Assembly: GCF_000062885.1 (NCBI RefSeq)
Contig: NC_009142.1
Span: 2,841,584 to 2,905,583, forward strand
Reading direction: 5' to 3'
DNA: 64,000 bases
DNA from: Saccharopolyspora erythraea NRRL 2338
GTDB lineage: Bacteria; Actinomycetota; Actinomycetes; Mycobacteriales; Pseudonocardiaceae
Shown one piece after another: positions 1 to 64,000 of the stretch. Numbering within the stretch: the first letter of the stretch is position 1; each line of letters begins with the position of its first letter. Under the pieces are notes generated by a model, which saw only the letters and a list, made by a program, of their open reading frames with translations, ran no database searches and was not told the DNA's origin. The translations under genes and the position numbers were made by a program.

Positions 1-2809
1 TCACCTCAACGTGCGCGACGAGCGTCGCATTCGCTGCGAGCGTGACCACCGCCTCGCTGATCGACGGATGCCGGCGAAGCACGTGCTCGATTTCCGCGGC
101 TTCGACGCGATGTCCCCGCACCTTGAGCTGGTGGTCCGTTCTTCCGAGGAACACCAGGCTGCCGTCGGCGATCTGGCGGACCAGGTCCCCGGTCCGGTAA
201 ACGCGCTCGGAGAATCCCTTCGCAGCGGCGAGGTCCACGAAGCGGCGCTCGGTCTCCTCCGGCCGGTTCAGGTAGCCGTTGGCGACCCCGTCACCGGCGA
301 TGCAGAGCTCACCCGGCACGCCGGGTGGCACGAGCCGGCCGCGTTGGTTCACGACGTAGAAACGGGTGTTCTCGATCGGCTCCCCGATGCGGACAGGTCC
401 TTCTGCGGTGACCTTCCAACGCGCGGACCAGATCGTCGTCTCCGTGGGCCCGTAGACGTTCCACACCTCCGCGCAGCCCTGCACGAGCCGGTCGGCGAGG
501 TCACGACTCAACGCCTCGCCACCGCAAAGCGCCTTGAGCTGCTCGCGTCCTTGCCAACCGGAGTCGAACAGCATCCTCCAGGTGGAGGGCGTGGCCTGCA
601 TGATGGTCGCGCCGCTGGTCGTCATCAGCTCGGCCAGCCGGACCGGGTCGGCCGCCTCTTCTTCCGACGCGACGACCAGCTTCGCACCGGTGATGAGCGG
701 CAGCAGGAGTTCCAGCATCGAGATGTCGAAGGACAGGCTGGTGACCGCCAGCAACACGTCCTGCGATGTGATTCCCGGCTTGCGGGCCATCGCATGCAGA
801 AGGTTCAGCAGGTTGTCGTGCCGCACCTCGACGCCCTTGGGCTTGCCCGTCGACCCTGAGGTGTGCAGCACGTAGGCGGGATCAACGGCGGCGGGCGGTT
901 CGGACCGTCCGTCCACCGGCGGTTCCGAGTCCCGATCGACCAGCAGCGGCCGGATCTCGTCCGGCAGCCGGGTGGCGATGTCCGAGTGCGTGATCACCAG
1001 CCGCATGCCGGTGTCCTCGATGATCCAGGACATCCGCTCGGGCGGGAGGTCGGTGGCCAGCGGAACGTACACCGCGCCCGCTCGGGCCGCGGCCAGCACC
1101 GCGGTCACGATGTCGGCACTGCGGTCCAGGAAGATGCCGACTCGCTCTCCCTTGTCCTGCACCGCGCGGATTCGTCCCGCCAGTGCGGAGACGGCGTGGT
1201 CGAGCTCGGCGTAGCTTAGCTCCGAACCGCGGCAGGCCAGAGCCGTGCGCTCGGGGGTGATTCCGGCCTGCCGAGCCAGAAGTTGGTCGACCGTGGCGTT
1301 CTTGTCGTAGTCAGCCTCGGTGGAGTTGCGGGCTTCGAGGTCGCTGTGCTCCTGCGCGGAGAGCAACGACAACTCTCCGATCGCGGCATCGGGCGAGGCG
1401 AGCAGCAGCTTGGCGAGGTCCAGCCATCGCCGCCCCATCGCCTCGATGCTCGAGCGCTCGAACAGCGCGGTGTCGTAGAGGAAGCTGCCCAGCAGCCCCT
1501 CGTCCTCACCCGGGAAGAAGTGCAGCTCGAGGTCGAACTGCACCGTCCCGTCGTCGAACGGGTACAGCTCGGCGGTCGTGCCGGGAACTCGCAGCGGCTG
1601 GAACGCGTCCTGAAGTGCGAAAAACACCTGGAACAACGCGTTGCGGCTCAGGTCTCGGGTGTCGACCAGCTCGCCCACCAGCTTCTCGTACGAGTAGTCC
1701 TGGTGGTCCCACGCCTCGGCGCACACCTGCGCGACCCGGCGCAGTACGTCGCGGAAGCTCATCTCGGCGGACACTCCGCTGCGCAGCACCAGAGTGCTCA
1801 CGAAGCAGCCCGCCGTGCCTTCGAACTTCTGGTCCAGCCGGTTGGCATGCGGTGTGCCGACCACGAGATCTTCCTGCTCGGTGTAGTGGAACACCAGCAC
1901 GAGGTAGACGGCGAGCAGCGTACCGAACGTGGTGGCCGCTTCGCTCCTGCCGAACTCGGCCAGCTCGGCGGCCAGCTCCGGCGGCAGGGCGAAGTCCACT
2001 CGCCCACCTTCGTAGCCGCGTTGCGGCGGGCGCGGCCGGTCCAGCGGCAGTTCGACCGGAGTCACCGCGTTCAGCTTGTTGACCCAGTAATCCAGGTTCG
2101 AGGCGGCGCCGGGGTCGGCTGCCCGTTCCCGCTCCCATCCGACGTAGTCGGTGTAGTCCAGCGCTCCTTCCGCCGTGGTCTCGTTCCCGGACATGATCTC
2201 GGACATCTCGCGCACGATGAGCCCGGTGGTCCACCCGTCCGCGATCAGGTGGTGCAAGCTCAGGCCCCAGATGTATTCCTGGTCACCGGAACGCAGAAGC
2301 ACCGAGCGCAGCAGCGGACCCTGCGCGAGGTCGAAGGGAGCAATCAGCTCGGCCCTCAGCCGCTGGTCGACCTCATCATGCGAGGCGCCGATGATGTCGA
2401 CGCTGCGGAGTACGGGAGTCAGCCCGGGCTCGACGAACTGCACCGGAGCCCCGTTCACCTCGTGGAACGTGGTCCGTAGGGCAGGGTGCCTGCGCACAAC
2501 GGCATCAAGCGCATCGGCGAACGCGGACGTGTCCACCGGGCCCTTGATCCGGTACGCGACCGAGAACGTGTACGCCACGCCCGTGGGGTCGAGCTTGTTG
2601 AGGAACCAGATGCGGTCCTGCACGCCCGTCAACGGGCAGGCCGTACGCCCATCGAGAAAGTCCAGAATCTCGGACTTGTGCTGCTTCAGCGCATCCTGCT
2701 CGGCCGAGCTCAGCGCACCACGAGCCGCCCGGAGCCGTAGCGCCCCTCCCTCGGACGAGAACTGCACGCCTCTCCGCAGGAGCGGCATTACCAGATCAAC
2801 CGTGCTCAT
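1..2809 (-). CDS. NRPS, docking-C-A (partial, predicted glycine)
   Basis: Nonribosomal peptide synthetase whose 3' end lies beyond the left edge; about 936 residues are visible. Residues 1-55 look like a TubC-type N-terminal docking domain (GVQFSSEGG... then KQHKSEILDFL). A condensation domain follows, with HHLIADGW near residue 185. The adenylation domain starts near residue 490; it shows TSGSTGKPKG, NVYGPTETTIW, YRTGDLVR and the A8 core GRTDHQLKVRG, and is cut before A10 and any carrier domain. Binding-pocket residues read by eye are D-I-L-Q-L-G-V-I-W, one change from the published glycine code DILQLGLIW(K), so glycine is the likely substrate. The ATG overlaps the PKS3 stop by 4 nt (ATGA), so the two are translationally coupled, and the docking domain should receive the PKS3 chain as an amide acceptor. 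Family certain; substrate moderately sure. Confidence 0.93.
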   Translation of the reverse strand, partial: MSTVDLVMPLLRRGVQFSSEGGALRLRAARGALSSAEQDALKQHKSEILDFLDGRTACPLTGVQDRIWFLNKLDPTGVAYTFSVAYRIKGPVDTSAFADALDAVVRRHPALRTTFHEVNGAPVQFVEPGLTPVLRSVDIIGASHDEVDQRLRAELIAPFDLAQGPLLRSVLLRSGDQEYIWGLSLHHLIADGWTTGLIVREMSEIMSGNETTAEGALDYTDYVGWERERAADPGAASNLDYWVNKLNAVTPVELPLDRPRPPQRGYEGGRVDFALPPELAAELAEFGRSEAATTFGTLLAVYLVLVFHYTEQEDLVVGTPHANRLDQKFEGTAGCFVSTLVLRSGVSAEMSFRDVLRRVAQVCAEAWDHQDYSYEKLVGELVDTRDLSRNALFQVFFALQDAFQPLRVPGTTAELYPFDDGTVQFDLELHFFPGEDEGLLGSFLYDTALFERSSIEAMGRRWLDLAKLLLASPDAAIGELSLLSAQEHSDLEARNSTEADYDKNATVDQLLARQAGITPERTALACRGSELSYAELDHAVSALAGRIRAVQDKGERVGIFLDRSADIVTAVLAAARAGAVYVPLATDLPPERMSWIIEDTGMRLVITHSDIATRLPDEIRPLLVDRDSEPPVDGRSEPPAAVDPAYVLHTSGSTGKPKGVEVRHDNLLNLLHAMARKPGITSQDVLLAVTSLSFDISMLELLLPLITGAKLVVASEEEAADPVRLAELMTTSGATIMQATPSTWRMLFDSGWQGREQLKALCGGEALSRDLADRLVQGCAEVWNVYGPTETTIWSARWKVTAEGPVRIGEPIENTRFYVVNQRGRLVPPGVPGELCIAGDGVANGYLNRPEETERRFVDLAAAKGFSERVYRTGDLVRQIADGSLVFLGRTDHQLKVRGHRVEAAEIEHVLRRHPSISEAVVTLAANATLVAHVEV

Positions 2810-5800
2810 ATCTCGATCCGATCCATCGAGTCGACGATCACGCCGGCGTCAACCGCCGGCTGCTCAGAACCCATCAGTGCGAATGCCTCGGCCGCGAGCG
2901 CGGAGATGCCCGCTGCCCGGAGCACCAGCGAAACCGGAACCGTCACGGCGAGATCGCGTAACAGCAGGTTGCGCAGTTCCATCGCCATAAGGGAACTCAT
3001 ACCCAGCGCACTGAGCTGGACGTCGCGGGGAACCTCGTCCGGCGGGAGGTGCAGCACCTGCGCCACGCGGTCGGTCAGGTGGTCCTCGACGGCCTCGCGA
3101 CTGTCCGCCACCGGCACGGCCTCGTCGGTGGGGGCCGTTCTGGGGCCCGGGAGCTGTTCGACGCCTTCCACCATCTCGGCCTGGGTACGCCTTTCCCAGG
3201 CGGGTGCGCAGTCCAGCCAGTACCGCTCACGCTGCCAGGGGTAGGAGGGCAGCGGCACCGTCCGCCCGCCCTCGGGTTGGACGCGATCCCAGTCGACCTC
3301 TCGACCTGCTGTGAACAGCGCGGCGACGGCCTCCAGCAGATCGGCCCGATCGCCGCGGCGCTTGTGGGCCGTGGCAATAGCCGTCCCTGCCGCGCCGACC
3401 GAGTGCAGGGTTTCCTCGATTGCGGGAGCGAGGATGGGGTGCGGGCTGACCTCCAGAAACACCTGGTAGCCCTGTTCGGAAAGCCATGTGGTCGCGGGAG
3501 CGAACATCACCGGCTCACGCAGATTGCGTACCCAGTAGGAGGCGTCGAGATCCGCGCCGTCGCACACCTCGCCGGTAACGCTGGAGCAGAACGGCACCGC
3601 GCCGGCGGTCGGCTCGATATCCCGCAGAGCGGAGCGCAGCTCGGCCAGCAGCGGTTTGACCTGGCGGCTGTGCGAGGCGACATCGATGACCATCTGCCGA
3701 CCGAACACCCCTTCCTGGTCCAGGTCGGCCAGCACCTTCTCGATCGCCACGTGGTCACCGGTCAGCAGCGTGGCGGTCGGGCTGTTGCTCGCCGCGATCT
3801 CAATCTGGCCGCCCCAGCGGTCGACGAGATCACGCGCGTCCGGCAGACTCAGCTCCACCAGCGCCATCGCACCCTGCCCGCGGATACGACCGAGAAGCGC
3901 GCTGCGCAGGCAGATGATCCGTGCGGCGTCCTGGAGTGACAAGGCACCGGCGACGTGCGCGGCGGCCACTTCGCCCATGCTCTGGCCCACCACAGCATCG
4001 GGCTCGATCCCCCATGACCGCCATAGCGCGGCGAACGCCACCTCCATGGCGAACAGCGCAGGCTGCAGATGCTCGACCCGTCCGATTTCCGAGTCCGCCT
4101 GCTCCTGCTGGAGAAACTCGAGGACGGAGAACTCGGCGTACTGCTGGATGGCGGCGTCGCACTCGCCGAGCGCGCGCCGGAAGACTGGCTCGGTGGCGAC
4201 CAGCTCCCGCCCCATTCCCGACCAAGCCGCTCCGTGCCCGGAGAAGACGAACACGACGGGCGGCTTGCCCCGCACGAGCTCAGGGCCGCGCTTGGCGGCC
4301 CGTTCCAACGCATTGGCCAACTCGTCTCGCGAGTCGCCTACCACAGCCAGCCTGTACGGGTGGCGGGCACGATGGGTCGCGGTAAAGGCGACGTCGGTGA
4401 TCGCGAGGTCGCCCCCGCCGCGCAGTGTGCCCGCCAATTCGTCGGCGCCCTGTGCGAGCGCATCTGGGGTGTGCGCGGACAACGGCAGGACCACCGTGTC
4501 CCGTTCTTCGGCCGCCGGCGAGCCGGTCCGCTTTCCGGCCGAGGGATGGACGCGCTGCCAGTTCACGTCCTGCCCCTGGCAGTAGAGCGACCCGAGGGAG
4601 TCGAGCAGCGCCGACCGGCCGGGCTCGGCACGCCGCATGGTCGGCAGAACTTGGCCTTGCCGACCCGCCTCCGAAAGGCATTGCGCCACGTTGCGCATCA
4701 CGATCGGGTGCGGGTTGACGTCGATGAATCGGTCGTGCCCCGAGTCGATGAGCAACCGCACCGTTTCGGCGAACAGGACCGGTTCGCGCAGGTTGTCACA
4801 CCAGTAGCCGGCGTTCAGCTCGGTGCCGGACAGCAACCCACCCGTGACGGTGGAGTAGAAGGGCACAGCGCCGAGGTGCGGGCGCAGACCGCTGAGCGCC
4901 GAGCGCAGCTCGGGCAGCAGGGGTTCCATCTGCGGCGAATGCGAAGCGTAGTCCACCTGGATCCGCCGGACGGTGATGCCGGACTTCGTCAGCTCGGAGG
5001 CCACGTCCTCAACCGCGTCGGCAGCACCCGAGATCACCGTCGCCGTCGGACTGCTGCTGACCGCGATCGAGACCTCGCTGGAGCGCCGTGCGATCAGGCG
5101 ACGCGTCTCCTCGGCCGGCAACTCGACCACGGCCATCCCACCGCGGCCCGCCACGCTGTCGCGGACGATCCTGCTTCGCACGCAGATGATCCGTACCGCA
5201 TCGGCCAGGCTCAGGCACTGCGCGACATGCGCCGCGGCCACCTCACCCATGCTCTGACCGGCCACCGCGCCCGGCTGCACACCCCACGAACGCCAGAGGT
5301 CGGCGAGTGCGACCTGGACCGCGAAGATCGCCGGCTGCACCAGCGGGACGTCGTCCAGCCATGCCGGGTCGTTGCCGAGCAGAACGTCCATGATGGACGC
5401 GTCGAGATAGGGCCGCATCGCTCGGTCGGTCCGCTGCAGGGACGCGCGGAAGGCGGGCTCCGGCAGCAGGTCCTTGCCCATGTTGAGCCATTGGGACCCC
5501 TGACCCGCGAACAGGAACACTGGCTTGGGGCGGTCCTCGCTCACCTCGCCGGTGGCGGTGCCGGCGAGGACCCGGCCGTCCAGGTAACCATCGAGCCGAT
5601 GCACTAGCTCGGCGACCCCACTCGCGGTGACGGCGATCCGGTGCGGCCCTTCGAAGGCCGAACCCTGTGCCGCCGAGCAGAGCTCGGGAAGAGAAGCCTC
5701 AGGCCGGTCGCACGCCTCGCGCAGCTCGGCGACCGCACTGCGCAACTCGGCCGGGCTCGACGCTGCCACCGGCACCAAGCGCAGGTCATCGGTGTCCGGT

Positions 5801-7374
5801 CGCTCCAGGACCACATGGCAGTTCGTGCCGCCGAAACCGAACGCGCTCACCCCCGCCAACGCCGGTCCCTCGCGCTCCGGCCACGCCGTTCGCGAGGATG
5901 CGACGCGCAGCCGGGAGGCTTCGAAATCGATGTGCGGGTTCGGTTCCTCGAAGTGCAAGCTCGGCGGAATGGACCGGTGCCGCAACGACAGGGCCGTCTT
6001 GATGAATCCGGCGATCCCGGCAGCCGCCTCCAGGTGGCCGATGTTGGTCTTCACCGAGCCCAGGATCAGACTGCGGTCAGCCGGGCGCCCTGCGCCCAGC
6101 ACGGCACCGAGCGCGCCGGCCTCGATGGGGTCGCCGAGCATGGTGCCGGTGCCGTGCGTCTCGACGTAGTCGACCTGTGCCGGATCGACCCCGGCGTTGG
6201 CGTAGGCGTCGCGCAGTACCTGCTCCTGCGCCGCCGGGCTCGGCGCGGTAAGGCCATTGCTGAAGCCGTCGTTGTTGACCGCGCTGCCGCGCAGGACGCA
6301 GTAGACCGGGTTGCCGTCGGCCAGAGCGCGCGACAGCGGTTTGAGCACCACGACACCGCCGCCTTCGCCGCGCACGTAGCCGTTCGCGCGAGAGTCGAAT
6401 GCCTTGCACCGGCCGTCCGGGGCCATCGCTCCGAACCGCGACATGGCGACCATGCTGTCCAGCGCGACCAACAAGCTGATCCCGCCGACCAAGGCGACCG
6501 AGGATTCGCCCAGCAGGATGCTTTGGCGTGCCTGGTGCATGGCCACCAAAGCCGATGAGCACGCGGTGTTCAGGGTCATGACCGGGCCGCGCAAGCCCAG
6601 GAAGTAGGCGATCCTGGCCGGGATGATGCTCAGGTCGTGCCCGGTCGCGGTGTGCTGGGTGATGCGGTCGACGGCTCCGGCTGCGAACTGCGCGTAGTCG
6701 TGCCACATAGCTCCGAAGAACACGCCCGTCCGGCTGTCCCTGAGGCTGTGCGGTGCGATGCCCGCGTTATCAAGTGCTTCCCAAGCGAGTTCCAGGGACA
6801 GTCGCTGCTGCGGGTCCATCTCGGCCGCCTCGCGCGGCGAGATGCCAAAGAACTGCGGATCGAATCCATCGATGCGGTCGAGGAAACCACCCCAGCGGCT
6901 GCTGACCTTCCCCGGAGCCGAAGGATCCTGGTCGTAGAGCGCATCGGTGTCCCACCGCCCCTTCGGGACATCGCTGACGGCGTCCACGCCGTTGGAGAGC
7001 AACGACCAGTAAGCATCGAGACCATCGGCCTGGGGGAAGCGGCAGGACATACCGACCACGGCGACCGGGTCGTCCGTGCGGGATGCGGCAGCCGGCGAGG
7101 ACACCTGCCTGGCCGCCGGCTGCGCCCCGACGCTCACCGCCTCGGCGAGGGACCTGATCGTGGGGCTTCCCCAGATCAACGTCGCCGGAAGCTGCCTGCC
7201 CAGCTCGGCACCGAGTTCGGCGAGAAGGCGGTTCGCCCCCAGTGAGTCCAGCCCGTAACGGCTGAAGCGCTCACCCACGTCGATCGAGCGGAGCTCGGTG
7301 CCGGTCAAGGCGGCCAGGCGCGACACCAGCCACTTCTCGATCATCGCGGTGGTCCACGAATCTTCCTGCGCCAT
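2806..7374 (-). CDS. Type I PKS, ACP-KS-AT-AT-ACP (tandem AT)
   Basis: 1,522-residue polyketide synthase. Order: N-terminal ACP (YGLDSL, Ser near 43); KS about 100-530 with Cys in NTACSSA (near 271) and both His (ETHGTGT, KTNIGHLE), so condensing-competent; AT1 about 620-920 (GQSMGE near 708, YASHS near 810); AT2 about 1040-1340 (GHGAAW, GQSMGE near 1133, VASHS near 1231); C-terminal ACP (GMSSL near 1460, with Ser in place of the usual Asp before the phosphopantetheine Ser). No KR, DH, ER or TE, so the beta-keto group is kept. Both ATs have Mas-like GQSMGE and xASHS motifs, which point to methylmalonyl or another branched extender rather than malonyl. I recall tandem ATs with a leading ACP from salinosporamide/cinnabaramide-type synthases, where one AT loads the starter. 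A GAGGG ribosome site precedes the ATG. It feeds the overlapping NRPS. Confidence 0.95.
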   Translation of the reverse strand: MAQEDSWTTAMIEKWLVSRLAALTGTELRSIDVGERFSRYGLDSLGANRLLAELGAELGRQLPATLIWGSPTIRSLAEAVSVGAQPAARQVSSPAAASRTDDPVAVVGMSCRFPQADGLDAYWSLLSNGVDAVSDVPKGRWDTDALYDQDPSAPGKVSSRWGGFLDRIDGFDPQFFGISPREAAEMDPQQRLSLELAWEALDNAGIAPHSLRDSRTGVFFGAMWHDYAQFAAGAVDRITQHTATGHDLSIIPARIAYFLGLRGPVMTLNTACSSALVAMHQARQSILLGESSVALVGGISLLVALDSMVAMSRFGAMAPDGRCKAFDSRANGYVRGEGGGVVVLKPLSRALADGNPVYCVLRGSAVNNDGFSNGLTAPSPAAQEQVLRDAYANAGVDPAQVDYVETHGTGTMLGDPIEAGALGAVLGAGRPADRSLILGSVKTNIGHLEAAAGIAGFIKTALSLRHRSIPPSLHFEEPNPHIDFEASRLRVASSRTAWPEREGPALAGVSAFGFGGTNCHVVLERPDTDDLRLVPVAASSPAELRSAVAELREACDRPEASLPELCSAAQGSAFEGPHRIAVTASGVAELVHRLDGYLDGRVLAGTATGEVSEDRPKPVFLFAGQGSQWLNMGKDLLPEPAFRASLQRTDRAMRPYLDASIMDVLLGNDPAWLDDVPLVQPAIFAVQVALADLWRSWGVQPGAVAGQSMGEVAAAHVAQCLSLADAVRIICVRSRIVRDSVAGRGGMAVVELPAEETRRLIARRSSEVSIAVSSSPTATVISGAADAVEDVASELTKSGITVRRIQVDYASHSPQMEPLLPELRSALSGLRPHLGAVPFYSTVTGGLLSGTELNAGYWCDNLREPVLFAETVRLLIDSGHDRFIDVNPHPIVMRNVAQCLSEAGRQGQVLPTMRRAEPGRSALLDSLGSLYCQGQDVNWQRVHPSAGKRTGSPAAEERDTVVLPLSAHTPDALAQGADELAGTLRGGGDLAITDVAFTATHRARHPYRLAVVGDSRDELANALERAAKRGPELVRGKPPVVFVFSGHGAAWSGMGRELVATEPVFRRALGECDAAIQQYAEFSVLEFLQQEQADSEIGRVEHLQPALFAMEVAFAALWRSWGIEPDAVVGQSMGEVAAAHVAGALSLQDAARIICLRSALLGRIRGQGAMALVELSLPDARDLVDRWGGQIEIAASNSPTATLLTGDHVAIEKVLADLDQEGVFGRQMVIDVASHSRQVKPLLAELRSALRDIEPTAGAVPFCSSVTGEVCDGADLDASYWVRNLREPVMFAPATTWLSEQGYQVFLEVSPHPILAPAIEETLHSVGAAGTAIATAHKRRGDRADLLEAVAALFTAGREVDWDRVQPEGGRTVPLPSYPWQRERYWLDCAPAWERRTQAEMVEGVEQLPGPRTAPTDEAVPVADSREAVEDHLTDRVAQVLHLPPDEVPRDVQLSALGMSSLMAMELRNLLLRDLAVTVPVSLVLRAAGISALAAEAFALMGSEQPAVDAGVIVDSMDRIEI

Positions 7375-7491
7375 GGGCTATCCCTCGGAAAACACCTTCG
7401 GAAAGGTTCGCTACGACAAAAAGTGAGTGGTACTGATCGACGACTTGCGGCACTGCGCGCACAAGACCGTGCACCGGCAATCAGCACACCG

Positions 7492-7506
7492 CTCAATAAA
7501 ATTGAG
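7492..7506. promoter_or_regulatory. Inverted repeat CTCAAT-AAA-ATTGAG
   Basis: Perfect 6-bp arms around a 3-nt AT centre, about 120 bases upstream of the PKS3 start. The size and symmetry suit a dimeric regulator's operator, but no regulator gene of the cluster is in the window, so the function is inferred. Confidence 0.4.
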
Positions 7507-7728
7507 TCTGAACGTTGAACATCCCTGCAGTGAACAGTTCGTGCTCACCCGTGCAGCGAAAACGCATCAAGCTCCGACTCGCCGATACCGCTCCGCGAAC
7601 TGCCCTCGTCGCCGCATCGGCAGGCAGAGCATACGACTAGGTCAAGTGGATGTGCAAGAGCCCGCTGACTCCATTTATTCGAACCTCACGGCAGTCACAC
7701 GATTGGCGGCATGGATGTCAATGAACCG

Positions 7729-7744
7729 CTCATCATCAGATGAG
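7729..7744. promoter_or_regulatory. Inverted repeat CTCATC-ATCA-GATGAG
   Basis: Perfect 6-bp arms around 4 nt, near the middle of the divergent region. Its arms begin with the same CTCA as the repeat at 7492, so the two could be related operators. Function inferred. Confidence 0.35.
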
Positions 7745-8038
7745 TTGCGCACTATCGGAAAACAACCACCCCGAGTGATCAATGCACGTTCGAACAAGGA
7801 AGCGTGCACTTTCGGACATTGGTCGCTCGCCGGCGCATTCGCCGATTCGAAACAGTGGACTCGGGCCGTTCCGTCGCGTAGGTTCCCCGCCGTAGCGCAT
7901 GCGCTCCACGTCGAGTGATGTCCGGGAACCGCCGCATAAACGCCGCGACCGACCCGCAACATCACGTTACTCGACTATTCACCTGGCGGCAGTGCATTCG
8001 CAGCCCGCAAAGAGTTTCAATCCCGCACGGGAGGATAG

Positions 8039-9292
8039 ATGACGGCCAGTAGTACGACAGGTTGCCCGATGCACGAACGGTTCGATCCGCTGGCCACCGA
8101 CTACCTCGCCGATCCGTTCCCGATCCTCGCCGCGATTCGCGAGGAAACCCCGGTGTTCTACAGTTCGGAGCTGGACATGTGGCCAGTAACGCGGCATGAG
8201 GACATCAAGCGGATCTTCACCGATTACGAAACCTTCTCCGGTGCCATCACCCAGACACCGGTCTACCCGCTCGCCGAAGAGGCCAAGGATATCCTCGCGG
8301 CCGGTTTCCACACCACACCGACCGTGTCGAACTGCGACCCGCCCAAGCACACCCGGGTCCGGGCGCACAATGTCAAGGCGTTCTCCGCTCGGCGAATCGC
8401 CGTGCTCGAACCCACCATTCGCGCCTACGTCACGGAAATGATCGATCGCATCCTGCATCAGGATCGATTCGACATCGTGCAGGAGGTGACGTTCCCGCTC
8501 CCCGCGACCATCGTGTTCAACCTGATCGGCTTCCCCGAGTCGGACATGGAGATGCTCAAGGGGCTGGCCATCAACCGGATGGCCTTCACGTGGGGGCGGT
8601 CGACGGAAGCCGAGCAGGTCCGGATCGCCAAGAACCAGGTGGACTACTGGCAGTACTGCACGGAGTTCGTCGCCAGCCGCCTGGCGGAGCCGAAGGACGA
8701 CTTCACCAGCGACCTGATCCGCACCCACCTCGCGGACCCGGACGAGCTGTCCGTCGACGAGATCACCAACGTCGTCCACGCCCTGAGCTTCGCCGGGCAT
8801 GAGACCACGACGAACGTGTCATCGAGCATGATCCAGCGGCTGCTCACCCACCGAGAGCAGTGGGAAGAGCTCTGCGCCGACCCGGCCCTCATCCCGAAGG
8901 CGATCGAGGAGGGCCTGCGCTTCGACCCGAGCCTGTTCACGTGGCGGCGGATCACCACCAAACCGGTCTCCATCGGAGGAGTGGAAGTACCGGCCGGTGC
9001 CAAACTCCTGCTCCTTGTCGGCTCGGCAAACCACGACCCGGCCAAGTTCCCCGACCCGGAGGCGTTCAACATCCACCGTTCCGGCGCGCAGGCTCACCTG
9101 ACGTTCGGCAGGGGCATTCACTCCTGCTTCGGAGCGCCGCTGGCTCGACTGGAAATGCAGATCATGCTGGAGGAGCTGACGGCACGGATGCCCGGCCTGC
9201 GCCTTGTGGAGGACCAGGACGTGCAGTACCACGTCAACGCCTGCTTCCGCGGCCCTGTGGAACTCTGGCTCGACAACAGCGCCCACCGCTGA
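8039..9292 (+). CDS. Cytochrome P450 (diverges from PKS3)
   Basis: Complete 417-residue soluble bacterial P450. It has the I-helix AGHETTT (oxygen activation), the EGLR ExxR motif, and the haem loop FGRGIHSCFG with the Cys ligand, followed by APLAR. The ATG is fixed by GGGAGGA a few bases upstream. Transcribed away from PKS3 across a shared promoter region, it is most simply a tailoring oxygenase for the cluster product. The site of oxidation cannot be predicted. Electron partners (ferredoxin, reductase) are not in the window. Family certain, role inferred. Confidence 0.95.
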   Translation: MTASSTTGCPMHERFDPLATDYLADPFPILAAIREETPVFYSSELDMWPVTRHEDIKRIFTDYETFSGAITQTPVYPLAEEAKDILAAGFHTTPTVSNCDPPKHTRVRAHNVKAFSARRIAVLEPTIRAYVTEMIDRILHQDRFDIVQEVTFPLPATIVFNLIGFPESDMEMLKGLAINRMAFTWGRSTEAEQVRIAKNQVDYWQYCTEFVASRLAEPKDDFTSDLIRTHLADPDELSVDEITNVVHALSFAGHETTTNVSSSMIQRLLTHREQWEELCADPALIPKAIEEGLRFDPSLFTWRRITTKPVSIGGVEVPAGAKLLLLVGSANHDPAKFPDPEAFNIHRSGAQAHLTFGRGIHSCFGAPLARLEMQIMLEELTARMPGLRLVEDQDVQYHVNACFRGPVELWLDNSAHR

Positions 9293-9618
9293 AGCTGCGC
9301 ACGACACGGGAGAGCCGCACCCGAGGCACCGCGCGCCCACGGGTGCGGTTCAACTGCGTCCGCACGGGGCAGGCCGCGTCGAAACGCACCTCGATCGACG
9401 CGTGGTTCCGTGCCTGGCACCACGCGTTCTGCGATCGCATCGGGACCATCGTCGAGTGATGGCCGAGGGCACCTATGGCTGGGTCATGCCGGCCACCACC
9501 GACCTCAACGGCACCTTCGACGAGTTGATCAACCCCATGGACCTGGTTTTGGCAACGCCAGTGCGCGCGATGTGGGGAGCTGTTGCTTCAACTTGCCGAC
9601 CATGCGGGGCTGCGCTTA
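9293..9618. other. Gap with an unrecognised ORF tail
   Basis: Between the P450 and the IS element. A plus-strand reading frame ends at 9459 and its TGA overlaps an ATG at 9462 (TGATG), whose frame runs on into the IS end. The peptide near the stop reads FRAWHHAFCDRIG, and the next frame begins MAEGTYGWVMP. Neither is recognised. They could be remnants of two coupled genes cut by the IS, or chance frames. Confidence 0.3.
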
Positions 9619-10503
9619 CAACTCGTTTCAGAATGAGGTTGGTAGTTGGCGGTAGCAGATCAGGACGCATCCGAGCCGGAGGAGCCCGAGGTGGATGTCG
9701 GCGCGGCGTTCGTAGCGGGTGCGGAGGCGTTTGTACTGGTGCAGCCAGGCAAACGTGCGTTCCACGACCCAGCGGACCTTACCGAGACCGGAGCCGTGTC
9801 CGGTGTTGCGGCGTGCGATACGCGGAATGATTCCTCGTTCGCGCAGGGCTTTCCGGTGATGTTCGTAGTCGTAGGCGCGGTCGCCATAGAGCCAGCGAGG
9901 CCGTTGCCAAGGCCGACCGCGCTTACCACGGATCGTGGGCAGAGCCTCGACCAGCGGGATGAGTTGGGTGCTGTCGTGGCGGTTGCCGCCGGTGACCGTC
10001 ACTGCCAGTGGGATACCGCCGGCGTCGGTGATCACATGGTGTTTGGTGCCGGTGCGAGCCCGATCGACGGGCGAGGGGCCCGTCGCCGCCCCCCTTTGAG
10101 CGCCCGCACATGCGATCCGTCGACCACCACAGTGTTCAGGTCGAGCCGATCCAAAGCCCGAAGCTGGTCCAGCAGCAGCTCGTGCACCGCGTTGAACACC
10201 CCGGCCTCGCTCCAGTCCCGCAACCGCCGCCAGCACGTCACTCCGGAACATCCCGCCACCTCGTGCGGTAGTTCCCGCCAGGTGATCCCGGTCTTGAGCA
10301 CGAACACGATCCCGGCCAGAGCGGCCCGATCGTCGACCGGCAACCGGCCCGGGTACCGGCTCCGGCGAGGCGGACGCGCCGGGAGCAACGGCTGCACCCG
10401 AGACCACAACTGATCTGGCACCAACTCCTCGATCACACCATGACCATGCACCGAGTCGATCAACCATCGCTATCAGACACGCCCATTATTCTGAAACGAG
10501 TTG
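9619..10503 (-). mobile_element. IS5-family insertion sequence (IS427-like), complete
   Basis: 885-base element with perfect 16-bp terminal inverted repeats (CAACTCGTTTCAGAAT at 9619-9634 and its reverse complement at 10488-10503). TTA is present directly outside both ends (9616-9618 and 10504-10506), consistent with a 3-bp target duplication. Intact ends and an intact two-frame transposase suggest a recent insertion. It lies between the P450 and a protease gene, inside the cluster region. Confidence 0.92.
9628..10463 (-). CDS. IS5-family transposase, -1 frameshift ORFs
   Basis: DDE transposase in two overlapping frames. The first frame (10463 to about 10032) starts MIDSVHGHG and contains the domain with LWSRVQPLLPAR and VVVDGSHVRALKGG. 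The second frame ends at 9628 and holds TKHHVITDAGG, GDRAYD, VERTFAWL and the C-terminal CYRQLPTSF. Reading ALKGG on into ATGPSPVDRART needs a -1 shift at a run of AAA plus six G (minus strand, 10089-10097). This layout is usual for the IS427 group and argues for programmed frameshifting rather than decay. The stop lies inside the terminal repeat. Confidence 0.9.
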
Positions 10504-10644
10504 TTAATGACGACCCTCACGCGGGAAAAGACCTTTAATGCGCTCGAGGCGTGGCCAAAAGGGCACGTTCTGGGCGTGGAGATTGGTTGTTCGTGTGTGG
10601 ATGGTGTTGGCTGCGGGCCGCGGAAGATGATTTGGAGGGTTTAG

Positions 10645-11427
10645 GTGTTGCGAGGTCTGTATCCGAAGGTGATCGTCGGCGTGGTCGCCGCGGCCGCGGC
10701 GGTCGGCGTGGGCGTGGCGGTCTCCGTTCCAGCCGGCGCGGTGGCGAACGCGCGGGACGCCGAGGACGGCGCTTTTCCTTTCGCGGTCAAGTTTCTGATG
10801 ACCGACATCCCGAAAGCTGACGGCACCACCTACGACAGCGCCTGCTCTGGTGCCTTGATCGACCCACAGTGGGTGATCACCGCCGGTCACTGCTTCCACG
10901 ACGTCAACCGCAAGCCGGTGAGTGGCACGACGCCGTACGCCACGACGGCGATCGTCGGTCGAACCGATGACGCCGATACGGGCGAGGGGCACGAGCTGGA
11001 AGTGGTGGAGGTCCGGCAGTCTCCGGTCAACGACATCGCAGTCGTCAAACTGGCGGAGCCGGTCGACGACGTGCGGCCGCTGGCCTTGCGCTCGGCCGCG
11101 CCGCGTCCGGGGGAGGTTCTGGTGCTGGCCGGTTGGGGGCAGGAATCGGCCGACGCGACCGAGCCCGCCACCCATCTGCAGGTCGGCAAGGTCCAGGTAC
11201 ACGACGTGCAGGAGAACATCACGACGGTCACCGGTAGCTGGCCGAGTGCGGACACCAGCGCCTGTCCTACCGACTCCGGGGCGCCGTACTTCGAGAACGG
11301 GCCCGATGGGGATGAGCTGGTGGCGGTTGAGAGTGGTGGGCCGGAATGCCCGCACTCCCGGCCCGAGACAACGTCCAGAGTGGATGTCGTCGCCGAGTGG
11401 ATTCAGAACCAGATCAACGAATCGTAA
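10645..11427 (+). CDS. Secreted trypsin-like serine protease (S1)
   Basis: 260-residue protein with an N-terminal hydrophobic signal (about residues 8-33) ending near an Ala-rich site. The chymotrypsin-fold triad is visible: His82 in TAGHC, Asp130 in NDIAVVKL and Ser211 in TDSGAPYF. The protein is therefore probably exported and active outside the cell. The GTG start is supported by GGAGGG five bases upstream. The IS element ends about 140 bases upstream and could have displaced or altered its promoter. It faces the FAH gene and has no evident link to polyketide assembly. Confidence 0.92.
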   Translation: MLRGLYPKVIVGVVAAAAAVGVGVAVSVPAGAVANARDAEDGAFPFAVKFLMTDIPKADGTTYDSACSGALIDPQWVITAGHCFHDVNRKPVSGTTPYATTAIVGRTDDADTGEGHELEVVEVRQSPVNDIAVVKLAEPVDDVRPLALRSAAPRPGEVLVLAGWGQESADATEPATHLQVGKVQVHDVQENITTVTGSWPSADTSACPTDSGAPYFENGPDGDELVAVESGGPECPHSRPETTSRVDVVAEWIQNQINES

Positions 11428-11844
11428 GGCTCTCTCTCAGTCTGCACGCCTGCTGAAGTGCCGGTCGTGATCTGGCGTCGCTTCGTCCGAGACGTGCAGC
11501 GTAGCGTCGAAGAGGGGGGGCACCTGCGCCCGGTGGGTTGCCCCGGTACGGACGAGGTGCGCCGGCCACGTCGGCCGGTCTGCCCCGGCGCATCCCGACG
11601 GCGGCGATGACCGGGCGTGCGGCGGGGATGGAAAAAGGTGGCCGGCAGCGAATGCAGGGTGCGTATTCCTTTGAGCCGCCGATCTGAGCACCCTGCTTTG
11701 CCGAGTCGAGCAGCCGAGTCAAGTTTCCACTCGAGTACCAACCGTGAATCCGCGTGAACAACGGTCCTTGCCCGATGGCTGCCGTAGACGCGGTGGAGGC
11801 CGGCTTGGTCGAGATCAGCCCCCACCGCCCCATCACGAGTTGCC
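11428..11844. other. Convergent intergenic gap, nothing recognised
   Basis: 417 bases between the converging protease and FAH genes. Frames open on the minus strand here give low-complexity, Arg/Pro-rich translations without known motifs, and I see no perfect long hairpin. Transcription from both sides must end here. Confidence 0.5.
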
Positions 11845-12546
11845 TCAGGCCGTGAGTTCCGCCTTCGACTGGCCGTCCGCCGCCCATACCGGGTTGACCA
11901 GGCGGCCGATGCCCTCCACCTCCGACTCCACGACGTCTCCTGGCCGCAGTCCTCGCGGCGGGTCCATGAAGGCGCCGCACCCGGCCGGTGTGCCGGTGAG
12001 GATCACGTCGCCGGGCCGCAGGGTGAAGAAGCGGCTCAGGTAGGAGATCAGCTCACCGACACCGAACACCATGTCGGCGGTCGTGCCGTCCTGGACGATT
12101 TCGCCGTTCAGCCAGGTGCGTACAGCCAGCGCCTGCGGGTCCGGAATCTCGGCGGCCGGCACGACGACGTGCCCGAGCGGACAGAAGGTGTCGAGCCCTT
12201 TGCCCCGCAGCCACTGGCCGTCCGCGGTCAGCAGGTCGCGCGCTGAAATGTCGTTGGCGACGGTGTAGCCGTAGACGACTTCGAGGGCCTCGGCGGCGGG
12301 CACGTTGCGTGCCTCGGTACCGATCACGACCGCCAGTTCGGTCTCCCAGTCCACGAACCGGGTGACGGTCGTGTCGACGACGATCGGATCGCCGTCGCCG
12401 ATCACGCTGGATGACAGCTTGGGAAACAGGAACGGCACTGTCGGACGCTCGAACCCCATCTCCGCGATCGAGTCGACGTAGTTCAGTGCGACGCCGAAGA
12501 TCGTGCCGGGCATCCGCGGTACGTCCGGGTGCGGATTCAGCGGCAT
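11845..12546 (-). CDS. FAH-family hydrolase/decarboxylase-like protein
   Basis: 233-residue protein of the fumarylacetoacetate hydrolase fold. It shows GVALNY, the metal-binding acidic pair in DWETELAVVIG, YTVANDISARD, the Lys in RGKGLDTFCP and LTGTPAGCG. Members act on C-C bonds of beta-keto or 2-oxo acids (hydrolysis, decarboxylation, tautomerisation) with Mg/Mn. Its ATG lies 10 bases inside the end of the FMN oxidase gene, so it is the last coupled gene of the PKS operon. With the oxidase it may process a 2-hydroxy/2-oxo acid used or released by the pathway; this is inference. A primary-metabolism role is possible but less likely given the coupling. Confidence 0.88.
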   Translation of the reverse strand: MPLNPHPDVPRMPGTIFGVALNYVDSIAEMGFERPTVPFLFPKLSSSVIGDGDPIVVDTTVTRFVDWETELAVVIGTEARNVPAAEALEVVYGYTVANDISARDLLTADGQWLRGKGLDTFCPLGHVVVPAAEIPDPQALAVRTWLNGEIVQDGTTADMVFGVGELISYLSRFFTLRPGDVILTGTPAGCGAFMDPPRGLRPGDVVESEVEGIGRLVNPVWAADGQSKAELTA

Positions 12547-13742
12547 GAGTCTCCTCCTTCCGCATTCCCCGGACCGGCCAGCGGCCCGGGCGGCGCGAGC
12601 AGGTCCGCGGTGATCTCGGAGACGGCGCCGCTGCCGGTGAGTGCCAGGGCAAGGTCAAGTTCGGCGAGCAGACACCGCAGGACGTGGCTGACGCCCTCCT
12701 GCCCGTCCAGGGCGAGCCCGTAGACGTAGGGCCGGCCGTAGAGGACGGCGTCAGCGCCCAGTGCGAGCGCCTTGACCACGTCGCTGCCGGTGCGCACCCC
12801 GGAGTCCAGCAACACCGGCACGCCGTCGCCGACGGCGGCCCGCACGGCGGGCAACGCGTCCAACGAAGCGACCGAGCCGTCCAACTGGCGGCCACCGTGG
12901 TTGGAGACGACGAGTCCGTCCGCGCCGAGTTCCACCGCTCGTCGGGCGTCGTCGGCGTGCAGGACCCCCTTGATGACGATGGGCAGGCCGGTCAGCGAAC
13001 GAAGCCACGGCAGGTCGTCCCAGGTGAGTCCCGGGTTGGCGAAGACACGCGCCCAGTGCTCGACCACCTCCCGCTCGCCGGCGTCGGACGGCAGACCGCC
13101 CTGGAACTCGGGGTCGCTGACGAAGTTGGCGATTCCCGCGCCGTTGAGGAAGGGCAGGTACCCGTTGTCGAGGTCGGCCGGGCGGTAGCCGAAGCTGGGC
13201 GAGTCGACAGTGAGGACCAGAGCCGAGTAGCCGCTCGCCTCCGCGCGTCTGACCAGGGATTCGCACACCGCCCGATGCGCGGGCCAGTACAGCTGGAACC
13301 AGCGCGGCTGGCCCCCGGCCGCCGCCGCCACGTCCTCGAGCGGGTGGGACGCGCCGGTGGAAAGCACGAAAGGCACACCCGCGTCCGCCGCACCCCGCAC
13401 AGCGGCCAGTTCTCCTTCGGGGTGCACCACTGTTTGCGCGGCGATGGGCGCCAGGAGCACGGGTGCGGCAAGCCGCTGCCCGAACAGGGAGACCGTCAGG
13501 TCCCGCCGGGTGGCGCCGCGCAGCATTCGGGGCACCAGCCGCCACTGGTCGAACGCCTGCCGGTTGGCACGGCCGGTGGCGCCGACGCCCGCGTTGCCCG
13601 CCACGTATCCGTAGGCGTTCGCCGGGAGCACGGCCCGAGCGTGCTCTTCCATACTCGTCAACCCGGTGGGCATCCGCGGCTTGCGACCACCGGTTCCGGC
13701 CAGGTAGATGTCCCGGACCATGTCGGCGTGAGCGCGTGTCAT
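12537..13742 (-). CDS. FMN-dependent alpha-hydroxy-acid oxidase
   Basis: 401-residue TIM-barrel flavoprotein of the lactate oxidase / lactate 2-monooxygenase family; the length is near the lactate monooxygenases. Visible signatures are LRGATRRDLTV, STGASHPLEDV, the FMN/catalytic Lys in VIKGVLHADDA, and SNHGGRQLDGS with catalytic His and Arg, then LDSGVRTGSD and YGRPYVYGL. It would oxidise a 2-hydroxy acid to a 2-oxo acid (or decarboxylate it oxidatively) using oxygen. Its ATG overlaps the thioesterase stop by 4 nt and its end overlaps the FAH gene, so it is made with the PKS machinery. The substrate is unknown. Confidence 0.92.
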   Translation of the reverse strand: MTRAHADMVRDIYLAGTGGRKPRMPTGLTSMEEHARAVLPANAYGYVAGNAGVGATGRANRQAFDQWRLVPRMLRGATRRDLTVSLFGQRLAAPVLLAPIAAQTVVHPEGELAAVRGAADAGVPFVLSTGASHPLEDVAAAAGGQPRWFQLYWPAHRAVCESLVRRAEASGYSALVLTVDSPSFGYRPADLDNGYLPFLNGAGIANFVSDPEFQGGLPSDAGEREVVEHWARVFANPGLTWDDLPWLRSLTGLPIVIKGVLHADDARRAVELGADGLVVSNHGGRQLDGSVASLDALPAVRAAVGDGVPVLLDSGVRTGSDVVKALALGADAVLYGRPYVYGLALDGQEGVSHVLRCLLAELDLALALTGSGAVSEITADLLAPPGPLAGPGNAEGGDSCR

Positions 13743-14551
13743 CGTGTCTCCTGTTCAGGACCTTCGGGAGCACAGGATCCGCAGCCGGATCCTGTGCTCC
13801 CGTGTGCCAGGTCTTCGCGGATCTGGCCGGTGAGCCGTGGCGCGACGCCCGAGTTGGGGGCGGTCAGCGCGAAGTGGCCGCCGGACAGCACTTCGACGGT
13901 CAGCTCGGCCGTGGTGTGCTGTGCCCATTCCCGCATCTGTTCAAGGGTGTTCTTTGGGTCCGCGTCGGCCAGCAGGACCGTGATCGGAATCGACAGGGCG
14001 GTCTCGGGCGTGCAGACGTAGCGCAGCAGCGCGCGGTGGTCGGCGCGCAGCAGGCGCAGTGCCTCTCCAACGATGTCCTCGTCCTTCAGGAGCGGTTCGG
14101 GAATACCGCCCAAGCGACGCAGCTCGGCGACGATGTCGTTGTCACCGAGGGGGTCCAGGTCCGGCTCCTCCCAGTCCTGTGCGGGCGGCCGGGCGGCCGA
14201 GGCGAAGAGCCTCGCCACCCCTGCCCGCTGTTCGAGGAGGCGTGCCGTCTCGAACGCCACAAGCGTTCCCATGCTGTGCCCGAGCACGAACAAGGGGCAG
14301 TCGGTGTGAGCCGAGAGCTCAGCCGCGGCCTCCTCGGCGAGCTCCCCGATCTGTTCGGCGCACGGTTCCATCCGGCGTTCCTGCCTGCCGGGGTACTGGA
14401 ACGCCAGCAACTCGATGTCGTCGGGAAGTTCCGCGGACAGCCGGTTGAAGCTGTTCGCGGTGCCTCCCGCGTGGGGGAAGCAGACCAGGCGTGCGAAGGG
14501 GCTTTCCTTGGCGTGGAAGGTGCGTAGGGCTGAACGCCGGGTTCTGGTCAA
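13739..14551 (-). CDS. Type II thioesterase
   Basis: 270-residue alpha/beta hydrolase of the GrsT/RifR type. It has the FPHAGG oxyanion region, YPGRQER, the nucleophile elbow GHSMG and the catalytic His in SGGHFAL. Such free thioesterases clear stalled or misprimed acyl groups from carrier domains. Since neither PKS1 nor PKS2 ends in a thioesterase, it might also release the PKS2 product, but that is inference. Both ends overlap neighbours by 4 nt (PKS2 before, FMN oxidase after). The C-terminal tail is Gly/Ser/Cys-rich and unremarkable. Confidence 0.95.
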
Positions 14552-17500
14552 GACGCATCCTCGGCCGGCTCGGCGGGCATCGCGTCGGCCGCACTACCCG
14601 CGGTCCTGTCGTCCATCTGCTCCCGCAGGTGGGCGACGAGCTCGGTGGGTGTTGGCCAGTCGTAGATGAAGGTCACCGGCAGCTTTATGCCGATTTCCTT
14701 GGCGAGGCGGTTGCGCAGCTCCACCACGGTCAGCGAGTCGAAGCCGATCTGGTCGAACGCTTCGTGCGGATCGACCGCGCCGGCCGAGGAGTGCCCGAGC
14801 ACGACGGCGACCTCGTGGAGCACCTTGTCCAGGAGGGACTCCCCGCTCGTGGTTTCGGGGGCCGGTTCCGCCCCACTGCCGGGAGTGGTGGGCAGCAGGT
14901 CCCGCAGGACGGGCGAGATCGCTTCGGGCGCGGTCACCCCGTCGAACTCCCAGCGGGCGGCCACCGCCACCGGCGAGTTGCGGCGGATGGCGGCATCGAG
15001 GAGTTCCAGGCCCCGCTCCGCCGACAGCGGGGCCATCCCCGTTCGGGTCATGCGGGCGGTATCCGCACTGGTCAGGCTCGCCGTCATGCCATCGCCGCCC
15101 TCCCACGGGCCCCAGACGACCGACAATCCCGGCTGCCCCATCGATCTGCGGTACTCCACCAGACCGTCGAGGAAGGCGTTGCCCGCCGCGTAGCCGGACT
15201 GGCCCGCGGAGCCGAAAGTTCCCGCGACCGACGAGAACACGACGAACGTCGCGAGACCGAGACCTTCGGTGAGGTCGTGCAGGTTGAGCGCCGCGTCCAC
15301 CTTCGGCCGCAGCGTACGGTCGAGCTGCTGCGGGGTAAGGGTTTTGAACACACCGTCGTCGAGAACGCCCGCCGCGTGCACCACGCCGCCCAACCGGACA
15401 CCGCTGCTGGCCAGCCCTTCCAGCGCGGCAGCCAGGGCCTCCTGGTCGGCGGCGTCGCACGCCACGGTGTGTACCTCCGCCCCGAGCGCGCGCAGTTCGG
15501 CTACCGCGTGACCGGCGGGCTCGTCAGCTCCGGGAACGCGACGGCCCATCAGCACCAGTTGCCGCACGCCGTTCTCGGTGGCCAAATGTTTTGCGACCAA
15601 CCTGCCCAACCAGCCGAAGCCACCGGTGACCAGTACCGCCCTGGTGGTGTCCCAAGGCGTCTCGTCGGCCGGCAGGTCGAGAACGATCTTGCCGACGTGC
15701 CGGGCCTCGCTGAGGTAGCGGAAGGCGGCCGGCGCCTCGCGGACATCCCAGACCGACACCGGCGGCGGCGCGAGAGCGCCCTGCTCGAAGAGTTCGAGCA
15801 GCGCGACAAGCATCCGCTGGATGTGCTCGGGGCCGGGGTCGCGCACGTCGTAGGACTGGTACTCGGTGCCCGGGTGGTCGCGCGCCACCTCGTCCGGATC
15901 GCGGCGGTCGGTTTTGCCGATCTCGAGGAACCGGCCGCTGCCCGACAACAGCCGCAGGGACGCGTCGACGTACTCCCCCGCGAGGGAGTTGAGGACCACG
16001 TCAACTCCGCGACCCTCGGTGTTGTGCCGGAAGACCTGCTCGAAGTCGAGCGTTCGGGATGACGCGATGCGGTCTTCCGGCAGTCCCTGCGCCTTCAGCG
16101 CGGCCCACTTGGCGGGGCTGGCCGTGGCGTAGGCCGTAGCTCCCAGGTGGTGGGCGAGCTGGAGCGCGGCCGTGCCGACACCACCGGTGCCGGCGTGCAC
16201 CAGCACCGACTCGCCCGGGCGCAGCGCCGCGAGATCGACGAGCCCGTGGTAGGCGGTCAGATATGCCACCGGGACCGCCGCCGCCTGAGCGAAGGACCAG
16301 CCATCGGGCATGCGGCACACCAGGTTCCGGTCGGTCACCGAGACCGGCCCCACACCGGAGAACAGGCCCATCACGCGGTCACCGGGAACGATGTCGGTGA
16401 CACCCGGGCCGACGTCGAGGACGACACCTGCGCCCTCACCGCCCTGGCCTGGGTCTTCCGCCGACGCGTCGACGGAAGCGTGGACCATGCCCAGGGAAAG
16501 CAGGACGTCGCGGAAGTTCAGTCCGGCCGCCCGCATCCGCACTCGGACCTGTCCGTGCTCCAACGGCGCACCGGCTTGCGGCCACGGCTCCAGCGAGAGG
16601 TTCGTGAAGGACTCCTTGGCGACGTAGTCCAGACGCCACTGGGCCGCGTCGGCCGGCGGCGCGAGCGTGGTGCCCTGGCCCTCGGCTGTCAGGGTGGGCC
16701 GGTACGGGATGCCGCCGCGCAGGGCGGCCTGGGACTCGCCGGCCGCCAGCACGGCCGCGAGCGTGCGGCGGGATTCGTCCGTTCCGTCCTCGTCCACCAG
16801 CATGAACCGGTCCGGGTGCTCGGTTTGGACGGTGCGGAGCAAGCCCCACACAGCGCGATGTCCGAGCTCCTCGATCGTCTGCGTACCACCCACGACCACG
16901 GCACCGCGGGTGAGCACCGCGAGCTTGGTGTCGGCCAGCCGTTCGTCCGAGGTCAGCAACTGGGCGAGCTGCACGACATCATCAACGGTTTCTCGCACCG
17001 AAGAAGCCCGGGCGCCGCGGTCACCTCCCTCGCAGGGTAGGACGAGGAGTTCGGGTGCTGTTTCGCCCGAGGACAGCGCCTCGACCAAAGCTGTCCGATC
17101 GCGGTAGGTCCGCGAGGTGCCGCACTCGCCCAGGAGCAGGTCGTCCAGCCCGCCCTCGCAAGCGGTGAGCAGAGCCCAACGGCTGGTGTCCACGGGTTCG
17201 GCCAGCACGGGGAGCTGCGCCCAGGCCGGCACGAGCAGACCGTCACCGGCGTCGTCACCCCCGCTGGCACCGGCGGGCATCGGTCGCAGGACCACCGAAC
17301 CGATTGAAACCACCGGGCGACCTTGCGGATCGGCCACGTCGACGGCCACCGCGTGCGGGCCGGCCGGTGCCAGCCGGACGCGGACACGACCACCCGCGGC
17401 GGCGTGCACGCGAACGCCCGACCAGGCATAGGGCACCAGCCCGGACTCGCTGCCGTCGATCAGGCCACCGAGAGCGATCGGGTGCAGGGCCGCGTCGAGA

Positions 17501-20500
17501 AGCGCTGGATGCACGGCATGGGTGCCGGGACCCGGTCGCGGTTCGCCGGGAAGCGCCACCTCGGCGAAGACCTCCTGTCCACGTCGCCACATCGCCTCGA
17601 CCCCGCGGTAAACCGGGCCGTACACGAGCCCGCTCTGAGCCAGACCGGCATACAGATCGGCGGCAGGCATCGGAACCGGCTCGGCGTCGCGCGGTGGCCA
17701 GGTGCCGAGGTCGGGCGCCGACGGCATGGCAGCTGAGCGGGCGACGGAACCACGGGCATGGCACTTCCACGGTTCCGTGCCGCCCTCGACTCGGGAGTGG
17801 ACGGTGATGTCGCCGCTCGCGGCGACGAAAACCCGCAACTGGATCTCGGCGTCCTCCGCCACCGCGAGCGGGGTCTCCAGGACCAGTTCCTCCACGGGGT
17901 CGCCCCCTGTCTCCTCCACGGCGCGGACCGCGAGGTCGAGCAGTGCGGTGCCCGGCACCAGCACCTGACCTGCGACCCGGTGGTCGGCCAGCCACGGGTG
18001 CGAGGCCAGGGACAACCGCCCGGTCAGCAACAGACCCTCGGGTTCCGGCAGGTCAACGGCCGCGGTAAGCACGGGATGGCCGAGCGGGGTGGCTCCGGCC
18101 AGGTGTGCGGCGCCCGAAGGCGCGGAAGCGCCGAGCCAGTAGTGCTCCCGCCGGAACGCATACGTCGGCAGGGTCGTCCGGCGTGCCCCCTGGCCAGCGA
18201 AGAGCGCGGCCCAGTCGACGTCGGCTCCGTCGGCGTGCAGCCGGGAAACCGCGGTCAGCAGCGCCATGGGCTCTGGCTGCTTCTTCCGCAGGGCGGGTAC
18301 CGTCTCGTACCCCGCACGGCCGGTCCGCTGGTCAGCTCCTTCGGCAAGGCATTCGGCGGCCATCGCGGTGAGGTCGCCAGCCGGTCCCACTTCGAGGAAG
18401 CGGGCGCAACCCAGCTCCGCAAGGCTTCGCACGCCGTCGTGGAAGCGGACTGCCTCGCGCGCGTGGCGCACCCAGTGCTCGGGGTTCGCCAGCTCGCCCG
18501 GCTCCACAGGAAGACCTGTCACGTCCGAGACCACGGTGATCCGGGGCTCATGGTAGGTGATGCGCTCCGCGACGGTGCGTAACTCAGCCAGTGCGGGCTC
18601 GATGAGCGGTGAGTGGAAGGCGTGGCTGACGCGCAGCCAGGTCGCCTTCCCGCCGGTGGCCTCGAACGCTTCGACCACGCTCTCAAGCGCGCCTCGGTCA
18701 CCCGAGAGCACGGTGGCTTCGGGACCGTTGACGGCGGCCACCGAGGCCCGGTCCTCGTATCCGGCCAGCAGCGCGGCAGCCTCGCGTTCAGTCGTGCGCA
18801 GTGCGACCATCGCCCCGCCCGGCGGCAGTCGCTGCATAAGCCTGCCCCTTGCCGCCACCAGTGCGGCGGCGTCGTCGAGCGACAGAACGCCGGCGACGTG
18901 CGCGGCGGCCAGGGCGCCGACGGAGTGACCGAGCACGGCGTCGGGACTGATCCCCCAGGACTCGAGCAGCCGGCACAGGGCGACCTCGAAGGCGAACAAC
19001 GCCGGCTGCGCGTACTCGGTCCGGCCGAGCAAACCGGCCTCGGCCGAGTCCTCAGCGGCGAAAACGACTTCGTGCAGAGGACGGTCCATATGGGCGGCCA
19101 GCGCCGAGCTGACCGAGTCGAAGGCCGCTGCGTAGGCGGTGAACGTGTCGTAAAGACCGCGTCCCATCTCCGCGCGCTGCGATCCCTGCCCGGCGAACAG
19201 GAACGCGATCCGGCCCTCAACGGCTGTGCTCCGGATCGGCTCCGGGCCCTCTTCGTCACCGGCCAGCGTCCGCAGACCGGCGAGCAGATCCTCCTCGTCG
19301 CGCGCGATGAGCGCCGCGCGGTGCGTGAGGTGGCTGCGCGCGGTGGCCAAGGCGTACCCGAGGTCGACGAGCTCCGCCGAGGAGTCGGCATCCAGGTGCC
19401 TGAGCAGTGCACCGGCCTGGTCGCGCAACGACCGCTCGCTGCTCGCCGACAGCAGGCACGGGACGGCCGGGAGCCGCGGCGCGGACTTGTCGGCGGGTGG
19501 CACCGCGGGCTCGGGGGCCGCTTCCAGGACGACATGGGCGTTCGTGCCACTGATGCCGAAGGAGGACACCGCCGCTCGCCGCGGGTGGTCGTGCCGCGGC
19601 CAGGTCGTCGCCTGGTTCAAAAGCTTCATCGTGCCGCGCGACCAGTCGACGTGCGGCGTGGCCTCGTCGGCGTGCAGAGTGCCGGGCAGCACGCCGTGCC
19701 TCAGCGCCATCACCATCTTGATGACGCCGCCGACGCCTGCGGCGGCTTGCGCGTGCCCGATGTTGGACTTCAGGGAGCCCAAGAAAATCGGGTCGTCGGC
19801 GCTGCGGGCCCGTCCGTACGTGGCGAGCAGGGCCCGAGCCTCGATCGGGTCGCCCAGCGCTGTGCCCGTACCGTGCGCCTCGACCACGTCGACCTCGGCG
19901 GCCGGCACACCGGCCGCGGACAGCGCTTCGCGGATCAGGCGTTCCTGGGCAGGGCCGTTGGGCGAGGTCAAGCCATTGCTGGCACCGTCCTGGTTGACCG
20001 CGGAGCCGCGGACGACGGCCAGCACCTCGTGGCCGAGACGCTGGGCGTCGGACAGGCGCTCCAGCAGCAGGAGCCCGGCGCCTTCGGACCACACGGTGCC
20101 ATCGGCGGACGCGGAGAACGATTTGCAACGGGCGTCCGCGGCGAGACCGCGCTGCCTGCTGAACTCGACGAACGGCGTCGGGGTCGCCATCACCGTCGCG
20201 CCGCCCACGAAGGCCAGCGAGCACTCGCCGCGACGCAGCGATGTGCTGGCGAGGTGCAACGCCACCAGGGACGACGAGCAAGCCGTGTCCACAGTGATGG
20301 CGGGCCCTTCGATGCCGAAGTTGTAAGCCAGCCGCCCCGAGGCCACGCTGCCCGCGCTGCCGATGCTGAGGTAGCCCTCGTAGCCCGCGGGCGCGGGTGA
20401 CAACCGGGTCGCGTAGTCGTCGTACATGGTGCCGACGAAGACGCCCGTACGGCTGCCGCGCAGCGATTCCGGCGCGATGCCGGCGTTTTCGCACGCCTCC

Positions 20501-20901
20501 CAGGCGATTTCCAGCAGCAGTCGCTGCTGGGGGTCGATCGCGCGTGCCTCGCGTGGTGAGATGCCGAAGAAATCCGCGTCGAAGCGGGCCGCGTCGTATA
20601 GGAAACCGCCTTCCTTCACATACGAGGTGCCCGGCGCGTCGGGGTCGGCGTCGTAGAGCTCCGCCAGGTTCCAGCCGCGGTCCTCCGGGAACGGGCCGAT
20701 CGCGTCGACCTCGTCGCTGACCAACCGCCACAGGTCCGGAGCAGAGGTCACGCCACCAGGGAACCGGCAAGCCATGCCGACGATCGCGATCGGCTCGCCC
20801 TCGCGTTGCTCGAGCTGGGTGTTCGCGGATTTGAGCCGCTGGTTCTCCTTCAGGGCTGCCCGCAACGCATCGACGAGCTGGTCGTCGGAACTGGTCCCCA
20901 T
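14548..20901 (-). CDS. Type I PKS module 3 (KS-AT-DH-ER-KR-ACP)
   Basis: 2,117-residue single module. Residues 1-33 form a charged N-terminal docking coil. KS is about 36-460 with Cys in DTACSSS (near 207). AT is about 565-870; HAFHS near 760 indicates malonyl-CoA, and the elbow reads GHSVGALAA, with Ala where Glu is usual. DH has [10 protein letters not shown] near 975 and DAALH, so looks active. ER has [10 protein letters not shown] and the NADPH loop HAGTGGVG near 1570. KR has TGGFGWLG near 1760, LDD (B-type stereochemistry), Ser, and Tyr in [10 protein letters not shown] has GFDSL near 2054. The module should fully reduce its beta-carbon. There is no terminal thioesterase; the tail after the ACP is about 25 residues. 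It follows PKS1 by 35 bases and overlaps the thioesterase gene. Confidence 0.97.
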
Positions 20902-20936
20902 CGCGTTGTGCTCCGTAACTTTCGGCTCGGGGTGGA

Positions 20937-23900
20937 TCAGGAGTCGCTGTCACCCAGTGCCATGCGCACCAGGTCGTCGCTGCTCATCGTGTCGATCAGG
21001 TTGGTGCCACCCGGTTCCTCCGAGTCGGCCTGCGCCGGTGAGCCCGCCGCGGCGGCTTCGTCTTCCTGCTCGGTCCGTCCGCCGGGGGCGAGCTCGGTGC
21101 GCAGCAGATCCGCCACCGCGCCCGGAGTCGGGTAGTCGAAGACGAGGGTCGAGGGCAGAGCGAGGCCGGTCGCGGCGGTCAGTGCGCGGCGCAGCTCGAT
21201 CGACATCAGCGAGTCGAAGCCCAGGTCCCGGAACCGGGAGTCGGCGGTCAGCTTGTTCGAAGCGACGCCCAGCACGGCCGCCACCTGCGTCCGTACGGAC
21301 TCGACCAGCAGGTACCGGTGGTCTCGTTCCGGCGCGCGGGCGAGTTTCGCCCGCAGGTCCTCGGACTGCTTCTCCCGCGCGGGTGCGGCGGCCCGGTCAC
21401 GCGGCCTTGGGATCAAGGGCCGCAGGACGACGGGCGCGGTATCGGCCTTGAGCTCCGCCAGCTCCAGGCGGGCGGCGGCCAGCACAGGCGAGACAGCGGC
21501 GCACGCGGCGTCGAAGAGGGACAGTCCTTCCCGCTCGGACAGGGCGCGTACACCGGACCGCGCCAGGCGCCGAAGCTCGGCATCACCCAGCCCGGAGGTC
21601 ATCGCGCCTTCGCCGTCCCACAGTCCCCACGCGATGGACACGGCGGGGAGTCCCTCGGCGCGGCGCGCCTGAGCCAGGCCGTCCAGGAAGGAGTTGGCCG
21701 CGGCGTAGTTGGCCTGTCCCGCTGTGCCAAGCAGCCCCGCGGCCGAGGAGAAGAGCACGAACGCCGACAGCTCCATCTCGCGGGTGAGCTCGTGGAGGTG
21801 GAACGCGGCATCGACCTTGGGCCGCAGTACGCCCATCAGGCGGTCCGGGGTGAGCGTGTGGATCGCCGCGTCGTCCAGAACCCCCGCCGAATGCACGACC
21901 CCGGTCAGCGGGTGCTCCTCCGGGACGGCTGCCAGCAAGCCGGCCAGAGCCGCGCGGTCGGCGGTGTCGCACGCCGCGATGGTCACATGCACGCCTTCGC
22001 CCGCCAGCTCGGCGGCGAACTCTTCGGCACCCGGTGTGCGCATGCCTCGGCGTCCGGTCAGCAGCAGGCGCCGAACACCGTGCTCGCCGGTCAGGTGCCG
22101 GGCGATCAACCGCCCCAGGGTGCCCAGGCCGCCGGTGACCAGCACGTGGCTGTTCTCGTCGAACGGCGACGCACCGCCGGGGACGGCCGGCGACCGGTGC
22201 AGTGCCGGCACCAACGCCGTTCCCGCCCGGATCGCGAGCTGTGGTTCGCCGGAGGCCAGTGCCTCGACCAGAGCCGGTCCCGACCCGGCTAGGCCGTCGG
22301 TGTCGATCAGCGCGAACCGGCCGGGATGCTCGGCCTGTGCGGATCGGATCAGTCCCCACACCGGCGTACGCGCGAGATCCGCTCGCTCGTCTTCGGCCAC
22401 CGCTACGGCACCGGTGGTCAGCAGCGCGAGCCGGGAGCCGGCGAAGCGCTCCACGGCGAGCCAGCGTTGCGCCAGTTCCAGTGCGGCGCGGCTCGCGTGG
22501 CCCGCCGCGGCGGGCATGGCCTGGCCGGTCGTGTCGTCCCCGATGCCCACCGCGACAACGAGTTCGGGTACTGGCGCACCCCGGTCGACCGAGTTCCGCA
22601 GACCTTCGATGTCCGGATAGCTGCTCACGCTCTTGCCCGCGGCACGCGCCGCGTCGGCCACCCCGGTGCGGTCGGTCCCCACGACCGCCCAGGAGCCGGC
22701 GGACCTCGGGGACGGAACCGTTGCCCGCCACGGCTTCCACGTCAGTGCGAACAGCGAGTCGCGGTGCGCCGCGGTCCGGGGAATCTCGCGCAGCGCGAGG
22801 GACTCGACGCTGAGCACCGCAACGCCGGACTCGTCGAGGACCAGCAGGGAGAAGGAGTCGGCCGCCAGCCGGCGCAGGCGTATCCGCAGCGAGGTAGCGC
22901 GGGTGCCGTGCACTGTAAGGCCACTCCAGTCGAATGGCACGAGCAGGCGTCCGTCGTCGCCGAGCGCACCGCTGAGAAGTGCGTGGAGTGCGGCGTCAAG
23001 AGCGGCGGGATGCAGCAGGAAGCCGTCGTTGCGCGACTTCAGCGACTCCGGCAGAACTACTTCGGCGTACACGTCCGATTCCCCGCGCCACACCGCACGC
23101 AGCCCTTGGAAGGCAGGTCCGTACTCATAACCCCGTCTGGCGAGGCGTGCGTAGAGATCGTCGATGGGAACGGCGGTCGCCTCGCGCGGTGGCCATACGG
23201 CCAGGTCCGCGACATCGGCCGGAGCGGCTTGCCCGCCACCCGACGTGCCGACGGCATGGCGGGTCCAGTCACCTTCCGGCGAGTTCGCGGGCCGGGAGTG
23301 CAGCGTCAGCGACCGCACACCGCCCGCGGTCACCGGCCCCACCACGAGCTGAACGTCCACGGTGTCGTCGAGCGCCAGCGGTGCTTCCAACGTCAGGTCC
23401 GCCACCTGGTTGTCGCCGGCCCGTCCAGCGGCGTACAGGGCGAGTTCCGCGATGGCCGCACCGGGTAGCAGAGTTGCGCCCTGGACGCTGTGCTCCGCGA
23501 GCCACGGGTGGGTGTCGAGGCCGAGGCGCCCGGTGAACAGCCAGCCTTGGCCGCCGGCCAGCTCGACCGAACCCGGGACCAGCGGATGCCCGCCCGATGC
23601 GCTCGCGGCCGGGGCCTGGGCCAGGTCGTCGTGGAGCCAGTAGCTCTCGTGCTGGAAGGCGTAGGTCGGCAGCGGTACGGCACGGCCGCCGGGCAGGAGA
23701 ACCGACCAGTCGACGGGCACTCCGTTCACGTGGGCACCGGCCAACGCCGCGGTGAAGCTCCCGGCCTCCGGGTGACCGCCACGCAGCAAGGGGATGGCCG
23801 GCGCGGCCCCGTGGTCCTCGTCGGCTGACGACATGCGCACCAGCGCGCTGAGCGTGCCACCGGGACCGAGCTCGATGAACGCACCGACCCCGTGGCGCCG

Positions 23901-26900
23901 CAGGAAGGTGATGCCGTCGTGGAAGCGCACCGATTCGCGCAACTGCCGGACCCAGTACTCCGGGTCGGCGAGTTCGGCGGCGGTGGCGGGCTGCCCGGTG
24001 ATGTTGGAGATGATCGGGATGGCGGGCTCGCCGAAGGTCATGCCGCTGGCCACGGCGCGGAAGTCATCGAGGATCGCGTCCATGTGCGGCGAGTGGAACG
24101 CATGGCTGACGCGCAGCCGGGTGGTCTTGCGCCCTTCGGCTTTCCACCGCAGCTCAACGTCGGCCACGGCTTGCCGGTCGCCGGCGACCACGACCGAGCG
24201 CGGACCGTTGACCGCGGCGATCACGGCGCTCCCCGCGTGGCCGGCGAGGGTGGGCAGGACCTCCTCGGCACTGGCCTCGATGGCGGTCATCGCGCCGCCC
24301 GGCGGCGCGGACTGCATGAGCCTGCCCCGTGACGCCACGAGCGCACAGGCGTCGTCGAGGGTGAACACGCCCGCCACGTGGGCGGCGGCCAACTCTCCGA
24401 TGGAGTGGCCCAGGAGGTAGCCGGGGATGGCCCCGCAGCTCTCCACGAGCCGGAACATGGCGACTTCCAAGGCGAAAAGGGCCGGCTGGGTGTAGCGGGT
24501 CTCGTCGAGCAGGGCGGCTTCGGCGGTGCCCTCGCCGGCGAACATCAGATCCTTGAGCGGCACCTGGAGGTGCTGGTCCATCCGCTCGCACACGGCATCC
24601 AACGCCGAGGCGAACACCGGGTACGTCTCGTACAGCTCACGGCCCATGCCGGGACGCTGGCTGCCCTGGCCGGCGAAGAGGAAGGCGGCCGGGGACGACC
24701 CGTCCGCGCTTCCGGTCACCACGTCAGGCACCCGTTCACCGCGCGCCAGCGCCTCCAGCCCGCTCAGCAGGCCGTCGTGGTCGGACGCGAGCACGACGGC
24801 CCGGTCCACGAGCGCCGCTCGGGTCATCGCCAGGGAGTAGGCCAGGTCGAAGTGGTCCGTGCCCCAGTCCGGTCCGGCCGCGGCCGCGACCGGCCGCAGG
24901 CGTTCGGCCTGTGCTTCCAGCGCCGCCGTGCCCCGTGCCGAGATCACGAAGGGCAGCGGCCCGACCGGCTGCGGATTCCGCCGTTCGACGGCGCGCCCGG
25001 CGGGTGCCTGCTCCACGATGACGTGCGCGTTGGTCCCGCTGATCCCGAACGACGAGACACCCGCCCGGCGGGGGCGGCCTCGCCGCGGCCAGGGCGTCGC
25101 CTCGGTGAGCAGCGACACGCCGCCGACGCTCCAGTCCACATGGGACGTCGGTTTGCCGGCGTGCAGCGTGCCCGGCAGCACACCCTGCCGCATCGCCATG
25201 ACCATCTTGATGACGCCGCCAACGCCCGCGGCCGCCTGCGAATGACCGATGTTCGACTTCAGCGAGCCCAGGTACAGCGGCTCCGCGCTGTCGCGCTCAA
25301 CGCCGTAGGTGGCAAGCAGCGCCTGCGCTTCGATCGGGTCGCCCAGCCGGGTACCAGTGCCGTGAGCTTCCACCGCGTCCACGTCGGCGGGCGCCAGTCG
25401 CGCCGTGGCCAGCGCGTCGCGGATCACCCGCTCCTGGGAGGGACCGTTCGGCGCGGTCAGGCCGTTGCTCGCACCGTCCTGGTTCACCGCCGAACCCCGT
25501 ACCACGGCCAGCACCTCGTGCCCGTTGCGCCGGGCGTCGGACAACCGCTCCAGCAGCAGCACACCCACGCCTTCACTCCACGCGGTGCCGTCCGCGGCGT
25601 CCGAGAACGCCTTGCAGCGGCCGTCCGGTGACAAGCCCCGCTGACGGCTGAACTCCGCGAACGTGTTGGGTGAGGACATCACGGTGACGCCGCCGGCCAG
25701 CGCGAGCCCGCACTCGCCACGTTGCAGGGACTGCGCGGCCAGGTGCAGGGCCACCAGGGAGGACGAGCACGCCGTGTCCACAGTGATCGCGGGGCCCTGG
25801 AAGCCCAGCGCATAGGACACCCGCCCCGAGACCACGCTCGGCGAGTTCCCGACGAAGCGGTACGCCTCGGTGCTCTCCGGCGTGGTGCGCAGGCGCGAGA
25901 GGTAGTCGCTGTACATCACGCCGGTCAAGACCCCGGTACGGGTCCCGCGCAGAGCGGTCGGGGCGATGCCCGCGTTCTCCACTGCTTCCCACACGGTTTC
26001 CAGCAGCAGTCGCTGCTGCGGATCCATGCCGATGGCCTCGCGAGCGCTGATCCCGAAGAACTCGGCGTCGAACCGGTCGGCGTCGTAAAGGAAGCCGCCG
26101 TGGCGCGTGTAGCTTTTGCCCGGACGATCGGGATCCTCGTCGTAGAGGTTCTCGACGTCCCAGCCGCGGTTCGTGGGGAAGGGGCCGATGGCGTCCGTAC
26201 CGGTTTCGACCAAGCGCCACAGGTCCTCGGGCGACCGGACGCCTCCCGGGTAGCGGCACGCCATGCCGACGATCACGATCGGATCATCGTTGGCGGCAGC
26301 CGGCAGGGGCACCGCGGTGCCCGAGGCGGTGACCTGGCCGGACGCGGACTCGCCCGCCGTGCCGGCGACCTCCGCCAGCAGGTGGTCGACGAGGGCGGCC
26401 GGGGTCGGGTGGTCGAAGATCAGGGTGGCGGTGAGCCGGGTGCCGGTCACCGACCCGACCCGGCTCCGCAGTTCCAGGCCCGCCAGCGAATCCAGGCCCA
26501 GATCCTTGAACGGCGTACCGGGGTCGACGGGAGCGGCGCCGTCCAGCCCTAGGACGTCGGCCAGCGTCGCGCGGACCAGTTCCGCCACCGCGCGCCGGCG
26601 TTCGCCGGCTGGAAGCGCGGCCATGCGCGCCGGCCAGGACGTGGCCTGCCCGGTGTCAACCGACGCGGCACGGCGTCGCGCCGGGTGGACGAGATCGCGC
26701 AGGAGCGCCGGTGCGGAGGTGCGGCGGTCCGGCGCGTTCAGCTCGGCCAGATCCAGTTGGACCGGCACAAGCAGGGCCTCGCCACCGGCGAGAGCCGCGT
26801 CGAACAGCTCCAGGCCGCGGTCGGTGGACAGCGCGGTGACACCGCGGCGGCTCCAGCGGGTGATGTCGGCCTCTGCCAGCGCCCCGGCCATGCTCCCCTC

Positions 26901-29900
26901 GGACGCCCAGAGCCCCCAGGCCAGGGAGGTGGCGCACAACCCGCGGGCGTGGCGGTGCCCGGCCAACGCGTCCAGGAAGGAGTTGGCCGCGGCGTAGTTG
27001 GCCTGCCCCGGACTGCCCAGCAGACCCGCGACGGAGGAGAACAGCACGAAGGCCGACAGCCGGGCCTCCAGAGTGAGTTCGTGCAGGTTCCAGGCCGCGT
27101 CGACCTTCGGACGCAACACGTCGGCCACGCTTTCGGGGGTGAGGTTCTCCACCGTGGCATCCGCCAGGACACCCGCGGTGTGGATCACACCGGTCAGCGG
27201 GTGCTCGGCGGGGATGGCCGCCAGCAGTTCGGCGAGTGCGGACCGGTCCGCGACATCGCACGCGGCGATCGAAACCCGCGCGCCGGCTTCGGTCAGCGAG
27301 GCGGCCAGCTCCGACGCGCCTTCGGCGGCGCCGCCACGGCGGCTGGTCAGCAGCAGGTGCCGCACGCCGTACCGGGTGACCAAGTGGTGGGCCAGCAGTG
27401 CGCCGAGCCCACCGGTTCCGCCGGTGATGAGAACGGTGCCGTCCGGGTCCAACTCGCCGGGCGTGCGTACCTGCGCATCCGTCCGGCGCCGCAAGCGCAT
27501 CGCACACACCTGCCCGTCGCGCAGGGCCAGCTGTCGCTCGTCGGCGGTAACCGCGGCGGCCAGGACCTCGGGCGAGAGCCGGGCACCGTCGACGTCCACG
27601 AGTGCGAAGCGGTCGGGATGTTCGCTTTGGACCGTGCGAAGCATCCCCAGCACTGCGGCACCCGCGAGATCCCGGACGTCCTCGGCGCCGGTGACGGCCA
27701 CTGCGCCACTGGTGAGCACCAGGACACGAGTGTCGGCGAGCCACTCGTCGGCCAGGCAGCGCTGCACCACCGCGAGCTGGTCGGGGACGGCGGTGTGCGT
27801 CGCCGACACCGGGTCGGCGCTGTGCTCGGGTGCGGTCACGCACTCGGTGATAAGGAGGTCCGGGACTTCCGCGCCCGCGCCGATGGCGCTCCCCAGCGCA
27901 TCGAGGTCCGGATGGCTGTCGACGTCAGCACCCGCCGCGGCCAGCGTTTCCCGCACGCCCAGCGGGTCGGCACCGATCAGCGCCCACCGGCCGGCCGTCT
28001 TCGGGGAGATATCGGCTCCGGCGTTCGGTAGCTGCCTCCAGCCGACGGTGTACACGCCGTCGTGCCGTGTGGCGTCCGGTCCCGAGACCGCGGTCTCGGG
28101 AAGCGGCCGCAATACCACATCTTCGATGGTCAGCACCGGGGCACCGGCGGCGTCGGTGGCGATCAGGGATGCGCGATCGGTTCCGGTCAAAGTCCAGTGG
28201 ACGCGCAGCGTGGTCGCACCTGAAGCGTGCAGGGTCACGCCGCCGAAGGAGAACGGCAGCCGGACACCCGTGGTCTCCCCGTGCTGGTCGTCGATCAGCA
28301 GCGCGTGAAGCGCCGCGTCGAACAACGCGGGATGGATGCCGCATCGGGCGGCTTCGGCGTGGTGTTCAGCGGGCAACGACACCTCGGCGAACCGATCACC
28401 GGCCGACTGCCAGACGCTGCCGAGTCCCCGGAAGGCAGGTCCGTACGCGTAACCGATCTCCTCCAGACGTTGGTAAAGGCCGTCGGTTTCGACGGGACAA
28501 GCGCCTTGCGGAGGCCAGACGTCTGAAGCGGTAGCGTCGGGGCGGTCGTCGGCAGTGAGTACGCCAGTGGCGTGCCTGATCCACCCCTCGGTGTCCGGGG
28601 ACCGCTCTCCGTCGCCGATCTCAGAACGCGAGTACACGGCGATCGCGCGCTCGTCGGCCGAGTTCGCGGGGCCGACCTTCACCTGCAGCCGAGCGGCCCC
28701 GTCCACGGGGATGACCAGCGGCTGCTCGATCGCCACTTCCCGCAACCGGTCGCAGCCGAGCCGGTCACCCACCGCGAACGCCAGCTCAACGATGGCGGTG
28801 CCGGGCAGCAGCGCAGTGCCGCCGACCACGTGGTCGGCGAGCCAGGCGTGGGTATGGCGCGAGAGACGGCCCGTGAACAGCACGCCGTCCCCTTCGGCGA
28901 GCTGCGTCATGCCGCCGAGCAGCGGGTGGTCGACGGCCTTGAGTCCGACCCCCGCCGCGTCCGCGGTCCCGACCTGGGTGCCGAGCCAGTAGCGGCGGCG
29001 CTGGAAGGGGTATGTGGGCAGGGAAATCCGTCGCGCACCCGGGAAGAGGCGCTCGGTGTCCAAAACCGCGCCCTGCGAGGCAGCGGTACCGAGCGCGGCT
29101 GCGAACCCGTGCGCTTCGGGATGGTTCTTGCGGAGCACGGCGACGGCCTTCGCACTGCCGGCGTCGGTCTCGTCGAGGCACGCGCGGGCCATGGCCGCCA
29201 CTACCGGGCCCGGACCCAACTCCAGGTAGGTGGTGACGTTCCCGTCTTGGAGGGTGCGGACTCCGTCGGCGAACCTGACGGTGCCACGGAGCTGACGCGT
29301 CCAGTAGCCGTGGGATGCCAGCTCCTCGCGGGAGACGACCTCGCCCGTCACGTTGGAGATCAGCGGGATGCGCGGGGCTGCGTAGCTCAAACTCGCCGCC
29401 ACCTGGCCGAACTCCTCGAGGACACCGTCCATGTGCGCGGAGTGGAACGCATGGCTGACCTTGAGCTGCGTGACCTTGCGGTCCATCTCCCGCCACGAAC
29501 GGGCCAGTTCGAGCGCAGAACTCTGGTCACCGGAGACGACCACGGAGGCGGGCCCGTTGACGGCGGCGAGGTCAAGCCTGCCCTCGTACGCGGCGACCGC
29601 CTCGCGCATCTCGGCCTCGCCCGCCTCGAAAGCGATCATGACGCCTCCGCCGGGAGCGGCCTGCATGAGCCTGCCTCGGGCAGCGACCAGGGTGCAGGCG
29701 TCATCGAGGGTGAGCACACCTGCCGCGTGTGCCGCCGCGAGTTCACCGACCGAGTGCCCCATCACGTAGTCGGGGGTGAGCCCGCAGTGCTCGAACAGCC
29801 GGAACAGGGCTGTTTCGACGGCGAACAGCGCCGCCTGCGCGAAGACGGTCTGGTCCAGCAGGTCCGCGCGGTCTGACTCGCCGAAGAGCACGTCTTTGAG

Positions 29901-32900
29901 CGGATGCGGAAGCCGCGGGTCGATGCGGGCGCGGACGGCGTCGAAGGCTTCGGCGAACGGCCGGCACGTCTCGTACAGCTCACGGCCCATGCCCAGGCGT
30001 TGGCTGCCCTGGCCGGTGAAGAGGAACGCGGTCCGGGTCCCGGCGGCGCCGTCGGTCAGGCCGTGGACGACGTCGGCGGAAGGCTCTCCAGCGGCCAGGG
30101 CGGACAGGGCCCGAAGTCGCGCTTGCCTGCCTTGGGCCACCACCGCGGCGGTTCTCGCGAACCGCGTGGGCGCGCTGGCCAGCGTGAACCCGACGTCGCC
30201 GGCGCGGTGGTCGGGGTGTTCGGTCAGGGCGGCCCCCAGCCGCCGCGCCTGCTCTGCCAGCGCGATGTCCGTACGAGCGGAAAGCAGCCAGGGCGCTTCC
30301 GGCACGTCGACGGCGGTGGAGGTCCGCTCCTCCGGCTCAGCGGGGTGCTGTTCCAGGATGACGTGCGCGTTGGTCCCGCTGATCCCGAACGACGAGACAC
30401 CCGCGCGCCGTGGACGTCCACGGTCGGGCCACGGCACGGTGTCGGTCAGCAGGGACACCGCGCCCGAGCTCCAGTCCACGTGGGAGGTGGGCTCCTCGAC
30501 GTGCAGAGTCCGCGGCAGCACTCCGTGCCGCATCGCCTGGACCATCTTGATCACGCCACCGACACCGGCGGCCGCCTGCGCATGGCCGATGTTCGACTTC
30601 AGCGAACCCAGGTAGAGCGGGTGCGCGCTGTCTCGGTCCTTGCCGTAGGTGGCCAGGAGGGCATGCGCCTCGATGGGGTCGCCCAGCCTCGTGCCGGTGC
30701 CGTGCGCCTCGACGGCGTCGACATCGGCGGCCGAAATCTCGGAGACAGCCAGCGCCTGCCGGATCACCCGCTCCTGGGAGGGACCGTTCGGCGCGGTCAG
30801 GCCGTTGCTCGCACCGTCCTGGTTCACCGCCGAACCCCGTACCACGGCCAGCACCTCGTGCCCGTTGCGCCGGGCGTCGGACAACCGCTCCAGCAGCAGC
30901 ACACCGGCGCCCTCGGCCCAGCCCGTCCCGTCCGCGCCGTCGGCGAACGCCTTGCAGCGGCCGTCCGGCGACAAGCCCCGCTGGCGGCCGAACTCCACGA
31001 AGATGCCCGGGTTCGACATCACCGTGACGCCGCCGGCCAGCGCCAGCTCGCATTCGCCGTGGCGAAGCGCCTCCACGGCCAGGTGCAACGCCACCAACGA
31101 CGACGAGCACGCGGTGTCCACCGTGACGGCGGGCCCTTCCAGGCCGAAGGTGTAGGCGACCCGGCCGGAGATCACGCTCGGGGAGTTGCCGGTGAGCAGG
31201 TATCCGGCGGACTTGTCGTCCCCTTCGTACAAGCGCGGACCGTAGTCCTGCGCCATCGCGCCGACGTAGGTCCCGGTTCGGGAACCCCGCAGGGTGGCCA
31301 GGTCGATGCCGGCCCGCTCGATGGCCTCCCACGTGGTTTCGAGCAGCATTCGCTGCTGCGGGTCCATGCTCGCGGCCTCGCGGGGACTGATCCCGAAGAA
31401 CTCGGCGTCGAACTGGTCGGCGTCGTGCAGGAAACCGCCTTCGTGGCAGTAGGTGCCCTTCGGGCTGCCGGGCTCGTCGGCGAGGACGGTGTCCAGACGC
31501 CAACCGCGGTTTCCGGGGAAGCCGGTCAGGGCATCGTCGCCGGCCAGCACGAGCTGCCACAGCTCCTCCGGCGTGGTGACCCCACCCGGGAAGCGGCATG
31601 CCATCGACACGATCGCCACGGGTTCACCGGCTTGAGCACCTGTCGCCCGTGCCGGGGCCGAGCCGGCGCCCGACATTTCCGCTTCGAGGAAGGAGACCAG
31701 TTGCCGCGGCGAGGGGCGATCGTAGAGCAGCGTCGTCGGCAACCGGAGACCGGTCGCGGCGACCAGCCGGTTGCGCAGTTCGACCGCGAGAACGGAGTCG
31801 AATCCCAGGCCCTTGAAGGACGTCGCGGGGTCGATCTCGGCGGCCGAGCCGTGCCCCAAGACCACGGCGGCTTCGGAACGCACCAGGTCCATCAAGTCGT
31901 ATCCGCTCACCGCGGCGGTGTCCGGATGGGTCTGCTCGCCCGCGTCGTCCTGCGCGGCCACCGGGTCGCCACCGGCGTCCGCCGTCGTCGGCGAGGCGGC
32001 CGGGGTAAGCCAGTAACTCCGGCGCTGGAACGCGTAGGTGGGCAGGTCGACCACCGAGGCGTCCGGCGGATAGACCGGCCGCCAGTCGATGCTCCCGCCG
32101 CTGGTGTGCAACTCGGCCATCGACGTCAGGATTCGGTTCGGCCCGCTCTCGTTACGGCGCAACGATCCCAGCACCACCGCGTTCGACTCCATCTCCTCCA
32201 GCGTCTGCTGGAGGCCCATGGTCAAAACCGGGTGCGGGCTGATCTCGATGAAGCCGTCGTGGTCGGCCAGCGAACGGACGGTCCGGTCGAACTCGACGCT
32301 CTCGCGGAGGTTCCGGTACCAGTAGTCGGCGTCCAGCTCAGTGGTGTCCATCTCCAGTCCGGTAACCGTCGAGTGGAACGGGACCGAGGAGGGCTGCGGG
32401 CGGATCGGAGCCAGGGCGGCGAGGAGCTCATCGCGGATCGCGGCGACGTGCGAGGAGTGCGAGGCGTAGTCGACGGGCACCCGTCGTGCACGGACGCCGT
32501 CGGCCTCGCACCGTCGGAGTAGAGCGTCCACGGCGTCGGCATCGCCGGAGACGACCGCGGACCGCGCGCCGTTGACCGCCGCGATTCCCAGCCTGTCGTC
32601 GTGGGCGAGCAGGTCGGTCAGTTCCCGTGCGGAAAGCTCGACCGAGGCCATCCCGCCCTGGCCCGCGATAGACCTGATGACCCTGCTGCGCAGGGCGACC
32701 GCTCGGGCGGCGTCGGCGAGGGAAAGCGCCCCCGACACGTACGCCGCCGCGATCTCTCCCTGGGAGTGGCCCAGCACGGCACTCGGCTGGACGCCGAAGG
32801 AGCGCCAGACATCGGCGAGGCCGACCATGACCGCGAACAGCGCCGGCTGCACGACGTCGACGCGGTCCAGCGAGGGCGCACCAGGCGCGCCACGCAGTAC

Positions 32901-34667
32901 CTCCTCCAGCGACCAGTCGATGTGCGGCGCGAGTTCATCGGCGCAGCCCCGGATGGTCGCACAGAACACGTCCGAGGTATCGAGTAGATCGGCCGCCATA
33001 CCTGTCCACTGCGACCCCTGCCCGGGGAAGACGAACACGATCCGGTCCCGCCTCCGGGCGATACAAGTCGTCTGGGCCGCCGTGCGGCGTCCTGCGGCGA
33101 GCGCGCCCAGCCCGGCGGTGAACTCGGCACGAGTGCCCGACAGGATGACCGACCGGTGGCGAAGCGCCGTACGCGACACGGCCAGGGAGTGCCCCAGATC
33201 GCTGAGCGTAGCCTCGGGCCGGTCGTCCGCGTCGAGGTGGTCGCGCAGCCGACCGGCCTGGGCGCGCAGTGCCTGCGCATCATGTCCCGAGAGCAGCAGG
33301 GGCAGCGTCGGGCTGCGGAACGCGGCGCGATCGTCCGGACTCCGCGTGGGGCTCGGTTGCTTGGGTGCGCCCCCGACAACGACGTGGCAGTTCGTGCCGC
33401 CGACGCTGAAGGCGGAGACGCCCGCGAGCGGGCGTTCGGGCTCCGGCCAGCGACCGAGCTCGTCGTTCACGCGGAGGTTCAGCTCCGCCAGCGGGATGAG
33501 CGGGTTGGCCTCGACGTAGTTGAGGCTCGGTGGGAGCCGGCCGTGTTCGACAGACAGGACGACCTTGAGCAGTCCCGCCATTCCGGCGGCGGCACCGAGG
33601 TGGCCGACGTTGGTCTTCGCCGATCCGACAAGAAGCGGTCGGTGCGGCCGGACGGCGGCACCGAGCACAGCTCCCAGCGCGGCGGCTTCGATCGGGTCGC
33701 CGACAGGAGTACCCGTGCCGTGCATTTCGACGTACTGCACGTCGGCGGGCCTCACTCCGGACGCCCGGTAGGCGCGCAACAGCACCTCGCGCTGCGCCGC
33801 CTCGTTCGGAACGGTCAGGCCCTTGCCTCCACCGTCGTTGTTCACCGCGCTGCCGTGCAGCACGGCGTGCACGTGGTCGCCGTCGGCCAGCGCCCGCGAC
33901 AGCGTCTTGAGGACGACGATGGCACCGCCCTCACCGCGCACGTATCCGTTCGCGCGGGCGTCGAACGTGAAGCACCGGCCGTCGGGCGAGAGTCCGCCGA
34001 ACCGTTCGGCCACAGCCGCGCTCTCGGGGCTGAGGTTCAGCTCGACGCCACCTGCGAGCGCGACGGCGCATTCACCGTTGCGCAGGCTCTGCACGGCCAG
34101 ATGCACTGCCACCAGCGACGACGCCTGGCCCGCGTCCACGGTGAGGCTCGGGCCGCGCAGACCGAGCACGTAGGAGAGGCGATTGGCGATCAGGCTGCGG
34201 GTGAGGCCGGTGAAGGAGTGGTGGGTAACCCCCGCGGCACCACCGGCCCGGTGCACCAGGTCCTCGTAGTCGCCTGACATCGTCGCGACGAAGACACCGG
34301 TATCCCCGTCGCGGAGCTCGGCCGGGACGATGCGCGCCTCTTCCAGAGCTTCCCAGCCCAGTTCGAGCATCAACCGCTGCTGCGGGTCCATCATCGCGGC
34401 CTCGCGGGGCGCGATGCCGAAAAAGCCGGGGTCGAACTGGTCGATCCCTTCCAGGAAGGCCCCTTGGGCAGCACGCTCACTGTCGGAAGCGGTCCCCACC
34501 AGAGCGGCACGCTCCGGCGATGCTCCGGTCACCGCGTCGTGCCCGCGCACGAGCAGTTCCCAGTATGCCGTCGGATCCGCGGCGTGCGGGAAGCGGCACG
34601 AGATCCCGACGACCGCGATGGGCTCCCCGGACGGCGCTGCCTGGGTCGAAGTGCTCTCGACGGACAC
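20937..34667 (-). CDS. Type I PKS: KSQ loading module plus modules 1 and 2
   Basis: 4,576-residue synthase starting at GTG with AGGGAG 7 nt upstream. Loading module: KSQ about 16-440 with Gln181 replacing the Cys (VDAGQASS), so it decarboxylates; AT (GHSQGE near 632, YASHS near 734, methylmalonyl type); ACP near 956. Together these give a propionyl starter. Module 1: KS (Cys near 1184), AT (HAFHS near 1739, malonyl), DH ([10 protein letters not shown] near 1949), KR (GGTGGLG near 2412, LAD in place of LDD), ACP near 2722. Module 2: KS (Cys near 2966), AT (HAFHS near 3522, malonyl), DH ([10 protein letters not shown] near 3726), KR (GGLGTLG near 4177, LDD), ACP near 4484, then a C-terminal docking tail. 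Each extension module should leave a double bond, giving a hepta-2,4-dienoyl thioester for PKS2. Confidence 0.97.
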
Positions 34668-34721
34668 TCAACTACTCCCTGATCTTTGGTGAGGTTGTTC
34701 TGCGCAGGAGGGCGGGATCGG

Positions 34722-35891
34722 CTACCACTCGACCCGCAGCCGGGACAGCCCCCGGGTCGCCAGGCCGTCTTTCCAGACCACCGAGTCAGGGCCCGGAGTC
34801 AGCCGCAGCGCCGGAAAGCGTTCGAGGAGCCGGCCGAGAACGAGCTGCACCTGCAGCTTCGCCAGCGGCGCGCCGAGACAGCGGTGCACACCGTGGCCGA
34901 ACGTCAGGTGGACGGCGTCCCGGCTCCGCAACATGAGCTGTCCGGGCTCTGCGAAGACCTCGGTGTCGCGGTTGCCGTGCAGCAAAGAGACGACGACGGC
35001 CTCACCGGCCTGGATCGTGACGCCGTTGAGCTCCACCGGCTCGACCGCCACGCGCGGGAAGCTCAGCGGCGTCGCTGGGGTCAGCCGCAGGAACTCCTCG
35101 ACCGCGTCCGGCAGCAACTCGGGGTGAGCCCGCAGCTCGTCGTGCGTTTCCCGATCGGACAGCAGAGAAAGGACCGAAAGGCCGATTTGCCCGGCCGTGG
35201 TCTCGTATCCGGCCATGAGGAGCGTGAGCCCCAGGGTGAGCAGCTCCGGCCTGGACATCTTGCCCTGAGTGTGGGCCCGGATCAGGGTGGTGAGCAGATC
35301 GTCGTCCTGCCGCTGCAGCTTCTGCTCGATGGTGTCGGTCATATAGCCGATGAGCTCGAGGCGGTGCCGGGCCTTCTCCCGCGGGGTGCTGGCGGTGATG
35401 TCGAACAGCACCTCGACCCATTCGCGGAACCTGGCGCTGTCGTCGAGCGGAATGCCCAGCAGGGAGCACAGCACGGACAACGACAGCGGCGCGGCGAGCT
35501 CCTCGACGAGATCCGCGCCGGGGCCGATGTCGGCGACCCGGTTTAGGTGCTCGTCCACCAGGCGCTCGACCGCCGGTGCCATCGCCGAAACGCGGCCAGT
35601 GGTGAACGTGCCGGCGACGACGCGCCGCAACCTGGCGTGCTTCGCGCCGTCCATGCTCATCATCGAGTCCGGTACGGGTTGGGCGTCGTTGAAGCGCGGA
35701 GCATCGGGCTGGACGGCCGCAGCCCTGCTGAACCTCTTGTCCGTCAGTACCTGCCGCCCCAGCGCGTAACCGCGAACCAGAAGTACCTTGTCACCGCTGG
35801 GTGCGACAATCCGTTCCACCTCATCGGTGGCTTGACGCAGGAACTCGGGGAGCGGACCGAGCTGGCCGGTACTTGCCTGTTCCATTGCCAT
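34722..35891 (-). CDS. Cytochrome P450, first gene of the PKS operon
   Basis: 389-residue bacterial P450. I helix AGYETT, ExxR as EEFLR, haem loop FGHGVHRCLG with the Cys ligand followed by APLAK; the C-terminus is complete. Two Met codons (35891, 35885) could start it; the first is used, with AAAGGGAA upstream. It ends 54 bases before the PKS1 start on the same strand, so it is probably co-transcribed with PKS1 and tailors the polyketide. It shares only family motifs with the P450 at 8039, so it is not a recent duplicate. The position oxidised is unknown. Confidence 0.95.
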   Translation of the reverse strand: MAMEQASTGQLGPLPEFLRQATDEVERIVAPSGDKVLLVRGYALGRQVLTDKRFSRAAAVQPDAPRFNDAQPVPDSMMSMDGAKHARLRRVVAGTFTTGRVSAMAPAVERLVDEHLNRVADIGPGADLVEELAAPLSLSVLCSLLGIPLDDSARFREWVEVLFDITASTPREKARHRLELIGYMTDTIEQKLQRQDDDLLTTLIRAHTQGKMSRPELLTLGLTLLMAGYETTAGQIGLSVLSLLSDRETHDELRAHPELLPDAVEEFLRLTPATPLSFPRVAVEPVELNGVTIQAGEAVVVSLLHGNRDTEVFAEPGQLMLRSRDAVHLTFGHGVHRCLGAPLAKLQVQLVLGRLLERFPALRLTPGPDSVVWKDGLATRGLSRLRVEW

Positions 35892-36120
35892 TTCCCTTTG
35901 TGATCGGTCACTTCAGCAGATTTCCGGCTCGGTCCCGGACAGTGCTGGGCATGGAGAGCAACGAGATGAAGCTTCAATTCGATCGGAAGAAAAAACGTGC
36001 GAACGAGGGTGGGTCAGTCATGAGGGCTGGACCGAACCGCCCAGCGCTCGTGACGCCGGACACGCCCAGTCGGCTTCCGAATGCTCCACGGCCTCGGCAC
36101 CACGCCTACGGCACGCAGCC

Positions 36121-36140
36121 CTGTTCGGGGCCACGAACAG
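36121..36140. promoter_or_regulatory. Inverted repeat CTGTTCG-N6-CGAACAG
   Basis: Perfect 7-bp arms around six bases in the divergent region, a typical operator geometry for a homodimeric repressor. Placed to control both units; the regulator is not in the window. Confidence 0.45.
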
Positions 36141-36167
36141 TGCTGATTACACCTCGCGTTTGACCCT

Positions 36168-36181
36168 GCGGGGAACCCCGC
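36168..36181. promoter_or_regulatory. Inverted repeat GCGGGG-AA-CCCCGC
   Basis: Perfect 6-bp GC arms with a 2-nt centre, 27 bases after the neighbouring repeat. Short and GC-only, so chance is possible in this genome. Confidence 0.25.
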
Positions 36182-36364
36182 GGACGCGGCCTGCCCATTC
36201 ATGCCGCACTTGCTGCCCTTTCGCGCTTGATTCATTCCGCCCAATGCGGACGAGCTCCTACCTTTTCAACTACCGACTTGCGGACAGCGCTGTCGGCACG
36301 CCGAACTCAGCAACCCATGCCCGCGCAGCCATAACCAATCCGCACTCACGAGAAAGCGGCGTCC

Positions 36365-37477
36365 ATGCCTGAAAACGCGATGCCCGATACAGACGCCATC
36401 CTCAGTTTTCCGTGGGGGGACCCGCCCGAACCCGACGAGTTCGTCAAGGCCGGGATGCGGTGGCATTTCAGCGAAGACACGGGTTCTGCGTTCTGGCTGG
36501 AACAGGCGAAGGCGTTCGACTTCGACCCGCTGGTCGACATCAAGACCTTCGACGACCTGAAGCTCTTCCCCAACGTCGTCAGCGCGCTGCGCACGGTCAA
36601 GCTGGAGGACCTGGTTCCGAAGGGGTACGGCAGCAGCGGTCGGCTGCTCGATGTCTACGAGAGCGGCGGCACGACCGGCGCGGCCAAGCGGGTGCCGTTC
36701 ATGCGGGACTGGAGGGACCGGACCCTGGAGTTCGAGAAGCGCGACCTGACCAGCAGAGGGCTTCCCCAGGGGCTGAACTGGTTGTCGATGATGCCCGGAC
36801 GGCCGCACTACATCGGTGGGTTCACCGACTACGAAGCGGTCAACATGGGCGGCGTGAAGTTCTCCATCGACATGGACCCGCGGTGGGTGAAAAAGCTCGC
36901 GGCCGAAGGCCGGCACGACCAGATGAGCGCTTACGCCGAGCACCTTGTGGACCAGGCTGAGCACTTGTTGCTGACCCAGGACATCGGGATCCTACTGATC
37001 ACGCCGCCATTGCTGGAGCGGCTGTGCCGACGGGGCAAGCTGGTGGAAGCCGTGCGCGAGAAGGTCTCCGCGATCCTGTGGGGCGGCACGCACATGGACG
37101 CCGACACTCGCAGGCTCTACCGCACAGAGGTCTTCCCCGGCATCACCATGGTCGGTGGCTATGGCAACACGATGTACATCGGCATCGCCAAGGAGCGGAT
37201 CGGCCTGGGGCCCGACGAGCCGTGCGTCTTCGACGGCCACCCGCTGCACACGACGTTCCGCGTCATCGACGACCAGACAGGTGAACCGGTGCCCTGCGGC
37301 GAGCGCGGCCGTGTCGTCGCCACCCACCTGAGCAAGTCCTTGTTCCTGCCCAACAACATGGAGCGCGACACGGCGATCAGAGTCCCGGCTCCAGCCGGGC
37401 AGGTCGGGGACTCGGTGGCACATCCCGAACCGCTGACCGCTTTCGAGGATGAGCAGGTCAACGTGGGGGTTTACTGA
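36365..37477 (+). CDS. EhpF-like acyl-adenylating enzyme
   Basis: 370-residue member of the phenylacetate-CoA ligase/ANL superfamily, resembling EhpF of griseoluteate (phenazine) biosynthesis. The phosphate loop reads YESGGTTGAAKRV (residues 98-110) and further ANL-like segments include MPGRPHYIGG, LWGGTHMD and GGYGNTMYIG. Such enzymes activate a carboxylate as acyl-AMP without needing a full CoA-ligase C-domain. Its stop overlaps the next ATG (TGATG), and that gene encodes the partner reductase, so the pair should turn an acid into an aldehyde. No phenazine genes are visible, so the substrate may be a polyketide or aryl acid. Family confident, substrate unknown. Confidence 0.85.
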   Translation: MPENAMPDTDAILSFPWGDPPEPDEFVKAGMRWHFSEDTGSAFWLEQAKAFDFDPLVDIKTFDDLKLFPNVVSALRTVKLEDLVPKGYGSSGRLLDVYESGGTTGAAKRVPFMRDWRDRTLEFEKRDLTSRGLPQGLNWLSMMPGRPHYIGGFTDYEAVNMGGVKFSIDMDPRWVKKLAAEGRHDQMSAYAEHLVDQAEHLLLTQDIGILLITPPLLERLCRRGKLVEAVREKVSAILWGGTHMDADTRRLYRTEVFPGITMVGGYGNTMYIGIAKERIGLGPDEPCVFDGHPLHTTFRVIDDQTGEPVPCGERGRVVATHLSKSLFLPNNMERDTAIRVPAPAGQVGDSVAHPEPLTAFEDEQVNVGVY

Positions 37478-38865
37478 TGACGTCGAGCACCCGGTCACTG
37501 CTCGCCCTGGACGCGTTGGGCGCGAACGGCTCGTACCACGCCCTCAACCACGAGGTCATCCCGGACGTGTCCGGGGAGCCGGTCGCGGAGCTGAGCCTGG
37601 TTCCGTCTTTGTTCACCGACCGAACCGTCGCCGCCCTGCGTGCAGCGAAACCGGCCCCGGCCGACGAGCGGATCGCGTCGATCGCCCGCGCCGGCGAGCT
37701 GTTCAGAAACGCGGTGCTCGGCGGTCTGCCTCCCGACGAGTACTGCAAGGTCGTCAGCCGGGTCTCAGGGCTGCCGATCACCATGGTGGCCAACTCGATG
37801 CGAGTGCTTCACCAGGCCGCCGGGGACGTCCGCCGCAACGTGCGGGCCGCTCTGCCGAACGGAGCGGTCGAGCACTGGCAGAACGATGCGACTCTGCCCG
37901 GTTGTGCGACGTGGTGCCGGCGCGGTGAGGTCCTGGCCGTGCTCGCGGCGGGCAACCACCCGGGTGTTCACTCCCACTGGCTGGAGGCGCTCGCGCTCGG
38001 CTACCGCGTGGCCGTGCGACCGTCGCGTCACGAACCGTTCACCCCGCACCGCATGGTCCTGGCGCTGCGCGAAGCGGGGTTCGGCGACGACCAGGTAGCC
38101 CTGCTGCCCACCGACCACCGCACCTCGGACGCGCTGGCCGCCGCGGCCGACCTGGCGATCGTCTACGGCGGGGAGGAGGTGGCCCGAAAGCACTCCGGCG
38201 ACCCCGGCGTGCTTACCCAGGGCCCGGGCCGGTCCAAGATCCTGATCACCCGTGACGTCGACTGGCAGGAACATCTCGACGTCATCGTCGATTCGATCGC
38301 GGCAGAAGCCGGAACCGCGTGCGTGAACGCGACCGCGGTGCTCGTCGAGGGCGATCCGGCACCGCTGGCGGCGGCGATAGCCTCCCGCCTGGAGCGCCTG
38401 CCGAGCCTGCCCGCCGACCACCCCGATGCCGTCCTGCCGACGATGCCGTCGGCGCAGGCGGAAAAACTCAGCTCGTTCCTGAGGACGAAGACGGGGTCCG
38501 CCACGGCGTTCCTGGGGTCCGAGGGCGTGGCCGACGACCTCGGCGACGGCAGTGCGGCGTTGCGGCCGGCCGTGCTGCAGCCGCGTCGGGGCGCGTTCGA
38601 GCAGATCGGGATCGAGCTTCCATTTCCTTGCGTGTGGGTCGCTTCGTGGTCACCCGACGACGGGGTGGGTCCGCTGCGGGACACACTGGTCCTGACAGCG
38701 CTGACCCGCGACGACGACCTGATCGAGTCCCTTGTGGACGAGCCCACCATCGCCAACGTCTACGTCGGCGACCGTCCGACGCACTGGTTCGGTGCCGGGG
38801 TGCCGCACGACTCGTTCCTGGCCGACTTCCTGATGCGCACCAAAGGAATGTCTCGCACCTGGTAG
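37477..38865 (+). CDS. EhpG-like aldehyde dehydrogenase/acyl reductase
   Basis: 462-residue protein of the aldehyde dehydrogenase / LuxC-like acyl reductase superfamily, like EhpG. Visible features are VLAAGNHPGVHSHW (cofactor/substrate region), LAIVYGGEEVA, and a candidate catalytic Cys in AGTACVNATAV, followed by the C-terminal FGAGVPHDSFLADF. Coupled to the EhpF-like gene by a 1-nt overlap, it probably accepts the activated acyl group and reduces it with NAD(P)H to the aldehyde. Both genes diverge from the main PKS operon, so they are likely part of the cluster. Confidence 0.85.
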   Translation: MTSSTRSLLALDALGANGSYHALNHEVIPDVSGEPVAELSLVPSLFTDRTVAALRAAKPAPADERIASIARAGELFRNAVLGGLPPDEYCKVVSRVSGLPITMVANSMRVLHQAAGDVRRNVRAALPNGAVEHWQNDATLPGCATWCRRGEVLAVLAAGNHPGVHSHWLEALALGYRVAVRPSRHEPFTPHRMVLALREAGFGDDQVALLPTDHRTSDALAAAADLAIVYGGEEVARKHSGDPGVLTQGPGRSKILITRDVDWQEHLDVIVDSIAAEAGTACVNATAVLVEGDPAPLAAAIASRLERLPSLPADHPDAVLPTMPSAQAEKLSSFLRTKTGSATAFLGSEGVADDLGDGSAALRPAVLQPRRGAFEQIGIELPFPCVWVASWSPDDGVGPLRDTLVLTALTRDDDLIESLVDEPTIANVYVGDRPTHWFGAGVPHDSFLADFLMRTKGMSRTW

Positions 38866-38871
38866 CCACGT

Positions 38872-38906
38872 GCGGCGGCAACCCCGGCCGTTGTGGATGC
38901 CGCCGC
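38872..38906 (+). terminator. Hairpin after the ehpFG-like pair
   Basis: 9-bp perfect stem (GCGGCGGCA / TGCCGCCGC) with a 17-nt loop, starting 7 bases after the stop. No T run, as is common in high-GC actinomycetes. A small CCCCAAAAAGGGG hairpin follows near 38,923. Marks the probable end of the cluster transcript. Confidence 0.4.
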
Positions 38907-39097
38907 GGAGAGCCCCAAAAAGGGGAGCCAACCGGTGCGCGGTGGGCCGCGGGGTCAGGAGTGCGGACCCTGCTGTCCGACCCGGAGTCGCGCACATGCA
39001 CACCCGGCCCATGCGCATAGCCGAGCCGGTGATGCGGTCCGGGAGAGGGGCGCTTGTGGCGATCTCACGTACGGTGGCTACGCGATGTCATTTACCT

Positions 39098-39104
39098 GGG
39101 AGGA
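39098..39104 (+). promoter_or_regulatory. Ribosome binding site fixing a GTG start
   Basis: GGGAGGA ends six bases before GTG at 39111. It favours this start over the upstream TTG at 39054, which has no such site, and over later Met codons. Confidence 0.65.
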
Positions 39105-39110
39105 CACTCC

Positions 39111-40415
39111 GTGCTACACAACTGGTCATCGTCGATGGACAGCAATGTGGCGTCCGGCAACGCCAACGGGGACATGAACCATCTGTCCCGGCGCCGCCTG
39201 CTCGAACTGTCCATGGCGGCCGGTCTCACCATTTTCGGCACGGCCGCCTGCGGCACGCGGCCGGATGGCAATGCCGCCATGCCGCCCGGCGCAGGGGACG
39301 GTGAAGCCGCTCAGAACGTTCCGCAGGTGAACGCGCCGCCGCCGAACGGCATTCTCGGTGCGAACTTCAACGGTGACCCGAGCATCATGACCTGGGACGG
39401 ACTTCAGCAAGCCGGAGCGACCTGGGTGCGCGGTTTTGCCGAAATGCCCGATTTGGACAAACAGAACGCGGCCGACAACCCGGCGGTCAAGACCTTGCTC
39501 GAGGCCGCTGGTCGCAAGTACGGGACTGTGCTGTCGCTGAAGTTCCCGTACTTCCCGCGTTCCCACAAGCAGATCCCGCGGCCCGGCACGGATGCGATGA
39601 AGGCCGACCTCGCGCGGCTCGACAAGGTGTTGCCGCTGGTGATGGACAGGGTCGACATCCTGGTGATCGGCAACGAGCCGTTCATCGAATGCCCGGAAGC
39701 CGACTGGAACAACGGGGCGATCAACGACTTCTACGAGACCGTTGCCGACTACATCATCCAGTACCGCGCCGAGAGCTTCCCGCAGTGCAAGACAGTGCTC
39801 TACATGGGCTCGCTAAACCACCTCGACGATCCAAAATGGACCGGAACAGGTACCGACAACTGGATGAAGTACGTCCGTGGCAAGGCGGAGATCGAGGGTA
39901 CCGACATCCACCCGCACGTCGCGGACCCGAACGGCGCCCAGGCATACCTCGACTACATCCTGCCCAAGCTGGGGAGCAAGAAGTTCCTCGCCACCGAGTT
40001 CTCCCTGGTCCAGCTATGGAAGGACCACCTCGCCGACCAGGTGTCCGCCGAGTACGCCGACAAGTACAAGGTCCCGAAGGGTACCCGGGTGTGGCAGGTC
40101 ATCAAGAGCGCGCTGAATGAGCCGTTCCCGAAGGAGCGGTGGTACGACTTCCTGCGCACCAGCCCGTGGTTTGAGAACAACAAGAACTACCTGAGCGAGC
40201 AAATGAAGAAGTTTCGCGATACCGGAAAGCTCGCCGTGGCCACCTACGGTGTGGGCCAGGACGCCGCCATGTCGGGGTCGGATTTCGGCCCGGACAGCAC
40301 GCCATGGCTGCTGAACAGCCTGTTCGCGTCGGCCACCATCAAGAAGAATCCCGATGGCGCGGCCGTTCCGAACTACGCCTGGATCGAAGAATTCAAGGCC
40401 CTCCAGAAACACTGA
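39111..40415 (+). CDS. Tat/lipoprotein glycoside hydrolase-like protein
   Basis: About 434 residues from the GTG chosen by the ribosome site. The N-terminus carries a twin-arginine signal (SRRRLLELSMAAG) and a lipobox (GTAAC), so it is probably exported folded and lipid-anchored. The mature part looks like a clan-A TIM-barrel glycosidase: NEPF in VIGNEPF is a plausible acid/base Asn-Glu pair and Glu in LATEFSL a plausible nucleophile. The specific family and sugar are not recognised. It stands alone between two hairpins and is not clearly part of the cluster; a role in cell-wall or export functions is possible. Exoglycosidase activation of a secreted glycoside is conceivable but unsupported, since no glycosyltransferase is visible. 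Confidence 0.75.
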   Translation: MLHNWSSSMDSNVASGNANGDMNHLSRRRLLELSMAAGLTIFGTAACGTRPDGNAAMPPGAGDGEAAQNVPQVNAPPPNGILGANFNGDPSIMTWDGLQQAGATWVRGFAEMPDLDKQNAADNPAVKTLLEAAGRKYGTVLSLKFPYFPRSHKQIPRPGTDAMKADLARLDKVLPLVMDRVDILVIGNEPFIECPEADWNNGAINDFYETVADYIIQYRAESFPQCKTVLYMGSLNHLDDPKWTGTGTDNWMKYVRGKAEIEGTDIHPHVADPNGAQAYLDYILPKLGSKKFLATEFSLVQLWKDHLADQVSAEYADKYKVPKGTRVWQVIKSALNEPFPKERWYDFLRTSPWFENNKNYLSEQMKKFRDTGKLAVATYGVGQDAAMSGSDFGPDSTPWLLNSLFASATIKKNPDGAAVPNYAWIEEFKALQKH

Positions 40416-40446
40416 ACCGAACGCTGTGATCCGAAGCCGCGCACGT

Positions 40447-40490
40447 CCGGCACAGCCCCTGTCGGTTATCGCCGACAGGGGCTGTGCCGG
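40447..40490 (+). terminator. Strong 19-bp hairpin terminator
   Basis: Perfect 19-bp stem with a 6-nt loop (TTATCG), 31 bases after the glycoside hydrolase-like stop. No T run follows. The length and perfection make a transcription terminator likely; it also lies next to the rearrangement scar. Confidence 0.8.
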
Positions 40491-40535
40491 ACAGGGGATA
40501 TGGTCGCGACTGTCCTTCGTTGGCCAAGCCTTTGA

Positions 40536-40757
40536 GCGGGGTGGCACGAGGTCTCCGCTGAGCACGAGTGGAGCGAGCACGTCCACGAAACTGCCGCAAA
40601 GACGCTCTACCTGCAGGCGGATTCGCTGTACCTGGGCGCGAACATCCCCGGAAAGCCACGGACTTTCCTGCCGTATGCCGGTGGTGTCGGTGCGTACCGG
40701 CAGGTCTGCGACGAGGTCGCGGCAGAGGGGTACCGCGGCTTCCGGTTGACTCGCTAG
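40536..40757 (+). pseudogene. C-terminal fragment of a Baeyer-Villiger monooxygenase
   Basis: About 73 codons in one frame after a stop at 40533, ending at TAG 40755. The translation includes AKTLYLQADSLYLGANIPGK, then a stretch with FLPYAGG and a final CDEVAAEGYRGF, which match the conserved C-terminus of flavin cyclohexanone/phenylacetone-type monooxygenases. The N-terminal FAD and NADP domains are missing, so this is a remnant. It abuts a transporter broken from the other side, pointing to a deletion or recombination joint. Confidence 0.75.
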
Positions 40758-40879
40758 CGGTGGAATCGGGCGTGTGCAGGTGCTGGTGCGCGCGGCGCAG
40801 CCCGGTCTCCCGGCCGGCGATGGCGCTGTGGCACATTCGCGGCTGGATCGACGGTGTCGGTTCCTGACGCGGTTCCGGC

Positions 40880-41646
40880 GAGGTCAGGCAGAACTGGCCG
40901 AGGTAGATGCCCCACAGCTTGCGCCGCCCGAGCACGGTGGCCAGGTCGCCGCGGGTGATCCGGGCCCGCTTCGGCTGCTCGTCGACCAGGTCGACCAGGC
41001 CGCCGCCGGAGCGGATCAGCTCGACCTCGGCGGCGTTGGCCCGCGACTCGCGCGGTTCTCGGTAGCCGAGGTACCAGACCACGCCCCAGACGATTCCGAC
41101 CAGGCCGGTGAGGATGAAGACCCAGTGCCACGACACCGCCGCCTGCAACCAGGACAGCACCGGGGTCAGCAGCGCCAGGCCGATGAACTGCCCGGAGGTG
41201 TAGAAGCCGATGGCGGTGGCGCGTTCCCGCTCCGGGAACCACACCGTGGCGACCCTGCTGTTGATCGGGTACGCGGGCGCCTCGCACGCGCCGACCATCA
41301 GCCGCAGCACGATCAGCGCGACGAACCCGCCGACCATGCCCATGAACAGCGTCGCCAGGGACCACAGCACCAGGCACAGCGGGTAGAGCACGCGCGGCCG
41401 GATCCGGTCCACCAGCCAACCGCCGGGGATCTGCATCGCCGCGTAGGTCCAGCCGAACGCCGAGAGGAGCAATCCCTGCTGGGCCTTGGACAGCTCCAGC
41501 TCCTCGGCGATGGCCGGAAGCGCGATCGAGAGGTTCGAGCGGTCGAGGTAGTTGATCACGACGGTGCCGAACAGCAGCACCGCGATGACCACGCGGGCGC
41601 GGGAGGCGGTGGCCCGCGCTGCCGCGGTGGTGGCGGTGTCGACCAT
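40880..41646 (-). pseudogene. Truncated MFS sugar-acid transporter (DgoT-like)
   Basis: N-terminal half of a major facilitator of the anion:cation symporter type. It has VVINYLDRSNLSIALP in helix 1, GWLVDRIRPR in the loop 2-3 motif, GACEAPAYP, and helices to about residue 250. Similarity stops after YLGQFCLTS near 40,880, where the remaining six helices should follow; the open frame runs on to 40393 with low-complexity sequence. A GTG at 41655 overlapping the dgoD stop is an alternative start. It would have been the D-galactonate importer of the operon and is probably not functional. Confidence 0.8.
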
Positions 41647-41651
41647 CGCGC

Positions 41652-42800
41652 TCACCACTCCGCCACGGAACCGTCGGCGTGCCGCCAGACCGGGTTGCGC
41701 CAGCGGTGCCCTTCGGCAGCGCGCTCGGCGACGTACTCCTCGTTGATCTCGATGCCCAGGCCCGGCCCGGTCGGGATCGCGACCTGCCCGGCGTCGTAGG
41801 TGAACACGGCCGGGTCGACGAGGTAGTCGAGCAGGTCGTTGGAGGTGTTGTAGTGGATGCCCAGGCTCTGCTCCTGGATCGTGGCGTTGTGGCAGCCCGC
41901 GTCGATCTGCAGGCAGGCGGCCAGCGCGATCGGCCCGAGCGGGCAGTGCAGCGCCAGCGCCACGTCGTAGGCCTCGGCCATGTGCGCGATCTTGCGGGCC
42001 TCGGTGATCCCGCCGCAGTGCGACGGGTCGGGCTGGACGATGTCCACCGCACCCGAAGCCAGCACCGACTTGAAGTCCCACCGCGAGTACAGCCGCTCAC
42101 CCAGCGCGATCGGGATCGGCGAGCTCCGCAGCACGTCGGCGAAGCCGTCCAGGTGCTCGGAGAGCACCGGCTCCTCGACGAACATCAGCCGGTAGGGCTC
42201 CAGCTCGCGCAGCAGCACCTTGGCCATCGGCCGGTGCACGCGGCCGTGGAAGTCCACGCCGATGCCGATGTCGGGCCCGACGGCCTCGCGCACCGCGGCG
42301 ACGTTGGCCACGCACTGGTCGACCTTGGCCCAGGTGTCGAGGTACTGCAGCTCCTCGGTGCCGTTCATCTTGACCGCGGTGAAGCCGCGGTCGACCACGG
42401 CGCGGGCGGCCCGCGCGGTCTCGGCCGGGCGGTCGCCGCCGATCCAGGAGTAGACCTTGACCCGGTCGCGCACCCGGCCGCCGAGCAGGTCGTGCACCGG
42501 CACCCCGAGCGCCTTGCCCCGGATGTCCCACAGCGCCTGGTCGATTCCGGCGAGCGCGCTCATGTGGATGCCGCCGCCGCGGTAGAAACCGCCGCGGTAG
42601 AGCACCGTCCAGAGGTCCTCGATCCGGGACGGGTCCTGGCCGACGAGGTAGTCGGAGAGCTCGTCGACGGTGGCGGCCACCGCGTCGGCGCGCCCCTCCA
42701 GGACGGGCTCACCCCACCCGACGACGCCTTCATCGGTCTCGATCTTCAGGAACAGCCAGCGCGGCGGCACCTGATATGTCGTCATTGACGTGATCTTCAT
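41652..42800 (-). CDS. dgoD: D-galactonate dehydratase
   Basis: 382-residue enolase-superfamily enzyme that removes water from D-galactonate to give 2-dehydro-3-deoxygalactonate. Visible are AVKMNG, the metal ligands in GVDFHGR, FVEEPV and LGERLYSR, and the catalytic His in [10 protein letters not shown]. The start at 42800 (MKITSM) has GAAGGAA well placed upstream; a longer frame from 42851 lacks a ribosome site. It follows dgoA on the same strand by 37 bases and precedes the truncated transporter. The neighbouring kinase and aldolase make the galactonate assignment firm. Confidence 0.93.
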
Positions 42801-42837
42801 TGGTGCGTTTCCTTCTTCTGGTGCTGTCGGTGCCGGC

Positions 42838-43452
42838 TCAGCCGGTGGCACCGGCCCAGGCGCGCCGCATCGCGACGGCCCGGGCGCCGACCTGTTCGGG
42901 GGTGTCCCCGGGCCGGTAGAGCGCGGAGCCGAGCCCGGCCCCGCCCGCCCCGGCCGCCGCCCACGCGGCGAGGTTGGTCTCGTCGACCCCGCCGACCGGC
43001 AGCAGTTCGACGTCCGGCGGCAGGACCGCCCGCCAGGACTTCATCCCGGCGTTCCCCACCGCGTCGGCGGGGAACAACTTCAGGTGCCGCGCCCCGGCCG
43101 CGACGGCGGCGAACGCCTCGGTCGGCGTCGCCACTCCGGGGTAGGGCCGCATGCCGGCCTCCACCGCCGCGGCGATGATCGCGGGATCGGTGTTGGGCGC
43201 GACGACGATCCGCGCGCCGGCGTCGCGGGCGCGCGGCACGTCGGCGGCGTCGACCACGGTGCCGACGCCCACCGCGCAGCGCTCGCCCAGGGACGCGGCC
43301 AGCCGCTCGACCGAGGCGAACGGGTCCGGTGAGTTCAGCGGGACCTCGATGGCGTCGACGCCGGCCTCGGCGAGCGCCTCGCCGACGGCGAGCACCTCGT
43401 CCGGCGTGACGCCGCGCAGGATCGCGACCAGTCCGGTGCCGTTCACTGCCAT
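42838..43452 (-). CDS. dgoA: 2-dehydro-3-deoxy-6-phosphogalactonate aldolase
   Basis: 204-residue class I KDPG/KDPGal aldolase that cleaves the phosphorylated sugar acid to pyruvate and glyceraldehyde 3-phosphate. It shows VAILRGVTP, the Glu in [15 protein letters not shown], the [10 protein letters not shown] segment and the Schiff-base Lys in HLKLFPAD. The ATG lies 10 bases inside the dgoK end, so the genes are coupled. Confidence 0.93.
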
Positions 43453-44429
43453 TGCCGCTCCTGTGCTTCGGGGTGGTGGAGTCCGGTCGAGCGCGCGATC
43501 CGCCAGAGCCCGCGTGCCGCGACGTCCTCGGTCAGCACGGTCGGGACGACGCCGTGCGCGGCCAGCGCCCGCTCGTAGCGGCGGCACAGGTCCTCGGTGC
43601 CGCACAGCAGCACCCGGTCCCGGCCGGTGGTCGGCAGCAGGTGGGCGACCTCGTCGGCGATGAGCACGCCGGAGACGTAGTCGGGCACCGATGCCGGGGA
43701 GAGGAGGCCGTCGAGCACGAGCGGGCGGGCGCCGAAGAGCTCGGCCGCCAGGCCGCGCGAGCGCCCGGCGGTCAGGCCGCGGGCGAACGCCTCGTCGTCG
43801 CGGCGCGGTTCGGCGGTCGTGCGGGCGAGGATTCCGTCGCCGGTCAGCAGGCCGAACAGCTCGCCGGACATCGCCGTGGCGAACGAGACCGCCTTGCCGT
43901 CGTCGACCCGCACCCACTTGCCGTGCGTGCCGGGCAGGACCAGGGTGACCGCACCGGTGGGGTCGCCCAGCGCTTCGAGCGCGCCGATGATCTGGGTTTC
44001 CTCGCCGCGGATCACGTCGCCGGGCACGCCGTCGGCGGACGGGACCCGCAGGCCGGGCACGAGGTGGGCGACGCCTCGGCGGTGGCGCACCCGAACGAGC
44101 GCGTCGGCGCCGAAACGCAGGTCGGTGGGGACGGTGCGGTAGCCGGCGTCGGCCCAGCCCTGCGCGCTGCCGACCATGCCGCAGGCGATCACCGGCAGGT
44201 GCGGGTGCGCGGTGACCCAGTCGCCGCAGGCCGACCAGAACGCCGCCTCGTAGGCGAGTTCGCGCGCGCGGCCGTCGCGGACGTCGATGCCCGCCGTGGT
44301 GGCGAGCAGGCCCTGGTCGGGACGGCGGACGTCGATGATCCCGCCGGCGCGGTCGAGCAGCCACGCGCGCTGAGCGGAGGTTCCCCAGTCGAGCGCGATC
44401 AGGCTAGGTGTGCGGCGGGCGTCGGTCAT
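43443..44429 (-). CDS. dgoK: 2-dehydro-3-deoxygalactonokinase
   Basis: 328-residue kinase of the DgoK family that phosphorylates 2-dehydro-3-deoxygalactonate with ATP. It has the N-terminal ATP-binding LIALDWGTSAQRAWL, GMVGSAQGW, GEETQIIGAL, LPGTHGKWV and a C-terminal LLCGTEDLCRRY. First gene of the dgoKAD operon; the start is 65 bases from the divergent IclR gene. Confidence 0.93.
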   Translation of the reverse strand: MTDARRTPSLIALDWGTSAQRAWLLDRAGGIIDVRRPDQGLLATTAGIDVRDGRARELAYEAAFWSACGDWVTAHPHLPVIACGMVGSAQGWADAGYRTVPTDLRFGADALVRVRHRRGVAHLVPGLRVPSADGVPGDVIRGEETQIIGALEALGDPTGAVTLVLPGTHGKWVRVDDGKAVSFATAMSGELFGLLTGDGILARTTAEPRRDDEAFARGLTAGRSRGLAAELFGARPLVLDGLLSPASVPDYVSGVLIADEVAHLLPTTGRDRVLLCGTEDLCRRYERALAAHGVVPTVLTEDVAARGLWRIARSTGLHHPEAQERQWQ

Positions 44430-44473
44430 GGGCGGAACTGTGCGAGATGCTTCCCGATAATGCGAACACGGTC

Positions 44474-44485
44474 CCTATATGTAGG
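44474..44485. promoter_or_regulatory. Candidate IclR operator
   Basis: CCTATATGTAGG, an imperfect palindrome (CCTA/TAGG arms) in the 65-base gap between dgoK and the IclR gene. The position suits control of both divergent promoters. Confidence 0.4.
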
Positions 44486-44494
44486 ATTCGCGGC

Positions 44495-45265
44495 ATGGTC
44501 ACCGAGGATTCCGCCGCTCCTCCGGGTACCCAGACGCTGGCCAGAGGCCTCGCGGTGGTTCGCGCCGTCGCCGACGGCGCCGCCGATCTGCGCGCCCTCG
44601 TCGAGCGGACCGGCCTGGGCCGCAGCACGGCGCACCGGCTGGTGCAGCTGCTGGTGCGCGAGGGGTACCTGCGGTCCGGGCGGGACGGCTACGTGCTCGG
44701 CCCGACGCTCATCGAACTCGGTTTCCAGGCGTTGCACGGCAATCCGCTGCCGGTGGTGGCCCGCCCCGTCCTCGAGGAGCTCTCGGAGCAGTTGCAGGAC
44801 ACCGTCCACCTCGCGGTGCGCGACGGCTCATCGGTGCTCTACCTCGACAAGCTCCCCGGCTCCCGAGGTGCGGAGATGCGCTCGCGGATCGGGCACCGGA
44901 TGCCCCTCACCCGCACCGGCGTCGGCATGGCCCTGCTGCTGGACTCGCCGCAGGAGTGGGAGCAGCTCTACCAGGCCGAGGCCGCGGTGGAGCCCGACCT
45001 CGCCCCCGACGACGACCTCGAGGCTTTCACCGCCCGGATGCGCGAGTACGTGAAGTCGCAGGTGGCGATGGACGTCGAGGACAACGAGCCGGGCATCCGC
45101 TGCGTGGCCGCCCCGATCCGCGACGCCGCCGGAACCCTGGTGGGCGCGATCAGCGTCTCGGCCACCCGTCCGTACATGCCCGCGGCCCGGATGCGCGGCC
45201 TGGTCAAAGTGGTCAGCCGCAGCGCCCAGCGGATCTCCGCGGCCCTGGGCCACCGAACTCTCTGA
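44495..45265 (+). CDS. IclR-family regulator of the dgo operon
   Basis: About 256 residues from the ATG at 44495 (an in-frame longer start exists at 44408 but would overlap dgoK). N-terminal winged helix-turn-helix (LARGLAVVRAV, GLGRSTAHRLVQLLV) and a C-terminal effector domain with VLYLDKL, RMPLTRTGVG and IRCVAAPIRD typical of IclR. Divergent from dgoK, so most likely the galactonate-responsive repressor of dgoKAD. Confidence 0.9.
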   Translation: MVTEDSAAPPGTQTLARGLAVVRAVADGAADLRALVERTGLGRSTAHRLVQLLVREGYLRSGRDGYVLGPTLIELGFQALHGNPLPVVARPVLEELSEQLQDTVHLAVRDGSSVLYLDKLPGSRGAEMRSRIGHRMPLTRTGVGMALLLDSPQEWEQLYQAEAAVEPDLAPDDDLEAFTARMREYVKSQVAMDVEDNEPGIRCVAAPIRDAAGTLVGAISVSATRPYMPAARMRGLVKVVSRSAQRISAALGHRTL

Positions 45266-45650
45266 GCGCCGAATCGGCCCGCGTCAGTGGCTCGATGCTG
45301 CCGTGGGGGGGCGTGCGGGTCGGCTCCGGGACACCGGACTACCGCACATATGCGGCGGGATCGTCGCTGGTCAGGCTCGGTGTCGGGCCCAATCTGCTGA
45401 TGGGGTCGCCGAGGACCAGGCGGGCGGGGCAGCAGTGGCCACTGGCCGGTGGCCATCCCGCTGTGGTGGGTCGAGGGCGTGGCCGGTGCCGCCTAGACTG
45501 GAGTCGATCCAGGCCAACGCGCTGGTGTGCATCCGGCGGGGATTTTCGGGAACGCACGCGAGAGGGGGATGGGGAAAAGGGGTCTGCTTCACGGATTCCG
45601 CACCTCTGACTACGGGACTGGCCCATCGCACACCTGCTCGCCGACAGGTT
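45266..45650. other. Scar region after the IclR gene
   Basis: 385 bases between the IclR gene and the recognisable part of the LysR remnant. The minus-strand frame that continues from the LysR remnant is Arg/Pro-rich and unlike any LysR effector domain. Nothing else is recognised. Confidence 0.4.
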
Positions 45651-45929
45651 GCGCAAGCGACCCCGCAGCTGGGAACCGGCGAAGTAGCTGGCGGCGCGTT
45701 CGTTCGCCTCCAGGATGCTGCGCGCGAAGCCCACCATCGCCTCACCGTCGGGTGTGAGCGCCACGGAATGGGTGTCGCGCGTGAAAAGCGGTCTCGACGT
45801 GAGTTGTTCGAGCTTGCGCACGTGCTGGCTCACTGTGGATTGGCGCACACCGAGCCGCTGCGAGGCCTGGGTGAAGCTGCGGGTCTGGGCGACCGCGAGA
45901 AACGTCCTGAGCAGGGCAGGAGGGAACAC
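45651..45929 (-). pseudogene. Truncated LysR-type regulator (N-terminal HTH only)
   Basis: The first 93 residues are a good LysR DNA-binding domain (LLRTFLAVAQTRSFTQAS, QSTVSQHVRKLE, DGEAMVGFAR, then SQLRGRLR). The roughly 200-residue ligand-binding domain that should follow is absent; the open frame continues to 45339 as unrelated sequence. Divergent from the SBF transporter gene, which it probably once controlled. Confidence 0.8.
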
Positions 45930-46040
45930 GGTCCAGACGTTATCGCAATCCGTGATAGCCGTCAGTGCGGAAATCGTGGTTCACAACAACAGCGGGTGCG
46001 TCGAGACTCGGGGCAGGTACTCACGAGCTAGGAAGCGCGA

Positions 46041-47051
46041 ATGTTCCGCATCAGGCTGCCCCGCCGTCCCCGGCCCGACCCTTACGTCGTCGCCCTGCTG
46101 GTCACCGTTCTCGTCGCCGCGCTGCTCCCGGTGCGCGGCGCGGCGGCAGGGGCCGCGAACGCCGTCACCGACCTCGCCATCGCGGCGTTGTTCTTCCTCT
46201 ACGGTGCAAGGCTTTCCTCGAAGACAGTCGTGGACGGGTTGAAGCACTGGCGCCTGCACCTGGTCGTCTCGCTGAGCACCTTCGCCCTGTTCCCGCTGCT
46301 GGGCTTGGGCGCGAGCGTGCTCGTTCCCGCGGTGCTGGCACCGCCGGTCTACGCGGGGGTGCTGTTCCTGTCCACACTTCCGTCCACTGTGCAGTCCTCG
46401 ATCGCGTTCACCGCGACCGCGCGGGGCAACGTGGCCGCCGCCATCTGCTCGGCGTCACTGTCCAACATGGCCGGGATCGCCCTCACGCCGCTGTTGGTGG
46501 CATGGCTGATGGGCGGTAGCGGCGGCGGGATCGCGCCTTCGTCCGTCCTGAACCTCGTACTGCAACTGCTGCTCCCGTTCGTCGTCGGTCACCTCGCCCG
46601 CCGCTGGATCGGCGACTGGATCGAGCGGCACCTCCGGGTGCTCGGCTACTTCGACCGGGGCTCGATCCTGCTGGTCGTCTACGTCGCGTTCAGCACGAGC
46701 GTGGTCACCGGGATCTGGAACCAGGTCGGTCTCGTGCAGCTGGGCACGCTGTTCGGCGTGATCGCGCTCCTGCTGGCCACCGCGCTGGCCGTCATCACCG
46801 CGGCGTCCCGGCTCCTCGGTTTCTCCCGCCGGGACGAGAACGCCATCGTCTTCTGCGGATCGGTCAAGAGCCTGGCCAGCGGCCTTCCCATCGCCAGCGT
46901 GCTCTTCCCCGGTGCGACCGTGGGCCTCGTCGTGCTCCCCGTCATGCTCTACCACCTGCTCCAGCTCGTCGTCTGCGCGGTTCTGGCCCGACAGCGGGGA
47001 GCATCCGAGCCCGAGCCCGCCCCCGTACCCGCGCAGGCGCCAGCCGCCTGA
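46041..47051 (+). CDS. SBF-family (bile acid:Na+ symporter-like) transporter
   Basis: 336-residue membrane protein with about nine to ten hydrophobic segments. It resembles the SBF-like group of putative Na+-dependent organic anion transporters: LFFLYGARLSSKTV, STLPSTVQSSIAFT, a duplicated inverted-repeat core, and FCGSVKSLASGLPIASVLF. The C-terminus is a short Pro/Ala/Glu tail. It diverges from the truncated LysR gene. The substrate is not predictable. Confidence 0.88.
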   Translation: MFRIRLPRRPRPDPYVVALLVTVLVAALLPVRGAAAGAANAVTDLAIAALFFLYGARLSSKTVVDGLKHWRLHLVVSLSTFALFPLLGLGASVLVPAVLAPPVYAGVLFLSTLPSTVQSSIAFTATARGNVAAAICSASLSNMAGIALTPLLVAWLMGGSGGGIAPSSVLNLVLQLLLPFVVGHLARRWIGDWIERHLRVLGYFDRGSILLVVYVAFSTSVVTGIWNQVGLVQLGTLFGVIALLLATALAVITAASRLLGFSRRDENAIVFCGSVKSLASGLPIASVLFPGATVGLVVLPVMLYHLLQLVVCAVLARQRGASEPEPAPVPAQAPAA

Positions 47052-47594
47052 AACAGGAGTCCGCACGCGTCAGATCTTTTCCAGGGCGGATCCGATGTTG
47101 AGGTGCTCGACCTGAGCGGCGAAGTCACCTTCGTCGGCCGTGACCCATCGGCATCCCATGCGAGCTGCCCGGCGTCGAGGCCAGCCTCGACCCGGTCGCG
47201 GTTGAAACCTGCCGGTGAGCGTCGGTCTGCGGAAATTCGCCGGGGTCGACCAGACCCCGGCAAGTTGCCTGTTCCTGGAGGGGTCGCTCGGGCGGCCGGG
47301 AAGCTCGGGGTCACGCCGGTGCCGCCGACCACGCTGCTGGGCGCTGCCGCATTGGGCGTGCGGGCATCGCCGCCGATGCGGAGATCGAGGTCAACGGTGA
47401 GACGGGTGCTGACCGACCTCGAAACCGACAAGTACCGATGTGACTACTTTGTGCATCTGACCCAGTACGTTGTGTAGTTGTCGTTGTAGGCTTCGTTCGC
47501 CGTGGCTCGAGTGTGCCCCGTCCTCGCATCGTGGGCGGGCCCGTCACCCGCGTCCCAGTGCGGACCAGTCCTCAATCGAAAAGGCGGTTACCCC
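47052..47594. other. Intergenic stretch with a possible gene remnant
   Basis: 543 bases. On the minus strand a frame ending at TGA 47070-47072 reads GCRWVTADEGDFAAQ then VEHLNIGSALEKI, which looks protein-like but has no recognisable upstream part, so it may be the tail of a decayed gene. No other gene is convincing. The upstream part of the nicotinamidase transcript also lies here. Confidence 0.35.
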
Positions 47595-48183
47595 TTGAAC
47601 CGAGCTTTGATCGTCATCGACGTGCAGATCGACTTCTGCGAGGGCGGCAGCGTTCCCGTGTCCGGCGGCGCGGACGTGGCTGCTGCCATCGCCGACTTCG
47701 TGAACGGGCAGACGGGCTACAGCTTCGTCGTCGCCACGCGCGACCACCACATCGACCCGGGCGGTCACTTCTCGGAGCGCCCGGACTTCGTGCACTCCTG
47801 GCCTTCCCACTGCGTACAGGGGAGCGAAGGCAGCGAGTTCCACCCGAACTTCGAGCCGGTCGTCGCATCGGGCGCGGTCGACGAGGTCTTCTACAAGGGC
47901 CACCACGCAGCCGCCTACAGCGGGTTCCTCGGCGTCAACGAGGCCGGGCGTTCACTGGCCGACTGGCTGCGAGCACGACGTCGGCCAGGTGGACGTCGTC
48001 GGCATCGCCACCGACCACTGCGTGCGCGCCACGGCCCTGGACGCGGTCCGCGAGGGCTTCGCGGTGCAGGTCCTGCTCGACCTGACCGCGGCCGTCGCCG
48101 CGAAGAGCACTGACGCGGCCGTGGAGGACATGCGCAAGGCGGGCGTGAAGCTCACCGGCAGCCCGGTGCTCGTCGACGACTGA
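47595..48183 (+). pseudogene. pncA: Nicotinamidase with a frameshift
   Basis: Isochorismatase-fold amidohydrolase that converts nicotinamide to nicotinate in NAD salvage. Catalytic parts lie in two frames: Asp in VIDVQIDFCEGG, metal-site DHHIDPGGHF and Lys in FYKGHHAA in the first (TTG start 47595), then GIATDHCVRATALDA with the nucleophile Cys in the second (about 47972-48183). The switch falls at CTGCGAGCAC (47967-47976); restoring two bases (CGCG) would give DWLREHDVGQVDVV, as in intact homologues. Either a real 2-nt deletion or a sequencing error. Confidence 0.85.
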
Positions 48184-48197
48184 GCAGCCGTCAGGAC

Positions 48198-48340
48198 ATG
48201 CTGGCCCGTGAGTTCGAGCCCTCAGCGCAGACGATCCGTGACCGGGTGCGCCACGACGGGGCCGAACAGGGCGGCCGTGAGGGACTGACCAGTACTGCTA
48301 GAGACGAGTGGGCCCGGCAGTGCCGTGAAAACAAGCATTT
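48198..48340 (+). pseudogene. Remnant of an IS3-family orfA
   Basis: Translation LAREFEPSAQTIRDRVRHDG, then EGLTSTARDEWARQCREN matches the helix-turn-helix and start of the coiled coil of IS3-type OrfA proteins, then loses similarity. No orfB or terminal repeats nearby. It is not the same sequence as the intact IS3 at 60,349. Confidence 0.6.
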
Positions 48341-48560
48341 GGGTGATGCTTCGCGGAGTCGTGCGGCACAAGTGCGCGGCGGCCACAATTGTTGGTAAAT
48401 TCCGGTTCCCGGACCCGGTGCGCACCCGGGTGGGAGTGGCGGGGGACCGGCTTCTGCTGGCCGCCGACCCCGCACAGGACGTGGTCGTGGCCCACCCGAT
48501 GCGGGCGCTGGGTGCGGTGCCGGCCTCTCACGCGCACTCCCTGGCCCGGGTTGATCAGCC

Positions 48561-48728
48561 GTGAGTGGCCGACCACCAGAGCAGGCCGAGATCGAGGCTG
48601 CGCGCCTGCTGCTCTCCCGCATGGGTGTCTCGCCGAAGGATCTGGTCGACAGCTCCGGTGCGATGTCCCAGAAAAACCACACCGAGGAGCTGACAGGCAG
48701 CGTGATTCCGGGCGACCGCTGCTGTTGA
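48561..48728 (+). pseudogene. Possible tyrosine-integrase N-terminal fragment
   Basis: 55-codon frame starting GTG, overlapping a preceding open frame by GTGA. The peptide AEIEAARLLLSRMGVSPKDL resembles the N-terminal leader of actinobacterial tyrosine recombinases, but the rest is absent. The preceding 48,400-48,560 frame is unrecognised. Confidence 0.4.
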
Positions 48729-48754
48729 ACGACAAACCGAAGTCCATTGGAGGA

Positions 48755-49708
48755 CTAGGTTCGTCTGACCGTGCCCAGCTGCGTGCGGTGGAGGTTGGAG
48801 TCGGCGAATTTCGCCGCGGCTGCCTGGACGATCTCGGCCATCGTTGCCGCGGCCGGTGTCGGGGTCCGGTTTGCCATGCGTGCCAACAGGATTCGCCGGG
48901 TCGGGGCTGGGACGTCGGTGGCGAAGTTCACCAGCCGGACGTCGTGGCGGCGGTTGGTCAGTGCCAGCCGGGGTGCGATCGCGATTCCCAGCCCGGCGGC
49001 CACCATCGCCTGCGCCTCCTGGTAGTCGTGCGATTCGTAGGAGATACCGGGCTCGAACCCGGCGAGCCGGCAACTGCGCCGCAGAACCTCGGCGACCGGG
49101 TGGTTGTCGGCCCGGATGATCCACTCCTGCCCTGCGAGGTCGGCCAGGCTGATCTCCGGCTCGTCCACCAGCTCCGAGTTCGCCGGGACGACCAGGACCG
49201 TCGGGTCGTCGAGCAGGTGCTCGATCTCCATGGAGTCGTCGTCGACCCGGTTCCACTCGTAGTCCCACAGCAACGCCAGTTCGATCTCGCCTGTGTGCAG
49301 CAGTTCGAGCAGTTCGGCGAGCAACGCCGATCGCACGGTGGTGTGCATCGCCGGGTGCTTGCGGGAGAACCGCGTCAGCGCGAGCGGAAGCAGTGAGGCA
49401 CTGGCTGTCGGGAACGATCCCAGCCGGAGGGTCCCCCTGTCGAGCTGCGCCAACGACTCCAGGTCTGCCTGCGCGCCGCGCAGCTCGCGCCGGATGGCGT
49501 GTCCACGTTCCGCGAGTGCTCTGCCTGCGTCGGTGAGTTGGACGCCCCGCGGTAGCCGGTGCAGCAGCGGCTGACCGACTTCGGACTCCAGCCGGGACAT
49601 CTGCTGCGAGGCGGCCGAGGGTGTGATCCCCAGTGCCTCCGCCGCTGCGGTGAGTGATCCGCGGTCGGATGCTTCCACGAGAAGGAGCACTCTGCGCACG
49701 TCGAGCAT
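48755..49708 (-). CDS. LysR-family regulator
   Basis: 317 residues. N-terminal HTH (LLLVEASDRGSLTAAAEAL, ITPSAASQQMSRLE) and a full periplasmic-binding-like effector domain (LRLGSFPTASASLLP, MVAAGLGIAIAPRLAL). It diverges from the PrpF-like gene across about 100 AT-richer bases and probably activates the isomerase-transporter operon in response to its substrate. Confidence 0.9.
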   Translation of the reverse strand: MLDVRRVLLLVEASDRGSLTAAAEALGITPSAASQQMSRLESEVGQPLLHRLPRGVQLTDAGRALAERGHAIRRELRGAQADLESLAQLDRGTLRLGSFPTASASLLPLALTRFSRKHPAMHTTVRSALLAELLELLHTGEIELALLWDYEWNRVDDDSMEIEHLLDDPTVLVVPANSELVDEPEISLADLAGQEWIIRADNHPVAEVLRRSCRLAGFEPGISYESHDYQEAQAMVAAGLGIAIAPRLALTNRRHDVRLVNFATDVPAPTRRILLARMANRTPTPAAATMAEIVQAAAAKFADSNLHRTQLGTVRRT

Positions 49709-49814
49709 CCGGCCTCACCCCGAGGTGTTAGTAGCGCTAAACCGACTATAAGAATTGGAACATTGTACTGAACCCTCTGCCTTGTCAAGGTACTCGCCAT
49801 CGGTTCGCTCGGAG

Positions 49815-50939
49815 ATGGAAGAAGGTTCCGTGCACATTCCCGCAACGTTGGTCCGCGGCGGCACCAGCAAGTGTTGGTTGTTCGCCGAATCCGATCTACC
49901 CGGAACTGTGGACGATCTGGAGGCGCTGCTGGTCAACGCCTACGGAGCTGCCGACCCGGTGCAGCTCGACGGCGTGGGCGGCGCTACGCCGACGACGTCG
50001 AAAGCCGCCGTCATCCGCCCTTCCGCCGTGCCCGGCGTGGATGTCGACTACCTCTTCGGACAGGTCGGCATCGGGATCGGCCGTGTGGAGTGGGGAAGCA
50101 ACTGTGGCAATTGTGCTACTGCGATCGCGTTGTGGTCGGTGTCGACTGGCCTGGTTGCTGTTGCAGGGGATTTGACGCGGGTTGCCATGCGCAACATCAA
50201 CACGGGTGCGGTGCTGGAGGCCGAGGTCGACACCACCGGCGGTCGTGTGCACGAGTTCGGCACTCAGACCGTGCCCGGAACCCGGGCCGGGGGAGTGGCG
50301 GTCGGGCTGAAGTTCCTGGATCCCTGCGGAGGCGTGACCGGGTCGACTTCGCCCACGGGCCACGTCGTCGAGGAGCTGGAGGCCGCGGGAATCACGGCCC
50401 GCGCCAGCATGCTCGACGCCGGCGCACCCATGGTCCTGCTCGACGCCGCGTCCCTCGGCCGAACAGGAACCGAAGGTCTCGACGCGGTCGGCGGCCTGGT
50501 CGACGTGCTGCGCCCGTTCCGGCACCGAGCCGCCCACTGCATGGGGCTGACCGCACGCGGCGATGCCCCGGACGACGCGGTACCGAAAGTCGGCATCGTG
50601 GGAAGCCCGGCGTCCTACCGGACGTGGCTGGGCGATGAGGTCGATGCCGAGGACTACGACGTGGCGGTGCGGATGCTGTCCATGAACTCACCGCACCCGG
50701 CCATCGGGTTGACCTCCGCGGTCGGTGTCGCGGTCGCGAACCTGCTCGCTGGATCCGTCGTGCACGGCGCCTCGGCCGCCCCCGGAGCGGCCGAGCTGCG
50801 AATCGGGACTCCAGCCGGTGTCGTCACCGTCACCAGCGGTGAACCGGCCCCCGCCGGGCCGCGGTGGATCACCATCCGCCGTGCGGCCCGCATCCTCTGC
50901 CGGGCCGACATCTTGGTTCCCGAGCCGGTTGCGGTCTAA
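49815..50939 (+). CDS. PrpF-family isomerase/tautomerase
   Basis: About 374 residues of the PrpF fold, which includes 2-methylaconitate isomerase and 4-oxalomesaconate tautomerase. Visible are ATLVRGGTSKCWLF, GVGGATPTTSKAAVI, the Cys-rich GSNCGNCATAIA, and SPHPAIGLTSAVGVAVANLL. These enzymes move double bonds in tricarboxylate-type acids. The start is uncertain: ATG 49815, or GTG 49830 just after GAAGAAGG. It leads a two-gene unit with a dicarboxylate-type carrier, so uptake and use of an unsaturated di- or tricarboxylate is likely; the exact substrate is open. Confidence 0.88.
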   Translation: MEEGSVHIPATLVRGGTSKCWLFAESDLPGTVDDLEALLVNAYGAADPVQLDGVGGATPTTSKAAVIRPSAVPGVDVDYLFGQVGIGIGRVEWGSNCGNCATAIALWSVSTGLVAVAGDLTRVAMRNINTGAVLEAEVDTTGGRVHEFGTQTVPGTRAGGVAVGLKFLDPCGGVTGSTSPTGHVVEELEAAGITARASMLDAGAPMVLLDAASLGRTGTEGLDAVGGLVDVLRPFRHRAAHCMGLTARGDAPDDAVPKVGIVGSPASYRTWLGDEVDAEDYDVAVRMLSMNSPHPAIGLTSAVGVAVANLLAGSVVHGASAAPGAAELRIGTPAGVVTVTSGEPAPAGPRWITIRRAARILCRADILVPEPVAV

Positions 50940-50969
50940 CCTCCTCCTACTCTTTCACATGCAAGGACA

Positions 50970-52223
50970 ATGATGTCTGCGGAAATGATCTCCATCGTGG
51001 CGCTCGGCGTCATGTTCGTCGTGGCCACCGTGATGCCCATCAACATCGGGATCCTGGCCTTCATCGCCTCCTTCATCGTCGGGACCGCCTCGCTCGGGCT
51101 CAGCGAAGACGAAATCTTCGAAGGTTTTCCCGTCGAGCTGTTCGTGACCATCGTCGGCGTCACCTACCTGTTCTCGGTAGCCCGCCGCAACGGAACGATC
51201 GAGCTGCTGGTGCAGGGCGGCGTCAAACTCGTGCGCGGCAGGGTGGCGCTGATTCCGTGGGTGCTGTTCGGCATCGCCGCGGTCCTCACCGCGTTCGGGA
51301 CGTTCACTCCGGCCGCGGTCGCGCTGCTGGCGCCGATCGGGATGAACTTCGCCTACCGGTTCCGGATCAACCAGCTCATGATCGGCATGATGGTGATCAG
51401 CGGCGCGCACGCCGGGGCTTTCTCACCGATCGCGGTCTCCGGCGCGCTGGTGCTGGGCATGCTCGACCACACCTCGCTGCACGTCGCGCCGTACGCGCTG
51501 TTCCTGGCCAGCTTCGGCTTCAACCTCCTGCTGTCGGTGCTGACCTTCCTCCTGCTGCGCCGGAGGAACCCCGCGTCGCGGCCCGAGCCGGCGGATGTCG
51601 ACGAGGCAGGCACGGCGGGTTCGAAGATCACATGGCGGCAGGGGCTCACGCTGGTCGCCCTGGTCGGCCTCGTGGTGGGGGCGCTCGTCTTCCACCTGGA
51701 GATCGGTTTCCTCGCGCTTGCCGCTGGTGCGGTGCTGACCTTGCTGGACATGAAGAACCAGGCCAAGGCGACCGAGGGCATCAGCTGGTCCACCATCCTG
51801 CTCGTCGCGGGCATGGTGACCTACGTCGGGATTCTGGAGAAGGCGGGCACCATCGACAAGATCTCGCACGGCGCCGCGGGAATGGGCGCGCCGCTGCTCG
51901 TCGCCCTGCTGCTGTGCTTCGCCGTCGCGGTGACCTCGGCGTTCGCCTCTTCCACCGCGATCCTGACCGCGATCATCCCGATCGCGGTACCCCTGCTGCT
52001 GGGCAGCCACCTCAGCGCTGTCGGGCTGGTGGCCGCGCTGGCGATCTCGACCACGATCGTCGACACCTCGCCGTTCTCGACCAACGGTGCACTGGTGCTC
52101 AGCAACGCCCGCGGCGTCGACCGGAACCGCTTCTACAAGCAGATCCTGGTTTTCACGGGCGGAATTGTCGGCGCAGGACCATTTCTGGCATGGGGCTTGC
52201 TCGTCCTGCCCGGCATGCTCTGA
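50970..52223 (+). CDS. MatC-like dicarboxylate carrier
   Basis: 417-residue integral membrane protein with about ten to twelve hydrophobic helices. The N-terminal half (INIGILAFIASFIVG, GFPVELFVTIVGVTYLFS, NGTIELLV) resembles the MatC N-terminal domain of malonate/dicarboxylate carriers; the C-terminal half ends TTIVDTSPFSTNGALVL. AAGGA lies just before tandem ATG codons. It starts 30 bases after the PrpF-like gene and is probably co-transcribed with it. Confidence 0.88.
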   Translation: MMSAEMISIVALGVMFVVATVMPINIGILAFIASFIVGTASLGLSEDEIFEGFPVELFVTIVGVTYLFSVARRNGTIELLVQGGVKLVRGRVALIPWVLFGIAAVLTAFGTFTPAAVALLAPIGMNFAYRFRINQLMIGMMVISGAHAGAFSPIAVSGALVLGMLDHTSLHVAPYALFLASFGFNLLLSVLTFLLLRRRNPASRPEPADVDEAGTAGSKITWRQGLTLVALVGLVVGALVFHLEIGFLALAAGAVLTLLDMKNQAKATEGISWSTILLVAGMVTYVGILEKAGTIDKISHGAAGMGAPLLVALLLCFAVAVTSAFASSTAILTAIIPIAVPLLLGSHLSAVGLVAALAISTTIVDTSPFSTNGALVLSNARGVDRNRFYKQILVFTGGIVGAGPFLAWGLLVLPGML

Positions 52224-52312
52224 CAGGGAGCGAACATCGGCGGAACGTGCTCATCCACGGCGCCGGCGGAGCTTCCCGTTCGCAGCACAGCTGCGCTGGT
52301 GGGTGTCGGTCA

Positions 52313-52347
52313 GCGGTGCGGGGCACCGGTCAAGCGTCCCGCACCGC
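52313..52347. terminator. Hairpin between convergent genes
   Basis: 10-bp perfect stem GCGGTGCGGG / CCCGCACCGC with a 15-nt loop, between the converging carrier and dialkylglycine decarboxylase genes; it could serve both strands. Confidence 0.55.
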
Positions 52348-52372
52348 GCACGACCTATTCGGCAGAGACGCT

Positions 52373-54716
<2,344 letters not shown>

Positions 54717-54872
54717 CGGCCCCGGCCGGACGGCCTTGCTCCGCACATCGCGCAAGCTCCGCGAGTAGTTGGCCGCTGTAGGCCAGCAGCGGGCGTCGGA
54801 CGGGGCTGTGGATAACGGCTGGCAGCGTCGCCGAGCGATCAGCGGAGGGCCACTTTCTGCCGGACACGGCAC

Positions 54873-54900
54873 GGTGCCCCCGGATCACTCCAGGGGCACC
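54873..54900. terminator. Hairpin between convergent genes
   Basis: 8-bp perfect stem GGTGCCCC / GGGGCACC with a 12-nt loop between the LysR gene and the converging S33 peptidase gene. Confidence 0.55.
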
Positions 54901-54943
54901 GCGGTCGTGCGGCTGCGTGGTCGGCGAGACCGGCCGCGGTGAG

Positions 54944-56641
54944 CTATTTCCCGTTCGTCCCGGGAGGCTTGGTGGTGCCGGGGGACACGTCGCAGACGGT
55001 GCCGTCGGCGGGTAGGTCCCCGTTGATCAGCGTGGCGTCCACCGCGGCGTCGATGCACGGACCGCTACGCCGGTAGGAGGTGTGGCCGACGCCCTCTCGG
55101 GTCAGCAGGACGCCGTTGTCCATGGTCTCGACCATGGCCTCGGCCCAGTGGTACGGGGACACGTTGTCCACGCGACCACCGACCACCAGGATCGGCGGGG
55201 CGCCGGCGCCGGTGAGCGGCCCGGTGAAGCGGTCCTCGTTCGGCGCGGGCCACAGGGCGCAGTTGAGCGCGCTGTAGCCGGCCCGGCTTGCCAACCGCTT
55301 GTCGCGTTCGGCGATCTCGGTAGCGGCGGCCGTGTGCGCGGCGATGTCGGTCGGCGTCGGCCAGTCGGCGCAGCGCACTGCGGTGTGGGGCTCTTGAAGA
55401 ATGGCGTAGGGACCGCCGAAGGGCGCGACCGTGACGTTCGATACCAGGAAGTGGAGGAGCCTGCCGTCGCCCTGCTGTGCGGCCAGCAGACCCGCGGTGA
55501 GCGTGGGCCAGAGCTGCTGGACGCCCGCGCCGGCGCGGACGGCTTCGAGCGCCACGGCACCGTCGAGCGTGCCGCCCGGCGTGAGGCCCTCGACGGGTGG
55601 GACCTGCAGCGGCTGTGCCTCCAACTGGGTGATCAGGGCGTCGAACGCGGCTTCTGGGTCTCCGTTGCCGAACGGGCACACCTGCGGACCTTCGGTGCGG
55701 CAGGTCTCGAACCAAGCGTCGAGCGTCTGCTCGTTGGAGCGGGAGACGTCGTCGAGGAGCTTGAGCGGGTCGGTTTGCCAGAGGTTGGTGTCGACGGGGG
55801 CGTCGATCACCATCTGGCGGACGCGGTCCGGGAACAGCGTGGCGTACATGGGGCCGACCACCGTGCCGTAGGAGGCGCCGTAGTAGGTGATCTGCTCCTC
55901 GCCGAGCGCGGCGCGGAGCTGGTCCATGTCGCGGGCGACGTTGTCGGTGGACAGGCTCGCCAGGAACTCCGGGCTCTGGTGCGCCAGGCAGCCGCCGGTG
56001 AAGGTGGTGGCGTCGGCGAGCAGCGCCGGTAGCGGCTTCCCACCGGGGACGGTCGGGTCGAGGTCGGCGGCCGCGACGTCGGCGCGCTGCTCATCGGTGA
56101 GGCAGCGGACGGCGCCGGAGTCACCGACGCCGCGCGGGTCCATGCCGATGATGTCGAAACGGGCCAGCAGGGCGGGCGAGTACGGGCCGGCGTCGCTGCT
56201 GGGGTCGATGGATTCGATCGTGTCGGTGGCCGGCACCCCCGGCCCGCCCGGGTTGATGAACAGGCTGCCGATGCGCTGTGCCGGATCGGTGGCGCGGTGG
56301 CGTTTCACCGCGAGTGGGATCCGCTTGCCGTCGGGCTCGGTGTACTCCAGCGGCACCCAGACGGTGGCGCAGTCCAGGTTGGGTCCGCACTCGCTCCAGG
56401 CGATCGGGACGGGAGTCGGCGCCGATGCGGTCCGCGCGGCGTTCGCGAGCGGGGGGCCTGGCGACGCCGTCGGTTCGCCGGCGCATCCGGTCAGAACCAG
56501 TGCGGCGGCGAGCGCCGGGGCGCATCGGCGCGCGGCTCGTCCCGACCTGGTTCCCGGACGGGGGATCGGGCGGGGCTGGGTGGGTGCGGTGTCCGGTGGA
56601 GGTTCGGCCGTCACACCGGTCTGTCGAGTTGATCCGGGCAT
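54944..56641 (-). CDS. Secreted lipoprotein alpha/beta-hydrolase, S33 tripeptidyl aminopeptidase-like
   Basis: 565 residues. The N-terminal signal ends in a lipobox (LVLTGCAG), so the protein is likely membrane-anchored outside the cell. Catalytic features: oxyanion FINPGGPG, nucleophile elbow YGASYGT, Asp in GGRVDNVSP and His in GVGHTSYRR; the C-terminal TAP-like domain contains RCADWPTP and NCALWPAP. Family members (SlpD/SlpE, tripeptidyl aminopeptidases) trim N-terminal peptides. Monocistronic. Confidence 0.92.
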   Translation of the reverse strand: MPGSTRQTGVTAEPPPDTAPTQPRPIPRPGTRSGRAARRCAPALAAALVLTGCAGEPTASPGPPLANAARTASAPTPVPIAWSECGPNLDCATVWVPLEYTEPDGKRIPLAVKRHRATDPAQRIGSLFINPGGPGVPATDTIESIDPSSDAGPYSPALLARFDIIGMDPRGVGDSGAVRCLTDEQRADVAAADLDPTVPGGKPLPALLADATTFTGGCLAHQSPEFLASLSTDNVARDMDQLRAALGEEQITYYGASYGTVVGPMYATLFPDRVRQMVIDAPVDTNLWQTDPLKLLDDVSRSNEQTLDAWFETCRTEGPQVCPFGNGDPEAAFDALITQLEAQPLQVPPVEGLTPGGTLDGAVALEAVRAGAGVQQLWPTLTAGLLAAQQGDGRLLHFLVSNVTVAPFGGPYAILQEPHTAVRCADWPTPTDIAAHTAAATEIAERDKRLASRAGYSALNCALWPAPNEDRFTGPLTGAGAPPILVVGGRVDNVSPYHWAEAMVETMDNGVLLTREGVGHTSYRRSGPCIDAAVDATLINGDLPADGTVCDVSPGTTKPPGTNGK

Positions 56642-56886
56642 GGAACGGAAGCTAGGAGGGCCACCCGGTCGGCCGGATCAGCCGACGGGCGCGAATCGCC
56701 CGACCAAAGTCGGAGCTCCGTGCCGGCGCCGTCGACCCGCACATGCAAGCGTGCCGCGGAGCCGGCGAGTCGTCGGTGCCCACGCTGCCCCCGAACAGCA
56801 CCGGCGTGCCTCCAGTGTCATCGATGTCGTGATCGCGGTGGGGCTGGGGCCAGGTGGGTGGTGTGCGGCTCAAGTCTGGGGAAAAA

Positions 56887-56898
56887 AGTGATATCACT
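56887..56898. promoter_or_regulatory. Perfect palindrome AGTGATATCACT
   Basis: 12-bp perfect palindrome 45 bases before the SPFH start, directly followed by TATGCTATG, which could be a -10 region. Placed to act as an operator; the adjacent ribbon-helix-helix protein is a candidate binder. Function inferred. Confidence 0.55.
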
Positions 56899-56943
56899 AT
56901 GCTATGTTCACGGCGTCAGTGCAGCAGCGAGAGAGGGGCCGAG

Positions 56944-57873
56944 ATGTTGCATGCTGATCAGGAGCGGATCGCCGCGGAGGTGCCGGTCGCGATGCCTGAA
57001 CCGGGCGTGCGCGAGCGCCCGGCGACGAGGGGCCCGGGGCTGCTCATGCTCGCGCTGGGCCTGGTCCTGGTGATCGTCGGCGTGGTGGCGGTGTTCGCGG
57101 GCTTGGCGGCCGAGTCCGGTGTCTCGGTGCTGGCCGGTGTCGTGGCGGTCGTCGCCGGTGTCGTGCTGGGTTTCGGATTGGTGGCGGTGTCACCGGGGGA
57201 GGCCCGGGTACTGCAGTTCCTGGGGCGCTACACCGGCACGCTGCGGCCGGCCGGACTGCACTGGGTGAACCCGCTGGCGACCAAGCGCAAGATCTCCACC
57301 CGGATCCGCAACCACGAGACCGCGGTGATGAAGGTCAACGACGCCGACGGCAATCCGATCGAGATCGCCGCGGTCGTGGTGTGGCAGGTCGCCGACACCG
57401 CGCAGGCGTGTTTCGAAGTGGACAGCTTCATCACGTTCGTGGAGACGCAGACCGAGACCGCGGTGCGCCACATCGCGACCAGCTATCCGTACGACAGCCA
57501 CGGGGAAGAGGGGTTGTCGTTGCGGGAGAACGCCGACGAGATCACGGGCAGGCTGTCCGCCGAGATCGCAGCGCGCGTGCAGGCGGCCGGGGTCACCGTG
57601 GTCGAGTCCCGGCTGACGCATCTGGCCTATGCGCCCGAGATCGCGCAGGCGATGTTGCAGCGGCAGCAGGCCAACGCGGTGGTGGCCGCTCGGCAGCGCA
57701 TCGTCGAAGGGGCGGTCGGCATGGTCGATTTGGCCCTGCAGCGGCTCGACGAGCAGGGTGTGGTCGAGCTGGACGAGGAGCGCAAGGCGGCCATGATCAG
57801 CAATCTGCTGGTGGTGCTCTGCGGTGACCGGGCGACCCAGCCGGTGGTCAACGCGGGTTCGCTGTACCACTGA
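56944..57873 (+). CDS. SPFH/band-7 membrane protein
   Basis: 309 residues. Two adjacent N-terminal hydrophobic helices (about 32-55 and 58-82), then an SPFH domain (VSPGEARVLQFLGRYTGTLR, GLHWVNPL, VWQVADTAQACFEVD, SRLTHLAYAPEIAQAMLQRQ) and a short helical C-terminus. Such proteins form membrane microdomain scaffolds or cages. ATG 56944 follows GAGAGGGG; the longer frame from 56854 would run through the palindrome. The next gene starts five bases after the stop, so the two form an operon. Confidence 0.92.
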   Translation: MLHADQERIAAEVPVAMPEPGVRERPATRGPGLLMLALGLVLVIVGVVAVFAGLAAESGVSVLAGVVAVVAGVVLGFGLVAVSPGEARVLQFLGRYTGTLRPAGLHWVNPLATKRKISTRIRNHETAVMKVNDADGNPIEIAAVVVWQVADTAQACFEVDSFITFVETQTETAVRHIATSYPYDSHGEEGLSLRENADEITGRLSAEIAARVQAAGVTVVESRLTHLAYAPEIAQAMLQRQQANAVVAARQRIVEGAVGMVDLALQRLDEQGVVELDEERKAAMISNLLVVLCGDRATQPVVNAGSLYH

Positions 57874-57878
57874 CTCCG

Positions 57879-58094
57879 ATGGCGTCGCGAAAAAGCTTCC
57901 TGCTCCGCCTGGACCCGGCGATCCACGACGCCCTGACCAGGTGGGCCGACGACGAGCTGCGCAGCACCAACGCGCAGGTCGAGTTCCTGCTGCGCAAAGC
58001 GCTGGCCGAAGCGGGTCGGCTGCCCAGCGGGGCGGGCAAGCCTCCTCGCCGGGGCCGCCCCCGCAAGGACCAGGCCGAAGGGGAGACTCCGTAG
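57879..58094 (+). CDS. Small ribbon-helix-helix (Arc-like) protein
   Basis: 71 residues. The N-terminal SFLLRLDPAIHDALTRWADD and STNAQVEFLLRKAL match an Arc/MetJ-type ribbon-helix-helix DNA-binding domain; the tail is basic and Pro/Gly-rich (PPRRGRPRKD, AT-hook-like). It starts five bases after the SPFH stop and probably is co-made with it. It may autoregulate through the upstream palindrome; a direct partnership with the SPFH protein is speculation. No toxin gene is adjacent. Confidence 0.85.
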   Translation: MASRKSFLLRLDPAIHDALTRWADDELRSTNAQVEFLLRKALAEAGRLPSGAGKPPRRGRPRKDQAEGETP

Positions 58095-58104
58095 CCGCCC
58101 GGTT

Positions 58105-58147
58105 CGTGAGTGGTCATGCCGGCTACGGCCCGGCATGACCACTCACG
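58105..58147 (+). terminator. Strong 18-bp hairpin terminator
   Basis: Perfect 18-bp stem with a 7-nt loop, 10 bases after the ribbon-helix-helix stop. No T run. It ends the SPFH operon. Confidence 0.8.
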
Positions 58148-58210
58148 AGGCTATGCCCGCGCAGACGAACTAGTTCGAGGTCGAAGGCAAGGCGGCGAGC
58201 AGGCCCTCAG

Positions 58211-58407
58211 ACCACCGGATCGACGCTGTCCGACCTCCGGCACTCCGGAATCACCTACGCCCTGGAGGACGGCGTGAGCATGCCGCTGGGCATGGCCGGA
58301 TCTAGGCACCACGACCTCGCCGCTTCCAGCGCTATGCCCACCCGGGCCCGGAGCACGCCCACCGGGAGTGGCAGCGAGCACGCCGCCGCGCCGGTGAGCA
58401 GCGGTGA
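58211..58407 (+). pseudogene. Decayed tyrosine-integrase C-terminus
   Basis: The first part reads STLSDLRHSGITYALEDGVS, matching the conserved R-containing motif region of tyrosine recombinases. After a frameshift near 58,316 the other frame reads RRFQRYAHPGPEHAHREW to a stop at 58407, where Tyr in QRYA would be the nucleophile. The upstream catalytic domain is missing. Likely debris of an integrated element; 58,408-58,527 shows nothing else. Confidence 0.65.
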
Positions 58408-58527
58408 TATCGATGCGATGAGTGCGACGTGCGGTTCTCTGCGTACCTGCTACTGGAAGGCGTTCCTGGCAGGCCGGGCGGTTCGGCGACTTGCGCTGGA
58501 GTGGACTCCAACGCATAGCGTCGCGCC

Positions 58528-59595
58528 ATGCGTGAGACGACTGGATATGCGGCGGGGAGCCCAGGAGCTCCCTTGCGCCGGTGGAACTTCCATCGCCGGG
58601 ACCTACGCGACGATGATGTGGCCGTCCGGATCCTCTACTGCGGGGTGTGCCACTCGGACCTGGACGCGATCGACCACGGTGACCGGCGGGTCTTCCCTCT
58701 CGTTCCGGGGCACGAGTTCGTCGGCGAGGTGGTGGCGACCGGGGCGGCGGTCACCCGGTTCGCCGCCGGTGACAGGGTGGCTGTCGGCAACATCGTCGAC
58801 TCCTGCGGCGTGTGCGAGGCATGCTCGGCGGGACAGGAGAACTACTGCGCGCGGTTCCCCACTCTCACCTACGGCGGTGCCGACCGTCATGACCGGACGC
58901 AGACCCAGGGCGGCTACAGCGCCGAGTACGTGGTGGCGGAGAAGTTCGCCTACCGGGTACCCGGCTCGCTCGACTTGGCCGGTGTGGCGCCGCTGATGTG
59001 TGCGGGCGTCACCGTGTGGGAGCCGCTGCGCCGGTGGTCGGTCGACAGCAGCAGCGCGGTCGGTGTCGTTGGTCTGGGCGGCCTGGGGCACCTCGCCGTG
59101 AAGCTGGCACATGCCCTCGGGGCCGAGGTCGCGGTGTTCACGACCTCGGCTGCCAAGACCGACGATGCCCGTGAGCTCGGCGCCGACGACGTGATCGTCT
59201 CCGGCGACGCCGACCGGATGGCCGCCCAGGCGAACCGGTTCGACCTGATCCTGGACACCGCATCCGCCGCGCACGACCTCAGCCCGTACCTGCGCGCGGT
59301 GCGCATGGACGGCACCCTCTGCTGCCTCGGCATGACCGGTTCGCTCGAATTCGATCCGTTGAGCCTGCTCATCGGTCGCAAGAGCCTCGCGTCAGCGGGT
59401 AGCGGCGGAACGACCGGAACGCAGGACATGCTGGACTTCTGCGGCGAACACGGCATCACCGCCACCGTCGAGGTCCTGCCCGCGCATCAGGTCAACAACG
59501 CTTTGGACCGGCTGCGCCGCAACGACGTTCGCTACCGGTTCGCGCTGGACATGCACGACCATGAGCACGACCGGCGTGCCAGTCTTGGTACATGA
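58528..59595 (+). CDS. Zinc-dependent NAD(P) alcohol dehydrogenase (CAD-like)
   Basis: 355-residue medium-chain dehydrogenase. Catalytic zinc Cys in YCGVCHSD, GHEFVGEV, the structural zinc Cys cluster CGVCEACSAGQENYC, and the nucleotide-binding GLGGLGHLAVKLA. It resembles the YahK/cinnamyl-alcohol dehydrogenase group that reduces aldehydes with NADPH. It overlaps the following MerR gene by 4 nt (ATGA), suggesting an aldehyde-responsive unit. Confidence 0.92.
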   Translation: MRETTGYAAGSPGAPLRRWNFHRRDLRDDDVAVRILYCGVCHSDLDAIDHGDRRVFPLVPGHEFVGEVVATGAAVTRFAAGDRVAVGNIVDSCGVCEACSAGQENYCARFPTLTYGGADRHDRTQTQGGYSAEYVVAEKFAYRVPGSLDLAGVAPLMCAGVTVWEPLRRWSVDSSSAVGVVGLGGLGHLAVKLAHALGAEVAVFTTSAAKTDDARELGADDVIVSGDADRMAAQANRFDLILDTASAAHDLSPYLRAVRMDGTLCCLGMTGSLEFDPLSLLIGRKSLASAGSGGTTGTQDMLDFCGEHGITATVEVLPAHQVNNALDRLRRNDVRYRFALDMHDHEHDRRASLGT

Positions 59596-60011
59596 GCGTT
59601 GCAGACGTTGAGTCGGTCGGTATCCGGGCCGTGTCAGAGCAGACGGGTCTGAGCGTCGACGCACTGCGCTGGTACGAGCGGCAGGGCGTCATCCCCGCAC
59701 CGGGCCGGTCCTCCGATGGCCGCCGCCGGTACACGCCGTCGTTGGTGCGTTTCATCCGCCTCGTGCACGCCCTGCGCCGAACGGGCATGAGCGTGGCCGA
59801 GGTCCGTGACTTCGTCCAGATGGACGTCGGCATCCACGCACACCGACCGCGCATGGCGATCCTCGAACGCCACGAGACCGCAATCCGCACCCGCATCGAA
59901 GAACTCAACACCGCCCGGGAGGTGATCCAGGACAAGATCGCGCACCACCGCGACCTGCTCGCTCGCGGCCTCGACTGCGAGGACGAGATCTACGCCTCCA
60001 CACACGCCTGA
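59592..60011 (+). CDS. MerR-family regulator
   Basis: 139 residues. Winged HTH at the N-terminus (GIRAVSEQTGLSVDALRWYE, GRRRYTPS), then a long dimerisation helix (IRTRIEELNTAREVIQDKI) and a short C-terminus with one Cys (GLDCEDE). Coupled to the alcohol dehydrogenase, it probably senses aldehydes or electrophiles and controls that operon, like AdhR-type MerR proteins. Confidence 0.9.
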   Translation: MSVADVESVGIRAVSEQTGLSVDALRWYERQGVIPAPGRSSDGRRRYTPSLVRFIRLVHALRRTGMSVAEVRDFVQMDVGIHAHRPRMAILERHETAIRTRIEELNTAREVIQDKIAHHRDLLARGLDCEDEIYASTHA

Positions 60012-60068
60012 AGCTGGACGACCGAAACGGTGAACGAGTCGCCTCAAGGCGCGAGAAGTTGAGCGAGG

Positions 60069-60090
60069 ACACCCCCCCCGGGGGGTGTGT
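60069..60090 (+). terminator. GC hairpin after the MerR gene
   Basis: ACACCCCCC / GGGGGGTGT stem with a 2-nt centre, 58 bases after the MerR stop and just before the IS element. Confidence 0.5.
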
Positions 60091-60418
60091 CTGATGAACG
60101 GTGGATGCGGCTAGGGCGTGTCTCAAAGTCGTAGCCATTCGTTGATTGCTGCGACCATGACTGTGGCTTCGTAGCGGACGGCGAGCTTGTCGTATCTGGT
60201 GGCGACCGCGCGGTGGCGTTTGAGCCGGTTGATGGCGCATTCCACGGCGTGGCGTTGCTGGTAGACCTGTTCGTCGAAGGCGGGTGGTCGTCCACCTGCA
60301 CGTCCTTTGGCCTTGCGGTGACGCTCCTGGTCAGCTTTCTGCGGGATCTGAGCTTCCCCCGTTTGTCCGGAGGCTTCCGAGTCTGGTCTGCTCGTGCGGA
60401 CCGAGGAAGGAAGTCGTT

Positions 60419-60730
60419 GTGGCAGCACCGAAGAAGTACCCGGATGAGCTGCGGGAACGCGCGGTGCGGCTGTATCGGGAGTCGGATCCGAAACCGGCGA
60501 TCCGGCGGTTGGCCGAGCAGCTGAACGTGCACCCGGAGGCGTTGCGGAACTGGATCCGCCAGGACGAGGCCGACCGCGGCCAGCGGCAGGACCGGCCGGC
60601 GACAGACATGGCCGAGGAGAACCGCCGCCTCAAGCGGGAGAACGCCGAGCTCAAGCGGGTCAACGATGTGTTGCGGGCGGCGAGTGCTTATTTTGCGGGC
60701 GAGATCGACCCGACCCGGAGGCGGTCATGA
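60419..60730 (+). CDS. IS3-family transposase OrfA
   Basis: 103 residues from GTG with GGAAGGAAG upstream. Helix-turn-helix ([34 protein letters not shown]) and a leucine-zipper-like coil ([19 protein letters not shown]). It binds the element ends and normally also forms OrfAB by -1 frameshifting. Overlaps orfB by 4 nt (ATGA). Confidence 0.93.
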
Positions 60731-61656
60731 GCTTCATCGATGACCATGACTTCTCGGTCGGTCTCGTACTGCGGGTCCTGGACATCCCGGCCTCGACCTA
60801 CTACGACTGGCGCGCCCGCGCGGCCTGGCCGTCGCGGCGCCACCGTGAGGATGCCGAGTTGCTGGAGCGGATCACCAAGATCCGGTCTTCGCACGAATTC
60901 GCCGCCACCTACGGGTCACCGCGGGTGTGGCTGGAGCTGCGCCGCCAAGGGGTGCGGTGCTCCCGCAAGCGCATCGAGCGCATCATGCGGGAGAACGGGC
61001 TCGCTGGCGCACACCTACGCCGGGGCTGGAAGCCCCGCTCCACCCGGCAGGACCTCCGCCATTCGTCGGCGCCGGACCTGGTGGAACGTGACTTCACCGC
61101 GGATGCGCCCAACCGGCTGTGGGTAGCCGATCTAACCCGGCTGCTCACCGGTGAGGGCGTGTTGTGGCTGGCCTCGGTGCGTGATGCGTTCTCCAACCGC
61201 ATCGTCGGCTGGGCCACCGCCGCCCGCGCCGACACCGAGCTGGTGCTCACCGCGCTGGAATACGGGCTGTGGTCCCGCGACGTGCGCAGCGGCGAACTTG
61301 TCCATCACAGCGACAAAGGCTGTCAATACACCGCGCTCCGGTTCACCCGACGGCTCGCCGACGCCGGCGTCACTCCGTCAACCGGCAGCGTCGGTGACAG
61401 CTTCGACAACGCCCTGGCCGAGAACCTGTGGTCCACCATCAAGATCGAGCTGCTGTATTGGCCGGGCACCACATTCGCCACCCGCGCCGAGGCCGACGCG
61501 GCGATCTTCCGATATGTGGACGGCTGGTACAACCCACGCCGCATCCAACACGGACTTGGCGGACTGTCACCCGATGAGTACGAGGAGGCCCACCACACCC
61601 AACACGATCAACACCATGTCGATAGCATCCGCCCGACCCCAGCCGGAGCCAGATAA
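60727..61656 (+). CDS. IS3-family transposase OrfB (DDE integrase)
   Basis: 309 residues with an rve-type catalytic core: Asp in LWVADLTRL, Asp in LVHHSDKGCQY and Glu in FDNALAENLWSTIK, preceded by the HTH_21 region (YGSPRVWLELRRQG, RKRIERIMRENGLAG). The C-terminus has the usual YNPRRIQHGLGGLSP. Complete. Confidence 0.94.
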   Translation: MSFIDDHDFSVGLVLRVLDIPASTYYDWRARAAWPSRRHREDAELLERITKIRSSHEFAATYGSPRVWLELRRQGVRCSRKRIERIMRENGLAGAHLRRGWKPRSTRQDLRHSSAPDLVERDFTADAPNRLWVADLTRLLTGEGVLWLASVRDAFSNRIVGWATAARADTELVLTALEYGLWSRDVRSGELVHHSDKGCQYTALRFTRRLADAGVTPSTGSVGDSFDNALAENLWSTIKIELLYWPGTTFATRAEADAAIFRYVDGWYNPRRIQHGLGGLSPDEYEEAHHTQHDQHHVDSIRPTPAGAR

Positions 61657-62529
61657 CCAAGCCTCCGGCAAAGCGGGGGAACCTCAATCGTGCACCGGAC
61701 ACCGCGTCTGCGCAGGTAGGCACGGTTCTCGCGTGAGCCGTAGGCCTTGTCGGCCAACACCCGATCCGGCCGGGTCCGGGGCCGACCGCGACCCGGCCGG
61801 GCCACTCGGATACGGCCCAGCACGACCTGAAACTGCGGTGAATCACCCCGCTGCCCGGCGGTGATCACCAGCGACAACGGTTTCTGCCCCTGCTCGGCGG
61901 CCAGATGCAGCTTGGTGGTCCACCCGCCCCGTGAGCGCCCCAGCGCGTGATCATCCGGCTCCGGTGGCCCTGCCCCACCGGGCGGCTCGCGCTGATCAGC
62001 CCCCTTTTCCGCGCGCCAGCAGCATGCTGGTGCGCGCGGGCGATGGTCGAGTCCACGCTGACATCCCAGGTGATCAACCCCGCGGCGTCAGCGCGGGTCT
62101 GCAACGCGGCCACAATCTGTGCCCAGACCCCGGCGCGCTGCCAGCGACGAAACAGCCCGTAGACCGCCTGCCACGACCCATAGGCCGGGGGAACATCACG
62201 CCACGGTGTCCCGGCCCGCACCGGCCAACGGATCCCGTCGATGAGCTGCCGTCTGGTCCATGTCGGCGGGCGCCCCGGCCTCGTACCGACAGGCAGCAGG
62301 GGTTCCAGCACACCCCACTGCGCGTCGGTCAGGTCCGCTCGCCCCGTCACCGCTACGCTGGCCACGAGGTCTCCGGTGGTCTTGATCTTCTTGGTCGATG
62401 ATCGATCTACCGGAGACCTCACCTATTTGATCAACGACACGCCGACACTGACTCCACCCGACTCACCACTTCGAGACACGCCCTAGGTGTCGGTTAGTTC
62501 CCCCGGAGGATCTGACAGGTCGGGTCATC

Positions 62530-62808
62530 TCACCGTGTGCCGGATGCTTCGGCGGCGCCCGGAGTGAACGGGGCGCGCAGGCGGCGCATGGTGTCAGCGC
62601 TGCGGTCGGCGCGCGGGTGGTGTTCGGGAGCGGGCCGGGTGTGGTCGGGTTCGACGAACTCGACCGGGCTCACGGCGTCAGGGTCGCGACGGGGTCGGGC
62701 AGTGGGAGCACGATGCGTGCCGTGCTCGAGCAGCCGAGCAGGCCCGTGGGTGCTCGATGCGCTGCGGTGCTGGGAAGTCCGGGGGTGCCTTGGGGTGGAG
62801 ACGTTCAT
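62530..62808 (-). CDS. Small hypothetical protein
   Basis: 92 residues, His/Pro/Arg-rich, starting MNVSTPRHPR. AAAGGA sits seven bases before the ATG, which is the main argument that it is real. It contains no known domain or hydrophobic segment. Same strand as, and downstream of, the DUF2188-like gene. Confidence 0.5.
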   Translation of the reverse strand: MNVSTPRHPRTSQHRSASSTHGPARLLEHGTHRAPTARPRRDPDAVSPVEFVEPDHTRPAPEHHPRADRSADTMRRLRAPFTPGAAEASGTR

Positions 62809-62978
62809 GAGGAAGTCCTTTCGTGTTGCGGGTTCGACCTACTCGGTCGGGTCCCACGGTTGGATACGGGACTGCGCAAGGCAGGTCAGGGCGAGAGGTC
62901 GACAGGTGCGCCGGAATGTGCCGGTGGCCCTGGGCTGTGTTGCAGGAAGCCGGCGGCGGGCAAGTCGCGCGGGACGCT

Positions 62979-63155
62979 TCAGCTGTCGGGGGTGACGAGC
63001 ACGGTGCCGCCGCCGTAGGCGGCGAGTTGGTGCTGGGCCAGCGCGACGGCGTCCTGCTGTGTTCCGGTGACGCGGGCGGTGTGTTGGCCCCTGGCGTCGG
63101 TGATCTGCCACGCGTCGTCGGAGAGGGTCGCGGAGATGTGTCGGATGTGCTGCAT
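62979..63155 (-). CDS. DUF2188-like small protein
   Basis: 58 residues. The pattern DDAWQITDARGQHTARVTGT, then DAVALAQHQL and GGTVLVT resembles the short DUF2188 fold (a beta-hairpin with W and a helix). GAAGGAA lies about five bases before the ATG at 63155. An overlapping longer frame reaching 63536 has no ribosome site and is a run-through. Function unknown. Confidence 0.65.
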   Translation of the reverse strand: MQHIRHISATLSDDAWQITDARGQHTARVTGTQQDAVALAQHQLAAYGGGTVLVTPDS

Positions 63156-63804
63156 CGTTCCTTCAGTTTTGGGCGCGCGTGCCCGGCCCATCGGGCGCTC
63201 GACTGCCGCAGGGCGGGAGCGTTTCACCGTGCTGGGGCGCGGAATCGGGGCCACGGCGCGCGGTCGTGGACATTGCGATGCCGGTGAGCGGTGCTTGTGT
63301 GATGCCGGGGAGTGGCGTTGACGACGCCGAGCCTGGGGTCCGCGCTGGAATGCACATGAGTGCTGCACGGTGAGGGGAAGGCCGGTTCCCGCGTGGTCGC
63401 GGATGCTCAGTGAGGAGTGGCCGGACACCGTGCGGTGTTCCACAGCGCGGTGCTCGGGGCCGTCAGCCGCCGGCCGCGGCTTCACGGGCTGGAAGCCAGG
63501 CCTCTGCGGGGCGCAGGCTGTGGAGAACAGCGCCACCTCAAGTCAACCGGGCGGAATGGGCGTCGGACCGGGACTTGCTGTTGGTGCAACGAGGTGGTGG
63601 CAGGCCAGGCCACCGAAGCAGGTGGTGTGCCCCGGCTCACCGGCCAAGGGCGGACCGCAGCAAAAACAAGTTCGTACTCGGCCCCGTGGTGCGGCTCAGC
63701 TGCTGTCCGGGTCCCCAGTGTGGAAGTGGACGCAGGAGGAGCCGCCGACGCGGTGGCCTCAGCGCCCGGCATCGAGGCTGGGAGCCACCGCGTCGAGCGT
63801 GGGA
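63156..63804. other. Intergenic stretch, no gene recognised
   Basis: 649 bases upstream of the DUF2188-like gene and downstream of the cold-shock gene. Open frames on both strands have biased, low-complexity translations and no ribosome sites. It must hold the promoter of the small minus-strand genes and the 3' untranslated part of the cold-shock transcript. Confidence 0.5.
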
Positions 63805-64000
63805 TCAGAGCGCGCGGACCACTTCGGCCTGCGGGCCCTTGGGCCCCTGGGTGACGTCGTAGGTCACCTGCTGGTTCTCCTCGAGGCTGCGGAAGCCGGT
63901 GCTGTCGATGGCCGAGTAGTGCACGAACACGTCAGGTCCGCCGGCGTCCGGTGCGATGAAGCCGAAGCCCTTTTCCGAGTTGAACCACTTCACGGTTCCC
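63805..64000 (-). CDS. Cold-shock protein (start outside window)
   Basis: Partial: the first codons lie beyond 64000; the last window bases read GTVKWFN. Single CSD domain with RNP1 KGFGFI and RNP2 VFVHY, ending [10 protein letters not shown] at 63805. It has the usual size of about 67 residues for CspA-type proteins, which bind single-stranded nucleic acids and melt RNA structure. Confidence 0.95.

Follow-up and report, generated by a model that had tools for sequence, protein, structure and literature searches.

A polyketide synthase (PKS) of Saccharopolyspora erythraea NRRL 2338 probably unites a split starter module and a first extension module in a single chain, in which the first of two adjacent acyltransferases (AT1) would serve the starter and the second (AT2) the extender, with the product presumably handed to a non-ribosomal peptide synthetase (NRPS). 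The gene lies in a 64,000-nucleotide stretch of DNA, the whole of which is referred to here as the window (Table 1). The reading starts from what is seen directly: the arrangement of domains and genes, the intact residues, sequence conservation and the phylogenetic grouping.

Table 1. Features of the PKS and its neighbouring genes, in window positions
Feature	Positions	Strand	Basis
PKS gene, 1522 aa, ACP-KS-AT-AT-ACP	2806..7374	-	ORF translation and Pfam
N-terminal (loading) ACP, aa 15-80	7135..7332	-	PF00550; Ser44 (by counting) in GLDSL
KS, aa 102-525	5800..7071	-	Pfam; Cys272/His407/His447
AT1, aa 619-929, assigned starter AT	4588..5520	-	GQSMGE / R733 / YASHS; AT tree
Second KS-AT-type linker domain, aa 962-1027, before AT2	4294..4491	-	PF22621, PF22336; AlphaFold2 model
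AT2, aa 1041-1352, assigned extender AT	3319..4254	-	GQSMGE / R1157 / VASHS; AT tree
C-terminal (extender) ACP, aa 1424-1492	2899..3105	-	Pfam; Ser in GMSSL
NRPS, TubC_N docking-C-A-PCP	2..2809	-	936 of 1107 aa in window; remainder in L009:14486-17809 (-)
Cytochrome P450, 417 aa	8039..9292	+	73-74% identical to P450 of three Lentzea clusters

Pfam recognises two PP-binding domains, the N- and C-terminal ketoacyl-synt domains, KAsynt_C_assoc and Acyl_transf_1 in the PKS, the last in two stretches with 564.5 bits (cut-off 32.7), and places the KS-AT-linker domain CurL-like_PKS_C at residues 962-1023, ahead of the second AT. No KR, DH or ER is present in the chain. Both ATs possess the nucleophile elbow (Ser708 in AT1, Ser1132 in AT2), the catalytic His (His812 and His1235, respectively) and the carboxylate-binding Arg (R733, by counting, and R1157), and the KS triad and the serines of both ACPs are in place. 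The preliminary description had reported two complete ATs in a row with an ACP at both ends, and the Pfam matches and intact catalytic Ser, His and Cys residues bear this out; a loss of catalytic Ser or His from one AT, which it had also envisaged, is not seen in either. In an AlphaFold2 model of residues 530-1420 (mean pLDDT 85.4) the secondary-structure string contains the AT pattern twice, with a folded stretch preceding AT2. The resulting order, an N-terminal ACP, a KS, two adjacent complete ATs and a C-terminal ACP on one chain, is that of the MiuA-type split starter architecture.

The tandem ATs of the S. erythraea PKS are more than a chance arrangement. A 281-residue query across the AT1-AT2 junction gave matches that start at position 1 or 4 and run to position 281 in at least three of 393 other class-level genomes, with at most six candidates scored per genome. 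In a scan of 80 loci seeded with tandem-AT proteins, the AT-AT order occurred at 29, distributed over actinobacteria, myxobacteria and one acidobacterial MAG, and it is retained in three Lentzea orthologues of about 67% identity. An apparent triple AT in Enhygromyxa (L142) was not counted as such, its middle match being a 125-residue fragment, and a second AT-AT frame at locus L089 (12833-15940) was dropped as it rested on matches of 66 and 116 residues. The ACP-KS-AT-AT layout is already known: SalA and myxobacterial synthases, MiuA among them, use it as a split starter module in which the loading AT comes after the KS, and one publication presents it as a recurrent starter-module arrangement (PMC10051162). 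The earlier suggestion that tandem ATs in cis are rare needs correcting to that extent. The S. erythraea PKS belongs to a known type and its tandem ATs alone are no discovery.

The division of labour between the ATs was approached through a tree of 78 ATs (82 were aligned and four fragments shorter than 250 residues removed beforehand), whose deep branches are poorly supported and whose bootstrap had yet to converge. AT1 of S. erythraea groups with Lentzea AT1 (support 100/100), and the only sequences to join them next are the AT1s of Plesiocystis (L078), Sorangium and Paraliomyxa (98/96). First-position labels require four changes on the tree, against a shuffled mean of 24.1, and second-position labels eight, against 22.9. 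The second-position ATs are scattered over several places among different extender ATs: those of Paraliomyxa and P. spinosispora cluster with the malonyl-type ATs of the window, which carry HAFHS (100/100), and five others with DEBS ATs (100/98), while AT2 of S. erythraea clusters only with its Lentzea counterparts and with no known extender clade. The DEBS loading AT falls outside the AT1 groups. A single clade of all 28 AT2s is rejected (p-AU 1.2e-75); one of all 30 AT1s is rejected too, far less strongly (p-AU 0.005). A recent tandem duplication of one AT was discarded as an origin for the pair, since the two share 45% identity and lie apart in the tree, and a joint clade of S. erythraea and Lentzea AT1 and AT2 is weakly rejected (p-AU 0.035). 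Since AT1 lies with first-position ATs and the AT2s lie among varied extender ATs, AT1 appears to be on the starter side and AT2 on the extender side; on sequence grounds the N-terminal ACP is the most likely partner of AT1, and the C-terminal ACP that of AT2. The proposal that one AT loads a starter and the other an extender is thus likely from the trees and active-site residues. The tree reading further suggests that AT2 has been exchanged between lineages, giving malonyl-type, DEBS-type and SalA-only clades, while AT1 has changed less, so that the module may preserve a natural history of AT swaps and could help to guide the engineering of the first extender unit.

The reverse polarity, with AT1 behind the KS as the extender AT and AT2 as an added starter AT, is unlikely. 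It would agree with the usual KS-AT module, whose extender is loaded by the AT behind the KS, with the methylmalonyl-type YASHS box and Arg of AT1, and with an AT2 which has its own linker and lacks resolved extender relatives. Against it, among the full-length ATs of tandem proteins the carboxylate Arg is replaced solely in first-position ATs (10 of 30, representing two or three clades rather than ten events, versus none of 28 in second position). Moreover, malonyl-type or DEBS extender ATs are the tree neighbours of seven second-position ATs, and in MiuA the first AT is named the loading AT, by in silico analysis (PMC10051162). A loading AT devoid of the dicarboxylate Arg is a MiuA-type trait which the S. 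erythraea protein does not share; 20 of the 30 first ATs keep the Arg, so its loss does not define the layout. With a free-carboxylate-binding Arg in both ATs, AT1 departs from the typical monocarboxylate loader: its starter may enter as a dicarboxylic acyl-CoA and then be decarboxylated, or the Arg may be non-diagnostic.

Quite improbable, too, is redundancy or decay, whereby one AT would load both ACPs, or the N-terminal ACP would be primed in trans, with the other AT as a backup. Such a course is suggested by a Plesiocystis relative (L102) whose AT2 lacks a normal elbow and His box (GHGLGE, YPRGT), by the discrete AT within the Lentzea clusters, and by a relative in G032 with an adenylation domain before ACP-KS-AT, on a contig which ends about 150 residues past the AT and so leaves space for a second one. 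The kidamycin loading protein has two co-operating ATs (PMC10646177). Yet the catalytic residues checked are kept in both ATs of S. erythraea and of all three Lentzea orthologues, and for the discrete AT the S. erythraea genome offers no clear orthologue, the 33 matches being 25-37% identical and nearly all in large frames. That the PKS instead works within, or at the end of, the neighbouring PKS line (14548-34667) is highly improbable: although that line is nearby on the same strand and the first KS-AT of its 4576-residue PKS is 47% identical to the KS-AT here, a transposase and other genes intervene, no Lentzea orthologue of it occurs within the 40 kb compared (a PKS about 6 kb past the L. 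jiangxiensis set is 34% identical), nrps2-pks and pks2 are separate in published tables, and the link to pks2 was set aside because that line begins with its own KSQ-AT-ACP loader (Cys to Gln).

In the favoured scheme, with AT1 for the starter and AT2 for the extender, the AT-ACP pairing, substrates, docking, order of steps and product are predicted as follows. AT1, which immediately follows the KS, would take a starter acyl group off CoA and load it onto the N-terminal ACP, located beyond the KS in the chain; from there the starter would pass to Cys272. AT2, with its own linker domain, would load an extender onto the C-terminal ACP, and the KS would join the two. As no KR, DH or ER follows, the condensation product should be a 2-substituted 3-oxoacyl-ACP. 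A short C-terminal tail, conserved in S. erythraea and the three Lentzea species (SMDRIEI, SMDRMEL, SMDWMEL), may deliver the chain to the NRPS at its TubC_N docking domain; the NRPS start codon and the PKS stop share a four-base overlap. The NRPS would couple the polyketide to an amino acid, most likely glycine, giving a predicted 2-substituted 3-oxoacyl-glycine. A thioesterase (TE)-like protein of the Cys type, an OYE-type flavoprotein (OYE) and the P450 probably release and tailor the product.

A docking-C-A partner had been noted previously; it is found here with a PCP and a glycine-like A-domain code. Read by eye, the specificity residues appear to be D-I-L-Q-C-G-V-I-W, for comparison with DILQLGLIWK, the glycine code of A domains. 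Genes for the TE-like protein and the OYE follow the NRPS. The TE-like protein has a Cys nucleophile in GNCMGG and lacks the usual catalytic His, the GGHF position reading GGAL in S. erythraea and the three Lentzea species and AAMF in N. bainbridge; the N. exedens sequence stops short of it. A model built from four sequences (pLDDT 71) matched alpha/beta-hydrolase thioesterases, and Cys likewise occupies the aligned position in its best solved match, AB3403 (4zxh), so a Cys nucleophile is by itself nothing exceptional. The PKS gene is consistent with the orphan cluster "nrps2-pks" of S. erythraea, and the genome also carries a set of PKS genes arranged like the erythromycin synthase. Salicylate as the starter, suggested by a salicylate synthase beside the Lentzea clusters, was not adopted, since the S. 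erythraea homologue is about 90 kb away and 52% identical and no stand-alone acyl ligase was found among the genes scanned beside the two PKS-NRPS sets.

Together the four genes with the P450, and their close Lentzea relatives, point to a small compound. Tentatively, the PKS-NRPS-TE-like-OYE-P450 set of S. erythraea and Lentzea, of which Nannocystis has a distant version, may define a distinct product family, assembled from a dicarboxylate-derived starter, an alkylmalonyl-type extender and glycine and cyclised or transferred by the Cys alpha/beta-hydrolase without the usual His. If so, the products would be small glycine-derived pyrrolinones or tetramates, with a release unlike that by the stand-alone KS of the SalA type or an ordinary thioesterase.

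A protein nearly identical to the PKS was found neither among PDB chains nor in the genome scans, and the nearest relatives are those of L. albida, L. jiangxiensis and Lentzea sp. NEAU-D7 (L065-L067, L153-L158). These share its domain order, the four-base PKS/NRPS overlap and the C-terminal tail, with identities of about 67% for the PKS, 67-68% for the NRPS, 70-71% for the OYE, 73-74% for the P450 and 82% for the TE-like protein (full-length in two of the three). They differ in the AT2 box, VAGHS versus VASHS, and additionally contain a discrete AT, an IclR-type regulator and an adjoining salicylate synthase (annotated on the L. albida copies). The discrete AT could serve one ACP. The Nannocystis clusters (L098, L101, and L133 with broken frames) likewise have ACP-KS-AT-AT-ACP, C-A and a Cys TE-like protein, with A-domain specificity residues that match those of S. 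erythraea but for one position. Their PKS is 45% identical, with YAAHG and FPIHC as the AT1 and AT2 boxes, and they lack a close OYE homologue (best E 9.6e-28, 33%).

The SalA/CinA-type synthases of salinosporamide and cinnabaramide, to which the PKS had been likened, also consist of ACP-KS-AT-AT-ACP followed by C, A and PCP, joining one PKS unit to one amino acid. The likeness stands for the layout, which recurs in SalA-like loci of Salinispora fenicalii (L105) and Streptomyces (L096, L097, L099, L100, L103), but does not extend to close kinship: their PKSs are 40-43% identical over long alignments (45% for the split frame L100). Neither S. erythraea AT falls within the SalA-like AT1 (100/100) or AT2 (100/100) clade, a result of the AT tree that had been called for, in which the KS-side AT looks starter-type. 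SalA-like AT1s have His in place of the Arg, and the A-domain core differs in the three loci viewed. In the SalA type the PKS carries the C domain and A-PCP belongs to the protein after it, whereas the S. erythraea PKS stops after the ACP and docking-C-A-PCP follows. A stand-alone KS, which after the A-PCP gene fills the SalC role in SalA-type lines, comes next in all six loci, in place of the TE-like protein and OYE.

MiuA, the miuraenamide synthase of Paraliomyxa miuraensis, has the same ACP-KS-AT-AT start, but unlike the S. erythraea PKS it contains a KR and leads on into a PKS line. The layout is found in the same strain, SMH-27-4 (L069), where AT2 is malonyl-type and AT1, in the S. erythraea AT1 clade (98/96), has Ser in place of the carboxylate Arg that S. 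erythraea retains. In silico analysis assigned acetyl to the loading AT of MiuA and malonyl as first extender, and the starters of soraphen, myxothiazol, myxalamide and chondramide are cited alongside it (PMC10051162). Finally, Kid13 of kidamycin also has two ATs in one loading protein, described as AT-KSQ-AT-ACP, without the N-terminal ACP found here (PMC10646177).

The preliminary description of the tandem-AT PKS as two complete acyltransferases in a row with an ACP at each end is borne out by Pfam, phmmer, the nucleophile elbows and His boxes and an AlphaFold2 model. The KS-side acyltransferase, AT1, and the second, AT2, share 45% identity (phmmer). Both contain GQSMGE, the His box reading YASHS in AT1 and VASHS in AT2, and both retain the arginine to which the free carboxylate group of a malonyl-type CoA binds. 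The KS has its cysteine and two histidines in place, and the serines of both carrier domains are present, with the C-terminal carrier reading GMSSL rather than GxDSL. The model of residues 530–1420, built from 20 input sequences, has a mean pLDDT of 85.4, and its predicted secondary structure shows two copies of the AT pattern, AT2 being preceded by a folded segment.

Features of the tandem-AT operon, its surroundings and the related Lentzea loci (L009, same genome, covers the region left of the window; aa, residues of the tandem-AT PKS)
Feature	Location	Strand	Length	Remarks
Tandem-AT PKS	window 2806-7374	-	1522 aa	ACP-KS-AT-AT-ACP
N-terminal carrier	aa 15-80			Pfam
KS	aa 102-476			Pfam
AT1	aa 619-929			limits from phmmer; AT stretch also by Pfam
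KS-AT-type linker	aa 962-1027			Pfam; precedes AT2
AT2	aa 1041-1352			limits from phmmer; AT stretch also by Pfam
C-terminal carrier	protein C-terminus			Pfam
NRPS	downstream of PKS		1107 aa	TubC_N docking, C (HHLIADG), A, PCP
TE-like protein	L009:13462-14424	-	320 aa	after NRPS; left of window
FMN/NAD oxidoreductase	after TE-like gene		659 aa	nearest model mycofactocin OYE_2, 499 bits, under family cut-off 793
P450	window 8039-9292	opposite to PKS		
Transposase	window 9628-10467	-		flanks operon
Transposase	L009:10550-11374	-		flanks operon, other side
Other thioesterase	window 13739-14551			
KSQ-AT-ACP-loaded PKS	window 20937-34667	-	4576 aa	
AMP-binding-like protein	window 36365-38865	+		28 bits
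Lentzea discrete AT	L153:9408-10331	-		
Lentzea salicylate synthase	L154:4159-5442	+		

The PKS stop and NRPS start overlap by 4 bases. The proposed docking-C-A(Gly) partner was found as far as its domains go, with a PCP in addition; its likeness to a glycine-specific enzyme comes from specificity residues read by eye (D-I-L-Q-C-G-V-I-W), which resemble a glycine code. One transposase lies beyond the oxidoreductase gene, and the other separates the operon from the neighbouring PKS line. Within that line, the 4576-residue PKS looks self-starting and separate from the operon, since it begins with a KSQ-AT-ACP loading module (VDAGQASSL, Gln in place of Cys). Elsewhere in the window an AMP-binding-like protein, slightly below its family cut-off, adjoins an aldehyde dehydrogenase/LuxC-like protein and is not linked to the tandem-AT PKS. 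The genome is a single contig of 8,212,805 bases, in which a PKS set with the DEBS domain order (AT-ACP loading, one DH-ER-KR module) lies at 0.79–0.82 Mb. Passages of PMC2206050 and PMC3827479 name nrps2-pks, a cluster of four genes whose range appears as SACE 2618-1622, clearly a typographical error, and give pks2 (2628-2631) as a separate entry. From gene order we infer that the operon is nrps2-pks and the neighbouring line pks2. Literature searches with the locus tags SACE_2617 to SACE_2622, taken singly, found no paper in the collection searched.

The TE-like protein is an odd, probable release enzyme, which may hydrolyse, cyclise or transfer the chain. In S. erythraea and three Lentzea genomes it has a cysteine in GNCMGG and alanine at the His position of the usual GGHF; the Nannocystis bainbridge protein reads GFCMGG and AAMF, and the N. 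exedens sequence has the cysteine and stops short of the His region. The window's other thioesterase has the normal Ser and His. By sequence and fold the closest solved structures are NRPS and Pks13 thioesterases. The best solved match, AB3403, likewise has Cys at the aligned place, so the cysteine has precedent and the missing histidine is the odder feature.

Relatives were sought in two ways. An AT1–AT2 junction query of 281 residues was run against 394 class-level genomes, its own included, with at most six candidates per genome scored; it matched from position 1 or 4 through 281 in at least three of the 393 others (Streptomyces piniterrae, S. netropsis and Streptomyces sp. JJ36; G290, G394 and G347). 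The second search, of the named genome collection, used an alignment of a KS segment from four tandem proteins; it hit 108 stretches, and domains in the 80 loci listed were assigned with home-made HMMs. Of these 80, 29 have AT-AT within one frame; tandem proteins were the seed, so such counts do not give natural frequencies. Among the 29, ACP-KS-AT-AT-ACP with a separate C-A protein occurs in three Lentzea and two Nannocystis loci; six loci are SalA-like, including that of Salinispora fenicalii (one, L100, is split over two frames); and 18 carry KR, DH or ER domains in the stretch from AT2 to the final ACP (L074 without an in-frame N-terminal ACP). Ten further loci are ACP-KS-AT-KR-ACP with a single AT. 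The remaining 41 are cut-off loci, other types and L133, a third Nannocystis locus with broken frames which was not counted. In Plesiocystis pacifica (L102) AT2 has GHGLGE and YPRGT in place of the normal elbow and His box, and looks dead from these motifs. In L063 (G032:C4) an adenylation domain precedes ACP-KS-AT, 47–50% identical to the S. erythraea domains, and the contig stops about 150 residues past the AT.

The closest sets are those of Lentzea, with 67% identity to S. erythraea for the PKS, 67–68% for the NRPS, 70–71% for the OYE-type flavoprotein and 73–74% for the P450; the TE-like protein is 82% identical in the two compared full-length, the third being covered partially. Genes around the relatives' PKSs were called with a simple GC-frame script, the Nannocystis NRPS being taken from HMM-annotated frames. 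In all three Lentzea the neighbours of the set include a discrete AT together with an IclR-type regulator and an enzyme of the chorismate-binding type; the L. albida copies were scanned, and NCBIfam identifies the enzyme there as a salicylate synthase (437.9 bits against a cut-off of 325). The S. erythraea genome yielded no clear discrete-AT orthologue among 33 matches (25–37% identity, nearly all inside large frames), and its salicylate synthase homologue (52% identity) is some 90 kb away from the operon. Two Nannocystis loci (L098, L101) have the PKS-NRPS-TE set with the Cys TE-like protein, their PKS being 45% identical to that of S. erythraea. The A-domain residues, again by eye, agree at all but one position, which is Val in S. 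erythraea, Met in N. exedens and Leu in both Lentzea and N. bainbridge.

For the phylogeny 82 ATs were aligned, four fragments dropped and a maximum-likelihood tree of 78 calculated. In it S. erythraea AT1 pairs with Lentzea AT1 (100/100), and this group is joined by AT1s from Plesiocystis, Sorangium So0157-2 and Paraliomyxa (98/96). AT2 likewise joins Lentzea AT2 (100/100), with further neighbours not resolved. Label changes across the tandem proteins number 4 for AT1 (24.1 when shuffled) and 8 for AT2 (22.9). AT2s fall in the malonyl-type clade (2), the DEBS-AT clade (5), the SalA-like clade (5) and elsewhere; constraint tests reject a single clade both for AT2 (p-AU 1.2e-75) and for AT1 (p-AU 0.005). 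The carboxylate-binding arginine is replaced in 10 of 30 AT1s (His in six, all SalA-like; Tyr in two; Met and Ser in one each) versus none of 28 AT2s, although these sit in two or three clades and do not count as ten independent events. The DEBS loading AT, a monocarboxylate loader, has Trp at this position and lies outside the AT1 groups.

Most likely, AT1 would prime the N-terminal ACP across the KS and AT2 would charge the C-terminal ACP, whereupon the KS would form a 2-substituted 3-oxoacyl-ACP. The PKS tail (SMDRIEI in S. erythraea, SMDRMEL or SMDWMEL in Lentzea) would hand this over to the TubC_N docking domain, and the C domain would make an amide with glycine on the PCP. AT2 (VASHS in S. 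erythraea, VAGHS in the Lentzea proteins) may accept a longer extender, since passages of PMC10646177 give VASH as an ethylmalonyl sign and report both ethylmalonyl and malonyl as substrates of kidamycin AT1-2, which has VAGH. Interest is modest: the pathway is small, the papers searched name no product for it and its probable release enzyme is odd. Which AT loads which carrier is a question open to clear experimental test.

The S. erythraea PKS is a member of a known architecture. In passages of PMC10051162, the miuraenamide producer Paraliomyxa miuraensis SMH-27-4 has MiuA, ACP-KS-AT-AT-KR-ACP, whose first AT is named a loading AT for acetyl-CoA, with the extender order mal-mmal-mal-mal; the same loading type is cited for soraphen, myxothiazol, myxalamide and chondramide. 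Its abstract states that the pathway proposal was verified via gene disruption, the MiuA AT roles being an assignment. The locus of this strain (L069) has the MiuA layout, with Ser replacing Arg in AT1 and AT2 in the malonyl-type clade. For SalA, PMC8609351 describes AT1 (extender) and ATL (loading) as phylogenetically distinct; in the S. fenicalii protein Arg is absent from the first AT and present in the second, which fits ATL standing first in the SalA-like chain. The S. erythraea PKS is not a SalA orthologue, since it differs in where the genes are split, in the genes that come next and in the clades of its ATs. Its AT1 keeps Arg, unlike the first ATs of MiuA and the SalA-like proteins, so its starter may enter in the form of a dicarboxylic acyl-CoA.
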